A stretch of DNA of 64,000 nt from contig CAJOLA010000001.1 of the NCBI GenBank assembly GCA_905235275.1, positions 1-64,000 of the forward strand. The letters run 5' to 3'. This DNA comes from an uncultured Lachnospiraceae bacterium. Lineage in GTDB: Bacteria > Bacillota > Clostridia > Lachnospirales > Lachnospiraceae. Numbering within the stretch: position 1 is the stretch's first letter; each line of letters opens with the position of its first letter. Shown here piece by piece: positions 1 through 64,000 of this stretch. Made by a program: the position numbers and the translations under genes. The notes below the pieces were generated by a model. The model searched no databases. It was not told the DNA's origin and saw only the letters and a program-made list of their open reading frames with translations.

Positions 1-1
1 A

Positions 2-130
2 TACAAGAAGTTCTTCCCGGACGGAACACCTGCAAGACGTGTAGTCGGTGTTAAGAAGAACCTTAAGGACGCAATCGTACTTATCGATGCCGTTGTATCT
101 AACGCAGAGGGTACACCTCCAATCGTATAA
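2..130 (+). CDS. RidA/YjgF-family protein, C-terminal fragment (5' end outside window)
   Basis: Frame 2 reads YKKFFPDGTPARRVVGVKKNLKDAIVLIDAVVSNAEGTPPIV*, matching the RidA family C-terminal pattern (PARxxxGV...A.V.IDA.V). Confidence 0.75.
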   Translation, partial: YKKFFPDGTPARRVVGVKKNLKDAIVLIDAVVSNAEGTPPIV

Positions 131-148
131 TGGTTTCTTAAACGCACA

Positions 149-183
149 AAAAAGACTTCGGATTTTTTCCGAAGTCCTTTTTA
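149..183 (+). terminator. Rho-independent terminator, possibly bidirectional
   Basis: GACTTCGGA-tttt-TCCGAAGTC stem followed by a T-rich tail, between the converging RidA-like CDS and the 181..1608 CDS. Confidence 0.85.
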
Positions 184-1608
184 TTTGCGTGGTATTTTGA
201 TTCTTTTTTTGGCGTAAAGCATCCATTTGTAACATGCAAACGACCTGAGGTGAAGATTAATGCTCTTTCTTCCTCTTACCGCACTGCCCTCATACCATGC
301 GCTTTCCTTAACGCGTGCTTTGCTTAAGCCTGTCATGCTTCGTATCTTGTTCCACGGATGGTTGGAACGCAGCTCCTCCTGAGTAAGAAGTGCCGCAGTC
401 TCCTGCTCATTTATATCAAGAACGTCATCCGAAAAAGGAATGCTTCCGTACACATATGCCTCACCGTATGTCGGCTTGCCCATGAATACATTTAACAGCT
501 CGGTTGTGATGTCACGCTCTTTTTGCGTATTAATCATGAAAAGGTTGTCGGGGCCGATCCCCTGTTGCTTTAAGCTGCCGGCCAAGTCTTTAGCATATCT
601 TTCCAGATAATTTTGCGTTTTTAAAATAAACCTTTTGTTATCGCTTCTTACCTGTGCAAAAACCGGTTCGAACTTACCGTCCTTTTCCCTGTAACCAAGT
701 GTCATGCCGTGAGGTGCGGAAAATATGCTCTCGAACAGACAGTTACTGAAATATATCTTTCTCTTAACGCCGCTCTTCTCACTGAAGTAATAGCAATGAT
801 AATTATCGGAATCCACATCCGCAGGCAGCTCATACAGCCCCCAGTAGTATCCGTCCGGCGTAAACGTCGTACTGCTCTTATCTTTTTCATGAATAAAGTT
901 TACGGCAGTTGCAATTACCTTTTGCATGGACCCTACCCAACCGCTGTCCACAAATGAAAACCTCGTATCATCAAGAAGCCCTTCCTGTCGTAAATACCCT
1001 TCCAGAAACGGAAAAGTATCACGGGAATGCTCTTTGGTAAAATTCATGAAGTCTTTGGAAGCTTCAAGCTCTTTTCTGATTCCTTTAAGATCTGCATATG
1101 CAATTAAGTCATCCGGGCGTCTCGATAACTCCTTTAATACCTTTTCCTTCTGCTCTTTACTTAAGCCCGCTCTGTTTAAAATCTTATCCATGGTGACGTC
1201 GATTCCGCCGCGGCAGATATAATCGAGTGCCTCGTTCATGTTAAGATGAAACATGGGGATCCTAACCGAGTATCTGGAGCAGCAAAGATATCTGCAGTCT
1301 ATCGGTATGTTTAACTGTCTGCAGAGAATCTTTGCGGTAAGGTACATGAAGTAGCCGTCTCTTGCAAGGAAATAAAGCCTTTTAACATCCTTTGCAAGCG
1401 CATCCTTTAATACCCACAGCACGTAACCGCATACGGCGGGTCCAAGAACATATGCCGTCGTGTTAAGCATAACGCTTTGTCTGTTTTCGGACATCACTTT
1501 AAGCTTACTGTCTTTTTCAAGAGCGACGGCAGGCTTATAAAAATATTCCGACCTCAACAATATCTTTTTATATCTGTTATTTCTTAGCTCGGTAGAATCA
1601 TGCCACAT
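181..1608 (-). CDS. HAD-superfamily-like protein of polysaccharide loci (COG5610-like)
   Basis: 475 aa ORF containing RLYFLARDGYFMYLTAKILC and FVDSGWVGSMQ motifs; adjacent to glycosyltransferases. Confidence 0.6.
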   Translation of the reverse strand: MWHDSTELRNNRYKKILLRSEYFYKPAVALEKDSKLKVMSENRQSVMLNTTAYVLGPAVCGYVLWVLKDALAKDVKRLYFLARDGYFMYLTAKILCRQLNIPIDCRYLCCSRYSVRIPMFHLNMNEALDYICRGGIDVTMDKILNRAGLSKEQKEKVLKELSRRPDDLIAYADLKGIRKELEASKDFMNFTKEHSRDTFPFLEGYLRQEGLLDDTRFSFVDSGWVGSMQKVIATAVNFIHEKDKSSTTFTPDGYYWGLYELPADVDSDNYHCYYFSEKSGVKRKIYFSNCLFESIFSAPHGMTLGYREKDGKFEPVFAQVRSDNKRFILKTQNYLERYAKDLAGSLKQQGIGPDNLFMINTQKERDITTELLNVFMGKPTYGEAYVYGSIPFSDDVLDINEQETAALLTQEELRSNHPWNKIRSMTGLSKARVKESAWYEGSAVRGRKSINLHLRSFACYKWMLYAKKRIKIPRK

Positions 1609-1610
1609 AA

Positions 1611-2414
1611 TTATAAGTCCTCTTTTGCATCCCTTTTTAATATCATTTGCAGTTTTATCGGAATCATGGATATTATAAGCGGCTTTACCACATACCCGAA
1701 GTTAATCGGTGTTCTCATCCCAAGCTTTTTAAATCCGTCATTCCTTACATACGACTCCTCGAGCGCACACCTGAGTGTCCTTCTTTTGTAATTATTCTCA
1801 TCCTCTCTGTAGCCGTATAACTCCGCAGGAATATTACAACCCCTGTATCCCAGTGCGGTCAGTCGCATAAACAACTCATAGTCCTCGGCACGATGCATTG
1901 CCTTGTAGCCTCTGTTTCTTGTCAGTACATCCCTTTTAAACATGACGGAAGAATGAATGTAGGGTGAATAATGCAAAAAATCACACTTCTTCGGTCTTAC
2001 GGGCATATGTCTGCTTCCCCATCTGCCATTATCATTAAACAGAAATGCGTCGGTTCCGCACCATGCTATTTTTTGATGCTTCTTTAAGAAATCAACCTGT
2101 ACTTTTAATCTGTCGGGGTTACATGTATCATCGACATCCATACGCGCTATGTAATCACCCTTCGCTTTTTTTATGCATCTGTTTAAGGATGCGCCAAGCC
2201 CCATGTTCTTATTATTTGTAATCAGCGTTATCCTGTCATCCGAAGCCGCAATCTCCTCCATCATCTTATGATGTATGTTAAAAGAACCGTCATCACAGAT
2301 AATCATCTCCCAATCCGTAAACGTCTGATTCTTAATGGCATTTACGGACCTTAAAAGATAATCCGTGCTGTACGGGTTATATACACTCATGATTACGCTG
2401 ACTTCAGGTTTCAT
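1611..2414 (-). CDS. Glycosyltransferase family 2
   Basis: PEVSVIMSVYNP N-terminus, IICDDGS and ARMDVDDTCNPDRL motifs typical of GT-A family 2. Confidence 0.92.
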   Translation of the reverse strand: MKPEVSVIMSVYNPYSTDYLLRSVNAIKNQTFTDWEMIICDDGSFNIHHKMMEEIAASDDRITLITNNKNMGLGASLNRCIKKAKGDYIARMDVDDTCNPDRLKVQVDFLKKHQKIAWCGTDAFLFNDNGRWGSRHMPVRPKKCDFLHYSPYIHSSVMFKRDVLTRNRGYKAMHRAEDYELFMRLTALGYRGCNIPAELYGYREDENNYKRRTLRCALEESYVRNDGFKKLGMRTPINFGYVVKPLIISMIPIKLQMILKRDAKEDL

Positions 2415-3565
2415 ATGCGTCTGTCCATCTCCTCGTAGATCTTTTGCATCGCAGGTCTGACATTTTTAATGTCAAACTTTTTTGCCGACTTAATGCAATT
2501 TTTTTCCATCTTTTCTTTTTGTTCGTCCGTCATATTTTGTAATTTCAAAATCCCGCGGGCAAATCCGGCAACGTCATTATACTCACTTATAAAGCCGTTA
2601 ATCCCGGGCTTCATATATTCTCTCGTGCCCCTGTTATCGGCGGCAATACACGGAAGTCCGCTCGCCAGAGCTTCGATGGCCGCCATACCGAGTCCTTCGC
2701 GCCTTGAAGGAAATGCAAATGCATCCGCCGCATACAGATAATCCTCGGTATCGGTACAATATCCGTATAAAAAGACACGCTCACCTAAACCCTTCTTTTG
2801 TACCTGTAACTTCAGGGCATCACTTAAGTCTCCCATTCCGCATATTCCGTACTTTACTCTTCTATCTCTAATCGAAGCGACTGCATTAATAACCGTTTCG
2901 TGATTCTTATTGGCGCAAAGCTCTCCAACCGAGAGAACAAAAAAGTCGTCATCCTTTAAACCGAGCTTCTGTCTCATCGCTAAGCGGCGCTTACGCTTTT
3001 TCTCTAAGGTATATTCTTCTGTATCAAGTCCTTCTCCGTTAATCTTATATACCTTACCGCCCGGTCGCATACGAAAGGCTTTCGCATGCCTGTAATCCTC
3101 CCTGTTAATGGTAATGATCGCATCCGTGTATTCGGCAAGCTTTTTTTCAATCATGTAAAATGTTCTGTAATAACCGGGAGCGCCGTTATAAAAATGAAAT
3201 CCGTGCGTCGTATACATAACCTTAGGTCTGCCTCTTCCGCAGGACCTGCCGACGAGTCTTCCGAGCACTCCTCCCATCGGAGTGTGACAATGAATTAAAT
3301 CTGTATCAAGACTTTTCACCAGCTTTTCGAGTTCGTTTTTTGCCTTTTGGTGCTTGAGAAAATCCTTCGGAGACTTTGAAATATCCACATGATGAAATAT
3401 AACCCCGGATTCGGCCTTTACCGATTCATCAATCTCATATCCGGGATTATTCGCATTGGCAGCGTAATGGACCTCGTAGCCCATATCCTGCAAAATCTTT
3501 ACGTTTGAGAGCTCAAACTGATATAAAAACCCACTAACGGTTGTAATAAAAAGCGCCTTTTTCAT
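2411..3565 (-). CDS. Glycosyltransferase family 4 (GT-B)
   Basis: MKKALFITTVSGFL... and FAFPSRREGLGMAAIEALASGLPCIA motif. Start moved from 3607 to the internal Met that begins the conserved region. Confidence 0.9.
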   Translation of the reverse strand: MKKALFITTVSGFLYQFELSNVKILQDMGYEVHYAANANNPGYEIDESVKAESGVIFHHVDISKSPKDFLKHQKAKNELEKLVKSLDTDLIHCHTPMGGVLGRLVGRSCGRGRPKVMYTTHGFHFYNGAPGYYRTFYMIEKKLAEYTDAIITINREDYRHAKAFRMRPGGKVYKINGEGLDTEEYTLEKKRKRRLAMRQKLGLKDDDFFVLSVGELCANKNHETVINAVASIRDRRVKYGICGMGDLSDALKLQVQKKGLGERVFLYGYCTDTEDYLYAADAFAFPSRREGLGMAAIEALASGLPCIAADNRGTREYMKPGINGFISEYNDVAGFARGILKLQNMTDEQKEKMEKNCIKSAKKFDIKNVRPAMQKIYEEMDRRI

Positions 3566-3625
3566 AACGCATAAATTATAACATAACGAAAAAATAAAAA
3601 CGAGCAAAACAACAGTGTTTGCCCG

Positions 3626-5044
3626 TTAATCCGTGGTTTTATCTCTTTGCGGCATAGAGGTTGTACGACCTTGCTCGATACCCTCCGTGCTTTCTTTTAA
3701 GAAGATGGTCTTAATCGTACTGAATACTATTCTTGCATCCTCAGCAAGACTTGGTTTTGATATATACATAAGATCAAGCATAAGCTTGTCCTTCGGTGTC
3801 GTATTATACTTGCCGTGCACCTGAGCATATCCGGTAAGACCCGCCCTTACCTGAAGCCTTAAATCAAAGTCGACCAATTCTTTTCTGTATTCTTCAGCTA
3901 TCTCAGGTCTTTCGGGTCGCGGTCCGACAAATGACATCTCACCCTTTATTATGTTCATCAGCTGAGGCAGCTCATCGATTCTTGTCTTTCGGATAAAATG
4001 CCCGAACTTCGTAACTCTCGGGTCATTATCACCCGTTGATAATCTGGCTACACCGTCCTTTTCGGCATCCATAACCATGCTTCGAAACTTATACATCCAA
4101 AAGCTCTTGCCGTTCTTTGTTAACCTTACCTGTTTGTAGATAACATCTCCGCCGTCAGAAGCCTTTATGATAATCGCCACAACTAAAAACAACGGCGAGA
4201 GCACCACCAGCCCGATAAATGAAAAAATAATATCCAACAGTCTCTTTACAAACAGATACTCAGGCGCAGGACTGTATCTGTTCACCCTTAAAAGGGGAAG
4301 GTTGTAGAGATTTACCCTCTGTGCCCCACTGATCATAAGGTCTCCCGCAAAAGGAATAACATACGCGACCTTATCATTGTAGACGCAATATTTTAAAATC
4401 TTATCTCTGAATTCACTCTCCACACCTTTTAAAAATACGACCTCGTATTCATCCAGGGTTGAGAAATCAGCTCTGATGTCACCGACATTTACAATATCCC
4501 GAACATCAAATCTTACGGCCATATCAGCCGTTTTAAAACGTTTATCAATCTCTCTTGTTGTGGGACCGTGAACAATTATTGTCTTTGGCTGCTTATATCT
4601 TGAAAAATACCACCTGTGGGAAAAATAAGCCCAGGCCGTCGCAAGCGCACCCTGTGCCGCCAGCAAAATAAGAATGGGAACAAAATTCAGGAAGCTTCGC
4701 CCCAGGATACAGATGATAAAGTACATGATAAAATCCGTTATGATACATGCTATCAGCTGAGAATAAACAAGCTCCTGTATTCGCAGGTTATAAATCTGAA
4801 AAACATCATAGGCTCTGGCGCAGAGGCAGTAGATAATAACGAACAGAATAATCATTGCCCAGTTGCCCCAGAAATAAAACGGCAGATAATTCCTTGCATC
4901 GTAGTACACAAACCAGGCCACCAGGAAAGGCAGCGTCATCAGAACAATATTAATAATATTGGCAACACGAAGTAAAATATTATTTTCTAATTCTGTCTTT
5001 TCATACTCATAATGAGGATTTTGCTTTTTTTTATAGCCGTTCAT
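3626..5044 (-). CDS. Polyprenyl-phosphate sugar phosphotransferase (WcaJ/bacterial sugar transferase family)
   Basis: N-terminal multi-TM region plus KRLLDIIFSFIGLVVLSPLFL...YKFRSMV...TRIDELPQLMNIIKGEMSFVGPRPERPE signature. Confidence 0.95.
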   Translation of the reverse strand: MNGYKKKQNPHYEYEKTELENNILLRVANIINIVLMTLPFLVAWFVYYDARNYLPFYFWGNWAMIILFVIIYCLCARAYDVFQIYNLRIQELVYSQLIACIITDFIMYFIICILGRSFLNFVPILILLAAQGALATAWAYFSHRWYFSRYKQPKTIIVHGPTTREIDKRFKTADMAVRFDVRDIVNVGDIRADFSTLDEYEVVFLKGVESEFRDKILKYCVYNDKVAYVIPFAGDLMISGAQRVNLYNLPLLRVNRYSPAPEYLFVKRLLDIIFSFIGLVVLSPLFLVVAIIIKASDGGDVIYKQVRLTKNGKSFWMYKFRSMVMDAEKDGVARLSTGDNDPRVTKFGHFIRKTRIDELPQLMNIIKGEMSFVGPRPERPEIAEEYRKELVDFDLRLQVRAGLTGYAQVHGKYNTTPKDKLMLDLMYISKPSLAEDARIVFSTIKTIFLKESTEGIEQGRTTSMPQRDKTTD

Positions 5045-5110
5045 CGAATTATCTCACCTGTATTTACTATTTACACATTTTAAACTATATGTGAAAATTG
5101 CACAATGTTT

Positions 5111-8100
5111 TTATTCCACGCTTTTGAGGCTCTCAATCATATTTATCTTCTTGAGATTAAAGTGTGTAATAAAGTTTACAATCAACGTAAATCCGACGCT
5201 TATAAGAGATGCAAAAATGAAACTCTGCGGCAATACCCTGTACATAAATCTCGCTTTTTCTATCTCTATCGTACTTACCACCGCACTCGTCATGAAGAAA
5301 CCAAGAATCAGTCCTCCGCCGATACCTATGATTGTAAGAATTACATTTTCCCTTGTTATGTAAGAGTCCACCTCATGATTATAAAATCCGAGCACCTTAA
5401 GTGTTGCAAGTTCTCTCTTTCTCTCGTTTATATTAATGTTGGAGAGGTTATAGAGCACAACGAACGCAAGCATCGCCGCGAGTATTATGAGAATGAATAC
5501 AACCGAATTTAAGGATTGAAGCATATTGTCCGCATTCTCAATAAGCGTCTCCTTATACGTAACGCTAAGAATTGAATCTCTTTTTAGCAGCTCTTCACTG
5601 AGTTGTTCTCTTTCCTCTGTCGTATCCAAATTCGTCGTAAAATATATCAGGTTAGGCTCATACGTCGAATATTCATTAAATGTTTCGTCATCAAGATATA
5701 TGTAATGGTCAAAATAATTCTTTGCTATACCCGATATCGGATATGAATATGTGTTATTGTTAATGTCTTTAACATCAATGGTATCCCCCACCGAGAGCTT
5801 CTTAATCCTTGCAAGCTTTTCGGTAATTACAACCTTTCCGGGCTCAAGGGATAGTCTCTCACCCGTAACACTGTCGGATAAAATAACTATTTCTCCAAGG
5901 TCTTCCTGATTCTCTGCCACCACGAAATAAACATCCGACCCGGAAACATCCGCACTTACCTTTGCGGTGGAAACGGTCTTTACAATCTCAGGCTTTTCAA
6001 GAATAAAATCATTTACGCTGTCATCTTTGTCATCGGTATTAAGAAATGCCATTCCGTCTATGTTATAGATTTCATCAAACTGGGCCGAAGGAATATCCAC
6101 GATTGAATCCTTCATACCGAAGCCTATCAAAATGAGCGCAGTACACCCTGCAATTCCCGCAATCGTCACAAACACTCTTTTCTTATATCTGAAAAGATTC
6201 CTTACGGTAATCTTTCCCGAGAAATTAAGGCGATTCCAAAACAACGGGATTCTTTCAAGTAAAACTCTCTTACCCATTCTCGGTGCTTTCGGACGCATAA
6301 GTGAGGCAGGCTTTTCCTTAAGAACCGCATACGCCGTAAGTATTCCCGATCCCGCAACGCAGGCAACCGTAATTGCCACGCCGATAAGAGTCGTGCCCCA
6401 TCTGGGTGACAGTTCCGGTCCCGGGATATCGAAAAGAATTTTATAAATCCCAAATATCATCTCAGGCAGCACTATAAGACCGGCAATGGCGCCTCCAACC
6501 GCTCCGATCAGAGTCGCAAGAAGTGAAAACATCACATACTTCGAAATAATCTGTCCATTGGAAAATCCGAGCGACTTAAGTGTTCCGATTTCCATTCGGT
6601 CATCTTCCACCATTCTGTTCATGGATATAAGGCTTATGAGAATGGCAACAAGGAAGAACAAAAACGGGAACACCTTTGAAAGATTGGCTATGCTTGAAGC
6701 ATCATCAAGATAGTCCGAATAGGTAAGATAATCCCTTCTGTCATTTATATACCATGACGGTGTTTTAATATCTTTTAATTCATCCTTGGCGTTTTGAATC
6801 TCGTCTCTTGCATCCGCTTCTTTTTCGGTATACTCCTTAAGTCCGTCCTCGTATTTCTTTTCGCCGTCCTCAAGCTCCTTCATACCGTCGTCATACTCGG
6901 CCTGTGCGCTCTCAAGGGACACTACTCCGCTGTTATATTCGGCAAGACCCTGTTCGTATTCGGCTTTGGAAGAATCAAGCTTTGCTCTTGCCGCCTGAAG
7001 TTCACTTCTTCCGGAATCAATCTGTGTCTTTGTATCCGAGAGCTTTTGGAGATTGGTGCGTTTCCCCTGAAGGTCTGTCAGCTGGGCTTCAAGGCCTTTC
7101 TTTTGTGCTTTAAGCTGCTCTACCTGTTCAGGCGGCAATACTCCGGAATTAATACGGGCATCTATATCCGCAATACCTTTTTTAAGACTTTCTATGCCGT
7201 TATCAGCCTCTTTTAAGGCTCCGGCTATGCCGTCCGCGGTCAGTCCCGCACTTTTTAATGCCGCTTCAAATTCGGCTTCGCCTTTTTTGAACTCTTCGTT
7301 TTGGGCATTATAAGAACGCTCTCCCGCATCAAGCTCTGCTTTTGCATTATCAAGCTGCGCTTTGGAGCTGTTTAACTTATCCCTGTTAGAGGTAATCTCT
7401 TTGTCGGCATCTTCAAGCTTGGTTTTGGATTCATCAAGCTCGCTCTTTGCATCGTCTAATTCTTTCTTTGCATCGCCCAGTTCTTTGTCTGCTTTTGCTT
7501 CATTTTCGCTAATCTCATCGTTAGCTTCTTTTATAATTGAGTCACGTCTGGCATTTTGTCTTTCGTCCTTTATTGACTCCAGTTCTTCGGTCATTTTTGC
7601 AATTTTGGATTCGTATACCTGAGATCCCGTTTCGACTTCCTTTGCACCGTTTACCGTAATATAGGCAACGGTATATACATCCATGTCAAAGGCTTCCTTG
7701 GGCATATAAGCATAATAAGCGATAATACCGGTGCCGACACCCGTATTACCGCGGTTTTGCTCAATCTTGACGTTGTTATAATAAAGCGGAGACGATACCG
7801 TTCCGGTAATTATCGCCTCCTTCTTAACAAATCCTTCATCCTCAAAAACTATCGAATCGCCTATAGCCAGCTCTTCCTTGGTCAAAAGATTTTCTTCAAC
7901 TATTATCTCATTATCGGCAACAGGCATGGTACCGGAGGTCAGCTTAATGGCGTTCATATTCTCAGGCAACTGATGCACGCTTATTACATGCTCATTGCTT
8001 CCCGTTAATGCCACTATCTGTTTAAATTTGCTCCCCTCAGTGCTTTCCACGGATTCCAGCTCCGATATGGCATTCAGATCGTCATCGGTCAGTCCCATGT

Positions 8101-8293
8101 CCGATATGACCTGCACGTCATAAACATTATTGGAGTCCAGATATACATCAAGCGTGGAAATCATATCCGGGGCAGTCGCCTGTAAGCCTGCAAATGTAAA
8201 CACACCAAGAGCACTCATTACCAGCAAGGAAATAAATCTTGGGAATGATTTGAAAATATTACGTATGCTGTTGGTAATAATACGATTTTTCAT
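5111..8293 (-). CDS. ABC transporter permease, FtsX-like, with long extracytoplasmic coiled coil
   Basis: 1060 aa; N-terminal TM, ~290 aa Glu/Lys/Ala-rich coiled coil, two FtsX-like TM modules (MVEDDRMEIGTLKSLGFS; NERKRELATLKVLGFYNHEV). Confidence 0.92.
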   Translation of the reverse strand: MKNRIITNSIRNIFKSFPRFISLLVMSALGVFTFAGLQATAPDMISTLDVYLDSNNVYDVQVISDMGLTDDDLNAISELESVESTEGSKFKQIVALTGSNEHVISVHQLPENMNAIKLTSGTMPVADNEIIVEENLLTKEELAIGDSIVFEDEGFVKKEAIITGTVSSPLYYNNVKIEQNRGNTGVGTGIIAYYAYMPKEAFDMDVYTVAYITVNGAKEVETGSQVYESKIAKMTEELESIKDERQNARRDSIIKEANDEISENEAKADKELGDAKKELDDAKSELDESKTKLEDADKEITSNRDKLNSSKAQLDNAKAELDAGERSYNAQNEEFKKGEAEFEAALKSAGLTADGIAGALKEADNGIESLKKGIADIDARINSGVLPPEQVEQLKAQKKGLEAQLTDLQGKRTNLQKLSDTKTQIDSGRSELQAARAKLDSSKAEYEQGLAEYNSGVVSLESAQAEYDDGMKELEDGEKKYEDGLKEYTEKEADARDEIQNAKDELKDIKTPSWYINDRRDYLTYSDYLDDASSIANLSKVFPFLFFLVAILISLISMNRMVEDDRMEIGTLKSLGFSNGQIISKYVMFSLLATLIGAVGGAIAGLIVLPEMIFGIYKILFDIPGPELSPRWGTTLIGVAITVACVAGSGILTAYAVLKEKPASLMRPKAPRMGKRVLLERIPLFWNRLNFSGKITVRNLFRYKKRVFVTIAGIAGCTALILIGFGMKDSIVDIPSAQFDEIYNIDGMAFLNTDDKDDSVNDFILEKPEIVKTVSTAKVSADVSGSDVYFVVAENQEDLGEIVILSDSVTGERLSLEPGKVVITEKLARIKKLSVGDTIDVKDINNNTYSYPISGIAKNYFDHYIYLDDETFNEYSTYEPNLIYFTTNLDTTEEREQLSEELLKRDSILSVTYKETLIENADNMLQSLNSVVFILIILAAMLAFVVLYNLSNININERKRELATLKVLGFYNHEVDSYITRENVILTIIGIGGGLILGFFMTSAVVSTIEIEKARFMYRVLPQSFIFASLISVGFTLIVNFITHFNLKKINMIESLKSVE

Positions 8294-8353
8294 TTCATTT
8301 ACCTCAACACGATTACATTTTCACGCTCTAATAAAAATCTTAAAAATCCGCTT

Positions 8354-9055
8354 TTACCATTCAATGTCATCAATCGGCACGGGATTTTCATTGATTATCA
8401 CTTCCTCAACCATACCGCTCTTAAAACGTATAACCTTGTCAGCCATGGGTGCTATGGCAGTATTGTGAGTGATGATAATTACCGTCATTTTTTCTTTGCG
8501 GCAGGTATCCTCCAGAAGCTTAAGTATCTGCTTTCCGGTTTTATAATCCAAAGCTCCCGTCGGCTCATCGCACAGCAAAAGCTTAGGCTTCTTGGCTATG
8601 GCTCTTGCAATTGATACTCTCTGCTGCTCACCGCCCGAAAGCTGTGACGGGAAATTGTCCATTCTATCTCCAAGCCCCACCTTTTCCATGATATCCTTCG
8701 GTTCAAGATGATCCTTGCAAAGCTGCACCGCAAGCTCCACGTTTTCAAGAGCTGTAAGATTTTGAATCAGATTATAAAATTGGAAAACGAATCCTATGTC
8801 GGTTCTCCTGTATTTTATAAGGTCTCTTCCGTGGAGCGCGGTTATCTCCCTGTCTTCTACCGTCACCTTTCCCGATGTGGCATCGTCCATGCCGCCCAGG
8901 ATATTAAGACATGTCGTCTTTCCCGAACCGGAAGGTCCCAATACGCAGACAAGTTCTCCTTTTTCAATGTTAAAAGAAACATCCTTTAAGGCGTCAATTT
9001 CAACCTCGCCCATTTTATAAATTTTACAAATATCATGAAATTCTATATAAGCCAT
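8354..9055 (-). CDS. ABC transporter ATP-binding protein (MacB/LolD-like)
   Basis: [16 protein letters not shown] Walker [16 protein letters not shown] signature, [12 protein letters not shown] Walker B. Confidence 0.96.
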
Positions 9056-9060
9056 ATTCT

Positions 9061-11151
9061 TTACCAGATAATAATCCTGTCCTGTTCGGACGTATACATT
9101 GTTGCACCTTCCGTAATATCAACAGCGTTGAAAAATTCTCCAAACTGTTTTACGGTTGCATTCACCTTAAGGAAGCTTAAAGGTTCTTTGTAATTAAGAC
9201 CTTCAACTTCCATGTGTTTTTCGGTCATTATTTCTTCGTTGACCCGTGCATAATATCTGAATATCTCCTCAAGGTTTAAACCTTCTTTTCCGGCAACACC
9301 AAGCACGGCCTGCATTCCCGCTATCTCCGCACATGCTTCACCTGCAATGCGCTCTCCGTTATATGCCGTATCATTTTTGAAAGGCTTAAATGTGGAATAA
9401 TAATTTGCAAGTCTTTCTTTTGTATTATCATAATTTTTGACGTCATCGGAATTCCACCATGAAAATGTTCGTCCGAATTCATCATAGACAGAGCCTGTCG
9501 GGTCGATGGCATGATTAATCTCATGCGCAATGAGCATCCCCACTCCGGCAAGTTTTTCCTCGCGTGACATATCTTTGCCGTAATAGTCACTGTCCGTAAT
9601 TCCGGCAAAAACATCAATGGTATTCGATGTGGGCCAGTAGGTTACCTTTGCCTGAGTTATGTCAACATCCCATAAATCTTTGTCAGTTTCTTTACCGAGC
9701 TTATTTTGCTGTAACTGCCAATTAAATGCTTCTATCTGAGTCACGGCATCAATCAGGCTTCCGCCTTCGGCCGCCGACTTAATGTTAAGTGATGAGAAAT
9801 CCTCCCACTTGTTCGGATAAAGCGCATGGACATTTAAGGCATCAAGCTTCTTTAGGGCCGTTTCTTTGGCTGTGTCACTCAGTGACGTATTGGCATTAAT
9901 AATATCCTTGTATGATGAAATAATACTCTGACAAAGATTCTCAACGTCCGACTTCATCTCGGCTGATGCGTATCTTTCGGCATACAGCTTTCCGAGAGGC
10001 GTTGTAAGCGTATTCTTAATGTAATTGTCCGCATACTGCTCCGTACTGTCGCCGTCTTCTTTAAATTCAGTGCCATAGCTCTCAAGGAACCCGGCAAAGC
10101 TTTCTTTATCGGAAAGACCCGCATACTTTTGAATAATGCCGACCTTCAGATAATCCTTCATTTTTGAAAGATTGGCTTCGGTATAATTCTCATTCAGGCA
10201 CTTCAGCCAGTCGGGCTCAAGAAGGTAATTCCTTTGTGATTCACTAAGCCCCCAAGTATCCAGAATCTTCCCGAGGGGAAAGCTTCCGGATTCAGTCGCA
10301 AGCTGTGCCGCCGTCCTCTTATGCTTAATGGAGTCAACGTATTCATTAGTGCTCATGAATTCACGTGTCTTCATTGAAGAAGCCAAAGACGTCTCAAGGT
10401 CAATGCATCCGGATAATACCCCGTCCGATTCTTCGGATGTATAACCCATTCTTTCGAGAGTACTCTTCACTCTTTTCTGAAGGCCTTCATACATCATGTC
10501 GCCGTAAGAGGTTCTCGATGAATACTCCGCCGCATCATAGAGACTGAGTGTCGTAGGCACCACCACAAAGCAGTAATACCCGTGGTCTTCATAATCATAA
10601 TCAATATCGAACCCCACGAGATTCACACCCGTAGTCTTACATGAGTCGGACGCCAGATATTCGGACAGGGAATTCAAGTCATTTATGGCATCAATTTCTT
10701 TTACCTTTTCTTCGATAAAATTAATTCCTGCTTTATCTCTGTTATCCCAATCCGTATAAAGATTATAAAGATCTTTAATAAGCTCTCCGTCATTTCCGGA
10801 AAGATTATTATCGGAAATTATCTCGGAAATCCGTTTTCCGGCCTTTTCTTCGGTACCGGCCTTAACTCCGGAAACCTCCGACCCGTTCGGTAATTCTTCC
10901 GACTTAAGATAATCATAATTGACGCTTAGAAACCAGTCATCGCCCTTATCATGTGCGGTATCATCCTTTACCATACCGTAGACCACGGAGCTTACCCATG
11001 GTGAACCGTAGGAGCCCGTCACTCTTCCGGACTCATCGGTCGGCGTCGTCACATTCTCGGATGATTTCATTAAAGATGAACATCCGGTAAGCGCAACACC
11101 TGTGCACGCAACAATAAGGGTCGAAATAACTCCGACCTTAAACTTCTTCAT
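9061..11151 (-). CDS. M13 (neprilysin/PepO)-family metallopeptidase lipoprotein
   Basis: Lipobox VALTGCSS; MLIAHEINHAIDPTGSVYDEFGR (HExxH) and GEACAEIAGMQAVL motifs. Confidence 0.92.
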   Translation of the reverse strand: MKKFKVGVISTLIVACTGVALTGCSSLMKSSENVTTPTDESGRVTGSYGSPWVSSVVYGMVKDDTAHDKGDDWFLSVNYDYLKSEELPNGSEVSGVKAGTEEKAGKRISEIISDNNLSGNDGELIKDLYNLYTDWDNRDKAGINFIEEKVKEIDAINDLNSLSEYLASDSCKTTGVNLVGFDIDYDYEDHGYYCFVVVPTTLSLYDAAEYSSRTSYGDMMYEGLQKRVKSTLERMGYTSEESDGVLSGCIDLETSLASSMKTREFMSTNEYVDSIKHKRTAAQLATESGSFPLGKILDTWGLSESQRNYLLEPDWLKCLNENYTEANLSKMKDYLKVGIIQKYAGLSDKESFAGFLESYGTEFKEDGDSTEQYADNYIKNTLTTPLGKLYAERYASAEMKSDVENLCQSIISSYKDIINANTSLSDTAKETALKKLDALNVHALYPNKWEDFSSLNIKSAAEGGSLIDAVTQIEAFNWQLQQNKLGKETDKDLWDVDITQAKVTYWPTSNTIDVFAGITDSDYYGKDMSREEKLAGVGMLIAHEINHAIDPTGSVYDEFGRTFSWWNSDDVKNYDNTKERLANYYSTFKPFKNDTAYNGERIAGEACAEIAGMQAVLGVAGKEGLNLEEIFRYYARVNEEIMTEKHMEVEGLNYKEPLSFLKVNATVKQFGEFFNAVDITEGATMYTSEQDRIIIW

Positions 11152-11164
11152 ATTATCCCCTCAA

Positions 11165-11863
11165 TTAATAAAGCTTTCTAAGTTCTTTGTCAGCTTCTTC
11201 ATCGCCCAAAGCGGCAGCTCTCCCAAACCAAAGTCGTGCTTCGTCCTTATCCTTTGGTGTATGCTTTCCCTGGGAATAAATAACTCCAAGGTTATACATC
11301 GCATCGGCACTGCCAAGCGCTGCACCCTTCCTTAATAGTTCGATTGCTTTTGAAGCGTTTTGCTTAACACCGATTCCGTCTTCATACATAATCGCAAGAT
11401 TACAGTATGCATCAATGTCACCGAATTCGATAGCCTTTTCGTAGTTTTGTCTTGCAAAATGAGAATTCTTTATAACGCCGAGACCTTCGTCATAAATAGT
11501 ACCTAAATTACAGGCAGCATCCGCATTTCCAAGTTCTTCGGCTTTCTCGAAAAGCTTTCTTGCTTTCTCATAGTCGACATCCACTCCATAGCCTTCCATG
11601 TAAGCAAGTCCGAGACTGTTCATTGCAGGAGCATACCCCTTTTCCGCAGATCTTTCATAAAGCTCAATCGCCTTCTTGATATTCTGCTTACGACGTCCGA
11701 ATCCTATCGCAGAAGCAGCTGCGGCCGCATATAATGATTCGGCTCTTCCGTAGTTCTCCAGCTCATTTAACTTTGCTTCTACCTTCTCCGTATCGCCTTC
11801 CTGATATGCAACCCTTATATCATCCGGCAAAAGCTCCAAAATTCTGTCTTCGTTATCCTTCAT
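11165..11863 (-). CDS. Sel1-like/TPR repeat protein
   Basis: Repeated A(M/A)xxLGxxYxxGxGV...A...YEKA units typical of SLR repeats. Confidence 0.9.
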   Translation of the reverse strand: MKDNEDRILELLPDDIRVAYQEGDTEKVEAKLNELENYGRAESLYAAAAASAIGFGRRKQNIKKAIELYERSAEKGYAPAMNSLGLAYMEGYGVDVDYEKARKLFEKAEELGNADAACNLGTIYDEGLGVIKNSHFARQNYEKAIEFGDIDAYCNLAIMYEDGIGVKQNASKAIELLRKGAALGSADAMYNLGVIYSQGKHTPKDKDEARLWFGRAAALGDEEADKELRKLY

Positions 11864-11900
11864 TTCATACCTCCAATTCTAACCCTTTTTATTTACGTTC

Positions 11901-11909
11901 ATTATACCA
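11901..11909 (-). promoter_or_regulatory. Extended -10 promoter element for the 11165..11863 gene
   Basis: Minus strand reads TTTGGTATAAT (TGn-TATAAT). Confidence 0.5.
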
Positions 11910-11938
11910 AACTTTCACGGCAAGAACATAAATTATTG

Positions 11939-11967
11939 TTGAAAAATAGCCCTTTTTGCTATATTAT
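11939..11967 (+). promoter_or_regulatory. Sigma-A-like promoter for the signal peptidase gene
   Basis: TTGAAA - 17 bp - TATTAT upstream of the ATG at 12018. Confidence 0.6.
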
Positions 11968-12017
11968 CTATTAATGATTATATACGGAAGCGGTTCCGTA
12001 ATTATGTGAGGGATTTA

Positions 12018-12646
12018 ATGAGCGACAAAATGACAACCGATGACATTAAAGATACCGTGGATCGTTACGAAAAGTATGACAATTCACCCGAGAAAAAGAA
12101 GAAAAAGACAAAAAAAGAGCTTTTCAGCTATCTTAAAATTATTATAATTGCAGTCGGTGCCGCAATAGTGCTTGTGACCTGCATTATTATTAACGCCAAA
12201 GTCCCGAGCGGTTCCATGAAGGATACCATCAATGAAGGTGACAGACTTATCGGCTTAAGAGTCGCATATCTTTTCGGTTCACCGCAACGCGGCGATATAG
12301 TAATTTTCAAATATCCCGACGCGACGATGAAACCAAAAAATATATTAAGAGGGTTATAGGTCTTCCGGGAGAGACCGTTTCATTCGTTGACGGCGATGTG
12401 TACGTTAACGGAGAGATGCTTGAAGAGCCTTATCTTAAGGAACAGCACGTGACCATATCTCCCAATGCCACTTCTTATACCGTACCCGACGGATGTTACT
12501 TTATGCTCGGTGATAACAGAACCAATTCCAAGGATTCAAGGTACTGGGACGAGCCGTACGTTAAAAAGAACAAGATACTTGCAAAAGCCCTTTTCCGATA
12601 TTTTAACGGTGAAACGGGACGAATACATTTCTCGGGCGTCAAATAA
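12018..12646 (+). pseudogene. lepB: Signal peptidase I with apparent frameshift near 12318-12330
   Basis: Frame 1 holds the VPSGSMKDTI catalytic-Ser region and runs to IVIFKYPDA. Frame shift is needed to continue as DDETKKYIKRVIGLPGETVSFVDGDVYVNGE...FMLGDNRTNSKDSRYW (catalytic Lys and later boxes). Confidence 0.85.
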
Positions 12647-12671
12647 AAAAACCGCGTAAGCGGTTTTTTTT
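12647..12671 (+). terminator. Rho-independent terminator after lepB
   Basis: AAAAACCGC-gtaa-GCGGTTTTTTTT directly after the stop codon. Confidence 0.9.
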
Positions 12672-12701
12672 GTACGCAAGTTTTAATTGCCTAAAAATAT
12701 A

Positions 12702-12724
12702 AAAAAGCCGCTTGTGCGGCTTTT
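12702..12724 (-). terminator. Terminator-like hairpin for the minus-strand cluster
   Basis: AAAAAGCCGC-ttgt-GCGGCTTTT just downstream of the minus-strand 12742..13377 CDS. Confidence 0.7.
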
Positions 12725-12741
12725 AATGTAACGAAATACAC

Positions 12742-13377
12742 TTATTTACTTAAGTTCTTTTGCTTAGTCTCCACAAAAGCAAGTATCAGATCGATTGCTC
12801 CTTCTATACCGACCGAACTGCTGTCGAGACATAAGTGGTAGCTCTTGGCAGCGCCCCATTTTTTGTCTGAATAGTAATCGTAATAGCTTGCTCTCTTCTT
12901 ATCCGTCTTATTAATGAGGGCTTCGGCTTTCTTATCGTCTATATTGCAACGCTCCATAATTCTCTTAATACGTGCATCCATAGGTGCTGATATGAAAACA
13001 TTAGTTGCGTTAATATTCCCCTCGAGTGCATAATCCGCACATCTTCCGACTATTACGCAGGATTCCTGCTGTGCAAGCTTTTTAATTGCTTCAAACTGTG
13101 CCAGGAAAACTCTTTGATTAATAGGCATCTCCCCGTAGGAATCACTGTATCCGAATGAGTATGTATCCATTACGAGTGAATAAAGCAGACTGCTTGAAGG
13201 CTTTTCATCCTGTTTTGTAAAAATCTCTTCTGCAAGACCGCTGTTTTTTGCTGCGAGTTCAAGGAGCTCTTTGTCGTAGCACTTTACGCCCATACGCTCA
13301 GCAAGCTTAACGCCTATCTCATGACCGCCGCTTCCAAATTGTCTACCGATAGTTATTACAGTTTTGTCATTCATCAA
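12742..13377 (-). CDS. Cytidylate kinase-like family protein
   Basis: VITIGRQFGSGGHEIGVKLAERMGVKCYDKELL N-terminus. Confidence 0.88.
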   Translation of the reverse strand: MMNDKTVITIGRQFGSGGHEIGVKLAERMGVKCYDKELLELAAKNSGLAEEIFTKQDEKPSSSLLYSLVMDTYSFGYSDSYGEMPINQRVFLAQFEAIKKLAQQESCVIVGRCADYALEGNINATNVFISAPMDARIKRIMERCNIDDKKAEALINKTDKKRASYYDYYSDKKWGAAKSYHLCLDSSSVGIEGAIDLILAFVETKQKNLSK

Positions 13378-13437
13378 ATTCGCCTCCCTGTTTTTGTTTA
13401 TAGATTATATCACTTTTTTTTAAATGTAGAAACCTTT

Positions 13438-14352
13438 TTATTGTCGAAGCAGCCTCAATGCACGCTTGAAATCATCAGGCAAATCGGCTTTAAATTCCAT
13501 GTACTCGCCCGTTGTCGGATGCTTAAAACCGAGCACTCCGGCATGCAGCATCTGTCCGTCGGTATTAAAGGGTGCTTTAGCATTGGTATAAATCTTATCA
13601 CCAAGGAGGGGATGCCCTATTGACTTCATATGAACCCTTATCTGGTGGGTTCTTCCCGTCTCAAGCACACATTCGATATGTGCGAAATTTCCGATATTCT
13701 CAAGGACCCTGTAATGCGTTACCGCTTCTTTCCCCTTTGGAGATATGACCATCCTCTTGCGGTCCGAATCACCCCTGGCAATTCTTTTGTTAACGGTCCC
13801 CTCTTTTTCCGTAAAAGAATTATAGCAAATCGCCTCATATCTTCTGGTCATGGTATGGGCTTCAAGCTGCTTAGCCATTGCTTCGTGAGCCTTATTATTT
13901 TTTGTGCATACTATAAGCCCCGTGGTATCGGCATCTATCCTGTGCACGATTCCCGGTCTGTCATCTCCGTTAAGATCGGAGAGCCCGTCCTTATATCTGT
14001 ACAAAAGCGCATTTACCACAGTCCCGCTGTAATGTCCCGGCGCGGGATGAACGACCATGCCTCTCGGCTTATTAATCACCAGCACGTCGTCGTCTTCATA
14101 AACGATATCAAGAGGGATGTCTTCGGGAAGTATCTCTTCACTCACCTTCTCTTCTTCGGAAATGTCGATTTTGTCGCCTTCTTTTAGTTTGGCATTACTC
14201 TTCGTTTCCGCATCGTTTAGAAGAATCTCACCCGCCTCAATCGACTTTTGAACGGATGCTCTCGATCTTCCCGTATATTCTGCAAGAAATGAATCTATTC
14301 TGTTTCCTGCATCATCTGAATTCACAATGTAAACGGTTTTATTTTGTTTCAT
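13438..14352 (-). CDS. rluD: RluA/RluD-family pseudouridine synthase
   Basis: S4 N-terminal domain; GIVHRIDADTTGLIVCTKN and ETGRTHQIRVHMKSIGHPLLGD motifs. Confidence 0.93.
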   Translation of the reverse strand: MKQNKTVYIVNSDDAGNRIDSFLAEYTGRSRASVQKSIEAGEILLNDAETKSNAKLKEGDKIDISEEEKVSEEILPEDIPLDIVYEDDDVLVINKPRGMVVHPAPGHYSGTVVNALLYRYKDGLSDLNGDDRPGIVHRIDADTTGLIVCTKNNKAHEAMAKQLEAHTMTRRYEAICYNSFTEKEGTVNKRIARGDSDRKRMVISPKGKEAVTHYRVLENIGNFAHIECVLETGRTHQIRVHMKSIGHPLLGDKIYTNAKAPFNTDGQMLHAGVLGFKHPTTGEYMEFKADLPDDFKRALRLLRQ

Positions 14353-14848
14353 CTTTTTTCTTTTTCTTTAAAGCCTTATAATCCTTTTCTCTGTAAATGA
14401 ATATAACGAGTATGACAAGCATGATAACGGCAACGGAAACGCACACGTCAGCAACATTAAATACGGGAAATCCGACGCCGTAAAAATCAATGAAATCCCT
14501 TACGTATCTTAAGCCTATTCTGTCTATAAGATTACCCAGTCCCCCGGCAAAAAGGAGCATGGAAAAAATAAGCATCGGAACGTATCTTGACCCTTTAGGA
14601 ATCCGGCTCACAAAATACACCACCAACGCCATGATAACAATGGTAAGAATTATAAAAAATATGCCGGCGCCCTGCATCATACCCCATGCCGCGCCTCTGT
14701 TCTCCAGGTATTTAAATCTTAAAAAACCGTCGATAACGATAAACTGACCGCCGTTCTTTAAAGCAGACGCGGCCGCCACCTTGGTAATCTGATCGACAAA
14801 GACTAAAACTGCAGAGAATATGAAAAACAAAATATAATTTTTTCTCAT
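14339..14848 (-). CDS. lspA: Signal peptidase II
   Basis: Four-TM protein with VDQITK, ENRGAAWGM, GGLGNLIDR and FNVADVCVSV motifs. Confidence 0.96.
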   Translation of the reverse strand: MRKNYILFFIFSAVLVFVDQITKVAAASALKNGGQFIVIDGFLRFKYLENRGAAWGMMQGAGIFFIILTIVIMALVVYFVSRIPKGSRYVPMLIFSMLLFAGGLGNLIDRIGLRYVRDFIDFYGVGFPVFNVADVCVSVAVIMLVILVIFIYREKDYKALKKKKKDETK

Positions 14849-15927
14849 TAATTAAGAACCTCATCCAGTGAGTCCAGCAATTCCTCGCGTGTCACGTCTT
14901 TGGATATTACGGCGTTACCGACTCCGTCCAGAAGTATAAACTTAAGAACCCCTGCTTCCATCTTCTTATCGGAACGTGCATATTCAAGTATCTCATCCTT
15001 ATCGTATCCGGAAATCTTCAAATCATATCCGCACTTTTCAAGAAGCGAAATTATCTCCTTCTCATCAGCCTCACCGATCATGCCCCTTTTACGAGATATG
15101 GAAGCTGCGGCAACCATTCCGAGCACTACACATTCGCCGTGAGTCAGACTAAACCCGGCTGCTTTCTCGATGGCATGACCGAGTGTGTGGCCGAAGTTAA
15201 GAAGCGCCCTCTCACCCTTCTCGGTCGGGTCTTTTTTAACGACATCCTTTTTAACGATGCAGGCCTTCTCTATCATGTATGCCAAAGCATCCGAATCAAG
15301 CTTTAATACATCATCAATATTAATCTTTAACCATTCAAAAAGATTCTTATCCTTTATGAGTGCGGCTTTAATAATCTCTCCGAGGCCGGAGAGCACCTGT
15401 CTGTGATCGAGAGTCTTTAAGGTATCCATATTCAGCTTCGGCTGATGAAATGCTCCGACCATGTTTTTGAATTTACTGAAGTCGACGCCCGTCTTACCGC
15501 CGATACTCGAATCGGTCTGCGCAAGCAGGGACGTCGGCACCTGAATGAAATCCACGCCCCTGAGATATGTAGCGGCCGCAAAACCCGTCAGGTCACCAAC
15601 CACTCCTCCTCCGAGAGCAATAAGGATATCACGTCTCTCAATCTTATTCTCAATAAGAAATTCATAGAGATCCTTTACCGTGTCGAGATTCTTATTCTCT
15701 TCACCTGCGGGAAATACATATGTAAAGCATTCATTCCCGTTTGCTTCTATAATGTCTCTAACCTCTTTCTCATAGAGAGGTGCCACATTACTGTCTGATA
15801 CGATAACCGCTTTTCTTTCCATATTCAAAAACGGTTTCAGAAGCTTTGCAAGCTCCTGAAACCCGTTAGAAATACAAATATCGTAATCAGCACATTTACC
15901 GTCATTTACGTTAATTGTTTTTGACAT
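14848..15927 (-). CDS. aroB: 3-dehydroquinate synthase
   Basis: ALGGGVVGDLTGFAAATYLRGVDFIQVPTSLLAQTDSSIGGKTGVD; NFGHTLGHAIE. Confidence 0.97.
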   Translation of the reverse strand: MSKTINVNDGKCADYDICISNGFQELAKLLKPFLNMERKAVIVSDSNVAPLYEKEVRDIIEANGNECFTYVFPAGEENKNLDTVKDLYEFLIENKIERRDILIALGGGVVGDLTGFAAATYLRGVDFIQVPTSLLAQTDSSIGGKTGVDFSKFKNMVGAFHQPKLNMDTLKTLDHRQVLSGLGEIIKAALIKDKNLFEWLKINIDDVLKLDSDALAYMIEKACIVKKDVVKKDPTEKGERALLNFGHTLGHAIEKAAGFSLTHGECVVLGMVAAASISRKRGMIGEADEKEIISLLEKCGYDLKISGYDKDEILEYARSDKKMEAGVLKFILLDGVGNAVISKDVTREELLDSLDEVLN

Positions 15928-15945
15928 GTTAATCTCCGATATTTA

Positions 15946-16578
15946 TTAGAATTGATAATTGCTCTGATATGATGTTGAAAAATCAACGTCAGAACCGAGC
16001 ATGTCCTGGAAATCTCCCGATATATCAACACTTGAAGGTGCAACAAGGAAGATGTAATTTGTAATCTTCTGCAGGCTTCCTCTCATTGCATAGCATGAAC
16101 CTGCCGAATAATCGATAATTCTTTGTGCAACATCAGGGCTGATGCCTTCCAGATTCAAAACAACAGCTCTTCCGCTAAGAAGCGTATCGGTTATCTCGTT
16201 ACCGTCTTCCATGGACTTCGGATGTATCACAACAACCTCCATCTTCTTGGAGACTGAAGCTCTGAGCGGAACAATCTTCTCGGAGCCGCCGGATCTCGGT
16301 GAAGCGGTATGTGAAGCAGCTCTTGCGGGAGTACTCCTTACGGGAGTTCTCTCTTCATATGCTTCCTCTTCATATGAAAAGTCATCTTCCTTTACGGTCT
16401 TCTCAGGCTTCCTGAATGAAGAGAACAATCCTCCACTCTTTGAAGTCTTCTCGGAAGCAGTTTCCGTGGCCGCAGGCTCGGAAAAATCTTTATCATCTTC
16501 TTCGTAGCCCTTTTCCAAAACTTCTTCGTCCTCATCAGTCTCTTTAAACAAACTCGTAAGACCTTCAAATACTTTCAT
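15946..16578 (-). CDS. sepF: Cell division protein SepF
   Basis: C-terminal VVIHPKSMEDGNEITDTLLSGRAVVLNLEGISPDVAQRIIDYSAGSCYAMRGSLQKI. Confidence 0.95.
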   Translation of the reverse strand: MKVFEGLTSLFKETDEDEEVLEKGYEEDDKDFSEPAATETASEKTSKSGGLFSSFRKPEKTVKEDDFSYEEEAYEERTPVRSTPARAASHTASPRSGGSEKIVPLRASVSKKMEVVVIHPKSMEDGNEITDTLLSGRAVVLNLEGISPDVAQRIIDYSAGSCYAMRGSLQKITNYIFLVAPSSVDISGDFQDMLGSDVDFSTSYQSNYQF

Positions 16579-16631
16579 TTATATTCCTCCTGTGTGTGTA
16601 GACAAAAACATCCGAATGACAAAAGGAAACC

Positions 16632-17315
16632 TCAACTTCTTGTGCCGAAGATGGCGGTACCCACACGAACATGTGTGGCACCTTCTTCAACTGCCACAAC
16701 ATAATCCGCAGTCATCCCCATTGATAATTTTTTCATTATTACATTATCAATGCTTTTTTTATTAATGTCAACACACAAATCATGTAATTTTCGGAATATT
16801 AGTCGGTTTTCTTCGGGATTTGTGACATATGGAGCACTTGTCATGAGTCCCGTCAGTCGAATTCCGGACATTTCGGAAACCTGAACGGCGAATTCTTCAA
16901 CCTCTTCCGGCGCAAAACCGAACTTATTTTGCTCTTCTCCGACATTAACTTCGGCAAGAATCTCCGTTACAAAACCCTTCTTTAAAGAGAATTCGTTTAT
17001 CTCATTTGCCAGACGAAGTGAATCCACGGAATGAATCATGGCAACCTTTCCCGCCACATATTTTACTTTGTTGCGTTGGAGATGCCCTATCATGTGCCAC
17101 TCAATGTCGGAAGGCAGGTCGTCAATCTTTTCCGTCAGCTCCTGGACGTAGTTTTCGGCAAATATTCTGTGACCGACATTATAAGCTTCCATAATATCTT
17201 CTTTGCTTTTCTTTTTGCTTACCGCAAGAAGAGTCACTTCAGAAGGGTCTCTCCCAACTCTCTCGCAGGCTTTTATAATATTTTCTTTTACCTGATTCAG
17301 ATTCTTAGTTATCAT
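16632..17315 (-). CDS. yggS: YggS-family PLP-binding protein
   Basis: LLAVSKKKS, FAENYVQEL, WHMIGHLQRNK and LSMGMTADYVVAVEEGATHVRVGTAIFG motifs. Confidence 0.95.
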   Translation of the reverse strand: MITKNLNQVKENIIKACERVGRDPSEVTLLAVSKKKSKEDIMEAYNVGHRIFAENYVQELTEKIDDLPSDIEWHMIGHLQRNKVKYVAGKVAMIHSVDSLRLANEINEFSLKKGFVTEILAEVNVGEEQNKFGFAPEEVEEFAVQVSEMSGIRLTGLMTSAPYVTNPEENRLIFRKLHDLCVDINKKSIDNVIMKKLSMGMTADYVVAVEEGATHVRVGTAIFGTRS

Positions 17316-17327
17316 CTTCTCACCCGT

Positions 17328-18689
17328 TTAATAAATTACTTCATTCTCTTTGAAATTCTCGGCATCAAGAACAATTCTGTCATAGACCTGAACGCCGGTG
17401 CTTCCCTCGAAGACCACGGCATATTCGTCATTTCTCGTAAGAATCCGCGTCGGACGGAATATCGTATATCCCGTATTAACACAGTATACGCCGTCAATCT
17501 TTTCGGTCTTTCCGACGGTAAAGGTATCGGTTGATTCCGGCTTTATCAGGACATTGCCTTCTTCAAGTTCGTCCAGCTTGACGTAACATATGCCGTCAGA
17601 CTTTGTCGCCACACTGATCGGCGTAAATACAAAAAGATCTCCTTTTTGCACGTTTACTCCCGTCTCGTTGGTATCTCCGCCGACCGTCAGATACTCCTCG
17701 GGAATGGCATACATGTCACGCTTTACTATTGCGGAATTGGGAATCTTTAATCCCATGTTCTCCGATGTTGAAATCTCAACCTCGGCATATCTGTCTCCCG
17801 TATATGCCATTACATATTTATTTACGGTAATCTTACCCATCTTGAGATTATTTTTTCTGACAATCTCAAAGTTACCTCTGATACCGGCATTTACTTTTTT
17901 TAAGTTGACATAAACGGTCTTTGCTTCTTCCAGGTCGTTATTTTTTATCTGATCATCGGTAAGAGGAATATATATGGAATATAATTCGTCGGTTATCATC
18001 TTATAAGCAGGAGTTCCTTCCTTGATCGGCGCTCCCTCTCCTTCTATAACCTTCTTCTCATAGCTGCGTCGGTCCAGAGCTTCCTCGGTGATATCTTCCT
18101 CTTTGAAGCCCTCATATCCGTCAGTGGAATAAGACAGATATCCGGTCGTATCGGAATGAACAACCGTTACGGCATCATTAACTCCCGTCTCTTTACTGAT
18201 GACATCTTTGTTTGACTCAAGCCATGCCGCAGACTGATTCGCCGTCATGGTATTTATGGAATTGCCTATATCATATATCCCCGAAAAACCGGAATAATCA
18301 TAATCCGTCTCGAAATTACGAATCATGGTCGTAAGCTGCTTGAGGTCGTCACTTGAAAAGTCACCCTTATCTTCGGAATGTGCGTCAAGTATCCCCGCAA
18401 GATTTCCCGTCTTATCCAAAACGTAAACGGAATCATTCACCTTGACTTTTACACCTGATAAATTAAAGAATGTAATATTACCGTCAGTCGGAGCATTATA
18501 TACCTTCTCCTCCCTGAGTATCAGTCCGGATGATGAAAGTGACTGCGCAATATCCCCGTGTGTCACTTCATATATCCGCACATCTCTTTTTGTGAGAAAA
18601 AGAATAATAAAGCAAACAAAATATGCAATTATAACCAGGAAAATTATTGTCGCCACTCTCGGCTTTCCCGGACCTTTTGCTTTTGCCAT
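17328..18689 (-). CDS. HlyD-like membrane-anchored protein of the sepF/yggS neighbourhood
   Basis: N-terminal TM followed by HlyD/RND-adaptor-like beta-rich region; position between rodA and yggS. Confidence 0.7.
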   Translation of the reverse strand: MAKAKGPGKPRVATIIFLVIIAYFVCFIILFLTKRDVRIYEVTHGDIAQSLSSSGLILREEKVYNAPTDGNITFFNLSGVKVKVNDSVYVLDKTGNLAGILDAHSEDKGDFSSDDLKQLTTMIRNFETDYDYSGFSGIYDIGNSINTMTANQSAAWLESNKDVISKETGVNDAVTVVHSDTTGYLSYSTDGYEGFKEEDITEEALDRRSYEKKVIEGEGAPIKEGTPAYKMITDELYSIYIPLTDDQIKNNDLEEAKTVYVNLKKVNAGIRGNFEIVRKNNLKMGKITVNKYVMAYTGDRYAEVEISTSENMGLKIPNSAIVKRDMYAIPEEYLTVGGDTNETGVNVQKGDLFVFTPISVATKSDGICYVKLDELEEGNVLIKPESTDTFTVGKTEKIDGVYCVNTGYTIFRPTRILTRNDEYAVVFEGSTGVQVYDRIVLDAENFKENEVIY

Positions 18690-18707
18690 TTTAAAAAATC
18701 TCCGAAT

Positions 18708-19898
18708 TTAAAATTTGACTTTTATTTTATCATGTTTGTCCTTATCGCGGTACTCTTTAACATCCACGAAGTCTTTTGTATACAAATCCTTTTCCTTATA
18801 CGGCTCTCTTTGCAGACTGACATTAAGAAGTATTCCCATTGCGGTAAAAAGCGTAAGAAGGGAACTCAGTCCGTACGTAAAGAACGGAAGCGCAAGACCG
18901 GTATTGGGAAGCAGCTGCGTAACAACTCCGATATTAAAAAGTGTCTGAAGTGCAATATGTGCGGCAAACCCCACACCGATAAGTCTTCCGGCTACATCCT
19001 TGCTTCTTATTGCGATAAGAATACATTCAACAACGATTGCAACAATAAGACCTATTGCCACCATACATCCGACAAATCCAAGCTGCTCTCCGAGAGCCGC
19101 AAAGATAAAGTCGGTATGTGCCTCCGGAATATAATTGGCATTCAACATGGATGTGGGGTCGTCATTATTAAGACCTTTACCTGAAAGTCCTCCCGAACCT
19201 ATGGCCTGAACGGCATTATGCTGCTGATACACACTGTCATCGTACTCTTCAGGGTTTATGAATGCCATTACCCTGTACCACTGATACGGCTTAAGCAGCT
19301 TCTGATCGGGATTTTGTATGTATATAAACAATATAATCGCAATCGGTACCACTATCGCAAGAATTATACCAAGCTTCTTATACGGCATGCCTGCGGCAAA
19401 TACCATTGTAAAAAGAATAAAGAAAATAAGAATTGTCTGGGACAGGTCGGGCTCTATTATGATCAGTCCGAGAGGCACCAGCAAAATAAGTGCAAGGAGC
19501 CCCAGGAACACCCATGAATTCAGTCTGTCTTTTTTCTGACCGAGCAGTGCCGCCAAAAATAATACAAGCAGAACCTTTGAAATCTCGGAAGGCTGGATTC
19601 TGAATCCTCCGATGGCTATCCAACGTTGCGCTCCTCCGGCGGTTGTACCGATAACAAGAACCAACACAAGTATGCCTATGGTAATGGCATAAAGCAGTTT
19701 GTAATACTTTAAAATCTTCTTATAATCAACAAAAGAAAGAAAAATCATCCATGCCGTTGACCCCAAAATACCTGCAGCCTGTCTTATGGTGTATGAGGAA
19801 TCGGCACTGTTTATAATCACAAGTCCGAAAACAGACGTAATTATAACCAGCGCTAACAGTCTGAAATTATAATGTTTTAAACTGTATCTCCTAAACAT
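18708..19898 (-). CDS. rodA: RodA/FtsW/SpoVE-family peptidoglycan polymerase
   Basis: Polytopic; GGAQRWIAIGGFRIQPSEISKVLL and LPFFTYGLSSLL motifs; adjacent to PBP2 and mreBCD. Confidence 0.93.
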   Translation of the reverse strand: MFRRYSLKHYNFRLLALVIITSVFGLVIINSADSSYTIRQAAGILGSTAWMIFLSFVDYKKILKYYKLLYAITIGILVLVLVIGTTAGGAQRWIAIGGFRIQPSEISKVLLVLFLAALLGQKKDRLNSWVFLGLLALILLVPLGLIIIEPDLSQTILIFFILFTMVFAAGMPYKKLGIILAIVVPIAIILFIYIQNPDQKLLKPYQWYRVMAFINPEEYDDSVYQQHNAVQAIGSGGLSGKGLNNDDPTSMLNANYIPEAHTDFIFAALGEQLGFVGCMVAIGLIVAIVVECILIAIRSKDVAGRLIGVGFAAHIALQTLFNIGVVTQLLPNTGLALPFFTYGLSSLLTLFTAMGILLNVSLQREPYKEKDLYTKDFVDVKEYRDKDKHDKIKVKF

Positions 19899-19925
19899 TT
19901 TTTACACCTTTAAATCAATTTGCTT

Positions 19926-22755
19926 TTACTGATCCCCGACATCTTCATTCTCAGAAGGGTTTTCATTTTCTTTGCCGGTTTTATATTCGTCAAAATAATA
20001 TTTATAGAAATTTGCGGCAATTTCCGTATTGTAAAGTGACGTATATCCGAACGGTATCTCCACGGACATCGTTATCTCAGGATCGTTATACGGGGCATAA
20101 GAAACATATGTCGCATTATCCGGCTCAAGTACGCTTGGCTGGGACGTACCCGTCTTACATGCAATTCCGTAGTCCTTAATTGAGTTAAGCTCGGGATATG
20201 TGAATGTCGCCATTCTCATACCGGTCTTTACCGTATCCCATGTGCTCCGGTCTATATCACTCATGTTCTCGGCAATTACCGGCTCCGTCTGCCTTATCAC
20301 CGTACCGTCACGCTCGGTAACCTTTAGTACCAGGTTACTGTTGTAGCAGATACCGTCGGAAACTATCGTAGTTACATACCTGGCGATATTCACACAGCTG
20401 TAAGAAGCCGTTCCCTGTCCGATGGCTGTGGAAATCGCACTTGTATCGGAAGGCTGCGGTGAAGATTCTTCTATCTCAATGCCTGACTTGGTCGCAAGGC
20501 CGAGTCTCTCCGCATAAGACCTCAGCATATCCGTTCCGTATTCACTGTCATAGGTGTCGCTTCCTGCTGAAGCAATTCTTGCACCCATGGTGAAAGAAAA
20601 AGTATACGTTACACGAATCCCTGATGGCACCGGGCATATTCTCATATCCATGAGCACCGGGATATATCCAGCATTTCGGGCTCGGGCGAATGTCCGTATA
20701 AAGACCGGAGCAACTGACTCCCGTCTCTGCGGAAGCAACCCCCATGTCAAGTGCCGTTACCGCCGTACAAAGCTTAAAAATCGATCCGGGCGCACACTTA
20801 GCCTGCGTTGCCCAGTTATACATCGGTCTTGATGAATTATACTGAAGCTGCGAATAGTACTTCGTATCCATCGTCCCGGCGATTCTGTTGTTATCATATC
20901 CCGGGTATGACACCATTGCTATGAGCTGCCCGTTATTCGGGTCCGTAACGATGGCGCCTCCCGAACTGGGTTGCAGTCCGAGATCTCCCGGAGTAAGCGT
21001 TTTTGAGCGAAGCGCCTGTGATATGAACTCTCTTGAGGATATTATTCCTTCTTTAAGATTCTCATACAGGTTTCCTTCTTTTTTCAGATAACCCTGTTCG
21101 TAGAGAAGGTTACACATCTGAGCGCCGGTAACCTCTCCCTCCTCTATAAGATTCTTATATACCTCAAGCATGAAATATCTGTCGGTATTTAACTGCTCCG
21201 GTATGTATGTAACAAGAGTCCTGTAAATCTCCTGAAGATCGCTGTAGTCGGAATTACCGAAAGCCGACGAGTCAACCCATCCCCTTTCGATAATGTGTTC
21301 AAGGAGCTGTCTTAAGCTCACGTCCCCGCCTTCATTCCACTTCGTAAGAATCTCATCTTCCGGATCCGCTTCATCAGCCTTAAATATGTCTTCTTCCCTT
21401 AAGAGCGTGAATGCTCTTGCAACATATCCCTGTTTATCCTCTTCAAGCTTTTCAAACGGTGTACCCTTCCCGTTCATCTCATCCGTAAGCCACGCAAGAT
21501 TAGCATCCTTACTCTTGGTAAATACCTCATTTACCGTCTTCTCAAGCTCGGTCGAAGGGTTGTTTAAAGATGTTAAAGAAACGAGGTTATTCCTTATCAG
21601 TGCGTAATATACTTCCGGCATCCTAATGTATATCTCATTTACGGAACCGTCCGTATTAAAGGAATATTTGCCTGAGCCTTCCGTTAAATGCTCGAGGATA
21701 ATCTTGGTTATCTCATCTTCCAGAATGTCATAGAGTCTCTTTTGAATGTCCGAATCAATCGTCAGATAAATATCTTTTCCGGCAACGGCTTTCGTCTCGC
21801 TGATTACCTCGGTGATTCGACCGACCGTATCAAGATAAACCTGTCTCTCTCCTTTCGTGCCGGAGAGCTCGTCTTCAAAAGCAAGCTCGATTCCGCTTTT
21901 TCCGACTATATCATTGTTATCATAATTCTTATCCGGATATTCGACATTCAACTCATCGAGCTGCTCGGGACTGATCGTTCCCGTATATCCGATTATTGCG
22001 GAAAAATATTTCGGATCGTTGTATCTTCTCACGTACTTTTCATCGACCGTTATTCCCACAATCTCATCCGCAGACTCAAGTATCGCAGACATGGTCTCGC
22101 CCGATACCTCATTTGCTATCGTAAAGCTCATATATCTGGAATATGAATTCGCGGTCATGTTCACTCTCAGATATAAAAGTTCGATAAGGTCATCCTTTGA
22201 GACGCCCTCCGTATCTATCTGATATGTCTCAATCATGCTCTGCGCAAGATCGTTTGCAGAAATTGCCTTTTGCTCTTCGGTAAGCTCATCGATGGTTGCA
22301 ACTCCGAAGCAGTCTCTTATGAATCCGGGCTTAGCCGAATCGGAAACGGTATAATACCAACCGATATTATCATTGTATCCGAGGCCGAATTCACCGTAAT
22401 AGGTGTCGCCGTTTTGTCTGATGATATCAAGCGTCTTAAGGATGGAATGGTTAATGGTCTGATTCTTTTCTTTTCTGGTCGAATAAGAACCGCTGTCACT
22501 TACGTTTACGGCGTAAACCAGGTCATCATAAGCCAAAACCTTACCGTTTCGATCGAGAATTCTTCCGCGTGAACCGGGAACGGACATGGTCTTTTCGATG
22601 GACACCTTAAGACCTTCGCTGTATTCAGATCCCTTAATAATCTGCAGGCTGAAGACATGACAGATGATTATGGAAAACAATACCCCGAAGGCAATGCATA
22701 TCCATAATATTCTGAACTTAAATATATATGAAATCCACTCAAAGAATCGTTTCAT
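19926..22755 (-). pseudogene. mrdA: Penicillin-binding protein 2 (MrdA-like) with apparent +1 frameshift near 20593-20601
   Basis: Fragment 22755..~20601 carries the dimerisation domain and KCAPGSIFKL (SxxK). Fragment ~20593..19926 continues TMGARIASAG...GIACKTGTSQPS (KTG). The join is in an A5GA3 tract (minus: TTTTTCTTT). Confidence 0.9.
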
Positions 22756-23266
22756 CTATATCCTTAACCTTTCTTTTACGGCTGTCATAAAGCTTATTTA
22801 GCAGCTGCAGAGGCTTGTACAAAATAAGCATTACAATAACCGTATAAACCATCTCCGGCAAAATTACCCTTGTCATAAAGTATCCCAAAATGAGCCTGTT
22901 TTGTAACAGGAAATTACCGATAAATACAAAGAACTCATAAAAGAGAACAGCTCCCGCGGTAAGAAAAATCGGAATTATAAAATTACCCTCTTCGTATCTG
23001 TTACAAAGAAGTCCGCAGAAATATCCTATAAGGGTAAACATCAAAGCGGTAAACCCGAGCAGATCCGTAAAGAACAGATCGTATAATATTCCCGAGCAAA
23101 AGCCGACATACATACCCTCTTTGGGACCGTTAAAATATCCGAACAGGATAGGCAGAATAATCATAAGATTAGGCGCTATCCCCCCTATCGCTATCACTCT
23201 GCAAAGTGATACCTGCATAAGGTAGAAGAATATTATCAGGCCGAGTTCGCATAACTTTCTCTTCAT
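22739..23266 (-). CDS. mreD: Rod shape-determining protein MreD
   Basis: Small polytopic protein between mreC and PBP2; GKEGMYVGFCSGILYDLFF-type motif (GPKEGMYVGFCSGILYDLFFTDLLG). Confidence 0.88.
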   Translation of the reverse strand: MKRKLCELGLIIFFYLMQVSLCRVIAIGGIAPNLMIILPILFGYFNGPKEGMYVGFCSGILYDLFFTDLLGFTALMFTLIGYFCGLLCNRYEEGNFIIPIFLTAGAVLFYEFFVFIGNFLLQNRLILGYFMTRVILPEMVYTVIVMLILYKPLQLLNKLYDSRKRKVKDIDETIL

Positions 23267-23281
23267 TATAAATTCCCGTTG

Positions 23282-24133
23282 CTATTCGTTAGTGTTTTGC
23301 TTCTTCTGAGTAATAACCAGAACATTTTGCAAATGATCGAAGTCGACGGCAGGCACCAGATATCCCGATCTGGTCATGCCCGTTTCGTCTTCTTTTATGT
23401 CTTTTGCATATCCGATAAATATCCCCGGAAGGTACTTACTGCTTATTCCGGATGTAACTATCCTGTCGCCGTCTTTTACTTCGGCATTAACCTTAATTCT
23501 CTCAACACGTATAATCCCTGAATCCATCAGCGATATGTCGCCCTTCACGGTACATTGATCCTTGGTTCCCTCATCCATTGCGGTAACGTAGGAATTGTCC
23601 GAAATGACGGTCATAACCTTGGAATAATTCGCATGAACCTCGGTTATTATCCCCACAAGGCCGTCCGAGCTTATGACGTTCATGTCCGTCTCCATCCCGT
23701 GCATTGCGCCTTTATCAATGATAAATGATTCATTCCAGTTCTGGGATGATATCCCGATTATGGTAGCACCGGTCTTGGGATAATCTCCGAGTGACTGATC
23801 CATATCATAGAGCTTCTTTAAGTCTTCCAGCTCTTTGCCGTTTGTTTTTAACTGTTCGTTTTGCGCTTCAAGTGATGCAACCTTTTCTTCAAGCTCGGAT
23901 GAGTAGGACTGCAGCTCTTCTATCGTCTTTTTCTTTTCTTCACCCTTAACGACGCCGATTCCTATACCGTTAACGCCCCTTTGCAAAGGCACGACAATAA
24001 AGGATACGGCTTCGCGAATCGGTGTCACAAGCCTATCCGAAAAATAAGAGACTGCGATAAGGGCAGCACAAAGTATGGAAATTATCGCCAGAATCTTAGC
24101 AGGCGTGAAAAAATTCTTGATTTTATTTTTCAT
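23282..24133 (-). CDS. mreC: Rod shape-determining protein MreC
   Basis: TM plus coiled coil; IGISSQNWNESFIIDKGAMHGMETDMNVISSDGLVGIITEV. Confidence 0.94.
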   Translation of the reverse strand: MKNKIKNFFTPAKILAIISILCAALIAVSYFSDRLVTPIREAVSFIVVPLQRGVNGIGIGVVKGEEKKKTIEELQSYSSELEEKVASLEAQNEQLKTNGKELEDLKKLYDMDQSLGDYPKTGATIIGISSQNWNESFIIDKGAMHGMETDMNVISSDGLVGIITEVHANYSKVMTVISDNSYVTAMDEGTKDQCTVKGDISLMDSGIIRVERIKVNAEVKDGDRIVTSGISSKYLPGIFIGYAKDIKEDETGMTRSGYLVPAVDFDHLQNVLVITQKKQNTNE

Positions 24134-24151
24134 TAAATGTCAGCCCTTTAT

Positions 24152-25168
24152 CTACTCAAATAATCTGTCATCAGGGACATAAGCGAGCTCGCTCATTTTA
24201 TTATCCGTCATTATCCTCGAAAGACCCCTGATAATACTTTCCTGGGGATAGTCTACAATTCTTATGTTAACATTGATGCTTCTTCTTAAGAATTCATCAA
24301 GCTTCTTTATGCCGGACGTTCCGCCCGTCATGAAAATACCGTTTCTGATAATATCAACGGCAAGCTCGGGCGGTGTCTGTTCAAGCGCCGAGCGCACCTC
24401 TTCCATTATGACCGTGAGAGGTTCTTTAATCGCTTCATTAATGACCTTATCGGATATCTGACAGCTGATTGGCAGTCCCGATAATACATTCCGTCCGAAT
24501 CCCGTCATGGATTTGGAATTAAAATTCTCACCGGCACAGGAAAGACCTACTTTTAACTTTTCTGCAGTCTTTTTGCCGATGACGAGGTTGTATTCGTTAC
24601 GAACGGCATAAATGATGTTCTCATCCATCTTATCGCCGCCGATCTTAACGGACTTGCTCGTCACGATTCCGCCCATTGAAAGAACGGATATCTCGCAGGT
24701 CTGCGCGCCGATATCGACAACCATTATTCCTTTTGAATTAATTACGTCTATACCGGCTCCCACTGCGTCCGCCACGGGCTTATCAACCTCAAGGATATTG
24801 CGTACCTTAATGCCGGATCTTACAACAAGCTCATAATAAGCTCTCTTTTCAACGTCCGTAACATCCGTGGGTACGGCAATAAAAAAATCGCTTACTCCGG
24901 GATGCTTTTTGGACTGATTAATCTTCTGAAAAAACTTTGAAAGCAGAATCTGCATATTGTAGATATCCGCAATCACCCCACCCTTAACGGGACAGGAAAC
25001 ATCTATATTCTCGGGCACCTTTTCAAACATGTCATAAGCTTCGTCACCGATTCCCACAACTTCTTTTCTGGTTACGGCAATCATATTCTTCTCATTAAGA
25101 ATCTTATCTCTCAGACACATTTTAAAATTGCTGCTTCCGATATCAAGACCGTATTTATTTTGTGGCAT
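24152..25168 (-). CDS. mreB: MreB/Mbl-like actin homologue
   Basis: GLDIGSSNFKM phosphate 1 motif, MVVDIGAQTCEISVLSMGGIV, GIFMTGGTSGIKKLDEFL. Confidence 0.9.
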   Translation of the reverse strand: MPQNKYGLDIGSSNFKMCLRDKILNEKNMIAVTRKEVVGIGDEAYDMFEKVPENIDVSCPVKGGVIADIYNMQILLSKFFQKINQSKKHPGVSDFFIAVPTDVTDVEKRAYYELVVRSGIKVRNILEVDKPVADAVGAGIDVINSKGIMVVDIGAQTCEISVLSMGGIVTSKSVKIGGDKMDENIIYAVRNEYNLVIGKKTAEKLKVGLSCAGENFNSKSMTGFGRNVLSGLPISCQISDKVINEAIKEPLTVIMEEVRSALEQTPPELAVDIIRNGIFMTGGTSGIKKLDEFLRRSINVNIRIVDYPQESIIRGLSRIMTDNKMSELAYVPDDRLFE

Positions 25169-25329
25169 AATTGCCCCCTTAATTAAACATATATTTTGCG
25201 AAAAATCGGCAAAAAGCCTGTTTTCTCCGCAAAAGTCGGCATATATTATAGCATAGGCAGGGTGCCGATTCTATAAATATGCTAAAATAAAGTTATGAAA
25301 AATTCTTAAACTTAAAGGAGATACCGATA

Positions 25330-25755
25330 ATGAAAGAACTTCTTCTTGCCGGTTTTAACGATTTCGCGGGCGCAGGTATAGCCGCCAACATATCAAATTC
25401 CATGCAGGCACACGGGATTACAGTTAAAAATATCGATAAACAAAGCTATAATATGCCCATCGGTGCGTTCTTAAGCGACGATGCATTTATCACAAAAAAC
25501 GGAATCGCAGGAAAAATATCCGAGCTTACCGAAACGGCAAAAAAATCAGGACCATATACAGGTCCTGAAATATCCCGCAAAATTATAATTATGTGTGACA
25601 TCGACAGAAATTCCATCGATGAGCTTCTTCACACCTTAACCTCATGCGGCGTAACGAAAGATGACCTTAAAGCGGTGCTTACTCCGATAAATTCCTGCTT
25701 TACGATTCTTCATATTGCGGATGAGCTCTTAAGGGAGCACGAGGCCTTAAACTGA
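25330..25755 (+). CDS. DUF3783-like protein
   Basis: 141 aa, AAAGGAG RBS. Pattern similar to small clostridial DUF3783 proteins. Confidence 0.6.
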   Translation: MKELLLAGFNDFAGAGIAANISNSMQAHGITVKNIDKQSYNMPIGAFLSDDAFITKNGIAGKISELTETAKKSGPYTGPEISRKIIIMCDIDRNSIDELLHTLTSCGVTKDDLKAVLTPINSCFTILHIADELLREHEALN

Positions 25756-25768
25756 CCTTCACATACTC

Positions 25769-27301
25769 TTATTTTTTTCTGCGGAATAATCCGAATATGC
25801 CTTTCCGCTTCTTAGGCTCTTCTTCAATGTCTTCCGGCTCTTCGTCCGATTCCCCGTACTCAGAATCTTCTTCCGATTCTTTAGCTGCAGGTTCTCCGTA
25901 AATCGGTACCTCAGGAAGCGGTTCTTCATCTGAATCCCAGGCGTCAGGCTCTTCTGCCTCTACCGGTTCCTCTTCAGGCTTTTCGGCTGATGGCTCTTCA
26001 TAAATCGGCACCTCAGGGAGCGGTTCTTCATCTGAATCCCAGGCGTCAGACTTTTCTTCCTCTACCGGTTCCTCATTAAGTCTTCCGGCTGAAGGCTCTT
26101 CATAAATCGGCACCTCAGGCAGAGGCTCTTCTTCACTAACCTCTGCAGCTTCCGGTTCTTCATACTGCGGTACTTCAGCCGGCTCTTCCTCTGTCACAGG
26201 AGCCTCTTTCTGCAAAGCTTCGGCTACATCAACATCTTCATCGTATGCCTCTTTAGCCTGCTGCCTGTCATACTCGTCAGCCTCTCTGTAGATCTTTGGA
26301 ATATCGGATTCATCATAGTTGTCGTCGGCAAATTCTTCTTCATACTCATCCGATACGCTCACATCAATGTCTTCATCCTGTATGGTATCGCCCACATCAA
26401 ATAAAGCATTAACGAACGTGTCTGAATCGAATTTTTGAAGATCTTCAATCTTTTCTCCGACACCGATATATTTAACGGGTATCCCGAATTCAGCCTGAAT
26501 CGCAACGATAATACCGCCTTTGGCCGTTCCGTCCATCTTGGTAAGGATTATTCCCGTGATATCGGTTACTTCCTTAAATTCCTTCAACTGGGAAATGGCA
26601 TTCTGACCGGTAGTTGCATCAAGAACTATCAGGTTCTCACGATATGCTTCCGGATACTCCCTCTCGATGATTCTGTCAATCTTATCGAGCTCGTTCATCA
26701 GATTCTTCTTGTTATGAAGACGACCTGCAGTATCGGCCACAAGCACATCGGCATTTCTTGCTTTGGCAGCCTGTACCGCGTCATATATTACGGCTCCGGG
26801 GTCTGCGCCTTCATTTTGAGCGATAACATCAACTCCCGCGCGCTGTCCCCAAATCTTTAACTGCTCTATGGCTCCCGCTCTGAAGGTATCGGCTGCCGCA
26901 AGAATAACCTTTCGTCCCTTTGACTTAAGGGATGAGGCAATCTTTCCGACGGAAGTGGTTTTTCCCACACCGTTAACGCCTATGATAAGAAGGACTGATT
27001 TTTTCTCCTCGTAATCATAGGCATTTTCGCCGATATTAATCTTCTCTTTTATGATGTCAATGAGAATCTGTCTGCATTCAACAGGGTCCTTAATCTTATC
27101 TTCCTTAACCCTTTCTTTTAATTCTTCCAGAATCTCATCAGTGGCGCGGACTCCCATATCGCCCATTATCATGACTTCTTCCAGCTCGTCATAAAAATCA
27201 TCATTTATGGCTCTGTGTCCGGAAAAAATCGAGTCAAAGCCGGCAACGATATTCTGCCTCGTCTTAGCGAGTCCTTCCTTTAATCTTGAAAAAATACCCA
27301 T
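25769..27301 (-). CDS. ftsY: Signal recognition particle receptor FtsY with acidic C-terminal extension
   Basis: NG domain: GVNGVGKTTSVGKIA, DTFRAGAIEQL, VADTAGRLHNKKNLM, TKMDGTAKGG. About 208 residues of acidic repeats follow the NG domain. Confidence 0.96.
   Translation of the reverse strand: MGIFSRLKEGLAKTRQNIVAGFDSIFSGHRAINDDFYDELEEVMIMGDMGVRATDEILEELKERVKEDKIKDPVECRQILIDIIKEKINIGENAYDYEEKKSVLLIIGVNGVGKTTSVGKIASSLKSKGRKVILAAADTFRAGAIEQLKIWGQRAGVDVIAQNEGADPGAVIYDAVQAAKARNADVLVADTAGRLHNKKNLMNELDKIDRIIEREYPEAYRENLIVLDATTGQNAISQLKEFKEVTDITGIILTKMDGTAKGGIIVAIQAEFGIPVKYIGVGEKIEDLQKFDSDTFVNALFDVGDTIQDEDIDVSVSDEYEEEFADDNYDESDIPKIYREADEYDRQQAKEAYDEDVDVAEALQKEAPVTEEEPAEVPQYEEPEAAEVSEEEPLPEVPIYEEPSAGRLNEEPVEEEKSDAWDSDEEPLPEVPIYEEPSAEKPEEEPVEAEEPDAWDSDEEPLPEVPIYGEPAAKESEEDSEYGESDEEPEDIEEEPKKRKGIFGLFRRKK
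25877..26131 (-). repeat. In-frame tandem repeat, 102 bp (34 aa) period, ~2.5 copies, in ftsY
   Basis: EEPLPEVPIYEEPSAGRLNEEPVEEEKSDAWDSD / EEPLPEVPIYEEPSAEKPEEEPVEAEEPDAWDSD / EEPLPEVPIYGEPAAKE. Confidence 0.9.
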
Positions 27302-27311
27302 AGCTTATTCC

Positions 27312-30300
27312 TTATTTCTTAAGTTCCACGGAAACAAGTGCGGAAACACCCTTTTCCTGCATAGTAATACCGTACAGTCTGTCTGCAACCGCCATCGTTC
27401 CGCGTCTGTGTGTGATAACAATATACTGCGTCTTATCAGCCAGTCTTCCGAGGAATGATGCAAATCTTCCGATATTGGCATCATCAAGCGCCGCCTCAAT
27501 CTCGTCAAGAAGACAAAACGGCGAAGGCTTGAGATTCTGAATTGCAAAAAGAAGCGCGATTGCGGTAAGCGCTCTTTCTCCACCGGAAAGCTGCAGCATG
27601 TTCTGGAGCTTCTTTCCGGGCGGCTGGGCAATTATAGCAACGTCGGCATCAAGAATGTCTTCGCCTTCCTGCAGCTCCACCGCTCCCTTTCCGCCTCCGA
27701 AAAGTTCTTTAAATACCTTTGAAAACTCTTTATTAATGTCTTTGAATTTTTCGACAAACTGCTCTCTCATTCCCTTATCAAGGTCGGATATAACTCCCTT
27801 CAAGGAAGCCGTGGCTTTGATAAGATCATCATGCTGAGTTGAGAGGAATTCATACCTTCCGTTTGTCTCTTTGAATTCTTCTATTGCATTAACGTTGACG
27901 TCACCGAGAGCCCTAATGTCATCCTTTAATTCCTGACAATGTCTCTTTATCTGTGCGAGATCCGTAAGAGTATCGTCCTTGAATTCAACCGCATACGAAT
28001 ATGTCAGCTCATATTCCTGCCACATATACTCTGTAAGGGATTCCAGCGTATTCTCAAGCTTTTCTTTTTTGGCATTCAGACGGAAAAGCTCTTTATCCAG
28101 CTCATTCAAAGTCTCGGCAAGCTTTTCTCTCTTCGCAAAAAACGTCTTGTTCTTCTCATTAAGCTCGCGACGTTCTTCTTTAAGAGCTGCGTCCTTTTTC
28201 TCGCAGTCCTCTATCTCAGTCTTTGCTTTTTCAACTTCCTCTTCAAGATCTGAAATTTCCTTTTTCTTCTCATCAAGAGCTGTTTCAAGGTCCGTGCACT
28301 TAGTGCCCAGCTGTTCAATCTCTCTTTGGAGCTCAAGCTTTTCTTCTTCTATTCTGCTTATCTGCTCGTCAATATATTTATCCTGCTGCAGTGTGGTTGA
28401 AAATGAAAGTCTTAACTCTTCAAGCTTTGCGCCTGCCTCATCAAATGCTTTAAGACTCTCTGCTCCCGCATCACGTCTTTCCTGAAGCTGAACTCTCAAG
28501 GTCTCTTCGTGCGCCTTTATCTCTTCAAGGGCTTTCGTCTCTGATTCGAGATCTGCATTAATATTTTTAAGCTCATCCCCCAGGTTTTTAAGCTTGTCGT
28601 CTTCTGCGGCTTTAGTATTTAAAGCTTCCTGTTCCTGATCTTTTGCATTCTTAAGGTTGATGCCGGCAGTATTTCTGTCGATTCCGGCTTTTACGGCCTC
28701 TTCGTCAGCCTTTTCGAACTTCTCCCTCAGGGCTTCTTTAAGCTTCAGATGCTCATCAACCGTTTTTTCGAGCTTCCCGATATCCGCATCAAGTGCTTTT
28801 ATTTTCTTTTCTGCTTCAGTAATCTTTCTTCTTCTGGATAAGAGATTACCGGCATGCTTATAAGCACCGCCCGTGATGGAGCCTCCGGGATTAAGCATCT
28901 CGCCTTCAAGAGTAACCATCTTAACCGAATAAGACTTCTTTCTTGCAAGCTTTAATGCGTTGTCCATATTATCGACAACAAGAATTCTTCCGAGAAGATA
29001 CATGGCAAGCTCTGAATATTTGTCGTCATTAGAGACAAGCTGAGTTGCTCTGCCGACAACTCCCGGCTCTCCCTTAAAATCATTCTCGTCTATAGGATTC
29101 TTAGCCTTAATGGCATCAAGCGGAAGAAAAGTCGCACGTCCCGCCTTTTTTACTTTAAGATATTCAACAAGCTCCTTTGCCTGCTTCTCCGTCTCCGTTA
29201 CGATATGCTGAAGGGAAGCACCGAGTGCCGTCTCAATTGCAGTTTCGTACTTCGGCTCGGTCTTAAAGATATCGGCAACGACACCGTCCACGCCCTTTTC
29301 GTCCTTGCTTACCTCCATTACCTTTCTGATACTCTCGGAATATCCCTCGTATCTTTCGGTAACGCCTTTAAGAGCTTCAAGGTCTGATACTTCCTTTACT
29401 CTCGTATTCTTCAGGTCATGCAGCTTACCGGAATCCTTTGCCTCTTCCTCGGCATTAATGCGAATCTCTTCTTTTATCTTCTCTTTATTCTCAAGAGATT
29501 CATCTACCGCGCGTGTTGCTTTATCGAACTCTTCCTGCGCTTTCCTTGCAAGCTCGGCTCTTTCTTCACGCAGTCTGCCAAGCGCATCCTCCTGCTCCTC
29601 CTGAGCGGCAATTGCCGCAGTGAGGTTCTGTATCTGGAATTTAAGTTTATCAATGAGAGCGCTTTTCTCGGACTGCTTTCTTACGGCCTCAAGAATGTTC
29701 TCACTTCCTTCGTGTCCTTCCTTTTCAAGACGCTCGCTTTCGGCCTTCGCATTTTGTCTTTCTTCCTCGAGTGCCTGCTGCTTCGTGTTAAACTCATCCA
29801 CGGATACTGCAAGCTCGGCTTTTTTATCCTTTAACTCTTTTATCTGCTCATCCTTCTCGGGGATTCTGCCGGAAAACTTATCCGCTCCGCCTTTTGCCTC
29901 CTCAATGCTCTCGCCCAGAGACCTTATCTGCTCTTCAAGCACGCTTACGCCGGCACTTTTTTCTCTGATTGCCTCATTAAGCTCTGCAGTGCGCTCCTTA
30001 ATCTGCTCTTCCTGATTGGAGAGAGACTCGAGACGCTCTTCCGCCTCGGCATACTGCTGCCTCATACCGTCATAGTCGGTTCTTGCCTTATCGTAATCAC
30101 CGGTCACTATGCCGATATTCTCCTCAAGGCCCTTAAGCTCTTCACCCGACATATCGGACTGCAAAATAAAGGAAGTACAGTCAAATCTCTTTAACTCTTC
30201 CTTTAATTCAAGATATTTCTTTGCCTTCTCGGCCTGATTCTTAAGAGGTCCTACCCTCGTCTCAAGCTCCTGCAAAATGTCATTTACACGGTTAAGATTA

Positions 30301-30857
30301 TCGCTCTCAATGGCAAGCTGCTTTATGGCACGCTCTTTTCTTCTCTTGTATTTAACGATACCTGCAGCCTCGTCGAAAAGCTCACGTCTCTCATCGGCAC
30401 GCCCGCTTAATATCTTATCGATTCTTCCCTGGCCGATAAGTGAATATCCCTCTTTACCGATACCGGTATCATAAAAGAGTTCTTCTATATCACGTAATCT
30501 GCAGACGTTATTGTTAATCTTATATTCACTCTCGCCCGATCTGAAAACCTTTCTGGATACGGTAACTTCATCGTAATCAATATCAAGCTTTCTGTCGGCA
30601 TTATCAAATGTTATCGCAACGGATGCAAATCCGACGGGCTTTCTTGTCTCGGTTCCAGCAAATATAACATCCTCCATCTTACCGCCACGGAGCTGCTTTG
30701 CGCTTTGCTCTCCCAGAACCCACTTTACGGCATCTGATACATTACTTTTGCCCGAACCGTTCGGTCCCACGATACCCGTGATTCCTTTTTGAAAATCAAA
30801 TTCGGTCTTTTCCGCAAACGATTTAAAACCTTGTATTTCCAAGCTTTTTAAAAACAT
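27312..30857 (-). CDS. smc: Chromosome segregation protein SMC
   Basis: IVGPNGSGKSNVSDAVKWVLGEQ; long coiled coils with hinge; LSGGERALTAIALLFA; FCLLDEIEAALDDANI. Confidence 0.97.
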   Translation of the reverse strand: MFLKSLEIQGFKSFAEKTEFDFQKGITGIVGPNGSGKSNVSDAVKWVLGEQSAKQLRGGKMEDVIFAGTETRKPVGFASVAITFDNADRKLDIDYDEVTVSRKVFRSGESEYKINNNVCRLRDIEELFYDTGIGKEGYSLIGQGRIDKILSGRADERRELFDEAAGIVKYKRRKERAIKQLAIESDNLNRVNDILQELETRVGPLKNQAEKAKKYLELKEELKRFDCTSFILQSDMSGEELKGLEENIGIVTGDYDKARTDYDGMRQQYAEAEERLESLSNQEEQIKERTAELNEAIREKSAGVSVLEEQIRSLGESIEEAKGGADKFSGRIPEKDEQIKELKDKKAELAVSVDEFNTKQQALEEERQNAKAESERLEKEGHEGSENILEAVRKQSEKSALIDKLKFQIQNLTAAIAAQEEQEDALGRLREERAELARKAQEEFDKATRAVDESLENKEKIKEEIRINAEEEAKDSGKLHDLKNTRVKEVSDLEALKGVTERYEGYSESIRKVMEVSKDEKGVDGVVADIFKTEPKYETAIETALGASLQHIVTETEKQAKELVEYLKVKKAGRATFLPLDAIKAKNPIDENDFKGEPGVVGRATQLVSNDDKYSELAMYLLGRILVVDNMDNALKLARKKSYSVKMVTLEGEMLNPGGSITGGAYKHAGNLLSRRRKITEAEKKIKALDADIGKLEKTVDEHLKLKEALREKFEKADEEAVKAGIDRNTAGINLKNAKDQEQEALNTKAAEDDKLKNLGDELKNINADLESETKALEEIKAHEETLRVQLQERRDAGAESLKAFDEAGAKLEELRLSFSTTLQQDKYIDEQISRIEEEKLELQREIEQLGTKCTDLETALDEKKKEISDLEEEVEKAKTEIEDCEKKDAALKEERRELNEKNKTFFAKREKLAETLNELDKELFRLNAKKEKLENTLESLTEYMWQEYELTYSYAVEFKDDTLTDLAQIKRHCQELKDDIRALGDVNVNAIEEFKETNGRYEFLSTQHDDLIKATASLKGVISDLDKGMREQFVEKFKDINKEFSKVFKELFGGGKGAVELQEGEDILDADVAIIAQPPGKKLQNMLQLSGGERALTAIALLFAIQNLKPSPFCLLDEIEAALDDANIGRFASFLGRLADKTQYIVITHRRGTMAVADRLYGITMQEKGVSALVSVELKK

Positions 30858-30858
30858 G

Positions 30859-31566
30859 TCATTCCTTCTCTTTTAACTTAATTAATGCCTTGTAAGCCGC
30901 GCTTTGCTGCGCGCTTTTTTTGGTATGTCCCGAAGCCCTTATCTTAAACAGACCGTCCGACTCCACTTCCACCGTAAATGTCTTGTCATGCTGGGGACCT
31001 TCTTCGGATATGTCGGTATAGACAACATCCTTACCCATGGACTGTACCAGCTCCTGAAGCGTTGACTTGCTGTCGTAAAACAGCCTTCTTTTCTCTATGT
31101 CATCGAGTATAAACTTCCCGATAAACTCCGTCGCCCTGTCGAATCCGCCGTCAAGGTAAATCGCACCTATCACGGCCTCGAGCGCATCGGAGATAATCGA
31201 ATCCCTGTTACGACCGCCCGTAGCCTCTTCGCCTTTTCCAAGCCTGATGAATCTCTGTAATCCGAACTCCCTGGCACATGAGGCAAGCGTTGGTTCACAA
31301 ACTATGCTTGCGCGATATTTTGACATCTTCCCTTCAGGCATATCGGGATAGTCACTGTAAATATCACTGCTGGTTGCAAGCTCCAGCACGGCATCTCCCA
31401 GAAATTCCAAACGTTCATTATCAGGCGGTCTGTTTTCTTTGTTGGACGAGTTCCTTTGCTCATTGGCGTATGAACTGTGCGTAAGAGCCAGTTCGAGCAA
31501 TCCCTTATCGGCAAATGAATATCCGATTATGGACTGAAACTCTTCTAAGTCATCGTTACCGGTCAT
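30859..31566 (-). CDS. rnc: Ribonuclease III
   Basis: NERLEFLGDAVLELATS signature; C-terminal dsRBD. Start chosen at ATG 31566 because the AAAGGA RBS overlaps the ORF-track start at 31581. Confidence 0.96.
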   Translation of the reverse strand: MTGNDDLEEFQSIIGYSFADKGLLELALTHSSYANEQRNSSNKENRPPDNERLEFLGDAVLELATSSDIYSDYPDMPEGKMSKYRASIVCEPTLASCAREFGLQRFIRLGKGEEATGGRNRDSIISDALEAVIGAIYLDGGFDRATEFIGKFILDDIEKRRLFYDSKSTLQELVQSMGKDVVYTDISEEGPQHDKTFTVEVESDGLFKIRASGHTKKSAQQSAAYKALIKLKEKE

Positions 31567-31586
31567 TATTTTTCCTTTCATAATTA

Positions 31587-31616
31587 AAAACAGGACTGTC
31601 TAACGGACAGCCCTCA
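31587..31616 (-). terminator. Terminator-like hairpin downstream of acpP
   Basis: Minus strand GGGCTGTCC-gtta-GACAGTCCTGTTTTT. Confidence 0.6.
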
Positions 31617-31626
31617 TTCTACGAAA

Positions 31627-31854
31627 TCATATGTTCTCGTTGATAGCATTCATCGCGTCTTCAACCGTAACAATCTGTTCCAGCATTTCTTCAGGTATCT
31701 GTATGTCCAACTCGTCTTCGACATCGGTAACTATCTGAAAAAGATCAAGTGAGTCAGCCCCCAAATCATCAATAAATCTTGATTCCGGTGTAATGGTATC
31801 TGCTTCTATTCCCAATACATCCGCAATAATACGGCTTAATTCTTCAAAATCCAT
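31627..31854 (-). CDS. acpP: Acyl carrier protein
   Basis: DDLGADSLDLFQIVTDVED phosphopantetheine site. Confidence 0.97.
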   Translation of the reverse strand: MDFEELSRIIADVLGIEADTITPESRFIDDLGADSLDLFQIVTDVEDELDIQIPEEMLEQIVTVEDAMNAINENI

Positions 31855-31903
31855 AAAAATTTCTCCTCCTAAAATACGCTTAACGTACTATAGTTTAGTA
31901 AAT

Positions 31904-32914
31904 TTATTCCGCAATGTCTATATTTTCAGCAATATTTGCAACAATATTTTTTCTGACGGTTGTTGCAGTGTGCTCGAGTGCTATCTTAATCTGCTCCGCT
32001 TCGGAATTCCCGTGACCTTTTACAACGGGACTCTTCGTTCCAAGAAGCGTCGCACCGCCGTATTTGGCAGGGTTATATGTGGAAAGTACGCCTTTTAAGC
32101 TTTTCTTTATAAGCATACCGCCGATCTTGGATGCCGTCCCTGACATAATGGCTTTTTTAATCTCGGAAACAAGTGTCTTGGCAACGCCCTCATACATCTT
32201 CAAAACGACATTTCCCACAAAAGCGTCGCAAACCATAACGTCAGCCTGCGATTCCGGAATATCCCTCGCCTCAACACTTCCGATAAAGTTTAAATCCTTC
32301 TCTTCCTTAAGAAGCGCAAAGGTATCCTGAACAAGCTTATTACCCTTTTCTTCTTCGGCACCTATATTAATGATTCCCACTGCAGGCGAATTAATACTGA
32401 ACATCTTCTCCATGTATACGGAGCCCATTATCGCCCACTGACGCAGCCATTCCGCTCTGGCGTCCACATTGGCTCCGCCGTCCACTATAACTGCAGGGCC
32501 TTTAAGCGTGGGGACTATCGGCGCAAGACATGCTCTGTCAACGCCTCTGATTCTTCCTACTATCGTCTGTGCGCCCACAAGCAGGGCTCCGGAATTTCCG
32601 GCAGAAAGCATGGCATCCGCCTCACCGTGCTTTACAAGCTCCAATGCCTTAACCATTGAAGAGTCCTTTTTGGCTCTTATTGCTTTTACGGGATGCTCCG
32701 TCGTCTCTATCACGTCGTCCGCATTATATACGGATAAATTGGAAAGCCCGATGTCATTTTCTTTTAAGATATCGTTTAAAACGTCTTTCTTTCCGACAAG
32801 TATAATATGAGAACCGGGATCCGTACCCGCATACTCCGCCGCACCTTTAACTATCTCTAAGGGGGCATTATCCCCGCCGAAAGCATCAAGTGCTATCGTA
32901 ACTTTGTTTCCCAT
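31904..32914 (-). CDS. plsX: Phosphate acyltransferase PlsX
   Basis: IALDAFGGDNAPLEIVKGA; SAGNSGALL; YGGATLLG. Confidence 0.97.
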   Translation of the reverse strand: MGNKVTIALDAFGGDNAPLEIVKGAAEYAGTDPGSHIILVGKKDVLNDILKENDIGLSNLSVYNADDVIETTEHPVKAIRAKKDSSMVKALELVKHGEADAMLSAGNSGALLVGAQTIVGRIRGVDRACLAPIVPTLKGPAVIVDGGANVDARAEWLRQWAIMGSVYMEKMFSINSPAVGIINIGAEEEKGNKLVQDTFALLKEEKDLNFIGSVEARDIPESQADVMVCDAFVGNVVLKMYEGVAKTLVSEIKKAIMSGTASKIGGMLIKKSLKGVLSTYNPAKYGGATLLGTKSPVVKGHGNSEAEQIKIALEHTATTVRKNIVANIAENIDIAE

Positions 32915-32965
32915 AATTCGCCTCTTCTTCCAGATAAAATTATTTAAATATTATACCAACCGAAC

Positions 32966-34420
32966 TTAAATTTTACCATTATTATTTTCAAGCGTGTCGT
33001 TTTCGTCAATATTTTCAAAGGCGATTTTTTTACTTTTACCTATATCCTTTGAAGCCCGTTTCCAGATTATAAAATACCATATTCCGGCCAATCCCCATGT
33101 CGCGGGATAAATCGCGGCTACGGTGTAGATGCTCAGTGTCCCCGTGACGTTTAATATCACAAGTACGCCGGCTCTTATAACGGCAAAGCATATCACCGAT
33201 ACCAGCATGGCACTTTTGGTCTTCCCCAGACTTCTTGAAGCATTTGAAAAAACCTCGATAAATACATAGAAAAAATAAAACGGCGTCGTAAGCCTGGTTA
33301 TCTGTTTCCCCAGTTCCACGACCTCCTGCTGGGGCGAAAAAATAACATAGAAAATGCCGCAGAAAATAAAAAGCAACACTTCTATTACCGCCACGAAAGG
33401 CAGGGAAATCTTAAGAACCGTTTTTATGGATTCACTGATACGATCATATTTTTGAGCCCCGAGATTCTGACCCACGATGAAAAGAACCGCCTGGCCGAAT
33501 GAAATTATCGGATAATACAAAAACAATTCAATCTTATAATAATCCGTGTATGCGGCTATGGCATCGACGCCCAGTGAATTAATATTTGCCTGAACAAATA
33601 CATTGGACAGGGTAACCATCATATTCTGAATACCAACGGGAAGACCCAGTGCAAATATTGCCTGTACCATACCCCGCATGGATGCCGGAACGTCATAATC
33701 CTCCTTTTTCCAATCGGCAAGATCTCCAAGCTCGCGGTGCGTCATGTAATGCTTCTTTTTTGCATGCAGATAATACAGATATGTTGCAATTGCGGCAAAT
33801 GTCTGCGAAATAACGCTTGCCGCCGCAACACCGAGTATTCCGTCAGGCCATGTACTGATAAAGAGCCAATCCAAAAATACATTAATCGCTCCGCCTATGG
33901 TCTGGAATATCATGGGCGTACGTGAATTACCGGTTGCACGAAGCAGACCTGCCGACATATTAAAAAGTACCATGGGGATTATTCCCAGAAAATAAACACG
34001 TATATATGAGGACGCCATTTCAAGGATATCCTGAGGCGTCTGCATAAGACTGAGTACAGGTGTGGCAAGACAAAGACCGAGAACGGTAAAAATACCCCCG
34101 ACAGAGATTGATAAAATTATCACAAGCTTTCCCAGCTTGTTCTGCGATGCAAAGTCATGCGCACCGTATGCTTTGGAAAAAAGAATTCCCATCCCGACTG
34201 ACAGTCCGCCGAAAAGTCCGATTGCAAGAGTAATAAGCATCGAACTGGCCCCAATGGCAGCTGATGCTTCCTTACCAATATAATTCCCCGAAAATATCAG
34301 GTCCGCCGAGTTATACATCTGCTGAAACAGATATGCAAGCATCAGCGGAATTACAAAACGAATTATCTTTTTTGCAAACGGTCCTTCAGTAAAATCAATT
34401 GTCTTCGGTTTGTTTAGCAT
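32966..34420 (-). CDS. MATE-family efflux transporter
   Basis: FTEGPFAKKIIRFVIPLMLAYLFQQMYNSADLIFSGNYIG. Start placed at MLNKPKT; overlaps the end of the upstream ATPase gene. Confidence 0.9.
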   Translation of the reverse strand: MLNKPKTIDFTEGPFAKKIIRFVIPLMLAYLFQQMYNSADLIFSGNYIGKEASAAIGASSMLITLAIGLFGGLSVGMGILFSKAYGAHDFASQNKLGKLVIILSISVGGIFTVLGLCLATPVLSLMQTPQDILEMASSYIRVYFLGIIPMVLFNMSAGLLRATGNSRTPMIFQTIGGAINVFLDWLFISTWPDGILGVAAASVISQTFAAIATYLYYLHAKKKHYMTHRELGDLADWKKEDYDVPASMRGMVQAIFALGLPVGIQNMMVTLSNVFVQANINSLGVDAIAAYTDYYKIELFLYYPIISFGQAVLFIVGQNLGAQKYDRISESIKTVLKISLPFVAVIEVLLFIFCGIFYVIFSPQQEVVELGKQITRLTTPFYFFYVFIEVFSNASRSLGKTKSAMLVSVICFAVIRAGVLVILNVTGTLSIYTVAAIYPATWGLAGIWYFIIWKRASKDIGKSKKIAFENIDENDTLENNNGKI

Positions 34421-35168
34421 TGCCCAAAGATAAAACGGATGAAAGTAATTGTTTGGTATACCCCTCCTTAGGATTGTCAATTACACTCCGTGCTTCTCCT
34501 TCCTCAACACATTTTCCCCTCTTAAATACCATAATGCGATCGCAAAGGCTGCTTGTAAGTGCCAAATCGTGTGACACAAATATCATTGAAATTCCACGTT
34601 TCTTCAAATTATCCAAATGCTTTACTATTACTGCCTGGGCGGATACGTCAAGAGCACTGGTGGCTTCATCGCAAAGAAGTATCTCGGGGTCAACTGCCAT
34701 CGCCCTTACTATGGCCATTCTCTGACACTGACCACCGCTGATATTTCCCGCCTTCTTTTCGAGAAGACTCTCAGGCAGCCCCATATTCCCCATCAGTTCC
34801 TTTATCTTTTGCTCCTTATCACCGTCAGGCATTATGGAATATATCTCTTTAAAAACATCCTTCATTTTTAATCTCGGGTCAAAAGAACCGACAGGATCCT
34901 GAAATACCATCTGCATTTTTCTGCAAAGCTTCTGAGGCTTACTTCCCGTATACTCCTCACCTTTAAAATAAATATTCCCCGAGGTCAGCTTATCAAGGCA
35001 TGCAATATGTCTGAGGATGGTACTTTTCCCGCTACCGCTCTCTCCGACTATGCCGAGAAACTCACCTCTCTTAAGCGTCAGATTCACATCATCCAGCGCC
35101 CTTAATTCTTTTCCGTTTTTTTTGTAAATGCGTACGGCATTCTTTACTTCAAGTAAAATATCTTCCAT
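34395..35168 (-). CDS. Peptide/nickel ABC importer ATPase 2 (DppF/NikE-like), locus A
   Basis: GESGSGKSTILRHIA; ISGGQCQRMAIVRAMAV; EILLCDEATSALD. Confidence 0.92.
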   Translation of the reverse strand: MEDILLEVKNAVRIYKKNGKELRALDDVNLTLKRGEFLGIVGESGSGKSTILRHIACLDKLTSGNIYFKGEEYTGSKPQKLCRKMQMVFQDPVGSFDPRLKMKDVFKEIYSIMPDGDKEQKIKELMGNMGLPESLLEKKAGNISGGQCQRMAIVRAMAVDPEILLCDEATSALDVSAQAVIVKHLDNLKKRGISMIFVSHDLALTSSLCDRIMVFKRGKCVEEGEARSVIDNPKEGYTKQLLSSVLSLGNAKQTEDN

Positions 35169-35185
35169 AACTTTCTCACTAAATT

Positions 35186-36127
35186 TTAGAAACAGGTTGC
35201 AAAATGATTCTCACTCACCTGCTTTAATTCATAAGGATTATTCGAATATTTACAGCCGCCATCCTTTTCTACAGCGCATCTTTCCTTAAATGCACACTCA
35301 ACCATTTCGGCTCCGTTAATCGGAGGCTGCCCTTCAAGACCCTTCGGGAGTTCAAAGCTGAAATCCGGTATGGCTTTTATAAGCGCTTTTGTATAAGGAT
35401 GCGCAGGTGTGTAGAGTACTTTATCTGTAGCTCCGATTTCAACCAGATGACCCGCATACATAACTCCCACTCTGTCTGCCATCATTGCAGGTATGCCGGG
35501 ATTATGCGTCACCAAAAGAATCGTTGTATTTAATTCTTCCCTGACCTTCATAAGCTCTTCTATAGCCATCTTCTGAGTCGTAACGTCCAGTGCGCTTGTC
35601 GGCTCATCGCAAAGAAGCAACGCCGGATTCAGAATCATCGTCAATGATATTGCTATTCTTTGTATCATGCCTCCGCTCATCTCATACGGACGGCTATTCA
35701 TGATTCTCTCGGCATCGGGCAGATTCATCTTTTCAAAAATAACCCGCACCTGTTCAAAATCATATTCCATGCCGTGGCTCTCAAGCGCCTCCTTAAACTG
35801 GGCTTTAAACGTACGTAGCGGATTAAATGCTCCGCCAAGGTACTGTAAAACCATTCCTATGTCTTTCCCTGCCATTTTACGTATTTCCCGGTCGGAAAAT
35901 GACATTATGTCTTTGCCTTGGAAATATATATTCCCCTCTGTTATGACGGTTGCAAGCTCAGGTATGTTTATTATCGATTTTAAAAGAGTTGATTTCCCAC
36001 AACCGCTTTCCCCCAAAAAGCAGAGAATCTCTCCTCTTTTAACGGAAAAATTAACTCCCGAAATCATATTGTTTTTTCCGTATGAGACGCTTAAGTTTTC
36101 TATGCGAAGTATTTCATCATCTTTCAT
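35186..36127 (-). CDS. Peptide/nickel ABC importer ATPase 1 (DppD/NikD-like), locus A
   Basis: GESGCGKSTLLKSI; MSGGMIQRIAISLT; C-terminal oligo_HPY-like Cys region VECAFKERCAVEKDGGCKYS. Confidence 0.92.
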   Translation of the reverse strand: MKDDEILRIENLSVSYGKNNMISGVNFSVKRGEILCFLGESGCGKSTLLKSIINIPELATVITEGNIYFQGKDIMSFSDREIRKMAGKDIGMVLQYLGGAFNPLRTFKAQFKEALESHGMEYDFEQVRVIFEKMNLPDAERIMNSRPYEMSGGMIQRIAISLTMILNPALLLCDEPTSALDVTTQKMAIEELMKVREELNTTILLVTHNPGIPAMMADRVGVMYAGHLVEIGATDKVLYTPAHPYTKALIKAIPDFSFELPKGLEGQPPINGAEMVECAFKERCAVEKDGGCKYSNNPYELKQVSENHFATCF

Positions 36128-36971
36128 TTCGCACCTCCGTCATATCACGTACGGCATCTCCGAAAAAGTTAAAAATAAGTATCGTAATCAGCATGGCTAT
36201 GGACGGTGCAATAACGGCCCACGGAGTCAGCTGAATATAGCCTCTTGCTTCATTTATCATTGAACCCCATTCCGCCATGGGCGGCGTCACGCCAAGTCCC
36301 AGGAATGAAAGTCCGGAAATATAAATCATGGTCGTGCCAATCTGGGTGCAGGCCGTGGCAAGAAGCGGTCTGAATATGTTCGGGAATATATGTCCGAACA
36401 TAATCCTCCCGTTACTCACACCGTTTAGCTTCAGAGCCTGTATGAACGTTTCGTTTTTCATGCTGTATGTCTGACCTCTTGCGAGTCTCGCATAAAGCGT
36501 CCAACTCGTTATCCCGATGGCGATAAGAGCATTCGTAAGATTACCTCCGAGAACACCGGCAACGGCGATTGCCAGTACCATCTGAGGGAAGGCAAGCAAA
36601 GCATCGGTTATACGCATAAGTATGGCATCAACAATACCTCCGTAAAAACCGCATATCAGCCCTATTATACTTCCTCCAAAGAAAGATACCGCAACCAAAA
36701 ACAGGCTCGAGAAAATAGAGGTAAAGGCTCCTGCCAATACCCTTGAATAAACACAGCGCCCGAGACTGTCCGTACCGAAAATAAATTCGGGACCGGGACC
36801 CTGTCGCATATGCGCCGCATTCGTTGCATAAGGATCATTGGGCTCAATCAAGGGCGCAATAATGCTTATGACAAGAAGCGCTGCCGCAAGTGCCGAAAAT
36901 ATGATTAATCTTATTTTCACACTTTTATATGAAAGCTTTTTTGCTTTTGTTCTTCTTTTGAAACCTTTCAT
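36117..36971 (-). CDS. ABC importer permease (DppC/NikC-like), locus A
   Basis: DPYATN...FGTDSLGRCVYSRVLAGAFTS; EAA loop motif. Confidence 0.93.
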   Translation of the reverse strand: MKGFKRRTKAKKLSYKSVKIRLIIFSALAAALLVISIIAPLIEPNDPYATNAAHMRQGPGPEFIFGTDSLGRCVYSRVLAGAFTSIFSSLFLVAVSFFGGSIIGLICGFYGGIVDAILMRITDALLAFPQMVLAIAVAGVLGGNLTNALIAIGITSWTLYARLARGQTYSMKNETFIQALKLNGVSNGRIMFGHIFPNIFRPLLATACTQIGTTMIYISGLSFLGLGVTPPMAEWGSMINEARGYIQLTPWAVIAPSIAMLITILIFNFFGDAVRDMTEVRNER

Positions 36972-36972
36972 G

Positions 36973-37911
36973 TTACCCCTGTTTCCCGTAATCTATTCTC
37001 GGATCTATAACCCTGTACAAAATATCCGTTACAAGATTAATAAATACATATACAACTGCCATTACCAGCACGACTCCCAAAACTACCGGATAGTCTCTGG
37101 CGGTAATGGAATCCATAACCAGCTTTCCGATTCCCGGCCATCTGAAAATATTCTCTATAACGACACTTCCTCCCATAAGAGTACCTATGGAAAGTCCCGC
37201 TATAGTAATCATCGCGGGCGAGGAATTATGAAGGACATTTCCGAAAACAACCTTGTTTTCCTTTACGCCCCTCGTTCGCAGACCCGTAATATACGACTTA
37301 TCCAGCTGTTCGATGACCTCGCTTCTGAACTGCTTAATAAACCTTGCACACATCGGAATTGCCAGGGACAACGCAGGCAGTACAAGACCCTGAAAAGAAT
37401 TATCGGCAATAACCGGAAAAAGATTTTGTTTTATACATAGGAAATAAATAAGCAAGGTTGCAATTAAAAAATTAGGCAGAGCACATCCGATAAACGAAAA
37501 TATCTGCACAATCACATCCAGCACCGAATTGCGATAAACCGCCGCAAGTATTCCCAACGGCAGGGAAATCGCAAGCGCCACCGCAAGCGATGACAACGCA
37601 AGCGGCAAGGTATACGAAAGCCCCTTTCCTATCTTGCCGGCCACTGAGGTATCATCCGCGTAGGATGTCCCCAAATCGCCCTTACATACACCTCCGAGCC
37701 ACGAAAAATAGCGGACCGCAAAGGGTTCGTTCAAACCCATCTTTTCACGTTCCGCCTCCAATGTCTCAGCATTAATCGGTTCGCCCCTCAGTGTCAGCTT
37801 CCTTTCGGCAGGATCACCGGGAGCTATGTACATAAGGGCAAATGTCATAATACTTACGGCAAAAAGAACAAATATAAGTTGTAAAAGTCTTTTTCCAATG
37901 AATTTGCCCAT
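36973..37911 (-). CDS. ABC importer permease (DppB/NikB-like), locus A
   Basis: GKFIGKRLLQLIFVLFAVSIMTFALMYIAPGDPA; VENIFRWPGIGKLVMDSITARDYPVV. Confidence 0.94.
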   Translation of the reverse strand: MGKFIGKRLLQLIFVLFAVSIMTFALMYIAPGDPAERKLTLRGEPINAETLEAEREKMGLNEPFAVRYFSWLGGVCKGDLGTSYADDTSVAGKIGKGLSYTLPLALSSLAVALAISLPLGILAAVYRNSVLDVIVQIFSFIGCALPNFLIATLLIYFLCIKQNLFPVIADNSFQGLVLPALSLAIPMCARFIKQFRSEVIEQLDKSYITGLRTRGVKENKVVFGNVLHNSSPAMITIAGLSIGTLMGGSVVIENIFRWPGIGKLVMDSITARDYPVVLGVVLVMAVVYVFINLVTDILYRVIDPRIDYGKQG

Positions 37912-37946
37912 AATCCTCTTCTTCTAAAACGATTAATCACCTTAAA

Positions 37947-39506
37947 TTAAAATGATGTTGTTGCGTCAATTCCGTAGAAATCAAACGGAACCTCTGCGCC
38001 AATACCCTTAATTCCCGGTTTACTTACTGTAGTCTTATTAAACAGACCCACATATCCGAAATAGTCATCATCGATTGCAATCTGAATAATCTTATTTGCA
38101 AGGTCTGCTCTCTTATCGGCATCCGTCTCAGTCTTCAACTGATCAATATACTTCTGGCATTCCTCATTCTTGAATCCGCCGGCATTATAGTATGCACCGT
38201 CAGCAAGCGTATTGTTGATGAAGTAATACGGATCTCCGTACTTATCGGTAATCATGCAGTAAAGAGCGATATCATAATCACCTGTCGTAATATATGTTTC
38301 GGTATCTTCTTCTGCTTTAAGTGTTGTATTAATACCGATAGCCTTTAACTGCTCCTGCATAAGAGTTGCAATCTTATCAAGCTCTCTTGCTTCATAATAC
38401 TTAACGGTAAGATTAATCTCTTTTCCGTCTTTCTCATAGTAGCCTTTATCGTTAAGCTTGTATCCGTCCTCTTCGATGAGCTTCTTAGCAGTCTCGGTAT
38501 CCACCAGCTTTGCGGGATTTGCAACTTTTCCGTATGCGGCAGATTCAGGGAAAGGACCGTCGGTAGCTGAAGTTGTTCCTTTAAGATATTCGGCAATCTT
38601 CTCCTTATCAACTGTTGAGTTGATGGCTTTTCTTACCTTTGCACTAACGTTATTCTCATTCAGAATGTAGAACTGACATCTCTCACCCGGGATTGACGTC
38701 AGGGTGTAACGGGAAGGATCCTGAGAGTAGATTGCAATGGCATCAGCACTTACGCTGTTATACCAGTCAATCTCTCCGTTTTGCATAGCCATAAGCTTTG
38801 AACTGTCATCCATCATATAGTAGAAATATGCACTGTCAAGATTAACGTCTCCATCCCAGTACTTCTCATTCTTCTTAACCGATACGTCTCCGCCCGGAAC
38901 AAATTTATCAATTACAAAAGGACCCGTGCAAATCGGCGCTTTATCAAAATCCGTTGTAGCGTCAAGATCCATAATACCAAGCTCAGGTGAAGCAAGCTCG
39001 TTCTTTAAAACAGGATAAGGTTCTTTCGTGTCAATCGTAAGGGTTGTATCATCAACTGCCTTATACTCGAAATCGGCATATACCTTAAATTTCTGGTTCT
39101 CCTTACCCGTTCTCTGGAAGTTCCTGATAACCATATCGGCCGTCAGCTTATTGCCGTTGGAAAATGCGGCCCTTTCATTGAGCTTAATTGTCCATACATT
39201 TCCTTCAGACTCTGCGGACTTAGCAAGAACCGGCTCAAGCTCTGAATCTTCATTAACCTTAAACATACATTCAGACATACCTTCAATAAGTGTATACCAA
39301 CCGTTGTTATCCTTATGTACATCAAGACTTTCATACGCAAATGAAACGGCAGCCTTCATATCCTTCTTTGAGGAATCCGATGTCGCAGCCGTTGTATCTC
39401 CGCCTGCCGTTGTGGGCTCACCTCCGCCACCGGAACAAGCCGCAAGGCTCATTGCTGACATAGCTGCTACGGCAGAAAAAATAATTCCTTTCGACAACTT
39501 CTTCAT
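37947..39506 (-). CDS. Extracellular solute-binding protein family 5 (NikA/DppA-like) lipoprotein, locus A
   Basis: Lipobox SLAACSGGGG; family-5 features W.IKLNERAAFSNGNKLTADMVIRNFQR. Confidence 0.92.
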   Translation of the reverse strand: MKKLSKGIIFSAVAAMSAMSLAACSGGGGEPTTAGGDTTAATSDSSKKDMKAAVSFAYESLDVHKDNNGWYTLIEGMSECMFKVNEDSELEPVLAKSAESEGNVWTIKLNERAAFSNGNKLTADMVIRNFQRTGKENQKFKVYADFEYKAVDDTTLTIDTKEPYPVLKNELASPELGIMDLDATTDFDKAPICTGPFVIDKFVPGGDVSVKKNEKYWDGDVNLDSAYFYYMMDDSSKLMAMQNGEIDWYNSVSADAIAIYSQDPSRYTLTSIPGERCQFYILNENNVSAKVRKAINSTVDKEKIAEYLKGTTSATDGPFPESAAYGKVANPAKLVDTETAKKLIEEDGYKLNDKGYYEKDGKEINLTVKYYEARELDKIATLMQEQLKAIGINTTLKAEEDTETYITTGDYDIALYCMITDKYGDPYYFINNTLADGAYYNAGGFKNEECQKYIDQLKTETDADKRADLANKIIQIAIDDDYFGYVGLFNKTTVSKPGIKGIGAEVPFDFYGIDATTSF

Positions 39507-39558
39507 ATCGCTTTTCTCCTTATAATTTTAAACAAATTTTTTTACTTTTCCTTTGACA

Positions 39559-39602
39559 ATTCTACTCTTTGAGGCGATTTTTTAAAACCCCCTCGGGGGG
39601 TT
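39559..39602 (-). promoter_or_regulatory. Candidate promoter plus GC palindrome upstream of locus A
   Basis: Minus strand: AACCCCCCGAGGGGG abutting TTTTAA - 17 bp - TAGAAT; palindrome AACCCCCTCGGGGGGTT at 39586-39602. Confidence 0.6.
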
Positions 39603-39655
39603 CGCCAATACCCTAAAAATCAGTTTTCATTCTATCGATAAATGTTTTAGGCAAT

Positions 39656-39685
39656 AAAAAAACCGGACCGAAATCCGGTTGTCAA
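39656..39685 (-). terminator. Rho-independent terminator of rpmF
   Basis: AACCGGA-ccgaaa-TCCGGTT stem, T-run on minus strand. Confidence 0.88.
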
Positions 39686-39689
39686 AAAA

Positions 39690-39881
39690 TCATCCTGCAG
39701 AAGTTGAAACTTCGATGATTTCTTTTTTATTATAGCTACCGCAAGTAAGACAAACTCTGTGAGGTGCCATAAGCGCACCGCATCTGTTACATCTTACAAG
39801 TGTAGGAGCGCTCATCTTCCAGTTCGCTCTTCTCTTGTCTCTTCTTGACTTAGATGATTTATTCTTTGGACATATAGACAT
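39690..39881 (-). CDS. rpmF: 50S ribosomal protein L32
   Basis: MSICPKNKSSKSRRDKRRANWK; zinc ribbon CNRCG...CLTCG. Start set at internal Met. Confidence 0.96.
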   Translation of the reverse strand: MSICPKNKSSKSRRDKRRANWKMSAPTLVRCNRCGALMAPHRVCLTCGSYNKKEIIEVSTSAG

Positions 39882-39916
39882 GCACTTTACACCTCCTTCA
39901 CGCACACATAGGATGT

Positions 39917-39945
39917 ATTATATTAATACATATGCAAATTGTCAA
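39917..39945 (-). promoter_or_regulatory. Consensus sigma-A promoter of rpmF
   Basis: Minus strand TTGACA - 17 bp - TATAAT. Confidence 0.85.
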
Positions 39946-39968
39946 TACTATTTCAGGAAAAATAACAA

Positions 39969-40721
39969 TTAATGATCATGTCCTTCATGCTCCTTAACTC
40001 TGAAGCAATGTGTGGCCGTATAATGAATCTTGTCATAATCATCGGAATCTCCGTCAAGCACGTATCTTGCAAGGATTACATATACTCCCGGCTCCTCCGG
40101 TGTAATCTTTAAAATACCGTCTGCTCCCGTGGAAAGCTTTGTCTCTTTTTTGTCGGAATCCCCTTTGTATATAAGAGTAATGTCATCACACGCCTGAGGC
40201 TTGCCATCCGTCTTTAATACGAATGTAAGCTCATGACCGACTACAAATTCGGGATTTACAGGCAGTAAGCTTGTAAGAAGCGGTGCATCAAAAACATCGG
40301 TATTATGGCTGTGACCGACAACTATGCAGCCTGTTGCAGACTGAACGTATCTGTCTACGCTTATTGCATCGGGATTATCCTTCTTGGTACCTTTCTTCCA
40401 TTTGTCATTCGGATACTCGGCATAGCAGTTATCATACTGTGTGGAGAATATATATATACCTTCCTGATCCGTCTCTGCCGTAAGATCAAGATATTCTTTA
40501 CCGGTATCCTTTATCTCGACTTCACCGGCCGTACCGTCGGGAGCAAATGCCTTAAAGGTAAGCTCTTCCGTTCTCGGAAGACCGTCACACTCCATATTAT
40601 GACCCCATTTAAGCATTGTCATGATTGAGTCGCCTGCATGATAATGAAAAATATAATCCTCAAGCCATCCCTCATGACCGTAAACAAGTTTATCCGTGGT
40701 ATCTTTAATATTATTGTTCAT
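39969..40721 (-). CDS. DUF4198-like (NikK-type, nickel-associated) protein, His-containing
   Basis: 250 aa; IFHYHAGD, VVGHSHNTD, GHELTFVLKTDGKP...GDSDKKETKLSTGADGILKITPEEPGVYVILARY, terminal EHEGHDH. No obvious signal peptide. Confidence 0.6.
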   Translation of the reverse strand: MNNNIKDTTDKLVYGHEGWLEDYIFHYHAGDSIMTMLKWGHNMECDGLPRTEELTFKAFAPDGTAGEVEIKDTGKEYLDLTAETDQEGIYIFSTQYDNCYAEYPNDKWKKGTKKDNPDAISVDRYVQSATGCIVVGHSHNTDVFDAPLLTSLLPVNPEFVVGHELTFVLKTDGKPQACDDITLIYKGDSDKKETKLSTGADGILKITPEEPGVYVILARYVLDGDSDDYDKIHYTATHCFRVKEHEGHDH

Positions 40722-40770
40722 ATCCTTATTCTCCTGATTTCAATAAATTCTTTGACAGTATAACATAAAA

Positions 40771-40793
40771 ATATGGCAGAAGACCTGCCATAT
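40771..40793 (-). terminator. Hairpin downstream of methyltransferase MT1
   Basis: Perfect 9 bp stem ATATGGCAG-5 nt-CTGCCATAT followed by TTTT on the minus strand. Confidence 0.7.
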
Positions 40794-40820
40794 AAGTACA
40801 AATAATAATTCCTTTAAAAC

Positions 40821-41585
40821 TTACTTTTTGGCTTCTATCATAAACAGCGGCGTGGTTGAGTAGTTCATCTTATCAACCTTATCCCACACGATATCGGTTA
40901 CATCCGGATTAATGCTTATCTCATCAAATCCAAGCTGGCAAAGTACCTCAAAATCCCAGTCAGGTCTGTCCAGATGAGAACACGGCACACGCATTGCGAT
41001 GCTTTCCATCCATTCCGAGTTAACACCCTTTTGCTTTTCCTTATCGGTAATATTAAGCTCTTTAACCCTCTGCCTTTCGGCATCATGAGCCTTTTTCATG
41101 TCATTATTACAGAGATACCTGTACCAGTTGGCATCAAAATTAAGCATCTTACCGCCCTTTTTAAGAACTCTCTGCCATTCCCTGTAAGCAATTCCCGGAT
41201 ATTCAAGATTCCATGTAAGATTCCTTGATACAATAAGATCAAAGGTATTATCCTCGAATTGAAGCTTCTTGGCATCCATCCTCTCGAAGGTAATGTTACC
41301 CAAAAGATCTCCGGCATTCTTTTTGGCTTTTTCAAGCATCTCCTGCGTATAATCAACGGCATTCACATGATATCCTGCCTCCGCAAGAATAATCGGGAAA
41401 AATCCCGGCCCCGTACCTATATCAAGAATCCTGATATCCTTTTTCTCCTTTTCGGGCATATGCGAGCACATCAAATCCCGCCACATGCCCTTTTTCATGC
41501 TTGCAAGCTCTTCTTTGTTTAAGTCCGAATATCCTTCGGCCCTGTTCGTCCAATAATCCTGAATTTCTCCCAACAATTGACTCAT
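40821..41585 (-). CDS. Class I SAM-dependent methyltransferase (MT1)
   Basis: ILDIGTGPGFFPIILAEAGYHVNAVDYTQEML; RNLTWNLEYPGIAYREWQRVLKKGGKMLNFDANWY. Confidence 0.93.
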   Translation of the reverse strand: MSQLLGEIQDYWTNRAEGYSDLNKEELASMKKGMWRDLMCSHMPEKEKKDIRILDIGTGPGFFPIILAEAGYHVNAVDYTQEMLEKAKKNAGDLLGNITFERMDAKKLQFEDNTFDLIVSRNLTWNLEYPGIAYREWQRVLKKGGKMLNFDANWYRYLCNNDMKKAHDAERQRVKELNITDKEKQKGVNSEWMESIAMRVPCSHLDRPDWDFEVLCQLGFDEISINPDVTDIVWDKVDKMNYSTTPLFMIEAKK

Positions 41586-41631
41586 GAAGCACCTCCGAAA
41601 CTTAATTTTAAAGGTTCTTATTACTGTAAAT

Positions 41632-41674
41632 ATTTTAACAGCATCAGAGTTTCAATTAACCCCCCACGGGGGAT
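41632..41674 (-). promoter_or_regulatory. Candidate promoter plus GC palindrome upstream of MT1
   Basis: Palindrome AACCCCCCACGGGGGAT at 41658-41674 abutting minus-strand TTAATT - 16 bp - TAAAAT. Confidence 0.6.
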
Positions 41675-41699
41675 ATAAAACGATTAAAAAAACAATATT

Positions 41700-43400
41700 T
41701 TAAGGGATATTTTCAAAAAATTCTTCAGTTTCTCTTTCTCTGATTCCATCCTTTGTCATCTCGATGATTTTGCCGGCATTTCTAACCGTTGTAAGTCTGT
41801 GCGCAATAACAAAGGTTGTCCTGTTTTTAGCCAATCTGTCCATGGATTCCTGGACTATTCTTTCACTGTCATTATCCAGTGCGCTTGTCGCCTCATCAAA
41901 TATCAGAATGGGAGGATTCTTAAGGAATACCCTGGCTATTGAGAGTCTTTGCTTCTGACCTCCGGAAAGCTTTACGCCTCTTTGTCCGATGTCCGTGTCA
42001 TATCCGTCCGGAAGCGCCATTATGAAGTCATGCGCATTCGCATTTTTGGCGGCTTCTATAACCTCTTCTCTCGTTGCGTCGGGGCGTCCGTAGAGGATAT
42101 TTTCATAAACTGTTCCTATGAACAGATACACATCCTGCTGCACAACACCGATATTATCCCTCAGACTTTTTTGCGTAACGTCCCGAATGTCCTGCCCGTC
42201 AATCCGGATACTGCCGTCGCTTATGTCATAAAATCTCGGTATAAGACTTACCAGCGTGGTTTTTCCTATTCCGGACGGACCCACAATCGCATAGTATGCC
42301 CCGGCCGGCACCTCAAGGTTTACGTTTTCAAAAACCGTCTCTTTGTTCTCGCCGTATTGGAACTCAACATTTTCAAAAGACACGTTCCCCTTTACGTCCT
42401 TTAACTCAACCGCACCCGGCTTATCCTGAATATCGGGAAAGATATCGAGAATCTCGATAAATCTCTCAAATCCCGAATAACCGTTTTGGAACATCTCCGT
42501 AAAATCTATCATGGTCTTAATCGGTTCGGTAAGCACATTTATATAAAGCAGAAATGCCATCATATCGGCAACGTCCAGACTGCCGTGGCTTATCATTATT
42601 CCTCCGACCACCAAAACGAGAACCGTCATCATTGCCGTTATTGCTTTAAGACCGGCATTATATCCTCCCATATATCTGTATGAATCACGCTTTGCCTTCA
42701 GGAACTCTTTGTTCCCCTTTCCGAATTTATTATTTTCGATATCTTCATTTGCAAAGGATTTCACCACCCGGATACCGGAAAGCGAATCTTCCACCTGGGC
42801 ATTAACATCTCCTATGGTCTCACGATTCCTTTTAAAGGCCGCTTTCATTCTTTTGTTATAAAAGTAAGCAAATATAAGCATAACGGGAAGCAGGATAAAT
42901 GCGGCAAGCGTAAGCGGCGGACTTATGATAATCATAATTATAAATGCACCGACAATTCTGATAAATGAAATGACGATATTCTCCGGACCGTGGTGAAGAA
43001 GCTCCGTTATATCAAAAAGGTCCGCCGTAATCCTGGAAAGAAGTCCGCCCGTATTCTGGTTATCATAGAAGGAAAATGAGAGCTTCTGATAATGCTCGAA
43101 TATCTCACTTCGCATGTTATATTCTATCTTCGCTCCCATAACATGTCCCACATATGCTATGTAGTAATTACAAAAATACTGCACCACGATAAGACCGGTA
43201 AGAATAGCTCCTGCAATGCTTACACTGACAACCGCCTCCTGAACCGGACGCTCGGCAATTACATTAACCACATATCTGACCGCAAAAGGAATAACAAGAG
43301 CGATTAATGCGGATATAATGGCACACACCATATCCGTATAGAATTCTTTTTTGTATGGCTTATAGTATGACCCGAGCCTTTTTAAATTCTTCCAAAACAT
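41700..43400 (-). CDS. ABC exporter, fused permease-ATPase (MsbA/LmrA-type)
   Basis: Type-1 exporter TM domain; GPSGIGKTTLVSLIPRFYD; KLSGGQKQRLSIARVFLKNPPILIFDEATSALD. Confidence 0.95.
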   Translation of the reverse strand: MFWKNLKRLGSYYKPYKKEFYTDMVCAIISALIALVIPFAVRYVVNVIAERPVQEAVVSVSIAGAILTGLIVVQYFCNYYIAYVGHVMGAKIEYNMRSEIFEHYQKLSFSFYDNQNTGGLLSRITADLFDITELLHHGPENIVISFIRIVGAFIIMIIISPPLTLAAFILLPVMLIFAYFYNKRMKAAFKRNRETIGDVNAQVEDSLSGIRVVKSFANEDIENNKFGKGNKEFLKAKRDSYRYMGGYNAGLKAITAMMTVLVLVVGGIMISHGSLDVADMMAFLLYINVLTEPIKTMIDFTEMFQNGYSGFERFIEILDIFPDIQDKPGAVELKDVKGNVSFENVEFQYGENKETVFENVNLEVPAGAYYAIVGPSGIGKTTLVSLIPRFYDISDGSIRIDGQDIRDVTQKSLRDNIGVVQQDVYLFIGTVYENILYGRPDATREEVIEAAKNANAHDFIMALPDGYDTDIGQRGVKLSGGQKQRLSIARVFLKNPPILIFDEATSALDNDSERIVQESMDRLAKNRTTFVIAHRLTTVRNAGKIIEMTKDGIRERETEEFFENIP

Positions 43401-43460
43401 TTTCGTTCCTCTTTTATTTTTCTTTCGCTAAATTTACATTTTATGATTATAACCAACAAA

Positions 43461-43489
43461 GACTGTCCGGAGCAATTCACCGAACAGTC
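43461..43489 (-). terminator. Hairpin between MT2 and the ABC exporter (terminator/attenuator candidate)
   Basis: GACTGTCCGG...CCGAACAGTC imperfect stem. Confidence 0.5.
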
Positions 43490-43514
43490 AAAGTGTGTAG
43501 ACAAATCAAAAATA

Positions 43515-44339
43515 TTATTTCCTGGTTAAAATGTAAGCAAACCTTTTATGCTCTCCGGATGAGAGCCATTCGTCATCCGCAAACAGCTTGCGTTCTATAT
43601 CTTCGACATTAGTGAGTCGGATTATCTGCGCATCGACTCCCTCCCTCTGAATATAGTCTGCAACTTCCTTTTTGCCGGATCTTGACGGAAGATTATCATT
43701 CATTTCCTTGGTATATACACGGCCTCCATGCCCTTTATGTCCATGACCGTGATGACCGTGTCCGTGTTCGTGAGAATGTTCACACCCTTCCTCATGAGAA
43801 TGCCCGTGCTCATGCTCACCCTCATGGCAATGCTCTGCATTATCGCGCTCTTTTGATTTGTTCGCATATGCTTTCCAGTCGCCGTCAATAATGATGACTT
43901 TTCCGCCGGGTTTAACAACCTTAATCCAGCTGTCAATCGCTTCACCCGGATGAGGCAGTGTCCACAGGAGATGTCTGTTAATAACAACATCATATTCATT
44001 CTCCGGCTCGTCCAATTTCTCGGCATCACCTATCGTAAATGAAACCCTCTCTTCCAGTCCCTGCTCTTTTACTTTTCTTTTGGCATCCGCCTGCATACCT
44101 TCGGATATGTCAAGGCCTTTGACCGTGTGCCCCATCTCCGCCAAAAGCAACGTCAGAAAGCCGGTACCGCATCCGACATCAAGTACCTTCGCCCCTTCGG
44201 GAACAATCTCTCTTAATGCCTTTATCCATTCCTGCTTTTCTTCCTCTTCGAACAGACCGTGTCCGGGAGCCGTATCATAATCAACACTTCCGGCATCCCA
44301 ATATTTAACAACCTCTTCCTTAAACTTTTTATCTTCCAT
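43515..44339 (-). CDS. Class I SAM-dependent methyltransferase with His-rich insert (MT2)
   Basis: VLDVGCGTGFLTLLLAEMGHTVKGLDISEGM; RHLLWTLPHPGEAIDSWIKVVKPGGKVIIIDGDW. RBS GGAG upstream of the internal ATG at 44339. Confidence 0.93.
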   Translation of the reverse strand: MEDKKFKEEVVKYWDAGSVDYDTAPGHGLFEEEEKQEWIKALREIVPEGAKVLDVGCGTGFLTLLLAEMGHTVKGLDISEGMQADAKRKVKEQGLEERVSFTIGDAEKLDEPENEYDVVINRHLLWTLPHPGEAIDSWIKVVKPGGKVIIIDGDWKAYANKSKERDNAEHCHEGEHEHGHSHEEGCEHSHEHGHGHHGHGHKGHGGRVYTKEMNDNLPSRSGKKEVADYIQREGVDAQIIRLTNVEDIERKLFADDEWLSSGEHKRFAYILTRK

Positions 44340-44358
44340 CCTGCAATATTTCTCCTTC

Positions 44359-45237
44359 TTATACTTCTTCCAGGACAAAATGTCCCGGAGTTACTTCAAT
44401 CATTTTTTCTCCCAACTGCCTGTCAGTATCATATTCCAAAAAGGTTTTGTTTCTTTCATATTCCGGATCGGGTATATGAATGGCAGAAAGCAGTGACTTC
44501 GTATAAGGATGAACCGGATTATTAAACAACTCCTCCGTCTCACCCAGCTCCACCAGCCTGCCTCTTAGCATAACCCCCACCCTGTCGCTTATAAATCTTA
44601 CAACCGACAGATCATGGGCTATGAACAAAAACGTAAAATTATTTTCTTTTTGTAAATGTTTAAAAAGATTTATAATCTGCGCCTGTATTGATATATCAAG
44701 AGATGCAACAGGCTCATCCGCCACGACAAGTTTGGGTTCCATCATCAGACTTCTTGCTATGGCAACTCTCTGACGTTGGCCGCCGGATAATTCCTGCGGA
44801 TATTTTGACAGATAACTTGCATCCAGTCCTGATTTTGAAAGTATAAAATCAAGTCTTTCTTTTGTTTTCGCGCTGTTTACGGGTATATGGTTAATCTCCA
44901 ACGGCTCCAATATTATCTTTTGAACCGTCAACTTGGGATTAAGGGCCGCACCGGAATCCTGGAAAATCATCTGCACTTCTTTATGCATTCTGTTGATGGT
45001 GGCTTTCTCCTGTACTGACTCTCCCCTGTACAGGACATCTCCTCCCGTCGGTCTGTACATACCGCAAATAGCCCTTGCAGTCGTCGACTTACCGCATCCT
45101 GTCTCCCCCACGAGACCGAACACTTCACCGTCCTTAATGTCAAGCGATATACCGTCTACGGCTTTAACCGTATAATCCTCGTCTATCTTAAAGTGCAGTT
45201 GCAGATCCTTAACATCTACTATTGTATCTGCTGCCAT
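44359..45237 (-). CDS. Peptide/nickel ABC importer ATPase 2, locus C
   Basis: GETGCGKSTTARAICGMYRPTGG; LSGGQRQRVAIARSLMMEPKLVVADEPVASLD. Confidence 0.94.
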   Translation of the reverse strand: MAADTIVDVKDLQLHFKIDEDYTVKAVDGISLDIKDGEVFGLVGETGCGKSTTARAICGMYRPTGGDVLYRGESVQEKATINRMHKEVQMIFQDSGAALNPKLTVQKIILEPLEINHIPVNSAKTKERLDFILSKSGLDASYLSKYPQELSGGQRQRVAIARSLMMEPKLVVADEPVASLDISIQAQIINLFKHLQKENNFTFLFIAHDLSVVRFISDRVGVMLRGRLVELGETEELFNNPVHPYTKSLLSAIHIPDPEYERNKTFLEYDTDRQLGEKMIEVTPGHFVLEEV

Positions 45238-46268
45238 AATGCGCTCCTTTTCCTGAGATTAACAGGCGATACCACCCTTGGCGCCCTTTCATCAAGGAGC
45301 CACGTGGCCGCACTGTGTGTTTCCGAAACAGGAAACATCGGCGGTTCTTTTTCATAATCTATTGCCATTGCATATTTGTTGCGTACGGCAAATGCATCGC
45401 CCGGAGGCGGATCTATGAGAATCGGTGGCATGCCCTGTATGAAATTCAACTCACCGTCCTTTTTGGCAAGCGCGGGAAGTGATGATAACAATCCCCACGT
45501 ATACGGATGCCTCGGGTCGTAATAAATATCCTCGGCAGTACCAATCTCAACAATCTTTCCGGCATACATAACCGCAACCCTGTCGGCAACCTTTGCAACG
45601 GCACCGAGATCATGAGATATGAATATCATTCCTAAGTTTAATTTAGTACGGATATCCAGCAAAAGATTAAGTATCTTTTCCTCCACCGTCACATCAAGCG
45701 CGGTCGTTGCTTCATCCGCAAAAAGTATCTTTGGCTCTGAGGCAAGCGCCACCGCAATGACGCATCTTTGTCTCATACCTCCCGAAAAGAAATGCGGCTG
45801 CAGTTTGAATCGCTCATTGGCATCTCTTATACCGACAAGATCAAGCAGTTCGATTGCCCGCGCTTTTGCCTCTTCATTACTTACCTTTTTATGCTTTTGA
45901 ATGGCTTCGGTTATCTGCTTACCGATCGGTATCGTCGGATTCAAGGTAGTCATGGGATCCTGAAATACCATGGAAAGCTTTCCGCCCCTGAGCTGCCTCA
46001 TCTTTTTCTCGTTGTAGTCCGTAATATCTTCACCGTCAACAATAATGCTACCGCTTTTGATATGTGCATTCTTTGGCAACAGCTTCATTACGGATTTACA
46101 CATTACGGTTTTGCCGCAGCCCGATTCGCCGACTACGCCAAGTATTTCCCCGGGCTTTAGCTGCAGGCTTACATTTCTTACCGCCTGCACTTCCCCTTTC
46201 GGCGTGTCAAAGGATATCGACAAATTATTCAGTTCTAAAAGGTTTCCACTCATCTGCTGATAGTCCAC
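45219..46268 (-). CDS. Peptide/nickel ABC importer ATPase 1, locus C
   Basis: GESGCGKTVMCKSVMKLLP; FSGGMRQRCVIAVALASEPKILFADEATTALDVTV. Confidence 0.94.
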   Translation of the reverse strand: MDYQQMSGNLLELNNLSISFDTPKGEVQAVRNVSLQLKPGEILGVVGESGCGKTVMCKSVMKLLPKNAHIKSGSIIVDGEDITDYNEKKMRQLRGGKLSMVFQDPMTTLNPTIPIGKQITEAIQKHKKVSNEEAKARAIELLDLVGIRDANERFKLQPHFFSGGMRQRCVIAVALASEPKILFADEATTALDVTVEEKILNLLLDIRTKLNLGMIFISHDLGAVAKVADRVAVMYAGKIVEIGTAEDIYYDPRHPYTWGLLSSLPALAKKDGELNFIQGMPPILIDPPPGDAFAVRNKYAMAIDYEKEPPMFPVSETHSAATWLLDERAPRVVSPVNLRKRSALWQQIQ

Positions 46269-47857
46269 TCTTCAATATTCCACATAACACCGACTGCGTG
46301 ATGTCCCAATGTTCTTGTTGTATCAGGTCCCGTAAGTCCCTTTACTCCGACATAGTTACCCTGGAGATAAACTAAGAGGAGTACACCGGGTTTTTGTGCA
46401 TAAGTCTTTTCAAAGTTAGAATACGCCGTTTTTCTTTCAGCTTCAGTCTTAGCGTAACGTCCTTCTTCAAGAATCTTATCAACGTCCGGATTTGAGTAAT
46501 GCATGTTGTTACTGCTTCCGGTTGTTGTGTACTGTCTGTAAATCATATCCGGGTCAAACTCGGTAGCATATCCTGCGAGGAATCCGTTATAACCCTTCTT
46601 CCAATCAAATTTTTGAACGAATACGATTTCCATCTCTACGCCGACCTGCTTAAGCATATTGGATACAACGTTTGCGATATCCACACGCTCCTCTTCCCAC
46701 TCTCTTGTCTGAATGGTGAAGTGGAATTTCTGACCGTTTCTTTCATAGATACCGTCTGAGCCCTTCTTCCATCCGAGTTTTTCCATCTCAGATGCGAACT
46801 TATCTTTGTCATATGAATAGATGTCGGCAGCCTTATCCGTTCCCAAAGGATTTCTCTGAATCGGTGAATAAGCAGTCTCACCCTGACCTACAAGAACGCT
46901 GTCTACGATTGCCTTTTTATCAACCGCATAGTTAAGAACACCGATTGAGTCTGCGTTATCCTTCCAGAAATCAGAGCTCATATCCATTGATGCAGCACGG
47001 TAATCGGCTGTCGTAAATACCCACTGCTTAAAGTTATCATTGCCGTTAAAAGTAGCGGCATATTTTGAATTAAGCCATGCAAGATCGGCTTCGCCCGCCT
47101 GTATCATGGTAGCTTTGGTTGTCTCATCACCTACTGTTTTGTAAACAAGTGTCTCAATGTTTGGAACCTTGTCATAATAGTCTGAATTAGCAGTGAAGGT
47201 AATCATTCCACCGTCGGTATCCCATGATTTAAGCTTATATTTACCGGTACCTACAGGCTTATGGTTATATTCGGTAGTTTCAAGATCCTGTCCCTCGAAG
47301 AGATGCTCCGGAATAATTCCGATTGTAAAATATGTCTCTATGGGAAGCATGAGTTTGCTCAACTTAATCTCAACGGTATAATCATCCTTCTTATTAACCG
47401 AAGAAATGTCTTCATAATCAGTTCTTATTCCATCTGCAAGTGCTTCATCTTCCAGAATTCTCTTATATGTATAAACCACATCATCCGCATTAAAAGGTTC
47501 ACCGTCGTGCCACTTTACGCCCTGACGAAGTTTAAATGTATAAGTAAGCGCTCCTTCATCAAAGCTGTAGCTTTCAGCAAGATCTTCCGTAGGCTTTCCG
47601 TTTGCATCAAGCTTTAAAAGACCTGAGTAAACGATTCTTGTCAGCTCTCCGTGTGTATCAAGGAGCGGATTAATGCTGTCAACCTCTTCGCCTGCATATA
47701 CAAGCGTATTGTCAAGATTTGAGGAAGGCGCCGCCGTTGAAGCGGATTCACCTGATGAAGCCGCGGGGCTTTCGGGTGTTCCTGAAGAACATGCAGCCAT
47801 TGAAGCAGCCATAACACCAACTAATGCAAGTGATGCAAATTTCATTGTTTTTTTCAT
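46250..47857 (-). CDS. Extracellular solute-binding protein family 5, locus C
   Basis: Lipobox SMAACSSG; FKLRQGVKWHDGEPFNADDVVYTYKRI; C-terminus LGHHAVGVMWNIEEW. Confidence 0.94.
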   Translation of the reverse strand: MKKTMKFASLALVGVMAASMAACSSGTPESPAASSGESASTAAPSSNLDNTLVYAGEEVDSINPLLDTHGELTRIVYSGLLKLDANGKPTEDLAESYSFDEGALTYTFKLRQGVKWHDGEPFNADDVVYTYKRILEDEALADGIRTDYEDISSVNKKDDYTVEIKLSKLMLPIETYFTIGIIPEHLFEGQDLETTEYNHKPVGTGKYKLKSWDTDGGMITFTANSDYYDKVPNIETLVYKTVGDETTKATMIQAGEADLAWLNSKYAATFNGNDNFKQWVFTTADYRAASMDMSSDFWKDNADSIGVLNYAVDKKAIVDSVLVGQGETAYSPIQRNPLGTDKAADIYSYDKDKFASEMEKLGWKKGSDGIYERNGQKFHFTIQTREWEEERVDIANVVSNMLKQVGVEMEIVFVQKFDWKKGYNGFLAGYATEFDPDMIYRQYTTTGSSNNMHYSNPDVDKILEEGRYAKTEAERKTAYSNFEKTYAQKPGVLLLVYLQGNYVGVKGLTGPDTTRTLGHHAVGVMWNIEEWTISR

Positions 47858-47876
47858 TACTGATCTCCTCCGTCAA

Positions 47877-48848
47877 TTATAAATTACTTGGGGTTTTGGT
47901 AGTTTCTTTTCTGTAGAAGTTTGCCATATTGGTTATGCATACAAGAGTTGTTATAACAAAAATACCCGGTACGATAATTACCCACCATGTATTCAAAACC
48001 AAAGCTTTATTGGCCAGGGATAACATGCTACCCCAAGAGATAACATCTACGGGCAATCCAAGGCCAAGGAAACTGAGTGTCGATTCCGTAGTTATCGCCG
48101 TGCCCACTGACGAAACTGCCGCAAACATAATGGCAGCTACAAAATTCGGTATCAGGTGCGTTTTAAATATGTAGAAGAATCTGCCTCCGGCACTCCTTGC
48201 ATATATAACGTAATCGCTGTTCCTGATCTGGCGCACCTCGCTTCGCACGATACGTGCCAGTCCGAACCACGCCGTTATACCTATCACGACCGACAGCGTC
48301 ACAACGTTATTGGAACTAAATACCGCCGTAACAACGAGAATGATAAGTATGGACGGAATACTTCCGCTCATCTCCGTTATTCTCATGAGTATGGAATCAA
48401 CACGCGCCGATGCCGTTCCGCTCAGACTTCCGTAAACGGTACCGATAATCGTCGTAATGGCGGCCCCCAGAAGACCGACTATGATTGACGTTCGACCGCC
48501 GTACCAGATCATGGAATATATGTCTCTTCCAAGCGAATCCGTTCCGAATAAGAATTCGGAATTGGGTGCCTGATTGATATGGTCAAGATAGAACCCGTTG
48601 GGATCGTGATTTGCAAGAATCGGCGCTATTATGCAACCGAATGCTATTGCGCAAAATACGATAAGAGAGGCAATGGGCTTGCCCTTCATCTTCTCTCTGA
48701 ATGTCTGCTTCTTAAACTGCGGAGTGTGGATTTTGTATTCGGGCCCAACAATCCGAAACATGTCTTTATCATTTTCGATCTGTATATCGACGTTCGGTTC
48801 TTCCGCAGACACGGCTTTATTCTTTTCGAAAACTGCGTTTTTCACCAT
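47877..48848 (-). CDS. ABC importer permease (DppC/NikC-like), locus C
   Basis: FLFGTDSLGRDIYSMIWYGGRTS; STLSFLGLGLPVDVISWGSML. Confidence 0.94.
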   Translation of the reverse strand: MVKNAVFEKNKAVSAEEPNVDIQIENDKDMFRIVGPEYKIHTPQFKKQTFREKMKGKPIASLIVFCAIAFGCIIAPILANHDPNGFYLDHINQAPNSEFLFGTDSLGRDIYSMIWYGGRTSIIVGLLGAAITTIIGTVYGSLSGTASARVDSILMRITEMSGSIPSILIILVVTAVFSSNNVVTLSVVIGITAWFGLARIVRSEVRQIRNSDYVIYARSAGGRFFYIFKTHLIPNFVAAIMFAAVSSVGTAITTESTLSFLGLGLPVDVISWGSMLSLANKALVLNTWWVIIVPGIFVITTLVCITNMANFYRKETTKTPSNL

Positions 48849-49840
48849 CTTATCTCCTTAGTTACTTTCATTCTCGGATCAATCTGTTCGTTGATTGCCT
48901 GAGCCACAAAGCTTGCGAAAAATACAAACGCCCCGGTAAGCAATACGGTTGTCATGAGCATGTTATAGTCGTGTAATTTCGCGCTCTCAACCGCCAGGTT
49001 ACCTATGCCCGGATATCCGAACACGGCTTCCACCACGACCGTTCCCGATATAACGTGCGGTATCGCTATCGCCATAATACTTACTATGGTAGGACCGACA
49101 TTTCTCAGACAATGCTTCCAAACTATCTGTCTTCTCGTAAGACCTTTAGATTTTGCAAGAAGCACATAATCCTTTCGGAATTCGTCCAGGAGCTTGTTTC
49201 TTATCATGTATGCGTAGTACCAGAAATGACTCGCAATCATTACAATCAGAGGCAGAATCATATGCCATATTCTGTTCCCCAGGTCGTTTTGCTTTCCGAC
49301 GTCGTAAGCGCCGCTGCTCGGAAACCATCCGAGGTTAACGCTAAATATCAATACCAGTACAACACCCAGCCAAAACGGAGGAATGTAATAGGTTGCCGTT
49401 CCGACCTTACAGATAATCTTGTCAAGCAAATCGTCTTCATGAAGTGCGGCAACCGTCGCCAAAACTATCGCAAGAACAAATACGACAATATATGCCGTTA
49501 TACCAAGCGCTAACGTATTACCAATCAGAGGACCCATGACATCCTGAACCTTCATCTTATATTTCAGGGATAATCCGAAGTCACCGTGAAGAGCTCCTCC
49601 AAGCCATTTGAAGTATTGAACGAAAAGATTATCATCTAGACCGAGTCTCGCTCTGGCAGCCGCAATCTGCTCATCATTCATGCTGTCCAATGCTTCCCCG
49701 TAAAATGCCTGCAGCGGATCTCCCGGCGCAAGCCTTGCAAGAATGAACACAACTACGGACAGTATGAACATCGCAATTACGAATAAAATTACATACTTAA
49801 TTGTTTTTTTAATTATTTTATTTCTTTTTTTGCTTTTCAT
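48842..49840 (-). CDS. ABC importer permease (DppB/NikB-like), locus C
   Basis: VVFILARLAPGDPLQAFYGEA; VEAVFGYPGIGNLAVESAKLHDYNMLM. Confidence 0.94.
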   Translation of the reverse strand: MKSKKRNKIIKKTIKYVILFVIAMFILSVVVFILARLAPGDPLQAFYGEALDSMNDEQIAAARARLGLDDNLFVQYFKWLGGALHGDFGLSLKYKMKVQDVMGPLIGNTLALGITAYIVVFVLAIVLATVAALHEDDLLDKIICKVGTATYYIPPFWLGVVLVLIFSVNLGWFPSSGAYDVGKQNDLGNRIWHMILPLIVMIASHFWYYAYMIRNKLLDEFRKDYVLLAKSKGLTRRQIVWKHCLRNVGPTIVSIMAIAIPHVISGTVVVEAVFGYPGIGNLAVESAKLHDYNMLMTTVLLTGAFVFFASFVAQAINEQIDPRMKVTKEIRW

Positions 49841-49870
49841 TTTTGGAAAACCCCATAAGCATTTTTGATT

Positions 49871-49914
49871 ATTTTATGAATTAATTTTTTTTTCCTTAAG
49901 CCCCCTAGGGGGTT
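49871..49914 (-). promoter_or_regulatory. Candidate promoter plus GC palindrome upstream of locus C
   Basis: CCCCCTAGGGGG at 49901-49912, one base from minus-strand TTAAGG - 17 bp - TAAAAT. Confidence 0.6.
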
Positions 49915-49987
49915 AATTTTGCCTGTTTTATCAAGTTTTTTAAGATTTTCTTTTTAGGAATATTAAAACGGTTAAAAACTTAAAAAA

Positions 49988-50027
49988 ATAAGGCGACTCC
50001 GTCTTTAAAAACGGAATCGCCTTTTTT
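49988..50027 (-). terminator. Terminator downstream of MT3 (T-rich on both sides)
   Basis: AAGGCGActCCGT-ctttaaaa-ACGGaaTCGCCTTTTTTT. Confidence 0.85.
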
Positions 50028-50044
50028 TATTGAAGACTTATTAA

Positions 50045-50782
50045 TCATCTGTATTGTGGTTTTCTGATTACATATGCTTCTCTTTTGTAATTATCATTGG
50101 AAAGCCAATCATTATCGACATACTTTTTTCTTTCAAGATTGTCGATATCTTTAAGACTTACTATGGTTATTTCATAACCGTCTCTGTCTATGTAATCAAA
50201 AGGCTTACCTTCACCTCTGTGCAACGGAAGGTTTTGTATGAGCTCTTCAGAGTATGAATTATCATCATTTTTGTCTTTATGATCTTCTGCCTTTACTTCT
50301 CTGCTTATACTGTTCCAATCTCCGTCAATAATGATCACACACCCTCCCGGTTTCGTTACACGGATCCATTCATCAACAGCTTCCCTCGGATGAGGCAGCG
50401 TCCATAAAAGATGCCTGTTAATAACGACATCAAATTTGTCATCCTCTTCGCCGGTGTTTTCCGCGTCCGCAATGTCAAAAGTAACGCGGCTCACAAGTCC
50501 TGCTTCGCTTACCTTTCTTTTTGCATCACTTTGCATGCCTTCGGATAAATCTATACCTTTTACGTTATATCCAAGCTCTGCAAGAAGCAGTGTCAAAAAT
50601 CCGGTACCGCATCCGACATCAAGAATGTCCTTTGTATCAACCGGTACAATGTTTTGTAAGAATTTTAACCATGCCTGTTTTTCATCATCACCTTTTAATC
50701 CGTGGCCGTCCTGGGCATCATAATCCTTACATCCGATATCCCAGTATCTTGCCACCTGCTCTTTTATTTCTTTGTCTTCCAA
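50045..50782 (-). CDS. Class I SAM-dependent methyltransferase (MT3)
   Basis: ILDVGCGTGFLTLLLAELGYNVKGIDLSEGM; RHLLWTLPHPREAVDEWIRVTKPGGCVIIIDGDW; close paralogue of MT2 without the His insert. Confidence 0.94.
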   Translation of the reverse strand: MEDKEIKEQVARYWDIGCKDYDAQDGHGLKGDDEKQAWLKFLQNIVPVDTKDILDVGCGTGFLTLLLAELGYNVKGIDLSEGMQSDAKRKVSEAGLVSRVTFDIADAENTGEEDDKFDVVINRHLLWTLPHPREAVDEWIRVTKPGGCVIIIDGDWNSISREVKAEDHKDKNDDNSYSEELIQNLPLHRGEGKPFDYIDRDGYEITIVSLKDIDNLERKKYVDNDWLSNDNYKREAYVIRKPQYR

Positions 50783-50784
50783 TT

Positions 50785-51420
50785 TTACACATCTGCCCTT
50801 TCTATATGATTTAATTCAGGTAGTTCTATTATACTTGTGCATACCCTTTCCGCAAGTGATTTGTTGTGGGTAATGATCATCATCCCCAGCTCCCGCTTCT
50901 TTGCTTCATCAAGAAGGAGATTCCAAATCTGCGCCTGGGTAATGGCATCAAGCATCGTTGTAATCTCATCACATATCAAAAATTTTGTTTTTGGTGAAAG
51001 AACTCTTGCTATACAAAATCTCTGCAGCTCTCCACCCGATAACTCAGACGGCCATCTGGTAAACCATTTTTTCTCAATGCCCATTCGACCGAGAAGGTCG
51101 TCATCCGGCACCCATGCCTCTTCTAAAATATCCTTCATCTTAAGACGCGGGTTAACGGAAAATTCGGGATGCTGATAAATCATCTGAACCGGTGAATATC
51201 CCTTTTTCGGAAGATCGCCCCCGTCAAGAGACACGCTCCCCGCCAAGGGCTTCAAGTATCCTGCAAGGATCTTTGCTAGTGTACTTTTACCGTAACCGGA
51301 TGGTCCAACAACACCAACCCTCTCACCGCTGTTTATGGTTATTGATATATCTTTTAATATCCACGGGCTTTTTTTTGTGTATTTAAAGTTAATATTCTCA
51401 CCCGTCAGCTGCATGTGCAC
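50785..51420 (-). CDS. Short ABC importer ATPase 2 (211 aa), locus D
   Basis: GPSGYGKSTLAKILAGY; LSGGELQRFCIARVLSPKTKFLICDEITTMLD. Confidence 0.93.
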   Translation of the reverse strand: MHMQLTGENINFKYTKKSPWILKDISITINSGERVGVVGPSGYGKSTLAKILAGYLKPLAGSVSLDGGDLPKKGYSPVQMIYQHPEFSVNPRLKMKDILEEAWVPDDDLLGRMGIEKKWFTRWPSELSGGELQRFCIARVLSPKTKFLICDEITTMLDAITQAQIWNLLLDEAKKRELGMMIITHNKSLAERVCTSIIELPELNHIERADV

Positions 51421-52318
51421 ACCTCACCTTTCCCCCTCTGACCTCCGTCATCGGAATATTTCCTGCGCATTTGTCATCTCTTAACCAACATCTCGGAGAA
51501 AACAGACATCCCGACGGCAAATCGCCGGCGTATGGCTGAGTTCCCCTGATGGGCGTGAAATCATTTTGCGGAAGAGCCTTAATAAGCGACTGAGAATACG
51601 GGTGTCTCAGTTTATCGCTGTTATGAACAAAGTCCTCAACCGGTGCAAGCTCCAAAACCGAGCCCGCATAAAAAACGGCAATACGATCGGCAACCCCCAG
51701 CGCCAGATCAATGTCATGTGTTATGAGAAGGATTCCCGTACCGTTATCTGCCAGCTCCCTGAAATCCTTCAGCGCCTCAAGTGCCATCTTAAGATCGAGA
51801 CCCGGCGTCGGCTCATCGGCTATTATTAAATCGGGCCTTCCCATAAGAGCCGATGTTACAAGAATTCTTCTTGACATACCTCCCGAGCACTGGAACGGAT
51901 ATTTTTCTTCCGTGCCCTTGGGCAGATTATATTGTTCAAAAAGCTCTTCCTGTCTCTCCTTGGTTCCGTTAACGCCGATAACCTGATCCCCCACTTTCAT
52001 GACGGGATCAAGGTGATCGACTGACTGGGGGATATAAGCTATATCCTTCCCCAGGTATTTTCTGATTGATTTTTCATCAATATCGTTTCCCTTATAAGTA
52101 ACTTCTCCCGTAACCGTTGCATTTTTCGGAAGCAATCCCAAAACCGCCTCCGCAAGAATACTTTTTCCGGAACCGCTCGATCCCACCACGGCGACTATCT
52201 CACCCTTGTTGATATCGAGCGAGAGCTGATGAATAACCTCCAGCTCATACTTATGGAAACCTTTTTTATACATACTGAAAGAAACCAGCAGATCTTTTAC
52301 TTTTAATAATTCTTCCAT
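51398..52318 (-). CDS. ABC importer ATPase 1, locus D
   Basis: GSSGSGKSILAEAVLGLLP; CSGGMSRRILVTSALMGRPDLIIADEPTPGLD; C-terminal SGCLFSPRCWLRDDKC. Confidence 0.93.
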   Translation of the reverse strand: MEELLKVKDLLVSFSMYKKGFHKYELEVIHQLSLDINKGEIVAVVGSSGSGKSILAEAVLGLLPKNATVTGEVTYKGNDIDEKSIRKYLGKDIAYIPQSVDHLDPVMKVGDQVIGVNGTKERQEELFEQYNLPKGTEEKYPFQCSGGMSRRILVTSALMGRPDLIIADEPTPGLDLKMALEALKDFRELADNGTGILLITHDIDLALGVADRIAVFYAGSVLELAPVEDFVHNSDKLRHPYSQSLIKALPQNDFTPIRGTQPYAGDLPSGCLFSPRCWLRDDKCAGNIPMTEVRGGKVRCAHAADG

Positions 52319-52332
52319 ACTGACTCCTTTCG

Positions 52333-53178
52333 TTATTCATTACCGGTATTAGGATTAAGAAGATGCTTAAGTCCTTCACCTATCAGATCAAAAAAGATTA
52401 CCGCTATAAGAAGCATCAGACCCGGGAATACCGCCAGCCACCATTTTCCGGTAACTATATGCGTCATGGCTTCCGCAAGAATAACACCGATTGCCGGCAG
52501 CTCTTTTGGAAGTCCGAATCCCAAAAACGTAACTGATGATTCATGCATAATCGCATGCGGAAACAGAAGGGTCACACCGATAAAGTACACCGGCAATATA
52601 TGCGGAATAATGTGCTTTACTGCAACCTGCCATCTGGTTTTTCCCATCTTATAGGCAGCAAGAACGTACTGGGAGCTTCTTACCTGCAATACCTCCTGCC
52701 TGATCATTCGGGTCATGGACGGCCAGTGCGTTACCGCAACGGCAACGGTTATACCGAGTACGCCTTTTCCCATCATGAACGAAATAAGGATTAGAAGTAC
52801 AAGGTGAGGAAGACCCATACAAAGATCGACCGCAAAGTTTACAACCCTGTCAACCCATCCTCCAAATACTGCAGACAATATACCCATTACTATGGCTATT
52901 ACGGAACTGATTGCCACGGCAATAAGTCCTATTACCATACTGATGGATAAACCCTTTACGGATCTAAAGAACATGTCTCGCCCCAGATTATCGGTTCCAA
53001 ACCAATGCTCACCTGAAGGCGGTAAAAATTTGGTATCAAAATTTACCGCGTATGAATCCTCCCCGAGACAGCATCCCCAGATGAATATTCCCAAAAGATA
53101 TATCAGGGCAATAATCATCGTTATAAGGAGTACGACTCTTTGGTTCATAAGCCCGGTCTTTTTATATATTTTATGCAT
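52333..53178 (-). CDS. ABC importer permease (NikC-like), locus D
   Basis: HWFGTDNLGRDMFFRSVKGLSISMVIGL; VTFLGFGLPKELPAIGVILAEA. Confidence 0.94.
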   Translation of the reverse strand: MHKIYKKTGLMNQRVVLLITMIIALIYLLGIFIWGCCLGEDSYAVNFDTKFLPPSGEHWFGTDNLGRDMFFRSVKGLSISMVIGLIAVAISSVIAIVMGILSAVFGGWVDRVVNFAVDLCMGLPHLVLLILISFMMGKGVLGITVAVAVTHWPSMTRMIRQEVLQVRSSQYVLAAYKMGKTRWQVAVKHIIPHILPVYFIGVTLLFPHAIMHESSVTFLGFGLPKELPAIGVILAEAMTHIVTGKWWLAVFPGLMLLIAVIFFDLIGEGLKHLLNPNTGNE

Positions 53179-54154
53179 TCGCCTTACCCTCCCTTAATCT
53201 CGGATCAAATACTCCGTAGAGGATATCGGCTATCAGATTTCCGGCAAAAACAAATAACGCCGAAATAAGTGATATTCCCAATAGAAGCGGTACGTCTGCA
53301 CTTAGAGCTGCCGCCGTCGTTGCAGTTCCTATTCCCGGATATGAGAATACATTTTCCGCAAGCGCCATTCCTCCGAAAAGCTCACTGAAGGATGCAAACT
53401 GCAACGTGATTGCAGGCAATGCTATATTCCTTAAAATATGACGTCTTGTTATCTGCCTGTCTGTCTCTCCTCTCGTTTTTGCGTATAAAACGTAATCACT
53501 TCTGTTAATCTCGACATATTTTTGCCTGGTATATAGTATTACATCTCCCATGCTTACTATCGTTAAGGTAAAAGCCGGAAGTACCATATGATACAGTCTG
53601 TCCGCGAAAGTTACGTCGGACGATACTTTACCCATCGGCGTCGCCATACCTATCGGGAACCACCCCAGCAGCACACCGAACACTGTCAGGATTATCAGTC
53701 CCAGCCAAAAGGTCGGCGCTGATTTTAATCCCAAAAAAATCGTTTTGATAATGCGGTCAAAAACACTGTTCTCATGCTTTCCGCATGCCATGCCCAGGAA
53801 AAATCCGATAATTCCCGAAAGCGCCCATGAAACCATCATTAACACAAATGACATGGAAAATCTTTCAAAAATAACATCGGCAACCGGTCTTTTATACGTT
53901 ATGGACGTTCCCATATCGCCCTGAAACAAATGCCCCAGCCATGTAAAAAATCTCTGAGGAAGCGGATCGTTGAGCCCCCAATACTGCGCTATCTCCTGCC
54001 TTGCCTCAGGCGAAAGAGTCGACTCCGTTCCGACATAAGTCGTCAGAGGATCTATCGGTGCACTTGTTATGAGAATAAAAGCAAGAAGACTTACGGAAAA
54101 TAACAGAATTACCAGTCTGATTATTTCACTCACAAGGCTTTTCGTCTTGAACAT
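53171..54154 (-). CDS. ABC importer permease (NikB-like), locus D
   Basis: FILITSAPIDPLTTYVGTESTLSPEARQEIAQYWGLNDP; AENVFSYPGIGTATTAAAL. ATG overlaps the SBP stop codon (TAATG). Confidence 0.94.
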   Translation of the reverse strand: MFKTKSLVSEIIRLVILLFSVSLLAFILITSAPIDPLTTYVGTESTLSPEARQEIAQYWGLNDPLPQRFFTWLGHLFQGDMGTSITYKRPVADVIFERFSMSFVLMMVSWALSGIIGFFLGMACGKHENSVFDRIIKTIFLGLKSAPTFWLGLIILTVFGVLLGWFPIGMATPMGKVSSDVTFADRLYHMVLPAFTLTIVSMGDVILYTRQKYVEINRSDYVLYAKTRGETDRQITRRHILRNIALPAITLQFASFSELFGGMALAENVFSYPGIGTATTAAALSADVPLLLGISLISALFVFAGNLIADILYGVFDPRLREGKANA

Positions 54155-55809
54155 TATTTCCACTTCCAATCTTTCATGTTACAAATGATTGGACCTCCGT
54201 GTCCGTGAGGATGAGGTATCTGGGTACTCTTTGAAACATTAAGATTGTCATTTATAAAGTAGCAATGCTCTATATTTACAAGATAGAGATATGGGTAATC
54301 TTCCTCAGCGATGTCCTGAGCTTCACGCCATTCTTTTATTGCATCAGGTTCGTTATTCGCATCGATGGCTTTTGTTATTGCTTCATCCACCTTTGGATTA
54401 TTGTATGCTATAACATTCGAATATCCCGTAAGGAAGTTCTTGGAATAGAATAAGTTTTCAATAACCGTCGGACTGTACTGTCCCCAGCCCCATACAAGAG
54501 GCGTTGAATACATAAGACCTTCCGCATCATCCCATGAAGCATTTTTTACATTTATCTTAATTCCAAGGTCCTTTGCATTCTCCGAAAATGCCACGGCAAG
54601 ATTATATCTGTCTTCATCGTTACCCGGTGCGATAACATCAAATTCACAAGCGAGCCCGTCTTTCTTTCTTACGTCACCTTCCAGCTTCCAACCGGCATCG
54701 TCAAGTATCTTTTTCGCCTCATCAAGACGGTTGTCAGACCATGTCTTTGTGGTTGCCCACTGAAGATTATTGGTGAAATGCACGGCAGGCTTTCCTACTC
54801 CGTTAAATGCATTTTGAATTATCTGCTGTCTGTTAATTCCGATGGAAAGAGCTTCTCTTACGGCATGATCGCTGGTAACGTTGTTTCCAACCTTGCGCTC
54901 AATACCGTCCTTATCTTTCATCGTGCCCTCTTCAATCATCGGGAAACTGATCTGACGAACGTCCATGGTTTCAAAACGATCCAATGTCATTCCGGGTGCG
55001 GTTTTATTGGCATGGGTGGATCCGACCATAACGATGTCAAGCTGTCCTGACTGCGCAGCCGCAACCGCCGCATCCTGATCCATGTATACTATCGTAACCT
55101 TATCAATACTCGGGGCACCGTCAAAATGATCTTTATTGGCTTCAAGAATTATCTGCTGGTTAGGTGTATATTCAAGCACCTTCCATGCGCCCGTTCCTAT
55201 CGGCTTCGTATCAAAAGCGGAACTGTTATAAGCATCACTTGGAACTATCTGCAGTCTCGATGCAACATCGACGAAAGGTGAGTACGGTTCTTTAAGCTTA
55301 AACTCAACCGTGTAATCATCCTTAGCCGTTGCGCTTTCAAGGTTAGTCAGGTCTACGTTCTCATTATTAGCCTGATTGTTTTTTACTTCGTTGTATGTAA
55401 ATGTCACATCCTCTGCGGTAAAATCACTGCCGTCCGAGAATTTTATACCTTTTTTAAGAGTAAAAGTATATGTAAGGGCATCATCGCTGATAGTCCATGT
55501 ATCGGCAAGATCGCCAACATATTCGGAATTCGGATTAACCTTTAAAAGTGCATTACAAACAAACGGATAACCGTAAGACATTGATCCTTTTACGGGATCA
55601 AGACTGTTATCAAAAATCGAGGTTCCGAGGAACGCTGTTACATCCCCTGAAGATTTCAGGCTGCCACCGCCGCTGCTTTGAGCCTGCGTGGTAGCTTCGC
55701 CTGTAGTTTCTCCTCCGGTATTGCCTCCGGAACTTCCACATCCTGCAAGTCCGATAGCTCCCACTACCGCAAGTGCAGATAAAGTCATTGGTAAAACTTT
55801 TTTTAACAT
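54154..55809 (-). CDS. Extracellular solute-binding protein family 5, locus D
   Basis: Lipobox GLAGCGSSGG; FTLKKGIKFSDGSDFTAEDVTFTY; C-terminal HPHGHGGPIICNMKDWKWK. Confidence 0.94.
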   Translation of the reverse strand: MLKKVLPMTLSALAVVGAIGLAGCGSSGGNTGGETTGEATTQAQSSGGGSLKSSGDVTAFLGTSIFDNSLDPVKGSMSYGYPFVCNALLKVNPNSEYVGDLADTWTISDDALTYTFTLKKGIKFSDGSDFTAEDVTFTYNEVKNNQANNENVDLTNLESATAKDDYTVEFKLKEPYSPFVDVASRLQIVPSDAYNSSAFDTKPIGTGAWKVLEYTPNQQIILEANKDHFDGAPSIDKVTIVYMDQDAAVAAAQSGQLDIVMVGSTHANKTAPGMTLDRFETMDVRQISFPMIEEGTMKDKDGIERKVGNNVTSDHAVREALSIGINRQQIIQNAFNGVGKPAVHFTNNLQWATTKTWSDNRLDEAKKILDDAGWKLEGDVRKKDGLACEFDVIAPGNDEDRYNLAVAFSENAKDLGIKINVKNASWDDAEGLMYSTPLVWGWGQYSPTVIENLFYSKNFLTGYSNVIAYNNPKVDEAITKAIDANNEPDAIKEWREAQDIAEEDYPYLYLVNIEHCYFINDNLNVSKSTQIPHPHGHGGPIICNMKDWKWK

Positions 55810-55991
55810 ATATTTTTCTCCTTAAAAATTTTTTTGCAATAAACCTTTAACACAGATGATTTATGCCACATAAATGATAGATGGAACATCTGTCAAAAAT
55901 AAGCCCTGTATGGGGATATGTTCTCCTGTAATTTTCTTATGATTTTTAAACCGCCGACATATTTTCAAACAACAGGAATTTGTCCCGAAAC

Positions 55992-56020
55992 AAAAAAACA
56001 GGCTTCAAACGCCTGTTTCA
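55992..56020 (-). terminator. Rho-independent terminator of the ylmH-like gene
   Basis: Minus strand AAACAGGC-gtttgaa-GCCTGTTTTTTT. Confidence 0.88.
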
Positions 56021-56039
56021 TAAAACTGCCGACTTAATT

Positions 56040-56789
56040 TCACACATATTTCCTCACCGTAACGGACACGTTCCCCTTTGCGGTTTTTTTACTTTCACCG
56101 TCATATACAAACTTCCCGTGCCCGCGTACCGCCACGACATCTCCCACGGATAATACAAGACTTTCATTCCCGCAGTTTTTGCCGTTTACAAGCACCATTC
56201 CCGATGTGAAAAGCACACGAGACGCAGATCTTGAAAGATTATAGAGCCTGGCAATAATTGCATCTATCCTGGGTGTGGCCACTATCAGACGAAGCTCCTT
56301 TAATTCAGGCTCAAGTCCTTCCGGAATCTCTTTTACCCTCTCACACATGACCGTTGTATTTTTTATGCGGTCAATATTTTCCGTAACAAATCCTGCGATG
56401 CGTTCATTAACGAACACGTAAGCGGTTGATTTATGTTTATCGATCATGATATCGCCTATGGTATCACGCTCAATTCCCAGGCTCATAAGACTCCCCAAAA
56501 AATCCCTGTGCGTTAAGGGCTCGGCATACTTTGAATTAAGAGCCCTTATCCTTATTATCGCTATGGGAAAATCACATTCGTATCCGAGCTCATCCGCATC
56601 TCCGAAGCGCACCATGACTCGTTCGCACTCCTTCGCTCCGCCCCAGGTCTTTATATACTTCCCGTTTGAGACATCAAAACAAAGGGCGGCATCCCCGGGG
56701 GACAAAAATCCCGTAAAACGGTAAACGCCGCCCGATATGGCCTGCCGCTCAAGATCTTCAAATCTTTTTTTTAAAAAATGCTCATCCAT
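56040..56789 (-). CDS. ylmH: YlmH-like RNA-binding protein with S4 domain
   Basis: FTGFLSPGDAALC N-terminal part; HRDFLGSLMSLGIERDTIGDI; C-terminal S4 domain RIDAIIARLYNLSRSASRVLFTSGMVLVNGK. Confidence 0.88.
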   Translation of the reverse strand: MDEHFLKKRFEDLERQAISGGVYRFTGFLSPGDAALCFDVSNGKYIKTWGGAKECERVMVRFGDADELGYECDFPIAIIRIRALNSKYAEPLTHRDFLGSLMSLGIERDTIGDIMIDKHKSTAYVFVNERIAGFVTENIDRIKNTTVMCERVKEIPEGLEPELKELRLIVATPRIDAIIARLYNLSRSASRVLFTSGMVLVNGKNCGNESLVLSVGDVVAVRGHGKFVYDGESKKTAKGNVSVTVRKYV

Positions 56790-56838
56790 AACAGGTGTTA
56801 AATTAAACTTTCAAATTCTGTTCCTTTTATTCTCCGAC

Positions 56839-59166
56839 TTACGGAAGGAAGTTTATTCTTCCCTGTCCGTCGGGATCGGAGTATTCGGAAGGAATCTCTC
56901 CTCCGAGATATTTAAGATATTCCTCAAGCGACTCCACGTCAGTTATCATTCTTCCCATATCCATGCGCTCACCGGTAAACATATTGTAACCGTTTCCGTC
57001 GTTTATAAGAATGTAGTCGATTGACGTGCATTTATATAATCGGTTCGGATCAAGAGGCTCTCCGTTCACTTTAATATTGCTGACCCTTCGCGGACCGTCC
57101 ACGGATACGAATTCATCTAATTCATTGACTTTAACGGATGACTCTATGGAAGTATCAACGTCAAACGTGATACCTGATACCTGAAGAAATCCTCCGAACA
57201 TATCAGGGAATGAATGAACACTGAATTCCAGGGCGTCAGCAATCTCACTTCCCTTCACTTTACTTAAAGCAAGCTGATTGACAAACGGATTTACATTAAG
57301 AAGGTCTCCGCGCTTTATCTCTCCGGGGGTGATATTCGCCCTCACACCGCCACCGTTAACAAATGCTATCTCTGCTCCCGCAGAGTATCTGTATGCATCC
57401 GCAACGAAATCACCGAGGTTCGTTTCATTATTTCTGACAAGCCATCCGGCATCGTCTTTTGCAACAAGCCCGAAATCAGTCTTACCAACCTTTTGCTCAG
57501 TTATCTTTGCGAGCATTTCTTTTTCTTCATTTATGACTTTGGTCGTCTCCGCATCAGACTTTGTATAATCACCGATAAGTTCGGTCTTCATATTCCCTGC
57601 CGGGTCAATGGTAAGCTTTCCTATGGAAGGCAGCTGATAGCCGTCCTGGGTAAGCAGCACATCCTTACCTTCGGAATTTTTAACCTTCTCCATCTCCACT
57701 ATACTGTGGGAATGTCCGTCCAAAACGACATCTATTCCTTTTGTATTTGCTATCACATCATTAGATGTGTAAGGAGTATCCGAAGCATTTATTCCCAAAT
57801 GCGACAAGAGAATGCAGTAATCGGCTCCCTCATTTCTTGCATCATCCACTGCTTTCTGAACTGCGTCATAAAGATTGCGTCCGTTATTTCCCTCACGGAA
57901 TCCGTATATGAAATTTCCGTTTTCATCCTGGAAAAATTTCGGAGTTGATTCCGTCGGAGTCGTAGGCGTGGTCACTCCCACAAAAGCTATTTGCTTTCCT
58001 CCGGCATCCATTATCGTGTACGGTTCAAATACAAGCTCTCCGGTCCTTAAGTCGGTGAAATTACAGGACACATAAGGATAATTGGCACTTCCCGTCAAAT
58101 CCATAAATCTGTCCATTCCGTAATCATAATCATGGTTTCCGGGAGTAGCCACGTCATAGCCGACAATATTCATTATGTTTCGTATCGCCCCACCCTGTGT
58201 GAGTGTTCCAAGCGCCGCCCCCTGGAATTCATCCCCGCTGTCAACAAGGAATACGATGTTGTTTGGATCTGCTTCAAGCTCTTTTTTGTATGAGGCAAGA
58301 GCGGAATAACCGATATTATTATCTACGCCGCAGTGAACGTCATTGGTATAGAGAACGATTATATTCTTATTGTCATCATCCCCTTTGTTCAAATATGTAA
58401 TGTTTGAAGGCTTTGCATAAATCTCAAATTCAGCCCCCGATACCGCACTGCCTTCTTCATCCGTCTTATTTATACAAAATCCTTCGGGCTCATCCGCATT
58501 AACCTGATACGATCCGGCAAAGCCTGCAGCGCCCAAGGCTCCCGCGCAAATAAATACGATAAGAGAACCGAACCTTTTCTTTTTTATCAGAATTGCACCG
58601 ACAACCGTTAATGCGGCTCCCGCGGCAATGCCGACCCAAAGCGATAAATGATTTTTATCTCCCGTATCCGGCGTACCTGTGACATGCTCTCCCGCACCCG
58701 TGTAATCCGTCGGCAAGTTATCATCGGCGGGCGTTACTTCCGCCTTACGGTTTATTATATTCACGCTGCCTTTGCTTAAATCCGCACTGACAGACCTCTC
58801 ATCCGCCGTATACCCTTTAGGAATAACGGATTCATATATCCTTATCTCTCCGTCCGTCCCGTAACCGGTAAGATTAATCTTTCCCCGATCATCAGTTTTA
58901 TATGTCCCCAGGAGCTTTTCATTTTCAAAAAGCTCTGCAAACTCATCGTAAGTCACATATTCGCTTTTCAATCCGTCCGGCCAACCGACGGCATACAAAT
59001 CATAATCTTTAGGAACATCATCAATTGACGCAGGAGCAGGCCCGGAATATGTTACGGAACCGCTCCCGTAGTCTGCCGCTTCTACTGAATATGCACTTAA
59101 AACAGCAGCCCCCGACAGGACTGCCGCCCCCAAAATAACACCTGCCATTTTCTTTGCGTTTTTCAT
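56839..59166 (-). CDS. 5'-nucleotidase/2',3'-cyclic phosphodiesterase-family surface protein with N-terminal SpaA-like and internal sorting-signal-like segments
   Basis: Metallophosphatase motifs IIVLYTNDVHCG, DSGDEFQG, TPGNHDYDYG, LSHLG, LDGHSHS; C-terminal NGGGVRANITPGEIKRGDLLNVNPFVNQL. N-terminal signal peptide plus PDTGD-TM-KKKR. Confidence 0.9.
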   Translation of the reverse strand: MKNAKKMAGVILGAAVLSGAAVLSAYSVEAADYGSGSVTYSGPAPASIDDVPKDYDLYAVGWPDGLKSEYVTYDEFAELFENEKLLGTYKTDDRGKINLTGYGTDGEIRIYESVIPKGYTADERSVSADLSKGSVNIINRKAEVTPADDNLPTDYTGAGEHVTGTPDTGDKNHLSLWVGIAAGAALTVVGAILIKKKRFGSLIVFICAGALGAAGFAGSYQVNADEPEGFCINKTDEEGSAVSGAEFEIYAKPSNITYLNKGDDDNKNIIVLYTNDVHCGVDNNIGYSALASYKKELEADPNNIVFLVDSGDEFQGAALGTLTQGGAIRNIMNIVGYDVATPGNHDYDYGMDRFMDLTGSANYPYVSCNFTDLRTGELVFEPYTIMDAGGKQIAFVGVTTPTTPTESTPKFFQDENGNFIYGFREGNNGRNLYDAVQKAVDDARNEGADYCILLSHLGINASDTPYTSNDVIANTKGIDVVLDGHSHSIVEMEKVKNSEGKDVLLTQDGYQLPSIGKLTIDPAGNMKTELIGDYTKSDAETTKVINEEKEMLAKITEQKVGKTDFGLVAKDDAGWLVRNNETNLGDFVADAYRYSAGAEIAFVNGGGVRANITPGEIKRGDLLNVNPFVNQLALSKVKGSEIADALEFSVHSFPDMFGGFLQVSGITFDVDTSIESSVKVNELDEFVSVDGPRRVSNIKVNGEPLDPNRLYKCTSIDYILINDGNGYNMFTGERMDMGRMITDVESLEEYLKYLGGEIPSEYSDPDGQGRINFLP

Positions 59167-59227
59167 CGAACTCCTCCCTTCCCATATCTGTTACACTTGT
59201 TTACATTTTATCACAATAAAATGCAAT

Positions 59228-59256
59228 AAGACACGGGAAGTTATTCCCGTGTCTTA
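59228..59256 (-). terminator. Terminator-like hairpin at end of locus E
   Basis: AAGACACGGGA-agttat-TCCCGTGTCTT, 11 bp stem next to the ATPase stop. Confidence 0.75.
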
Positions 59257-59257
59257 T

Positions 59258-59893
59258 TTAAACATCCGCTCTTTCTATGTTATTCAGTTTCGGCAATTCA
59301 ATGATTCTTGTGCATACCCTCTCGGCCAGAGAGCTGTTGTGAGTGATAATCATCATGCCGAGATTTCTTTTATCGGCTTCTTCAAGAAGAAGGTTCCAAA
59401 TCTGTGCCTGGGTAATGGCATCAAGCATCGTCGTTATCTCATCACATACAAGAAACTTTGTCTCGGGTGCAAGTACCCTCGCTATACAAAATCTCTGTAA
59501 TTCTCCACCGGACAATTCGGACGGCCATCTGGAAAACCATTTTTTCTCGATACCCATACGGGCGAGCAGGTCGTCGTCAGGCTCCCAAGCCTCCTGCAGA
59601 ATGTCTTTCATCTTCAGGCGGGGATTTACGGAAAACTCGGGATGCTGGTAAATCATCTGTATCGGTGAATAGCCTTTCTTCGGTAAGTCGTTACCGTCGA
59701 GTGTAACCTTTCCCGTTAGCGGTTTCACGTAACCGGATAAAATCTTGGCCAGGGTGCTTTTGCCGTAACCGGAAGGTCCGACAACGCCGACTCTCTCTCC
59801 GCTTTCAATGGATATGGATACATCACGTAACACCCACGGATTCTTATTGTTATATCTGAAGCTTATATTATCACCCGTCAGCTGCATGTACAC
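59258..59893 (-). CDS. Short ABC importer ATPase 2 (211 aa), locus E
   Basis: GPSGYGKSTLAKILSGYVKP; LSGGELQRFCIARVLAPETKFLVCDEITTMLD; very similar to 50785..51420. Confidence 0.93.
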   Translation of the reverse strand: MYMQLTGDNISFRYNNKNPWVLRDVSISIESGERVGVVGPSGYGKSTLAKILSGYVKPLTGKVTLDGNDLPKKGYSPIQMIYQHPEFSVNPRLKMKDILQEAWEPDDDLLARMGIEKKWFSRWPSELSGGELQRFCIARVLAPETKFLVCDEITTMLDAITQAQIWNLLLEEADKRNLGMMIITHNSSLAERVCTRIIELPKLNNIERADV

Positions 59894-60791
59894 ACCTAAC
59901 CTTTCCGCCCCTTACATCCGCCATCGGAACATCGCAGGCGCATTTATCATCGCGCTTATGACAGCGCGGTGCAAAAAGGCAGCCTGAGAAAAGGTCGCCG
60001 GCATACGGCTGTGTTCCTTTTATGGGCTCAAAATTATTCTGCGGTAAAGCATTGATCAGTGCCTGAGAATAAGGATGTCTTAATCTTTCACTGTGCTCCA
60101 CAAAATCATCCACCGGCGCAATCTCCAGGATTGAACCGGCATAAAATACCGCAATCCTGTCTGCCACACCGAGTGCCAAATCAATATCATGGGTAATGAG
60201 AAGTATGCCCGTACCCCTGTCAGCAAGCTCCCTAAAATCCTTCAGAGCTTCAAGTGCCATCTTAAGATCAAGGCCCGGAGTCGGCTCATCAGCTATAATC
60301 AGGTCAGGCTTACCCATAAGCGCAGACGTTACGAGAACCCTTCGCGCCATACCTCCAGAGCACTGAAACGGATATTTTTTCTCGGTGCCTTCCGGAAGGT
60401 TGTATTGCTTAAAGAGCTCCTTTTGTCGCTCTTTTGTTCCGTGCACTCCGACAACCTGCTCTCCCACTTTCATGACGGGATCGAGGTGATCTACGGACTG
60501 CGGAATATAGGCGATGTCCGTGCCCATATATTTGCGTATGGATTTCTTATCTACTTTGTTACCCTTGTAGAATATTTCCCCATGCATATGTGAGTTTTTC
60601 GGAAGCAGTCCCAGAACGGCCTCGGCAAGAATACTTTTTCCCGAACCGCTGGAGCCCACTACCGCAACAATCTCACCGGAATTGACATTAAGAGAAAGCT
60701 GATGAATTACTTCGAGTTCGTATTTTCGAAATCCTTTTTTATACATGCTGAAAGCCACTAAGAGCTCTTTAACATTTAAAAGTTCCATCAC
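59871..60791 (-). CDS. ABC importer ATPase 1, locus E
   Basis: GSSGSGKSILAEAVLGLLPKNSHMHG; CSGGMARRVLVTSALMGKPDLIIADEPTPGLD; very similar to 51398..52318. Confidence 0.93.
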   Translation of the reverse strand: MMELLNVKELLVAFSMYKKGFRKYELEVIHQLSLNVNSGEIVAVVGSSGSGKSILAEAVLGLLPKNSHMHGEIFYKGNKVDKKSIRKYMGTDIAYIPQSVDHLDPVMKVGEQVVGVHGTKERQKELFKQYNLPEGTEKKYPFQCSGGMARRVLVTSALMGKPDLIIADEPTPGLDLKMALEALKDFRELADRGTGILLITHDIDLALGVADRIAVFYAGSILEIAPVDDFVEHSERLRHPYSQALINALPQNNFEPIKGTQPYAGDLFSGCLFAPRCHKRDDKCACDVPMADVRGGKVRCVHAADG

Positions 60792-60802
60792 AACCTCCTC
60801 TC

Positions 60803-61648
60803 TTATTCGTTACCCGTTTGAGGGTTAAGCAGGTTCTTAAGTCCCTCACCTATCAGGTCAAAAAAGATAACCGCGATAAGAAGCATCAACCCCGGGAATA
60901 CGGCAAGCCACCATTTTCCCGTAACTATATGTGTCATGGCCTCGGACAAAATTACACCGATTGCCGGGAGCTCCTTCGGGAGTCCGAATCCCAGGAAGGT
61001 TACAGCCGATTCATGCATGATACAATGCGGGAAAAGAAGCGTTGCGCCGATAAAATATACCGGCAGAATGTGCGGAATAATATGCTTTACCGCAACCTGC
61101 CAACGGCTTCTTCCCATCTTGTAGGCCGCAAGTACATACTGCGAATTCCTAACCTGTAGCACTTCCTGTCTGATCATCCTCGTCATGGACGGCCAGTGGG
61201 TAACTGCCGCCGCAATCGTTATACCCATCACGCCTTTCCCCATCATGAATGAAATCAGGATAAGAAGCACCAGATGAGGAAGCCCCATGCAAAGGTCAAT
61301 CGCAAAATTTACGACTTTATCTACCCATCCGCCAAATACTGCAGAAAGTATGCCCATCACAATCGCAATCACCGAGCTTATCCCAACTGAGATAAGTCCG
61401 ATAATCATACTGATGGAAAGTCCTTTTATGGACCGAAAGAACATGTCCCGTCCAAGATTATCGGTTCCAAACCAATGCTCGGGTGAAGGCGCCAAAAACT
61501 TTTCGTTAAAATTAATGCCGTAGGCATCTTCGCTTAAACAACATCCCCAGATGAATACTCCCACAAGATAAACTGCGGCAATAATCATCGTAATAAGAAG
61601 TACGACTCTTCTGTTTAAGAGTCTGCTTTTTTTATGATATTTATGCAT
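60803..61648 (-). CDS. ABC importer permease (NikC-like), locus E
   Basis: HWFGTDNLGRDMFFRSIKGLSISMIIGL; very similar to 52333..53178. Confidence 0.94.
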   Translation of the reverse strand: MHKYHKKSRLLNRRVVLLITMIIAAVYLVGVFIWGCCLSEDAYGINFNEKFLAPSPEHWFGTDNLGRDMFFRSIKGLSISMIIGLISVGISSVIAIVMGILSAVFGGWVDKVVNFAIDLCMGLPHLVLLILISFMMGKGVMGITIAAAVTHWPSMTRMIRQEVLQVRNSQYVLAAYKMGRSRWQVAVKHIIPHILPVYFIGATLLFPHCIMHESAVTFLGFGLPKELPAIGVILSEAMTHIVTGKWWLAVFPGLMLLIAVIFFDLIGEGLKNLLNPQTGNE

Positions 61649-62624
61649 GTGCTTTACCCTCCCTTATCCTGGGGTCAAACACACCATAAAGGATGTTGGC
61701 TATAAGGTTCCCCGAAAATACAAATATGGCAGAAACCAGGGATATTCCAAGAAGCAACGGAACATCCGCATTTAAGGCAGCCGCCGTCGTGGCAGTACCT
61801 ATTCCGGGGTATGAAAAGACGTTTTCCGCCAATGCCATACCGCCGAAAAGTTCGCTGAATGATGCGAACTGTAATGTTATGGCAGGGAGTGCTATATTTC
61901 TTAAAATGTGACGTTTTGTAATCTGCCTGTCGGTCTCTCCTCTTGTCTTGGCATACAAAACGTAGTCACTTTTCGCTATGTCAATATATTTTTGCCTTGT
62001 GTAGAGTATTACGTCACCCATACTCACAATGGTCAGTGTGAATGCGGGCAAAATCAAATGATATATTCTGTCGGCTATCGTTACGTCCTCTGCCGCCTTA
62101 CCTATAGGCGATGCCATACCTATCGGGAACCATCCCAAAAGTACCGCAAAGACAGTAAGAATAATCAGCCCCAGCCAATATGTCGGGGCTGACTTTAATC
62201 CTAAGAATATGGTTTTTATAATACGATCAAAAACTGAGTTCTCATGTTTGCCGCATGCCATGCCAAGTAAAAATCCGATTATTCCTGAAAGTACCCAGGC
62301 TATAAGCATAAGCACGATTGACATTGAAAAACGCTCTCCGATAACCTGTGCCACGGGCTTTTTGTAGGTTATGGACATTCCCATATCTCCCTGAAAGAGA
62401 TTTCCCAGCCATGTAAAAAACCTCTGCGGCAACGGGTCGTTTAGTCCCCAATGACTCGCTATCTCCTGCCTTGCTTCGGGCGAGAGTGTTGACTCCGTTC
62501 CGATGTAGGATGTCAGAGGATCTATCGGTGCGCTCGTTATGAGAATAAAGGCAAGAAGACTGACGGCAAATAACAGAATAACTAATCTGATTATTTCAGC
62601 GACAAGACTTTTTGTCCTAAACAT
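61641..62624 (-). CDS. ABC importer permease (NikB-like), locus E
   Basis: FILITSAPIDPLTSYIGTESTLSPEARQEIASHWGLNDP; very similar to 53171..54154. Confidence 0.94.
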   Translation of the reverse strand: MFRTKSLVAEIIRLVILLFAVSLLAFILITSAPIDPLTSYIGTESTLSPEARQEIASHWGLNDPLPQRFFTWLGNLFQGDMGMSITYKKPVAQVIGERFSMSIVLMLIAWVLSGIIGFLLGMACGKHENSVFDRIIKTIFLGLKSAPTYWLGLIILTVFAVLLGWFPIGMASPIGKAAEDVTIADRIYHLILPAFTLTIVSMGDVILYTRQKYIDIAKSDYVLYAKTRGETDRQITKRHILRNIALPAITLQFASFSELFGGMALAENVFSYPGIGTATTAAALNADVPLLLGISLVSAIFVFSGNLIANILYGVFDPRIREGKAHA

Positions 62625-64000
62625 TTATTTCCAGCTCCAGTCAGAGAGGTTACATAAAACCGGTGCCCCGTGACCGTGCGGGTGCATAATCTGTGTTGAC
62701 GGAGAGATGTCAAGATTATCATTCACAAAGAAGCTGTGCTCAATATTTACAATGTAGAGGTAAGGATAATCTCCCTCTGCTTTTTCCTGTACGGCTTTCC
62801 AATTCTTAACCGCCTCTTCATTAGATGAAGCTCTGAGGGCATCCTGAATTGCTTTGTCTACTTCGGGATTCTTGTATCCTACAACATCGTTGTAATCTCC
62901 CGTAAGGAACTTCTCAGATCCGAGAAGCTGATCGAGAAGAACCGGATTATACTGACCCCATCCCCAGATGATAGGTGTCGTATTCGTAAGTGCTCCCGCT
63001 TCATCCCATGAAAGGTTTGAAACATTTATCTTGATACCGAAGTTTTTAGCCTCCTGGGCAAGAGCCACACAGATGTTATATCTGTCCGTATCATTTCCCG
63101 GCGCAATAAGGTCAAACTCGCACTTCAAGCCGTCTTTTTCAACGATTCCGTCTCCGTCAGAGTCAGTCCAGCCTGCATCTTCAAGAATCTTTTTCGCATT
63201 ATCAACAAGACCGTCCTCATACTTCTCATCGAGGGACCATGAAAGATTTACAAAGCTTTCTGCCGGTTTACCTATGCCGTTTAAGCTGTTGTTGATGATA
63301 TTTTGTCTGTTAATACCTATGGAAAGGGCTTCTCTTACTGCCGCATCGCAGGTAACATTGTTACCGACTTTACGATCCTTGCCCTGTGCGTCTTTTTCGG
63401 TGGATTCAGGTATTACCGGAAGACTTATGTGGCGAACGTCCATGGTAGTAAATTTCTCAACGGACATTCCCGCTATCTTCTCATCCGCATAATTCGGACT
63501 TACCATAACCACGTCAATCTGACCTGAATTAGCTGCAGCAATAGCCGCATCACTGTCCATATATACAAGAGTTACTTTTTCGATGCTCGGCTTGCCGCTG
63601 AAGCAGTTCTCATTCGCCTCGAGAATTATCTGCTGATTCGTTGAGTACTCGGCAACCTTATACGCACCCGTACCGATAGGCTTGGTATCAAATGTCGTAC
63701 TGTCATATGCATCGCTCGGTACAATCTGGAGCATAGCCACGGTATCAAAGAACGGTGAATATGCTTCATTTAATGTAAATTCTACCGTGTAATCATCCTT
63801 TGCCTGAACTGACTTAAGGGACGTAAGATCCACGTTCTCATTATTTGCCTGATTATCCTTTACCTGCTGATATGTAAATACAACGTCTTCAGCGGTAAAG
63901 TCGCTTCCATCACTGAATTTAATGCCTTCTTTTAACTTGAAAGTATATGTAAGAGCGTCAGCGCTGATCTCCCATGAATCAGCCAGATCGCCCTTATACT
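62625..64000 (-). CDS. Extracellular solute-binding protein family 5, locus E (5' end outside window)
   Basis: The ORF track begins at an internal Met (63833), but the frame stays open to 64000, reading YKGDLADSWEISADALTYTFKLKEGIKFSDGSDFTAEDVVFTYQQV; C-terminal HPHGHGAPVLCNLSDWSWK. Confidence 0.93.
   Translation of the reverse strand, partial: YKGDLADSWEISADALTYTFKLKEGIKFSDGSDFTAEDVVFTYQQVKDNQANNENVDLTSLKSVQAKDDYTVEFTLNEAYSPFFDTVAMLQIVPSDAYDSTTFDTKPIGTGAYKVAEYSTNQQIILEANENCFSGKPSIEKVTLVYMDSDAAIAAANSGQIDVVMVSPNYADEKIAGMSVEKFTTMDVRHISLPVIPESTEKDAQGKDRKVGNNVTCDAAVREALSIGINRQNIINNSLNGIGKPAESFVNLSWSLDEKYEDGLVDNAKKILEDAGWTDSDGDGIVEKDGLKCEFDLIAPGNDTDRYNICVALAQEAKNFGIKINVSNLSWDEAGALTNTTPIIWGWGQYNPVLLDQLLGSEKFLTGDYNDVVGYKNPEVDKAIQDALRASSNEEAVKNWKAVQEKAEGDYPYLYIVNIEHSFFVNDNLDISPSTQIMHPHGHGAPVLCNLSDWSWK

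Follow-up and report, generated by a model that had tools for sequence, protein, structure and literature searches.

A histidine-rich, putatively metal-binding loop inside a class I methyltransferase of a Lachnospiraceae metal-import locus

In this work, we describe a class I SAM-dependent methyltransferase, MT2, which carries a dense His tract as an internal loop and is encoded within a metal-import locus of an uncultured Lachnospiraceae bacterium. The loop is probably a built-in putative metal store. Our preferred explanation, to which we assign a probability of roughly 60%, is that it serves as a cytosolic buffer or delivery loop for a metal, most likely nickel, whose binding to the loop we infer.

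According to this explanation, MT2 would be an ordinary small-molecule class I methyltransferase belonging to the metal-import locus. In one branch of the genus, it would have gained a disordered loop rich in His, Glu and Gly, placed after the post-beta5 helix and ahead of the C-terminal part of the domain. This loop would loosely bind several transition-metal ions, probably Ni(II), entering through the adjacent NikZ-like ABC importer, and would either buffer them in the cytosol or deliver them to nickel-using proteins, for example urease. It may do the job of a separate small His-rich protein that is found beside the methyltransferases of sister species. The substrate of MT2 itself would be a ligand or a product from the same pathway.

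The window, that is, the whole stretch of 64,000 nucleotides that was analysed (contig CAJOLA010000001.1 of GCA_905235275.1), belongs to an assembly of 1.26 Mb that is 86.5% complete (G000). Its features and those of related loci in other genomes are listed in table 1.

Table 1. Features of the MT2 locus and of related loci; positions are those of the window unless a stretch (L) of another locus is named.
Feature	Positions	Strand	Basis or remark
Importer 2 genes	34395-37911		
SBPb, NikA-like solute-binding protein of importer 2	37947..39506	minus	PDB matches, NF045468 Opp5A_nikA
DUF4198 protein, C-terminus with His (EHEGHDH)	39969..40721	minus	PF10670 7.9e-22
MT1, more distant methyltransferase adjoining the NikA-like importer	40821..41585	minus	tree
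ABC exporter-type permease/ATPase, downstream of MT2	41700..43400	minus	ABC_membrane/ABC_tran
MT2, class I SAM-dependent methyltransferase, 274 aa	43515..44339	minus	Methyltransf_11 1.2e-22, AlphaFold, Foldseek
His-rich insert, MT2 residues 168-206	43722..43838	minus	predicted disordered
ATPase F of importer 1, Opp/Nik-type	44359..45237	minus	82-84% in the two orthologous loci
ATPase D of importer 1, Opp/Nik-type	45219..46268	minus	
SBPa, NikZ-like solute-binding lipoprotein of importer 1	46250..47857	minus	SBP_bac_5, PDB matches
Permease C of importer 1	47877..48848	minus	
Permease B of importer 1	48842..49840	minus	
MT3, MT2 paralogue without His insert	50045..50782	minus	alignment, tree
G001 His-rich ORF	L011 2386-2628		99 bp from methyltransferase gene
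G001 His-rich ORF	L049 5111-5593		242 bp from methyltransferase gene
G002 His-rich ORF	L052 5974-6216		173 bp from methyltransferase gene
G003 His-rich ORF	L064 7525-7725		62 bp from methyltransferase gene
G003 His-rich ORF	L132 9818-10456		not adjoining methyltransferase gene
CobW-type GTPases	L118/L127 (G000:C24, ~12150-13560); L102 (G005); L131 8728-10044 (G008)		

A His-Rich Loop on an Ordinary Methyltransferase Fold

Translation of the reverse complement of positions 43722-43838 gives AEHCHEGEHEHGHSHEEGCEHSHEHGHGHHGHGHKGHGG, 39 residues that include 15 His and 2 Cys, and so reproduces the tract described in an earlier note on this DNA. Under an assumed background His frequency of 2%, the probability of at least 15 His in 39 residues is P = 5e-16. 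The 274-residue reading of MT2 was preferred because both orthologues found in related genomes start with MEDK; a longer start, from TTG at 44378, was rejected, as both begin at this methionine.

MT2 has the signatures of a class I SAM-dependent methyltransferase (PF08241, 1.2e-22; PF13649, 4.9e-22), including an intact motif I (DVGCGTGF). None of the NCBIfam curated cut-offs was reached, the best model being CpaM (82 bits vs a cut-off of 180), and the nearest PDB sequence was a phosphomethylethanolamine methyltransferase (2.3e-16). The AlphaFold model, built with nine sequences in the alignment, has a mean pLDDT of 81.9 and a pTM of 0.80, with pLDDT below 50 at residues 172-204; Foldseek matched it to ordinary small-molecule methyltransferases, among them RebM and AtmM. 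Judging from this model, the insert would be a disordered loop on a methyltransferase fold that is normal in other respects. The same model places a predicted helix (residues 155-172) between the IIIDGDW strand and the insert. The earlier placement of the insert after that strand is to be refined in one detail, since 12 residues separate the two and the insert lies at the end of the helix. The corresponding segment of MT3 is short and nearly His-free, as had also been noted, and it is variable in MT3 homologues.

Conservation and Distribution of the Insert

Insert-bearing MT2 orthologues were found in two more assemblies of the same genus, both from uncultured Lachnospiraceae MAGs of the RUG series, which we take to stand for rumen genomes. 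The orthologue of RUG12106 (G008, L037) is 83% identical to MT2 and that of RUG10926 (G005, L038) 67-76% identical, depending on the method. Over the aligned insert they have 16 and 15 His, respectively, with tract lengths equal to within a residue or two. All three species share the same operon slot, with permeases B and C, SBPa, two ATPases and MT2; the exporter follows MT2 in the window and in G008, but not in G005. In the tree, the three insert-bearing proteins form one clade (support 99/98) among relatives without the tract.

Pairwise comparisons among the three species revealed that 14/17, 13/17 and 13/18 His columns of the insert are kept, while 8/14, 5/13 and 5/13 of the retained His codons switched their third position between CAT and CAC. 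About 3, 6 and 7 His would be kept under neutral expectation (P = 2e-8, 0.0014 and 0.0033), defined as first and second positions changing as freely as the third, in a crude test whose three pairs are non-independent and in which alignment of a repetitive tract somewhat inflates His retention. The non-His positions of the insert diverge among the orthologues. On the level of sequence, His retention despite codon switching argues against free drift.

Among 397 sampled genomes of the family, a DNA pattern combining the methyltransferase strand with alternating His matched only the genome of the window itself. A protein search with MT2 at E 1e-30 reached only three other genera, at 34-37% identity, in open frames of about 255 residues, where the insert would not fit. 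The pattern search and these short frames indicate that most importer-adjacent relatives lack the insert. Of two objections that the earlier note had raised against its own reading, the one that MT2 homologues beside importers generally lack the insert therefore holds in half, most relatives being without it; the other, strain-specific low-complexity drift, is contradicted by the occurrence of the tract in three species, in the same operon and with its His codons retained.

Importers and Methyltransferases around MT2

The binding protein of the importer adjacent to MT2, SBPa, matched PDB entries 8efz (5.2e-103) and 4oet (2.5e-68), the latter named by its depositors as a putative peptide-binding protein and taken by us to be Campylobacter NikZ (CjNikZ). 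In the 4oet alignment, the C-terminal TRTLGHHAVGVMWNIEEW of SBPa aligns with TRTLGHHGVGFTWNVYEW, with LGHH identical, and the His of the SBPa motif DTHGEL aligns with a His of NikZ; both aligned His positions are presumably Ni ligands in NikZ. By similarity and by the two His motifs of CjNikZ, SBPa is thus of the NikZ type. Both motifs are kept in G008, G005 and G001, in the last over two overlapping pieces. The closest PDB matches of SBPb are also nickel-binding proteins, namely 3t66 (6.6e-52) and SaNikA, 4ofj (1.7e-39). The NikA equivalog cut-offs were missed by both proteins (SBPb, 302 bits vs 600 for NF045468; SBPa, 134 vs 393 for TIGR02294). NikZYXWV was reported as a nickel ABC transporter in Campylobacter jejuni, its NikZ component reportedly binding nickel-histidine complexes (PMC5140060).

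Some 30 kb of the window (34395-63998) encode, on one strand, four Opp/Nik-type importer clusters, three methyltransferases and one exporter; in some sister genomes, matches to related methyltransferases number more than a dozen. The DUF4198 protein sits between the SBPa and SBPb importers. The third importer is duplicated, and its binding proteins (54154-55809 and 62625-63998) end in HPHGHGGP and HPHGHGAP, a possible metal-binding motif. A predicted 5'-nucleotidase/metallophosphoesterase with a SpaA-like domain match (56839-59166) lies between importer clusters.

A natural locus without MT2 exists in G001 (contig C22, L047 2535-5165), where the ATPase stops about 30 bp from the exporter start. 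MT2 is therefore not essential to the importer, since G001 has importer and exporter without MT2 between them.

Stand-Alone His-Rich Proteins in Sister Species

In G001, G002 and G003, whose genomes are without the MT2 insert, we found at least five small His-rich proteins of 66-212 residues, among the matches listed in a genome-wide survey of His-rich protein patterns, which gives lower bounds for G000, G001, G002 and part of G003, and in stretches read around methyltransferase genes. Their N-termini are alike (MGTTDE... or MGGANDE...), and they have H.H.[DE]G..H.H repeats in common. Of the five in table 1, four adjoin a methyltransferase gene of this family on the same strand, at 62-242 bp, a proportion biased upward by the choice of stretches L011 and L064 for holding methyltransferases. 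In G002, an orthologue of the exporter (76% to that of the window) is followed by the stand-alone His-rich ORF and then by the methyltransferase. No Pfam or NCBIfam match was obtained for the members of this family tested (MGTTDE... H.H.ADGT.H.H). The pattern H.H.[DE]G..H.H is common to the small proteins, the MT2 loop, a CsoR-type repressor and CobW-type GTPases, while its reversed form had one occurrence.

Where a module stands alone in some species but forms part of a larger protein in others, this is a classic sign of a functional link, of the kind used in fusion-type evidence. The proposal of the earlier note, that the tract is a metal store or delivery arm tied to the neighboring importer, is thus supported in part and circumstantially, by the NikZ-like and NikA-like binding proteins, the selection on His and the stand-alone His-rich proteins.

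Nickel or Another Metal

Of the 11 genomes compared, G000, G005, G008, G002 and G007 gave a match to the urease alpha subunit, and the remaining six gave none. All three insert-bearing genomes have it, an association that reaches only P = 0.06 (n = 11 genomes). Against the link to nickel, no urease was detected in G001 and G003, which have the stand-alone His-rich proteins and whose assemblies are both incomplete. Searches of the three insert-bearing genomes for other nickel sinks, namely [NiFe]-hydrogenase, lactate racemase (Lar_N) and above-cut-off CO dehydrogenase, found none. The urease loci of G000 and G008 comprise ureABC, a UreE-like protein, a UreG that has a single His, and other accessory ORFs. 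Their UreE-like protein (110 bits, below cut-off) ends in ...SVNSHTH, with no His tail; Klebsiella UreE has a His-rich tail and that of H. pylori is without one (PMC7055735). G002 has two different ureases (L095 5408-7876 and L096 5618-11042); for one of them, nothing beyond ureABC was seen on the contig.

It counts against our preferred explanation that all three insert-bearing genomes already encode another very His-rich protein, a CobW/COG0523-type GTPase with long His/Asp/Glu repeats and 63-90 His; that of G000 is apparently frameshifted just past the repeat, possibly by an assembly error. In G014, from another genus of the same family, a CsoR/RcnR-type repressor (PF02583; L086 7421-7771) has a His-rich N-terminus, and its gene is divergent from the adjoining methyltransferase/NikA-like importer cluster. 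B12-binding proteins are present in 11/11 genomes.

Alternative Explanations

The same storage could serve Zn, Co or Cu, tied to the CobW-type GTPases or CsoR-type repressors and not to nickel and urease. We regard this as possible but doubtful; it overlaps with our preferred explanation, which as such is metal-independent. The long His tracts of the GTPases in the genus, those of the CsoR-type repressors and the ubiquity of B12-binding proteins in the genomes compared would fit it, and the CobW-type GTPases of the genus, together with its CDF/FecB-type genes, would agree just as well with Zn, Co or Fe. Nevertheless, the two binding proteins nearest to MT2 are closest to nickel-binding proteins, and each insert-bearing genome has a urease, which speaks for nickel. 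A metal-sensing switch seems rather unlikely to us. In this case, metal would order the loop near the substrate cap and tune methylation, and a metal-binding small molecule would then be made or modified according to the supply of metal. The stand-alone His-rich counterparts carry no enzyme to switch, and disordered His tracts are more often stores than switches, although the loop falls, in the AlphaFold model, past the post-beta5 helix and before the C-terminal part of the domain, where many small-molecule class I methyltransferases have their substrate cap, and the clustering of importers, exporter and methyltransferases resembles a logic of make, export and import.

Unlikely as well would be a dual-function unloading, by which MT2 methylates the ligand of an incoming metal complex while its own His loop captures the freed ion, a task for which the sister species would use two proteins. 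Neutral low-complexity drift, in which a tolerant surface loop gained a functionless His/Gly/Glu repeat, is in our view quite improbable. Disorder of the segment, its variability in MT3 homologues, the confinement of the insert to one small clade and the divergence at its non-His positions would fit such drift, but it would not account for His kept well above neutral expectation while third positions switch, for the insert in three species or for the metal-handling surroundings.

Relation to Known Systems

His-rich nickel proteins of other bacteria were reported to store or buffer nickel (PMC7055735, PMC4671568). Like the MT2 insert, Hpn and Hpn-2 of Helicobacter (PMC4671568) have a dense His tract and are proposed cytosolic metal stores, and their hosts have urease and nickel importers, as the insert-bearing genomes have urease and nickel-type importers. 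The insert shares with such storage proteins a His-dense tract kept by selection. Hpn and Hpn-2 are, however, stand-alone proteins, whereas the MT2 tract is an internal loop and stand-alone forms were found only in the sister species. HypB, SlyD and Klebsiella UreE (PMC7055735) resemble MT2 in bearing on a folded protein a flexible His tract that was proposed as a Ni store or buffer, but they are a GTPase, a prolyl isomerase and the UreE carrier, with terminal and not internal tracts. An internal, lineage-specific expansion similar to that of MT2 is found in a nickel-handling exporter, which is a membrane protein with a far longer loop (33-53 His). In COG0523/CobW GTPases (PMC2770081), present in the same genus, the tract is also placed within an ordinary enzyme, although these have the G3E GTPase fold and form an accepted family of putative metallochaperones.

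The importers resemble CjNikZ and SaNikA-type systems, through LGHH in the NikZ-like SBPa of importer 1 and through the NikA-like SBPb of importer 2, but no accompanying methyltransferase is described for those systems in the literature searched. Staphylopine systems (CntKLM and CntABCDF) also encode together a small-molecule enzyme, an exporter and an Opp-type metal importer; MT2 differs in matching class I methyltransferase models. An opine-metallophore reading was set aside, because MT1, MT2 and MT3 have no nicotianamine-synthase-like Pfam match; no opine dehydrogenase was recognised among those ORFs scanned within 34395-55809.

Chaperones, GTPases and exporters provide well-known examples of His-rich stores and tails (PMC7055735, PMC2770081, PMC11247825). 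A His-rich store as such is a known device, and it is the placement of such a tract inside a class I methyltransferase for which we found no report, in a search that covered few subscription journals. In many Lachnospiraceae, class I methyltransferases to which no role has been assigned are encoded beside Opp/Nik-type importers. That a His-rich module lies inside the enzyme in some species and next to it in others is direct comparative evidence for placing these methyltransferases in metal handling, and it offers a testable way towards their substrate and metal. Should that metal be nickel, the finding would bear on urease supply in rumen bacteria and hence on nitrogen use in ruminants.
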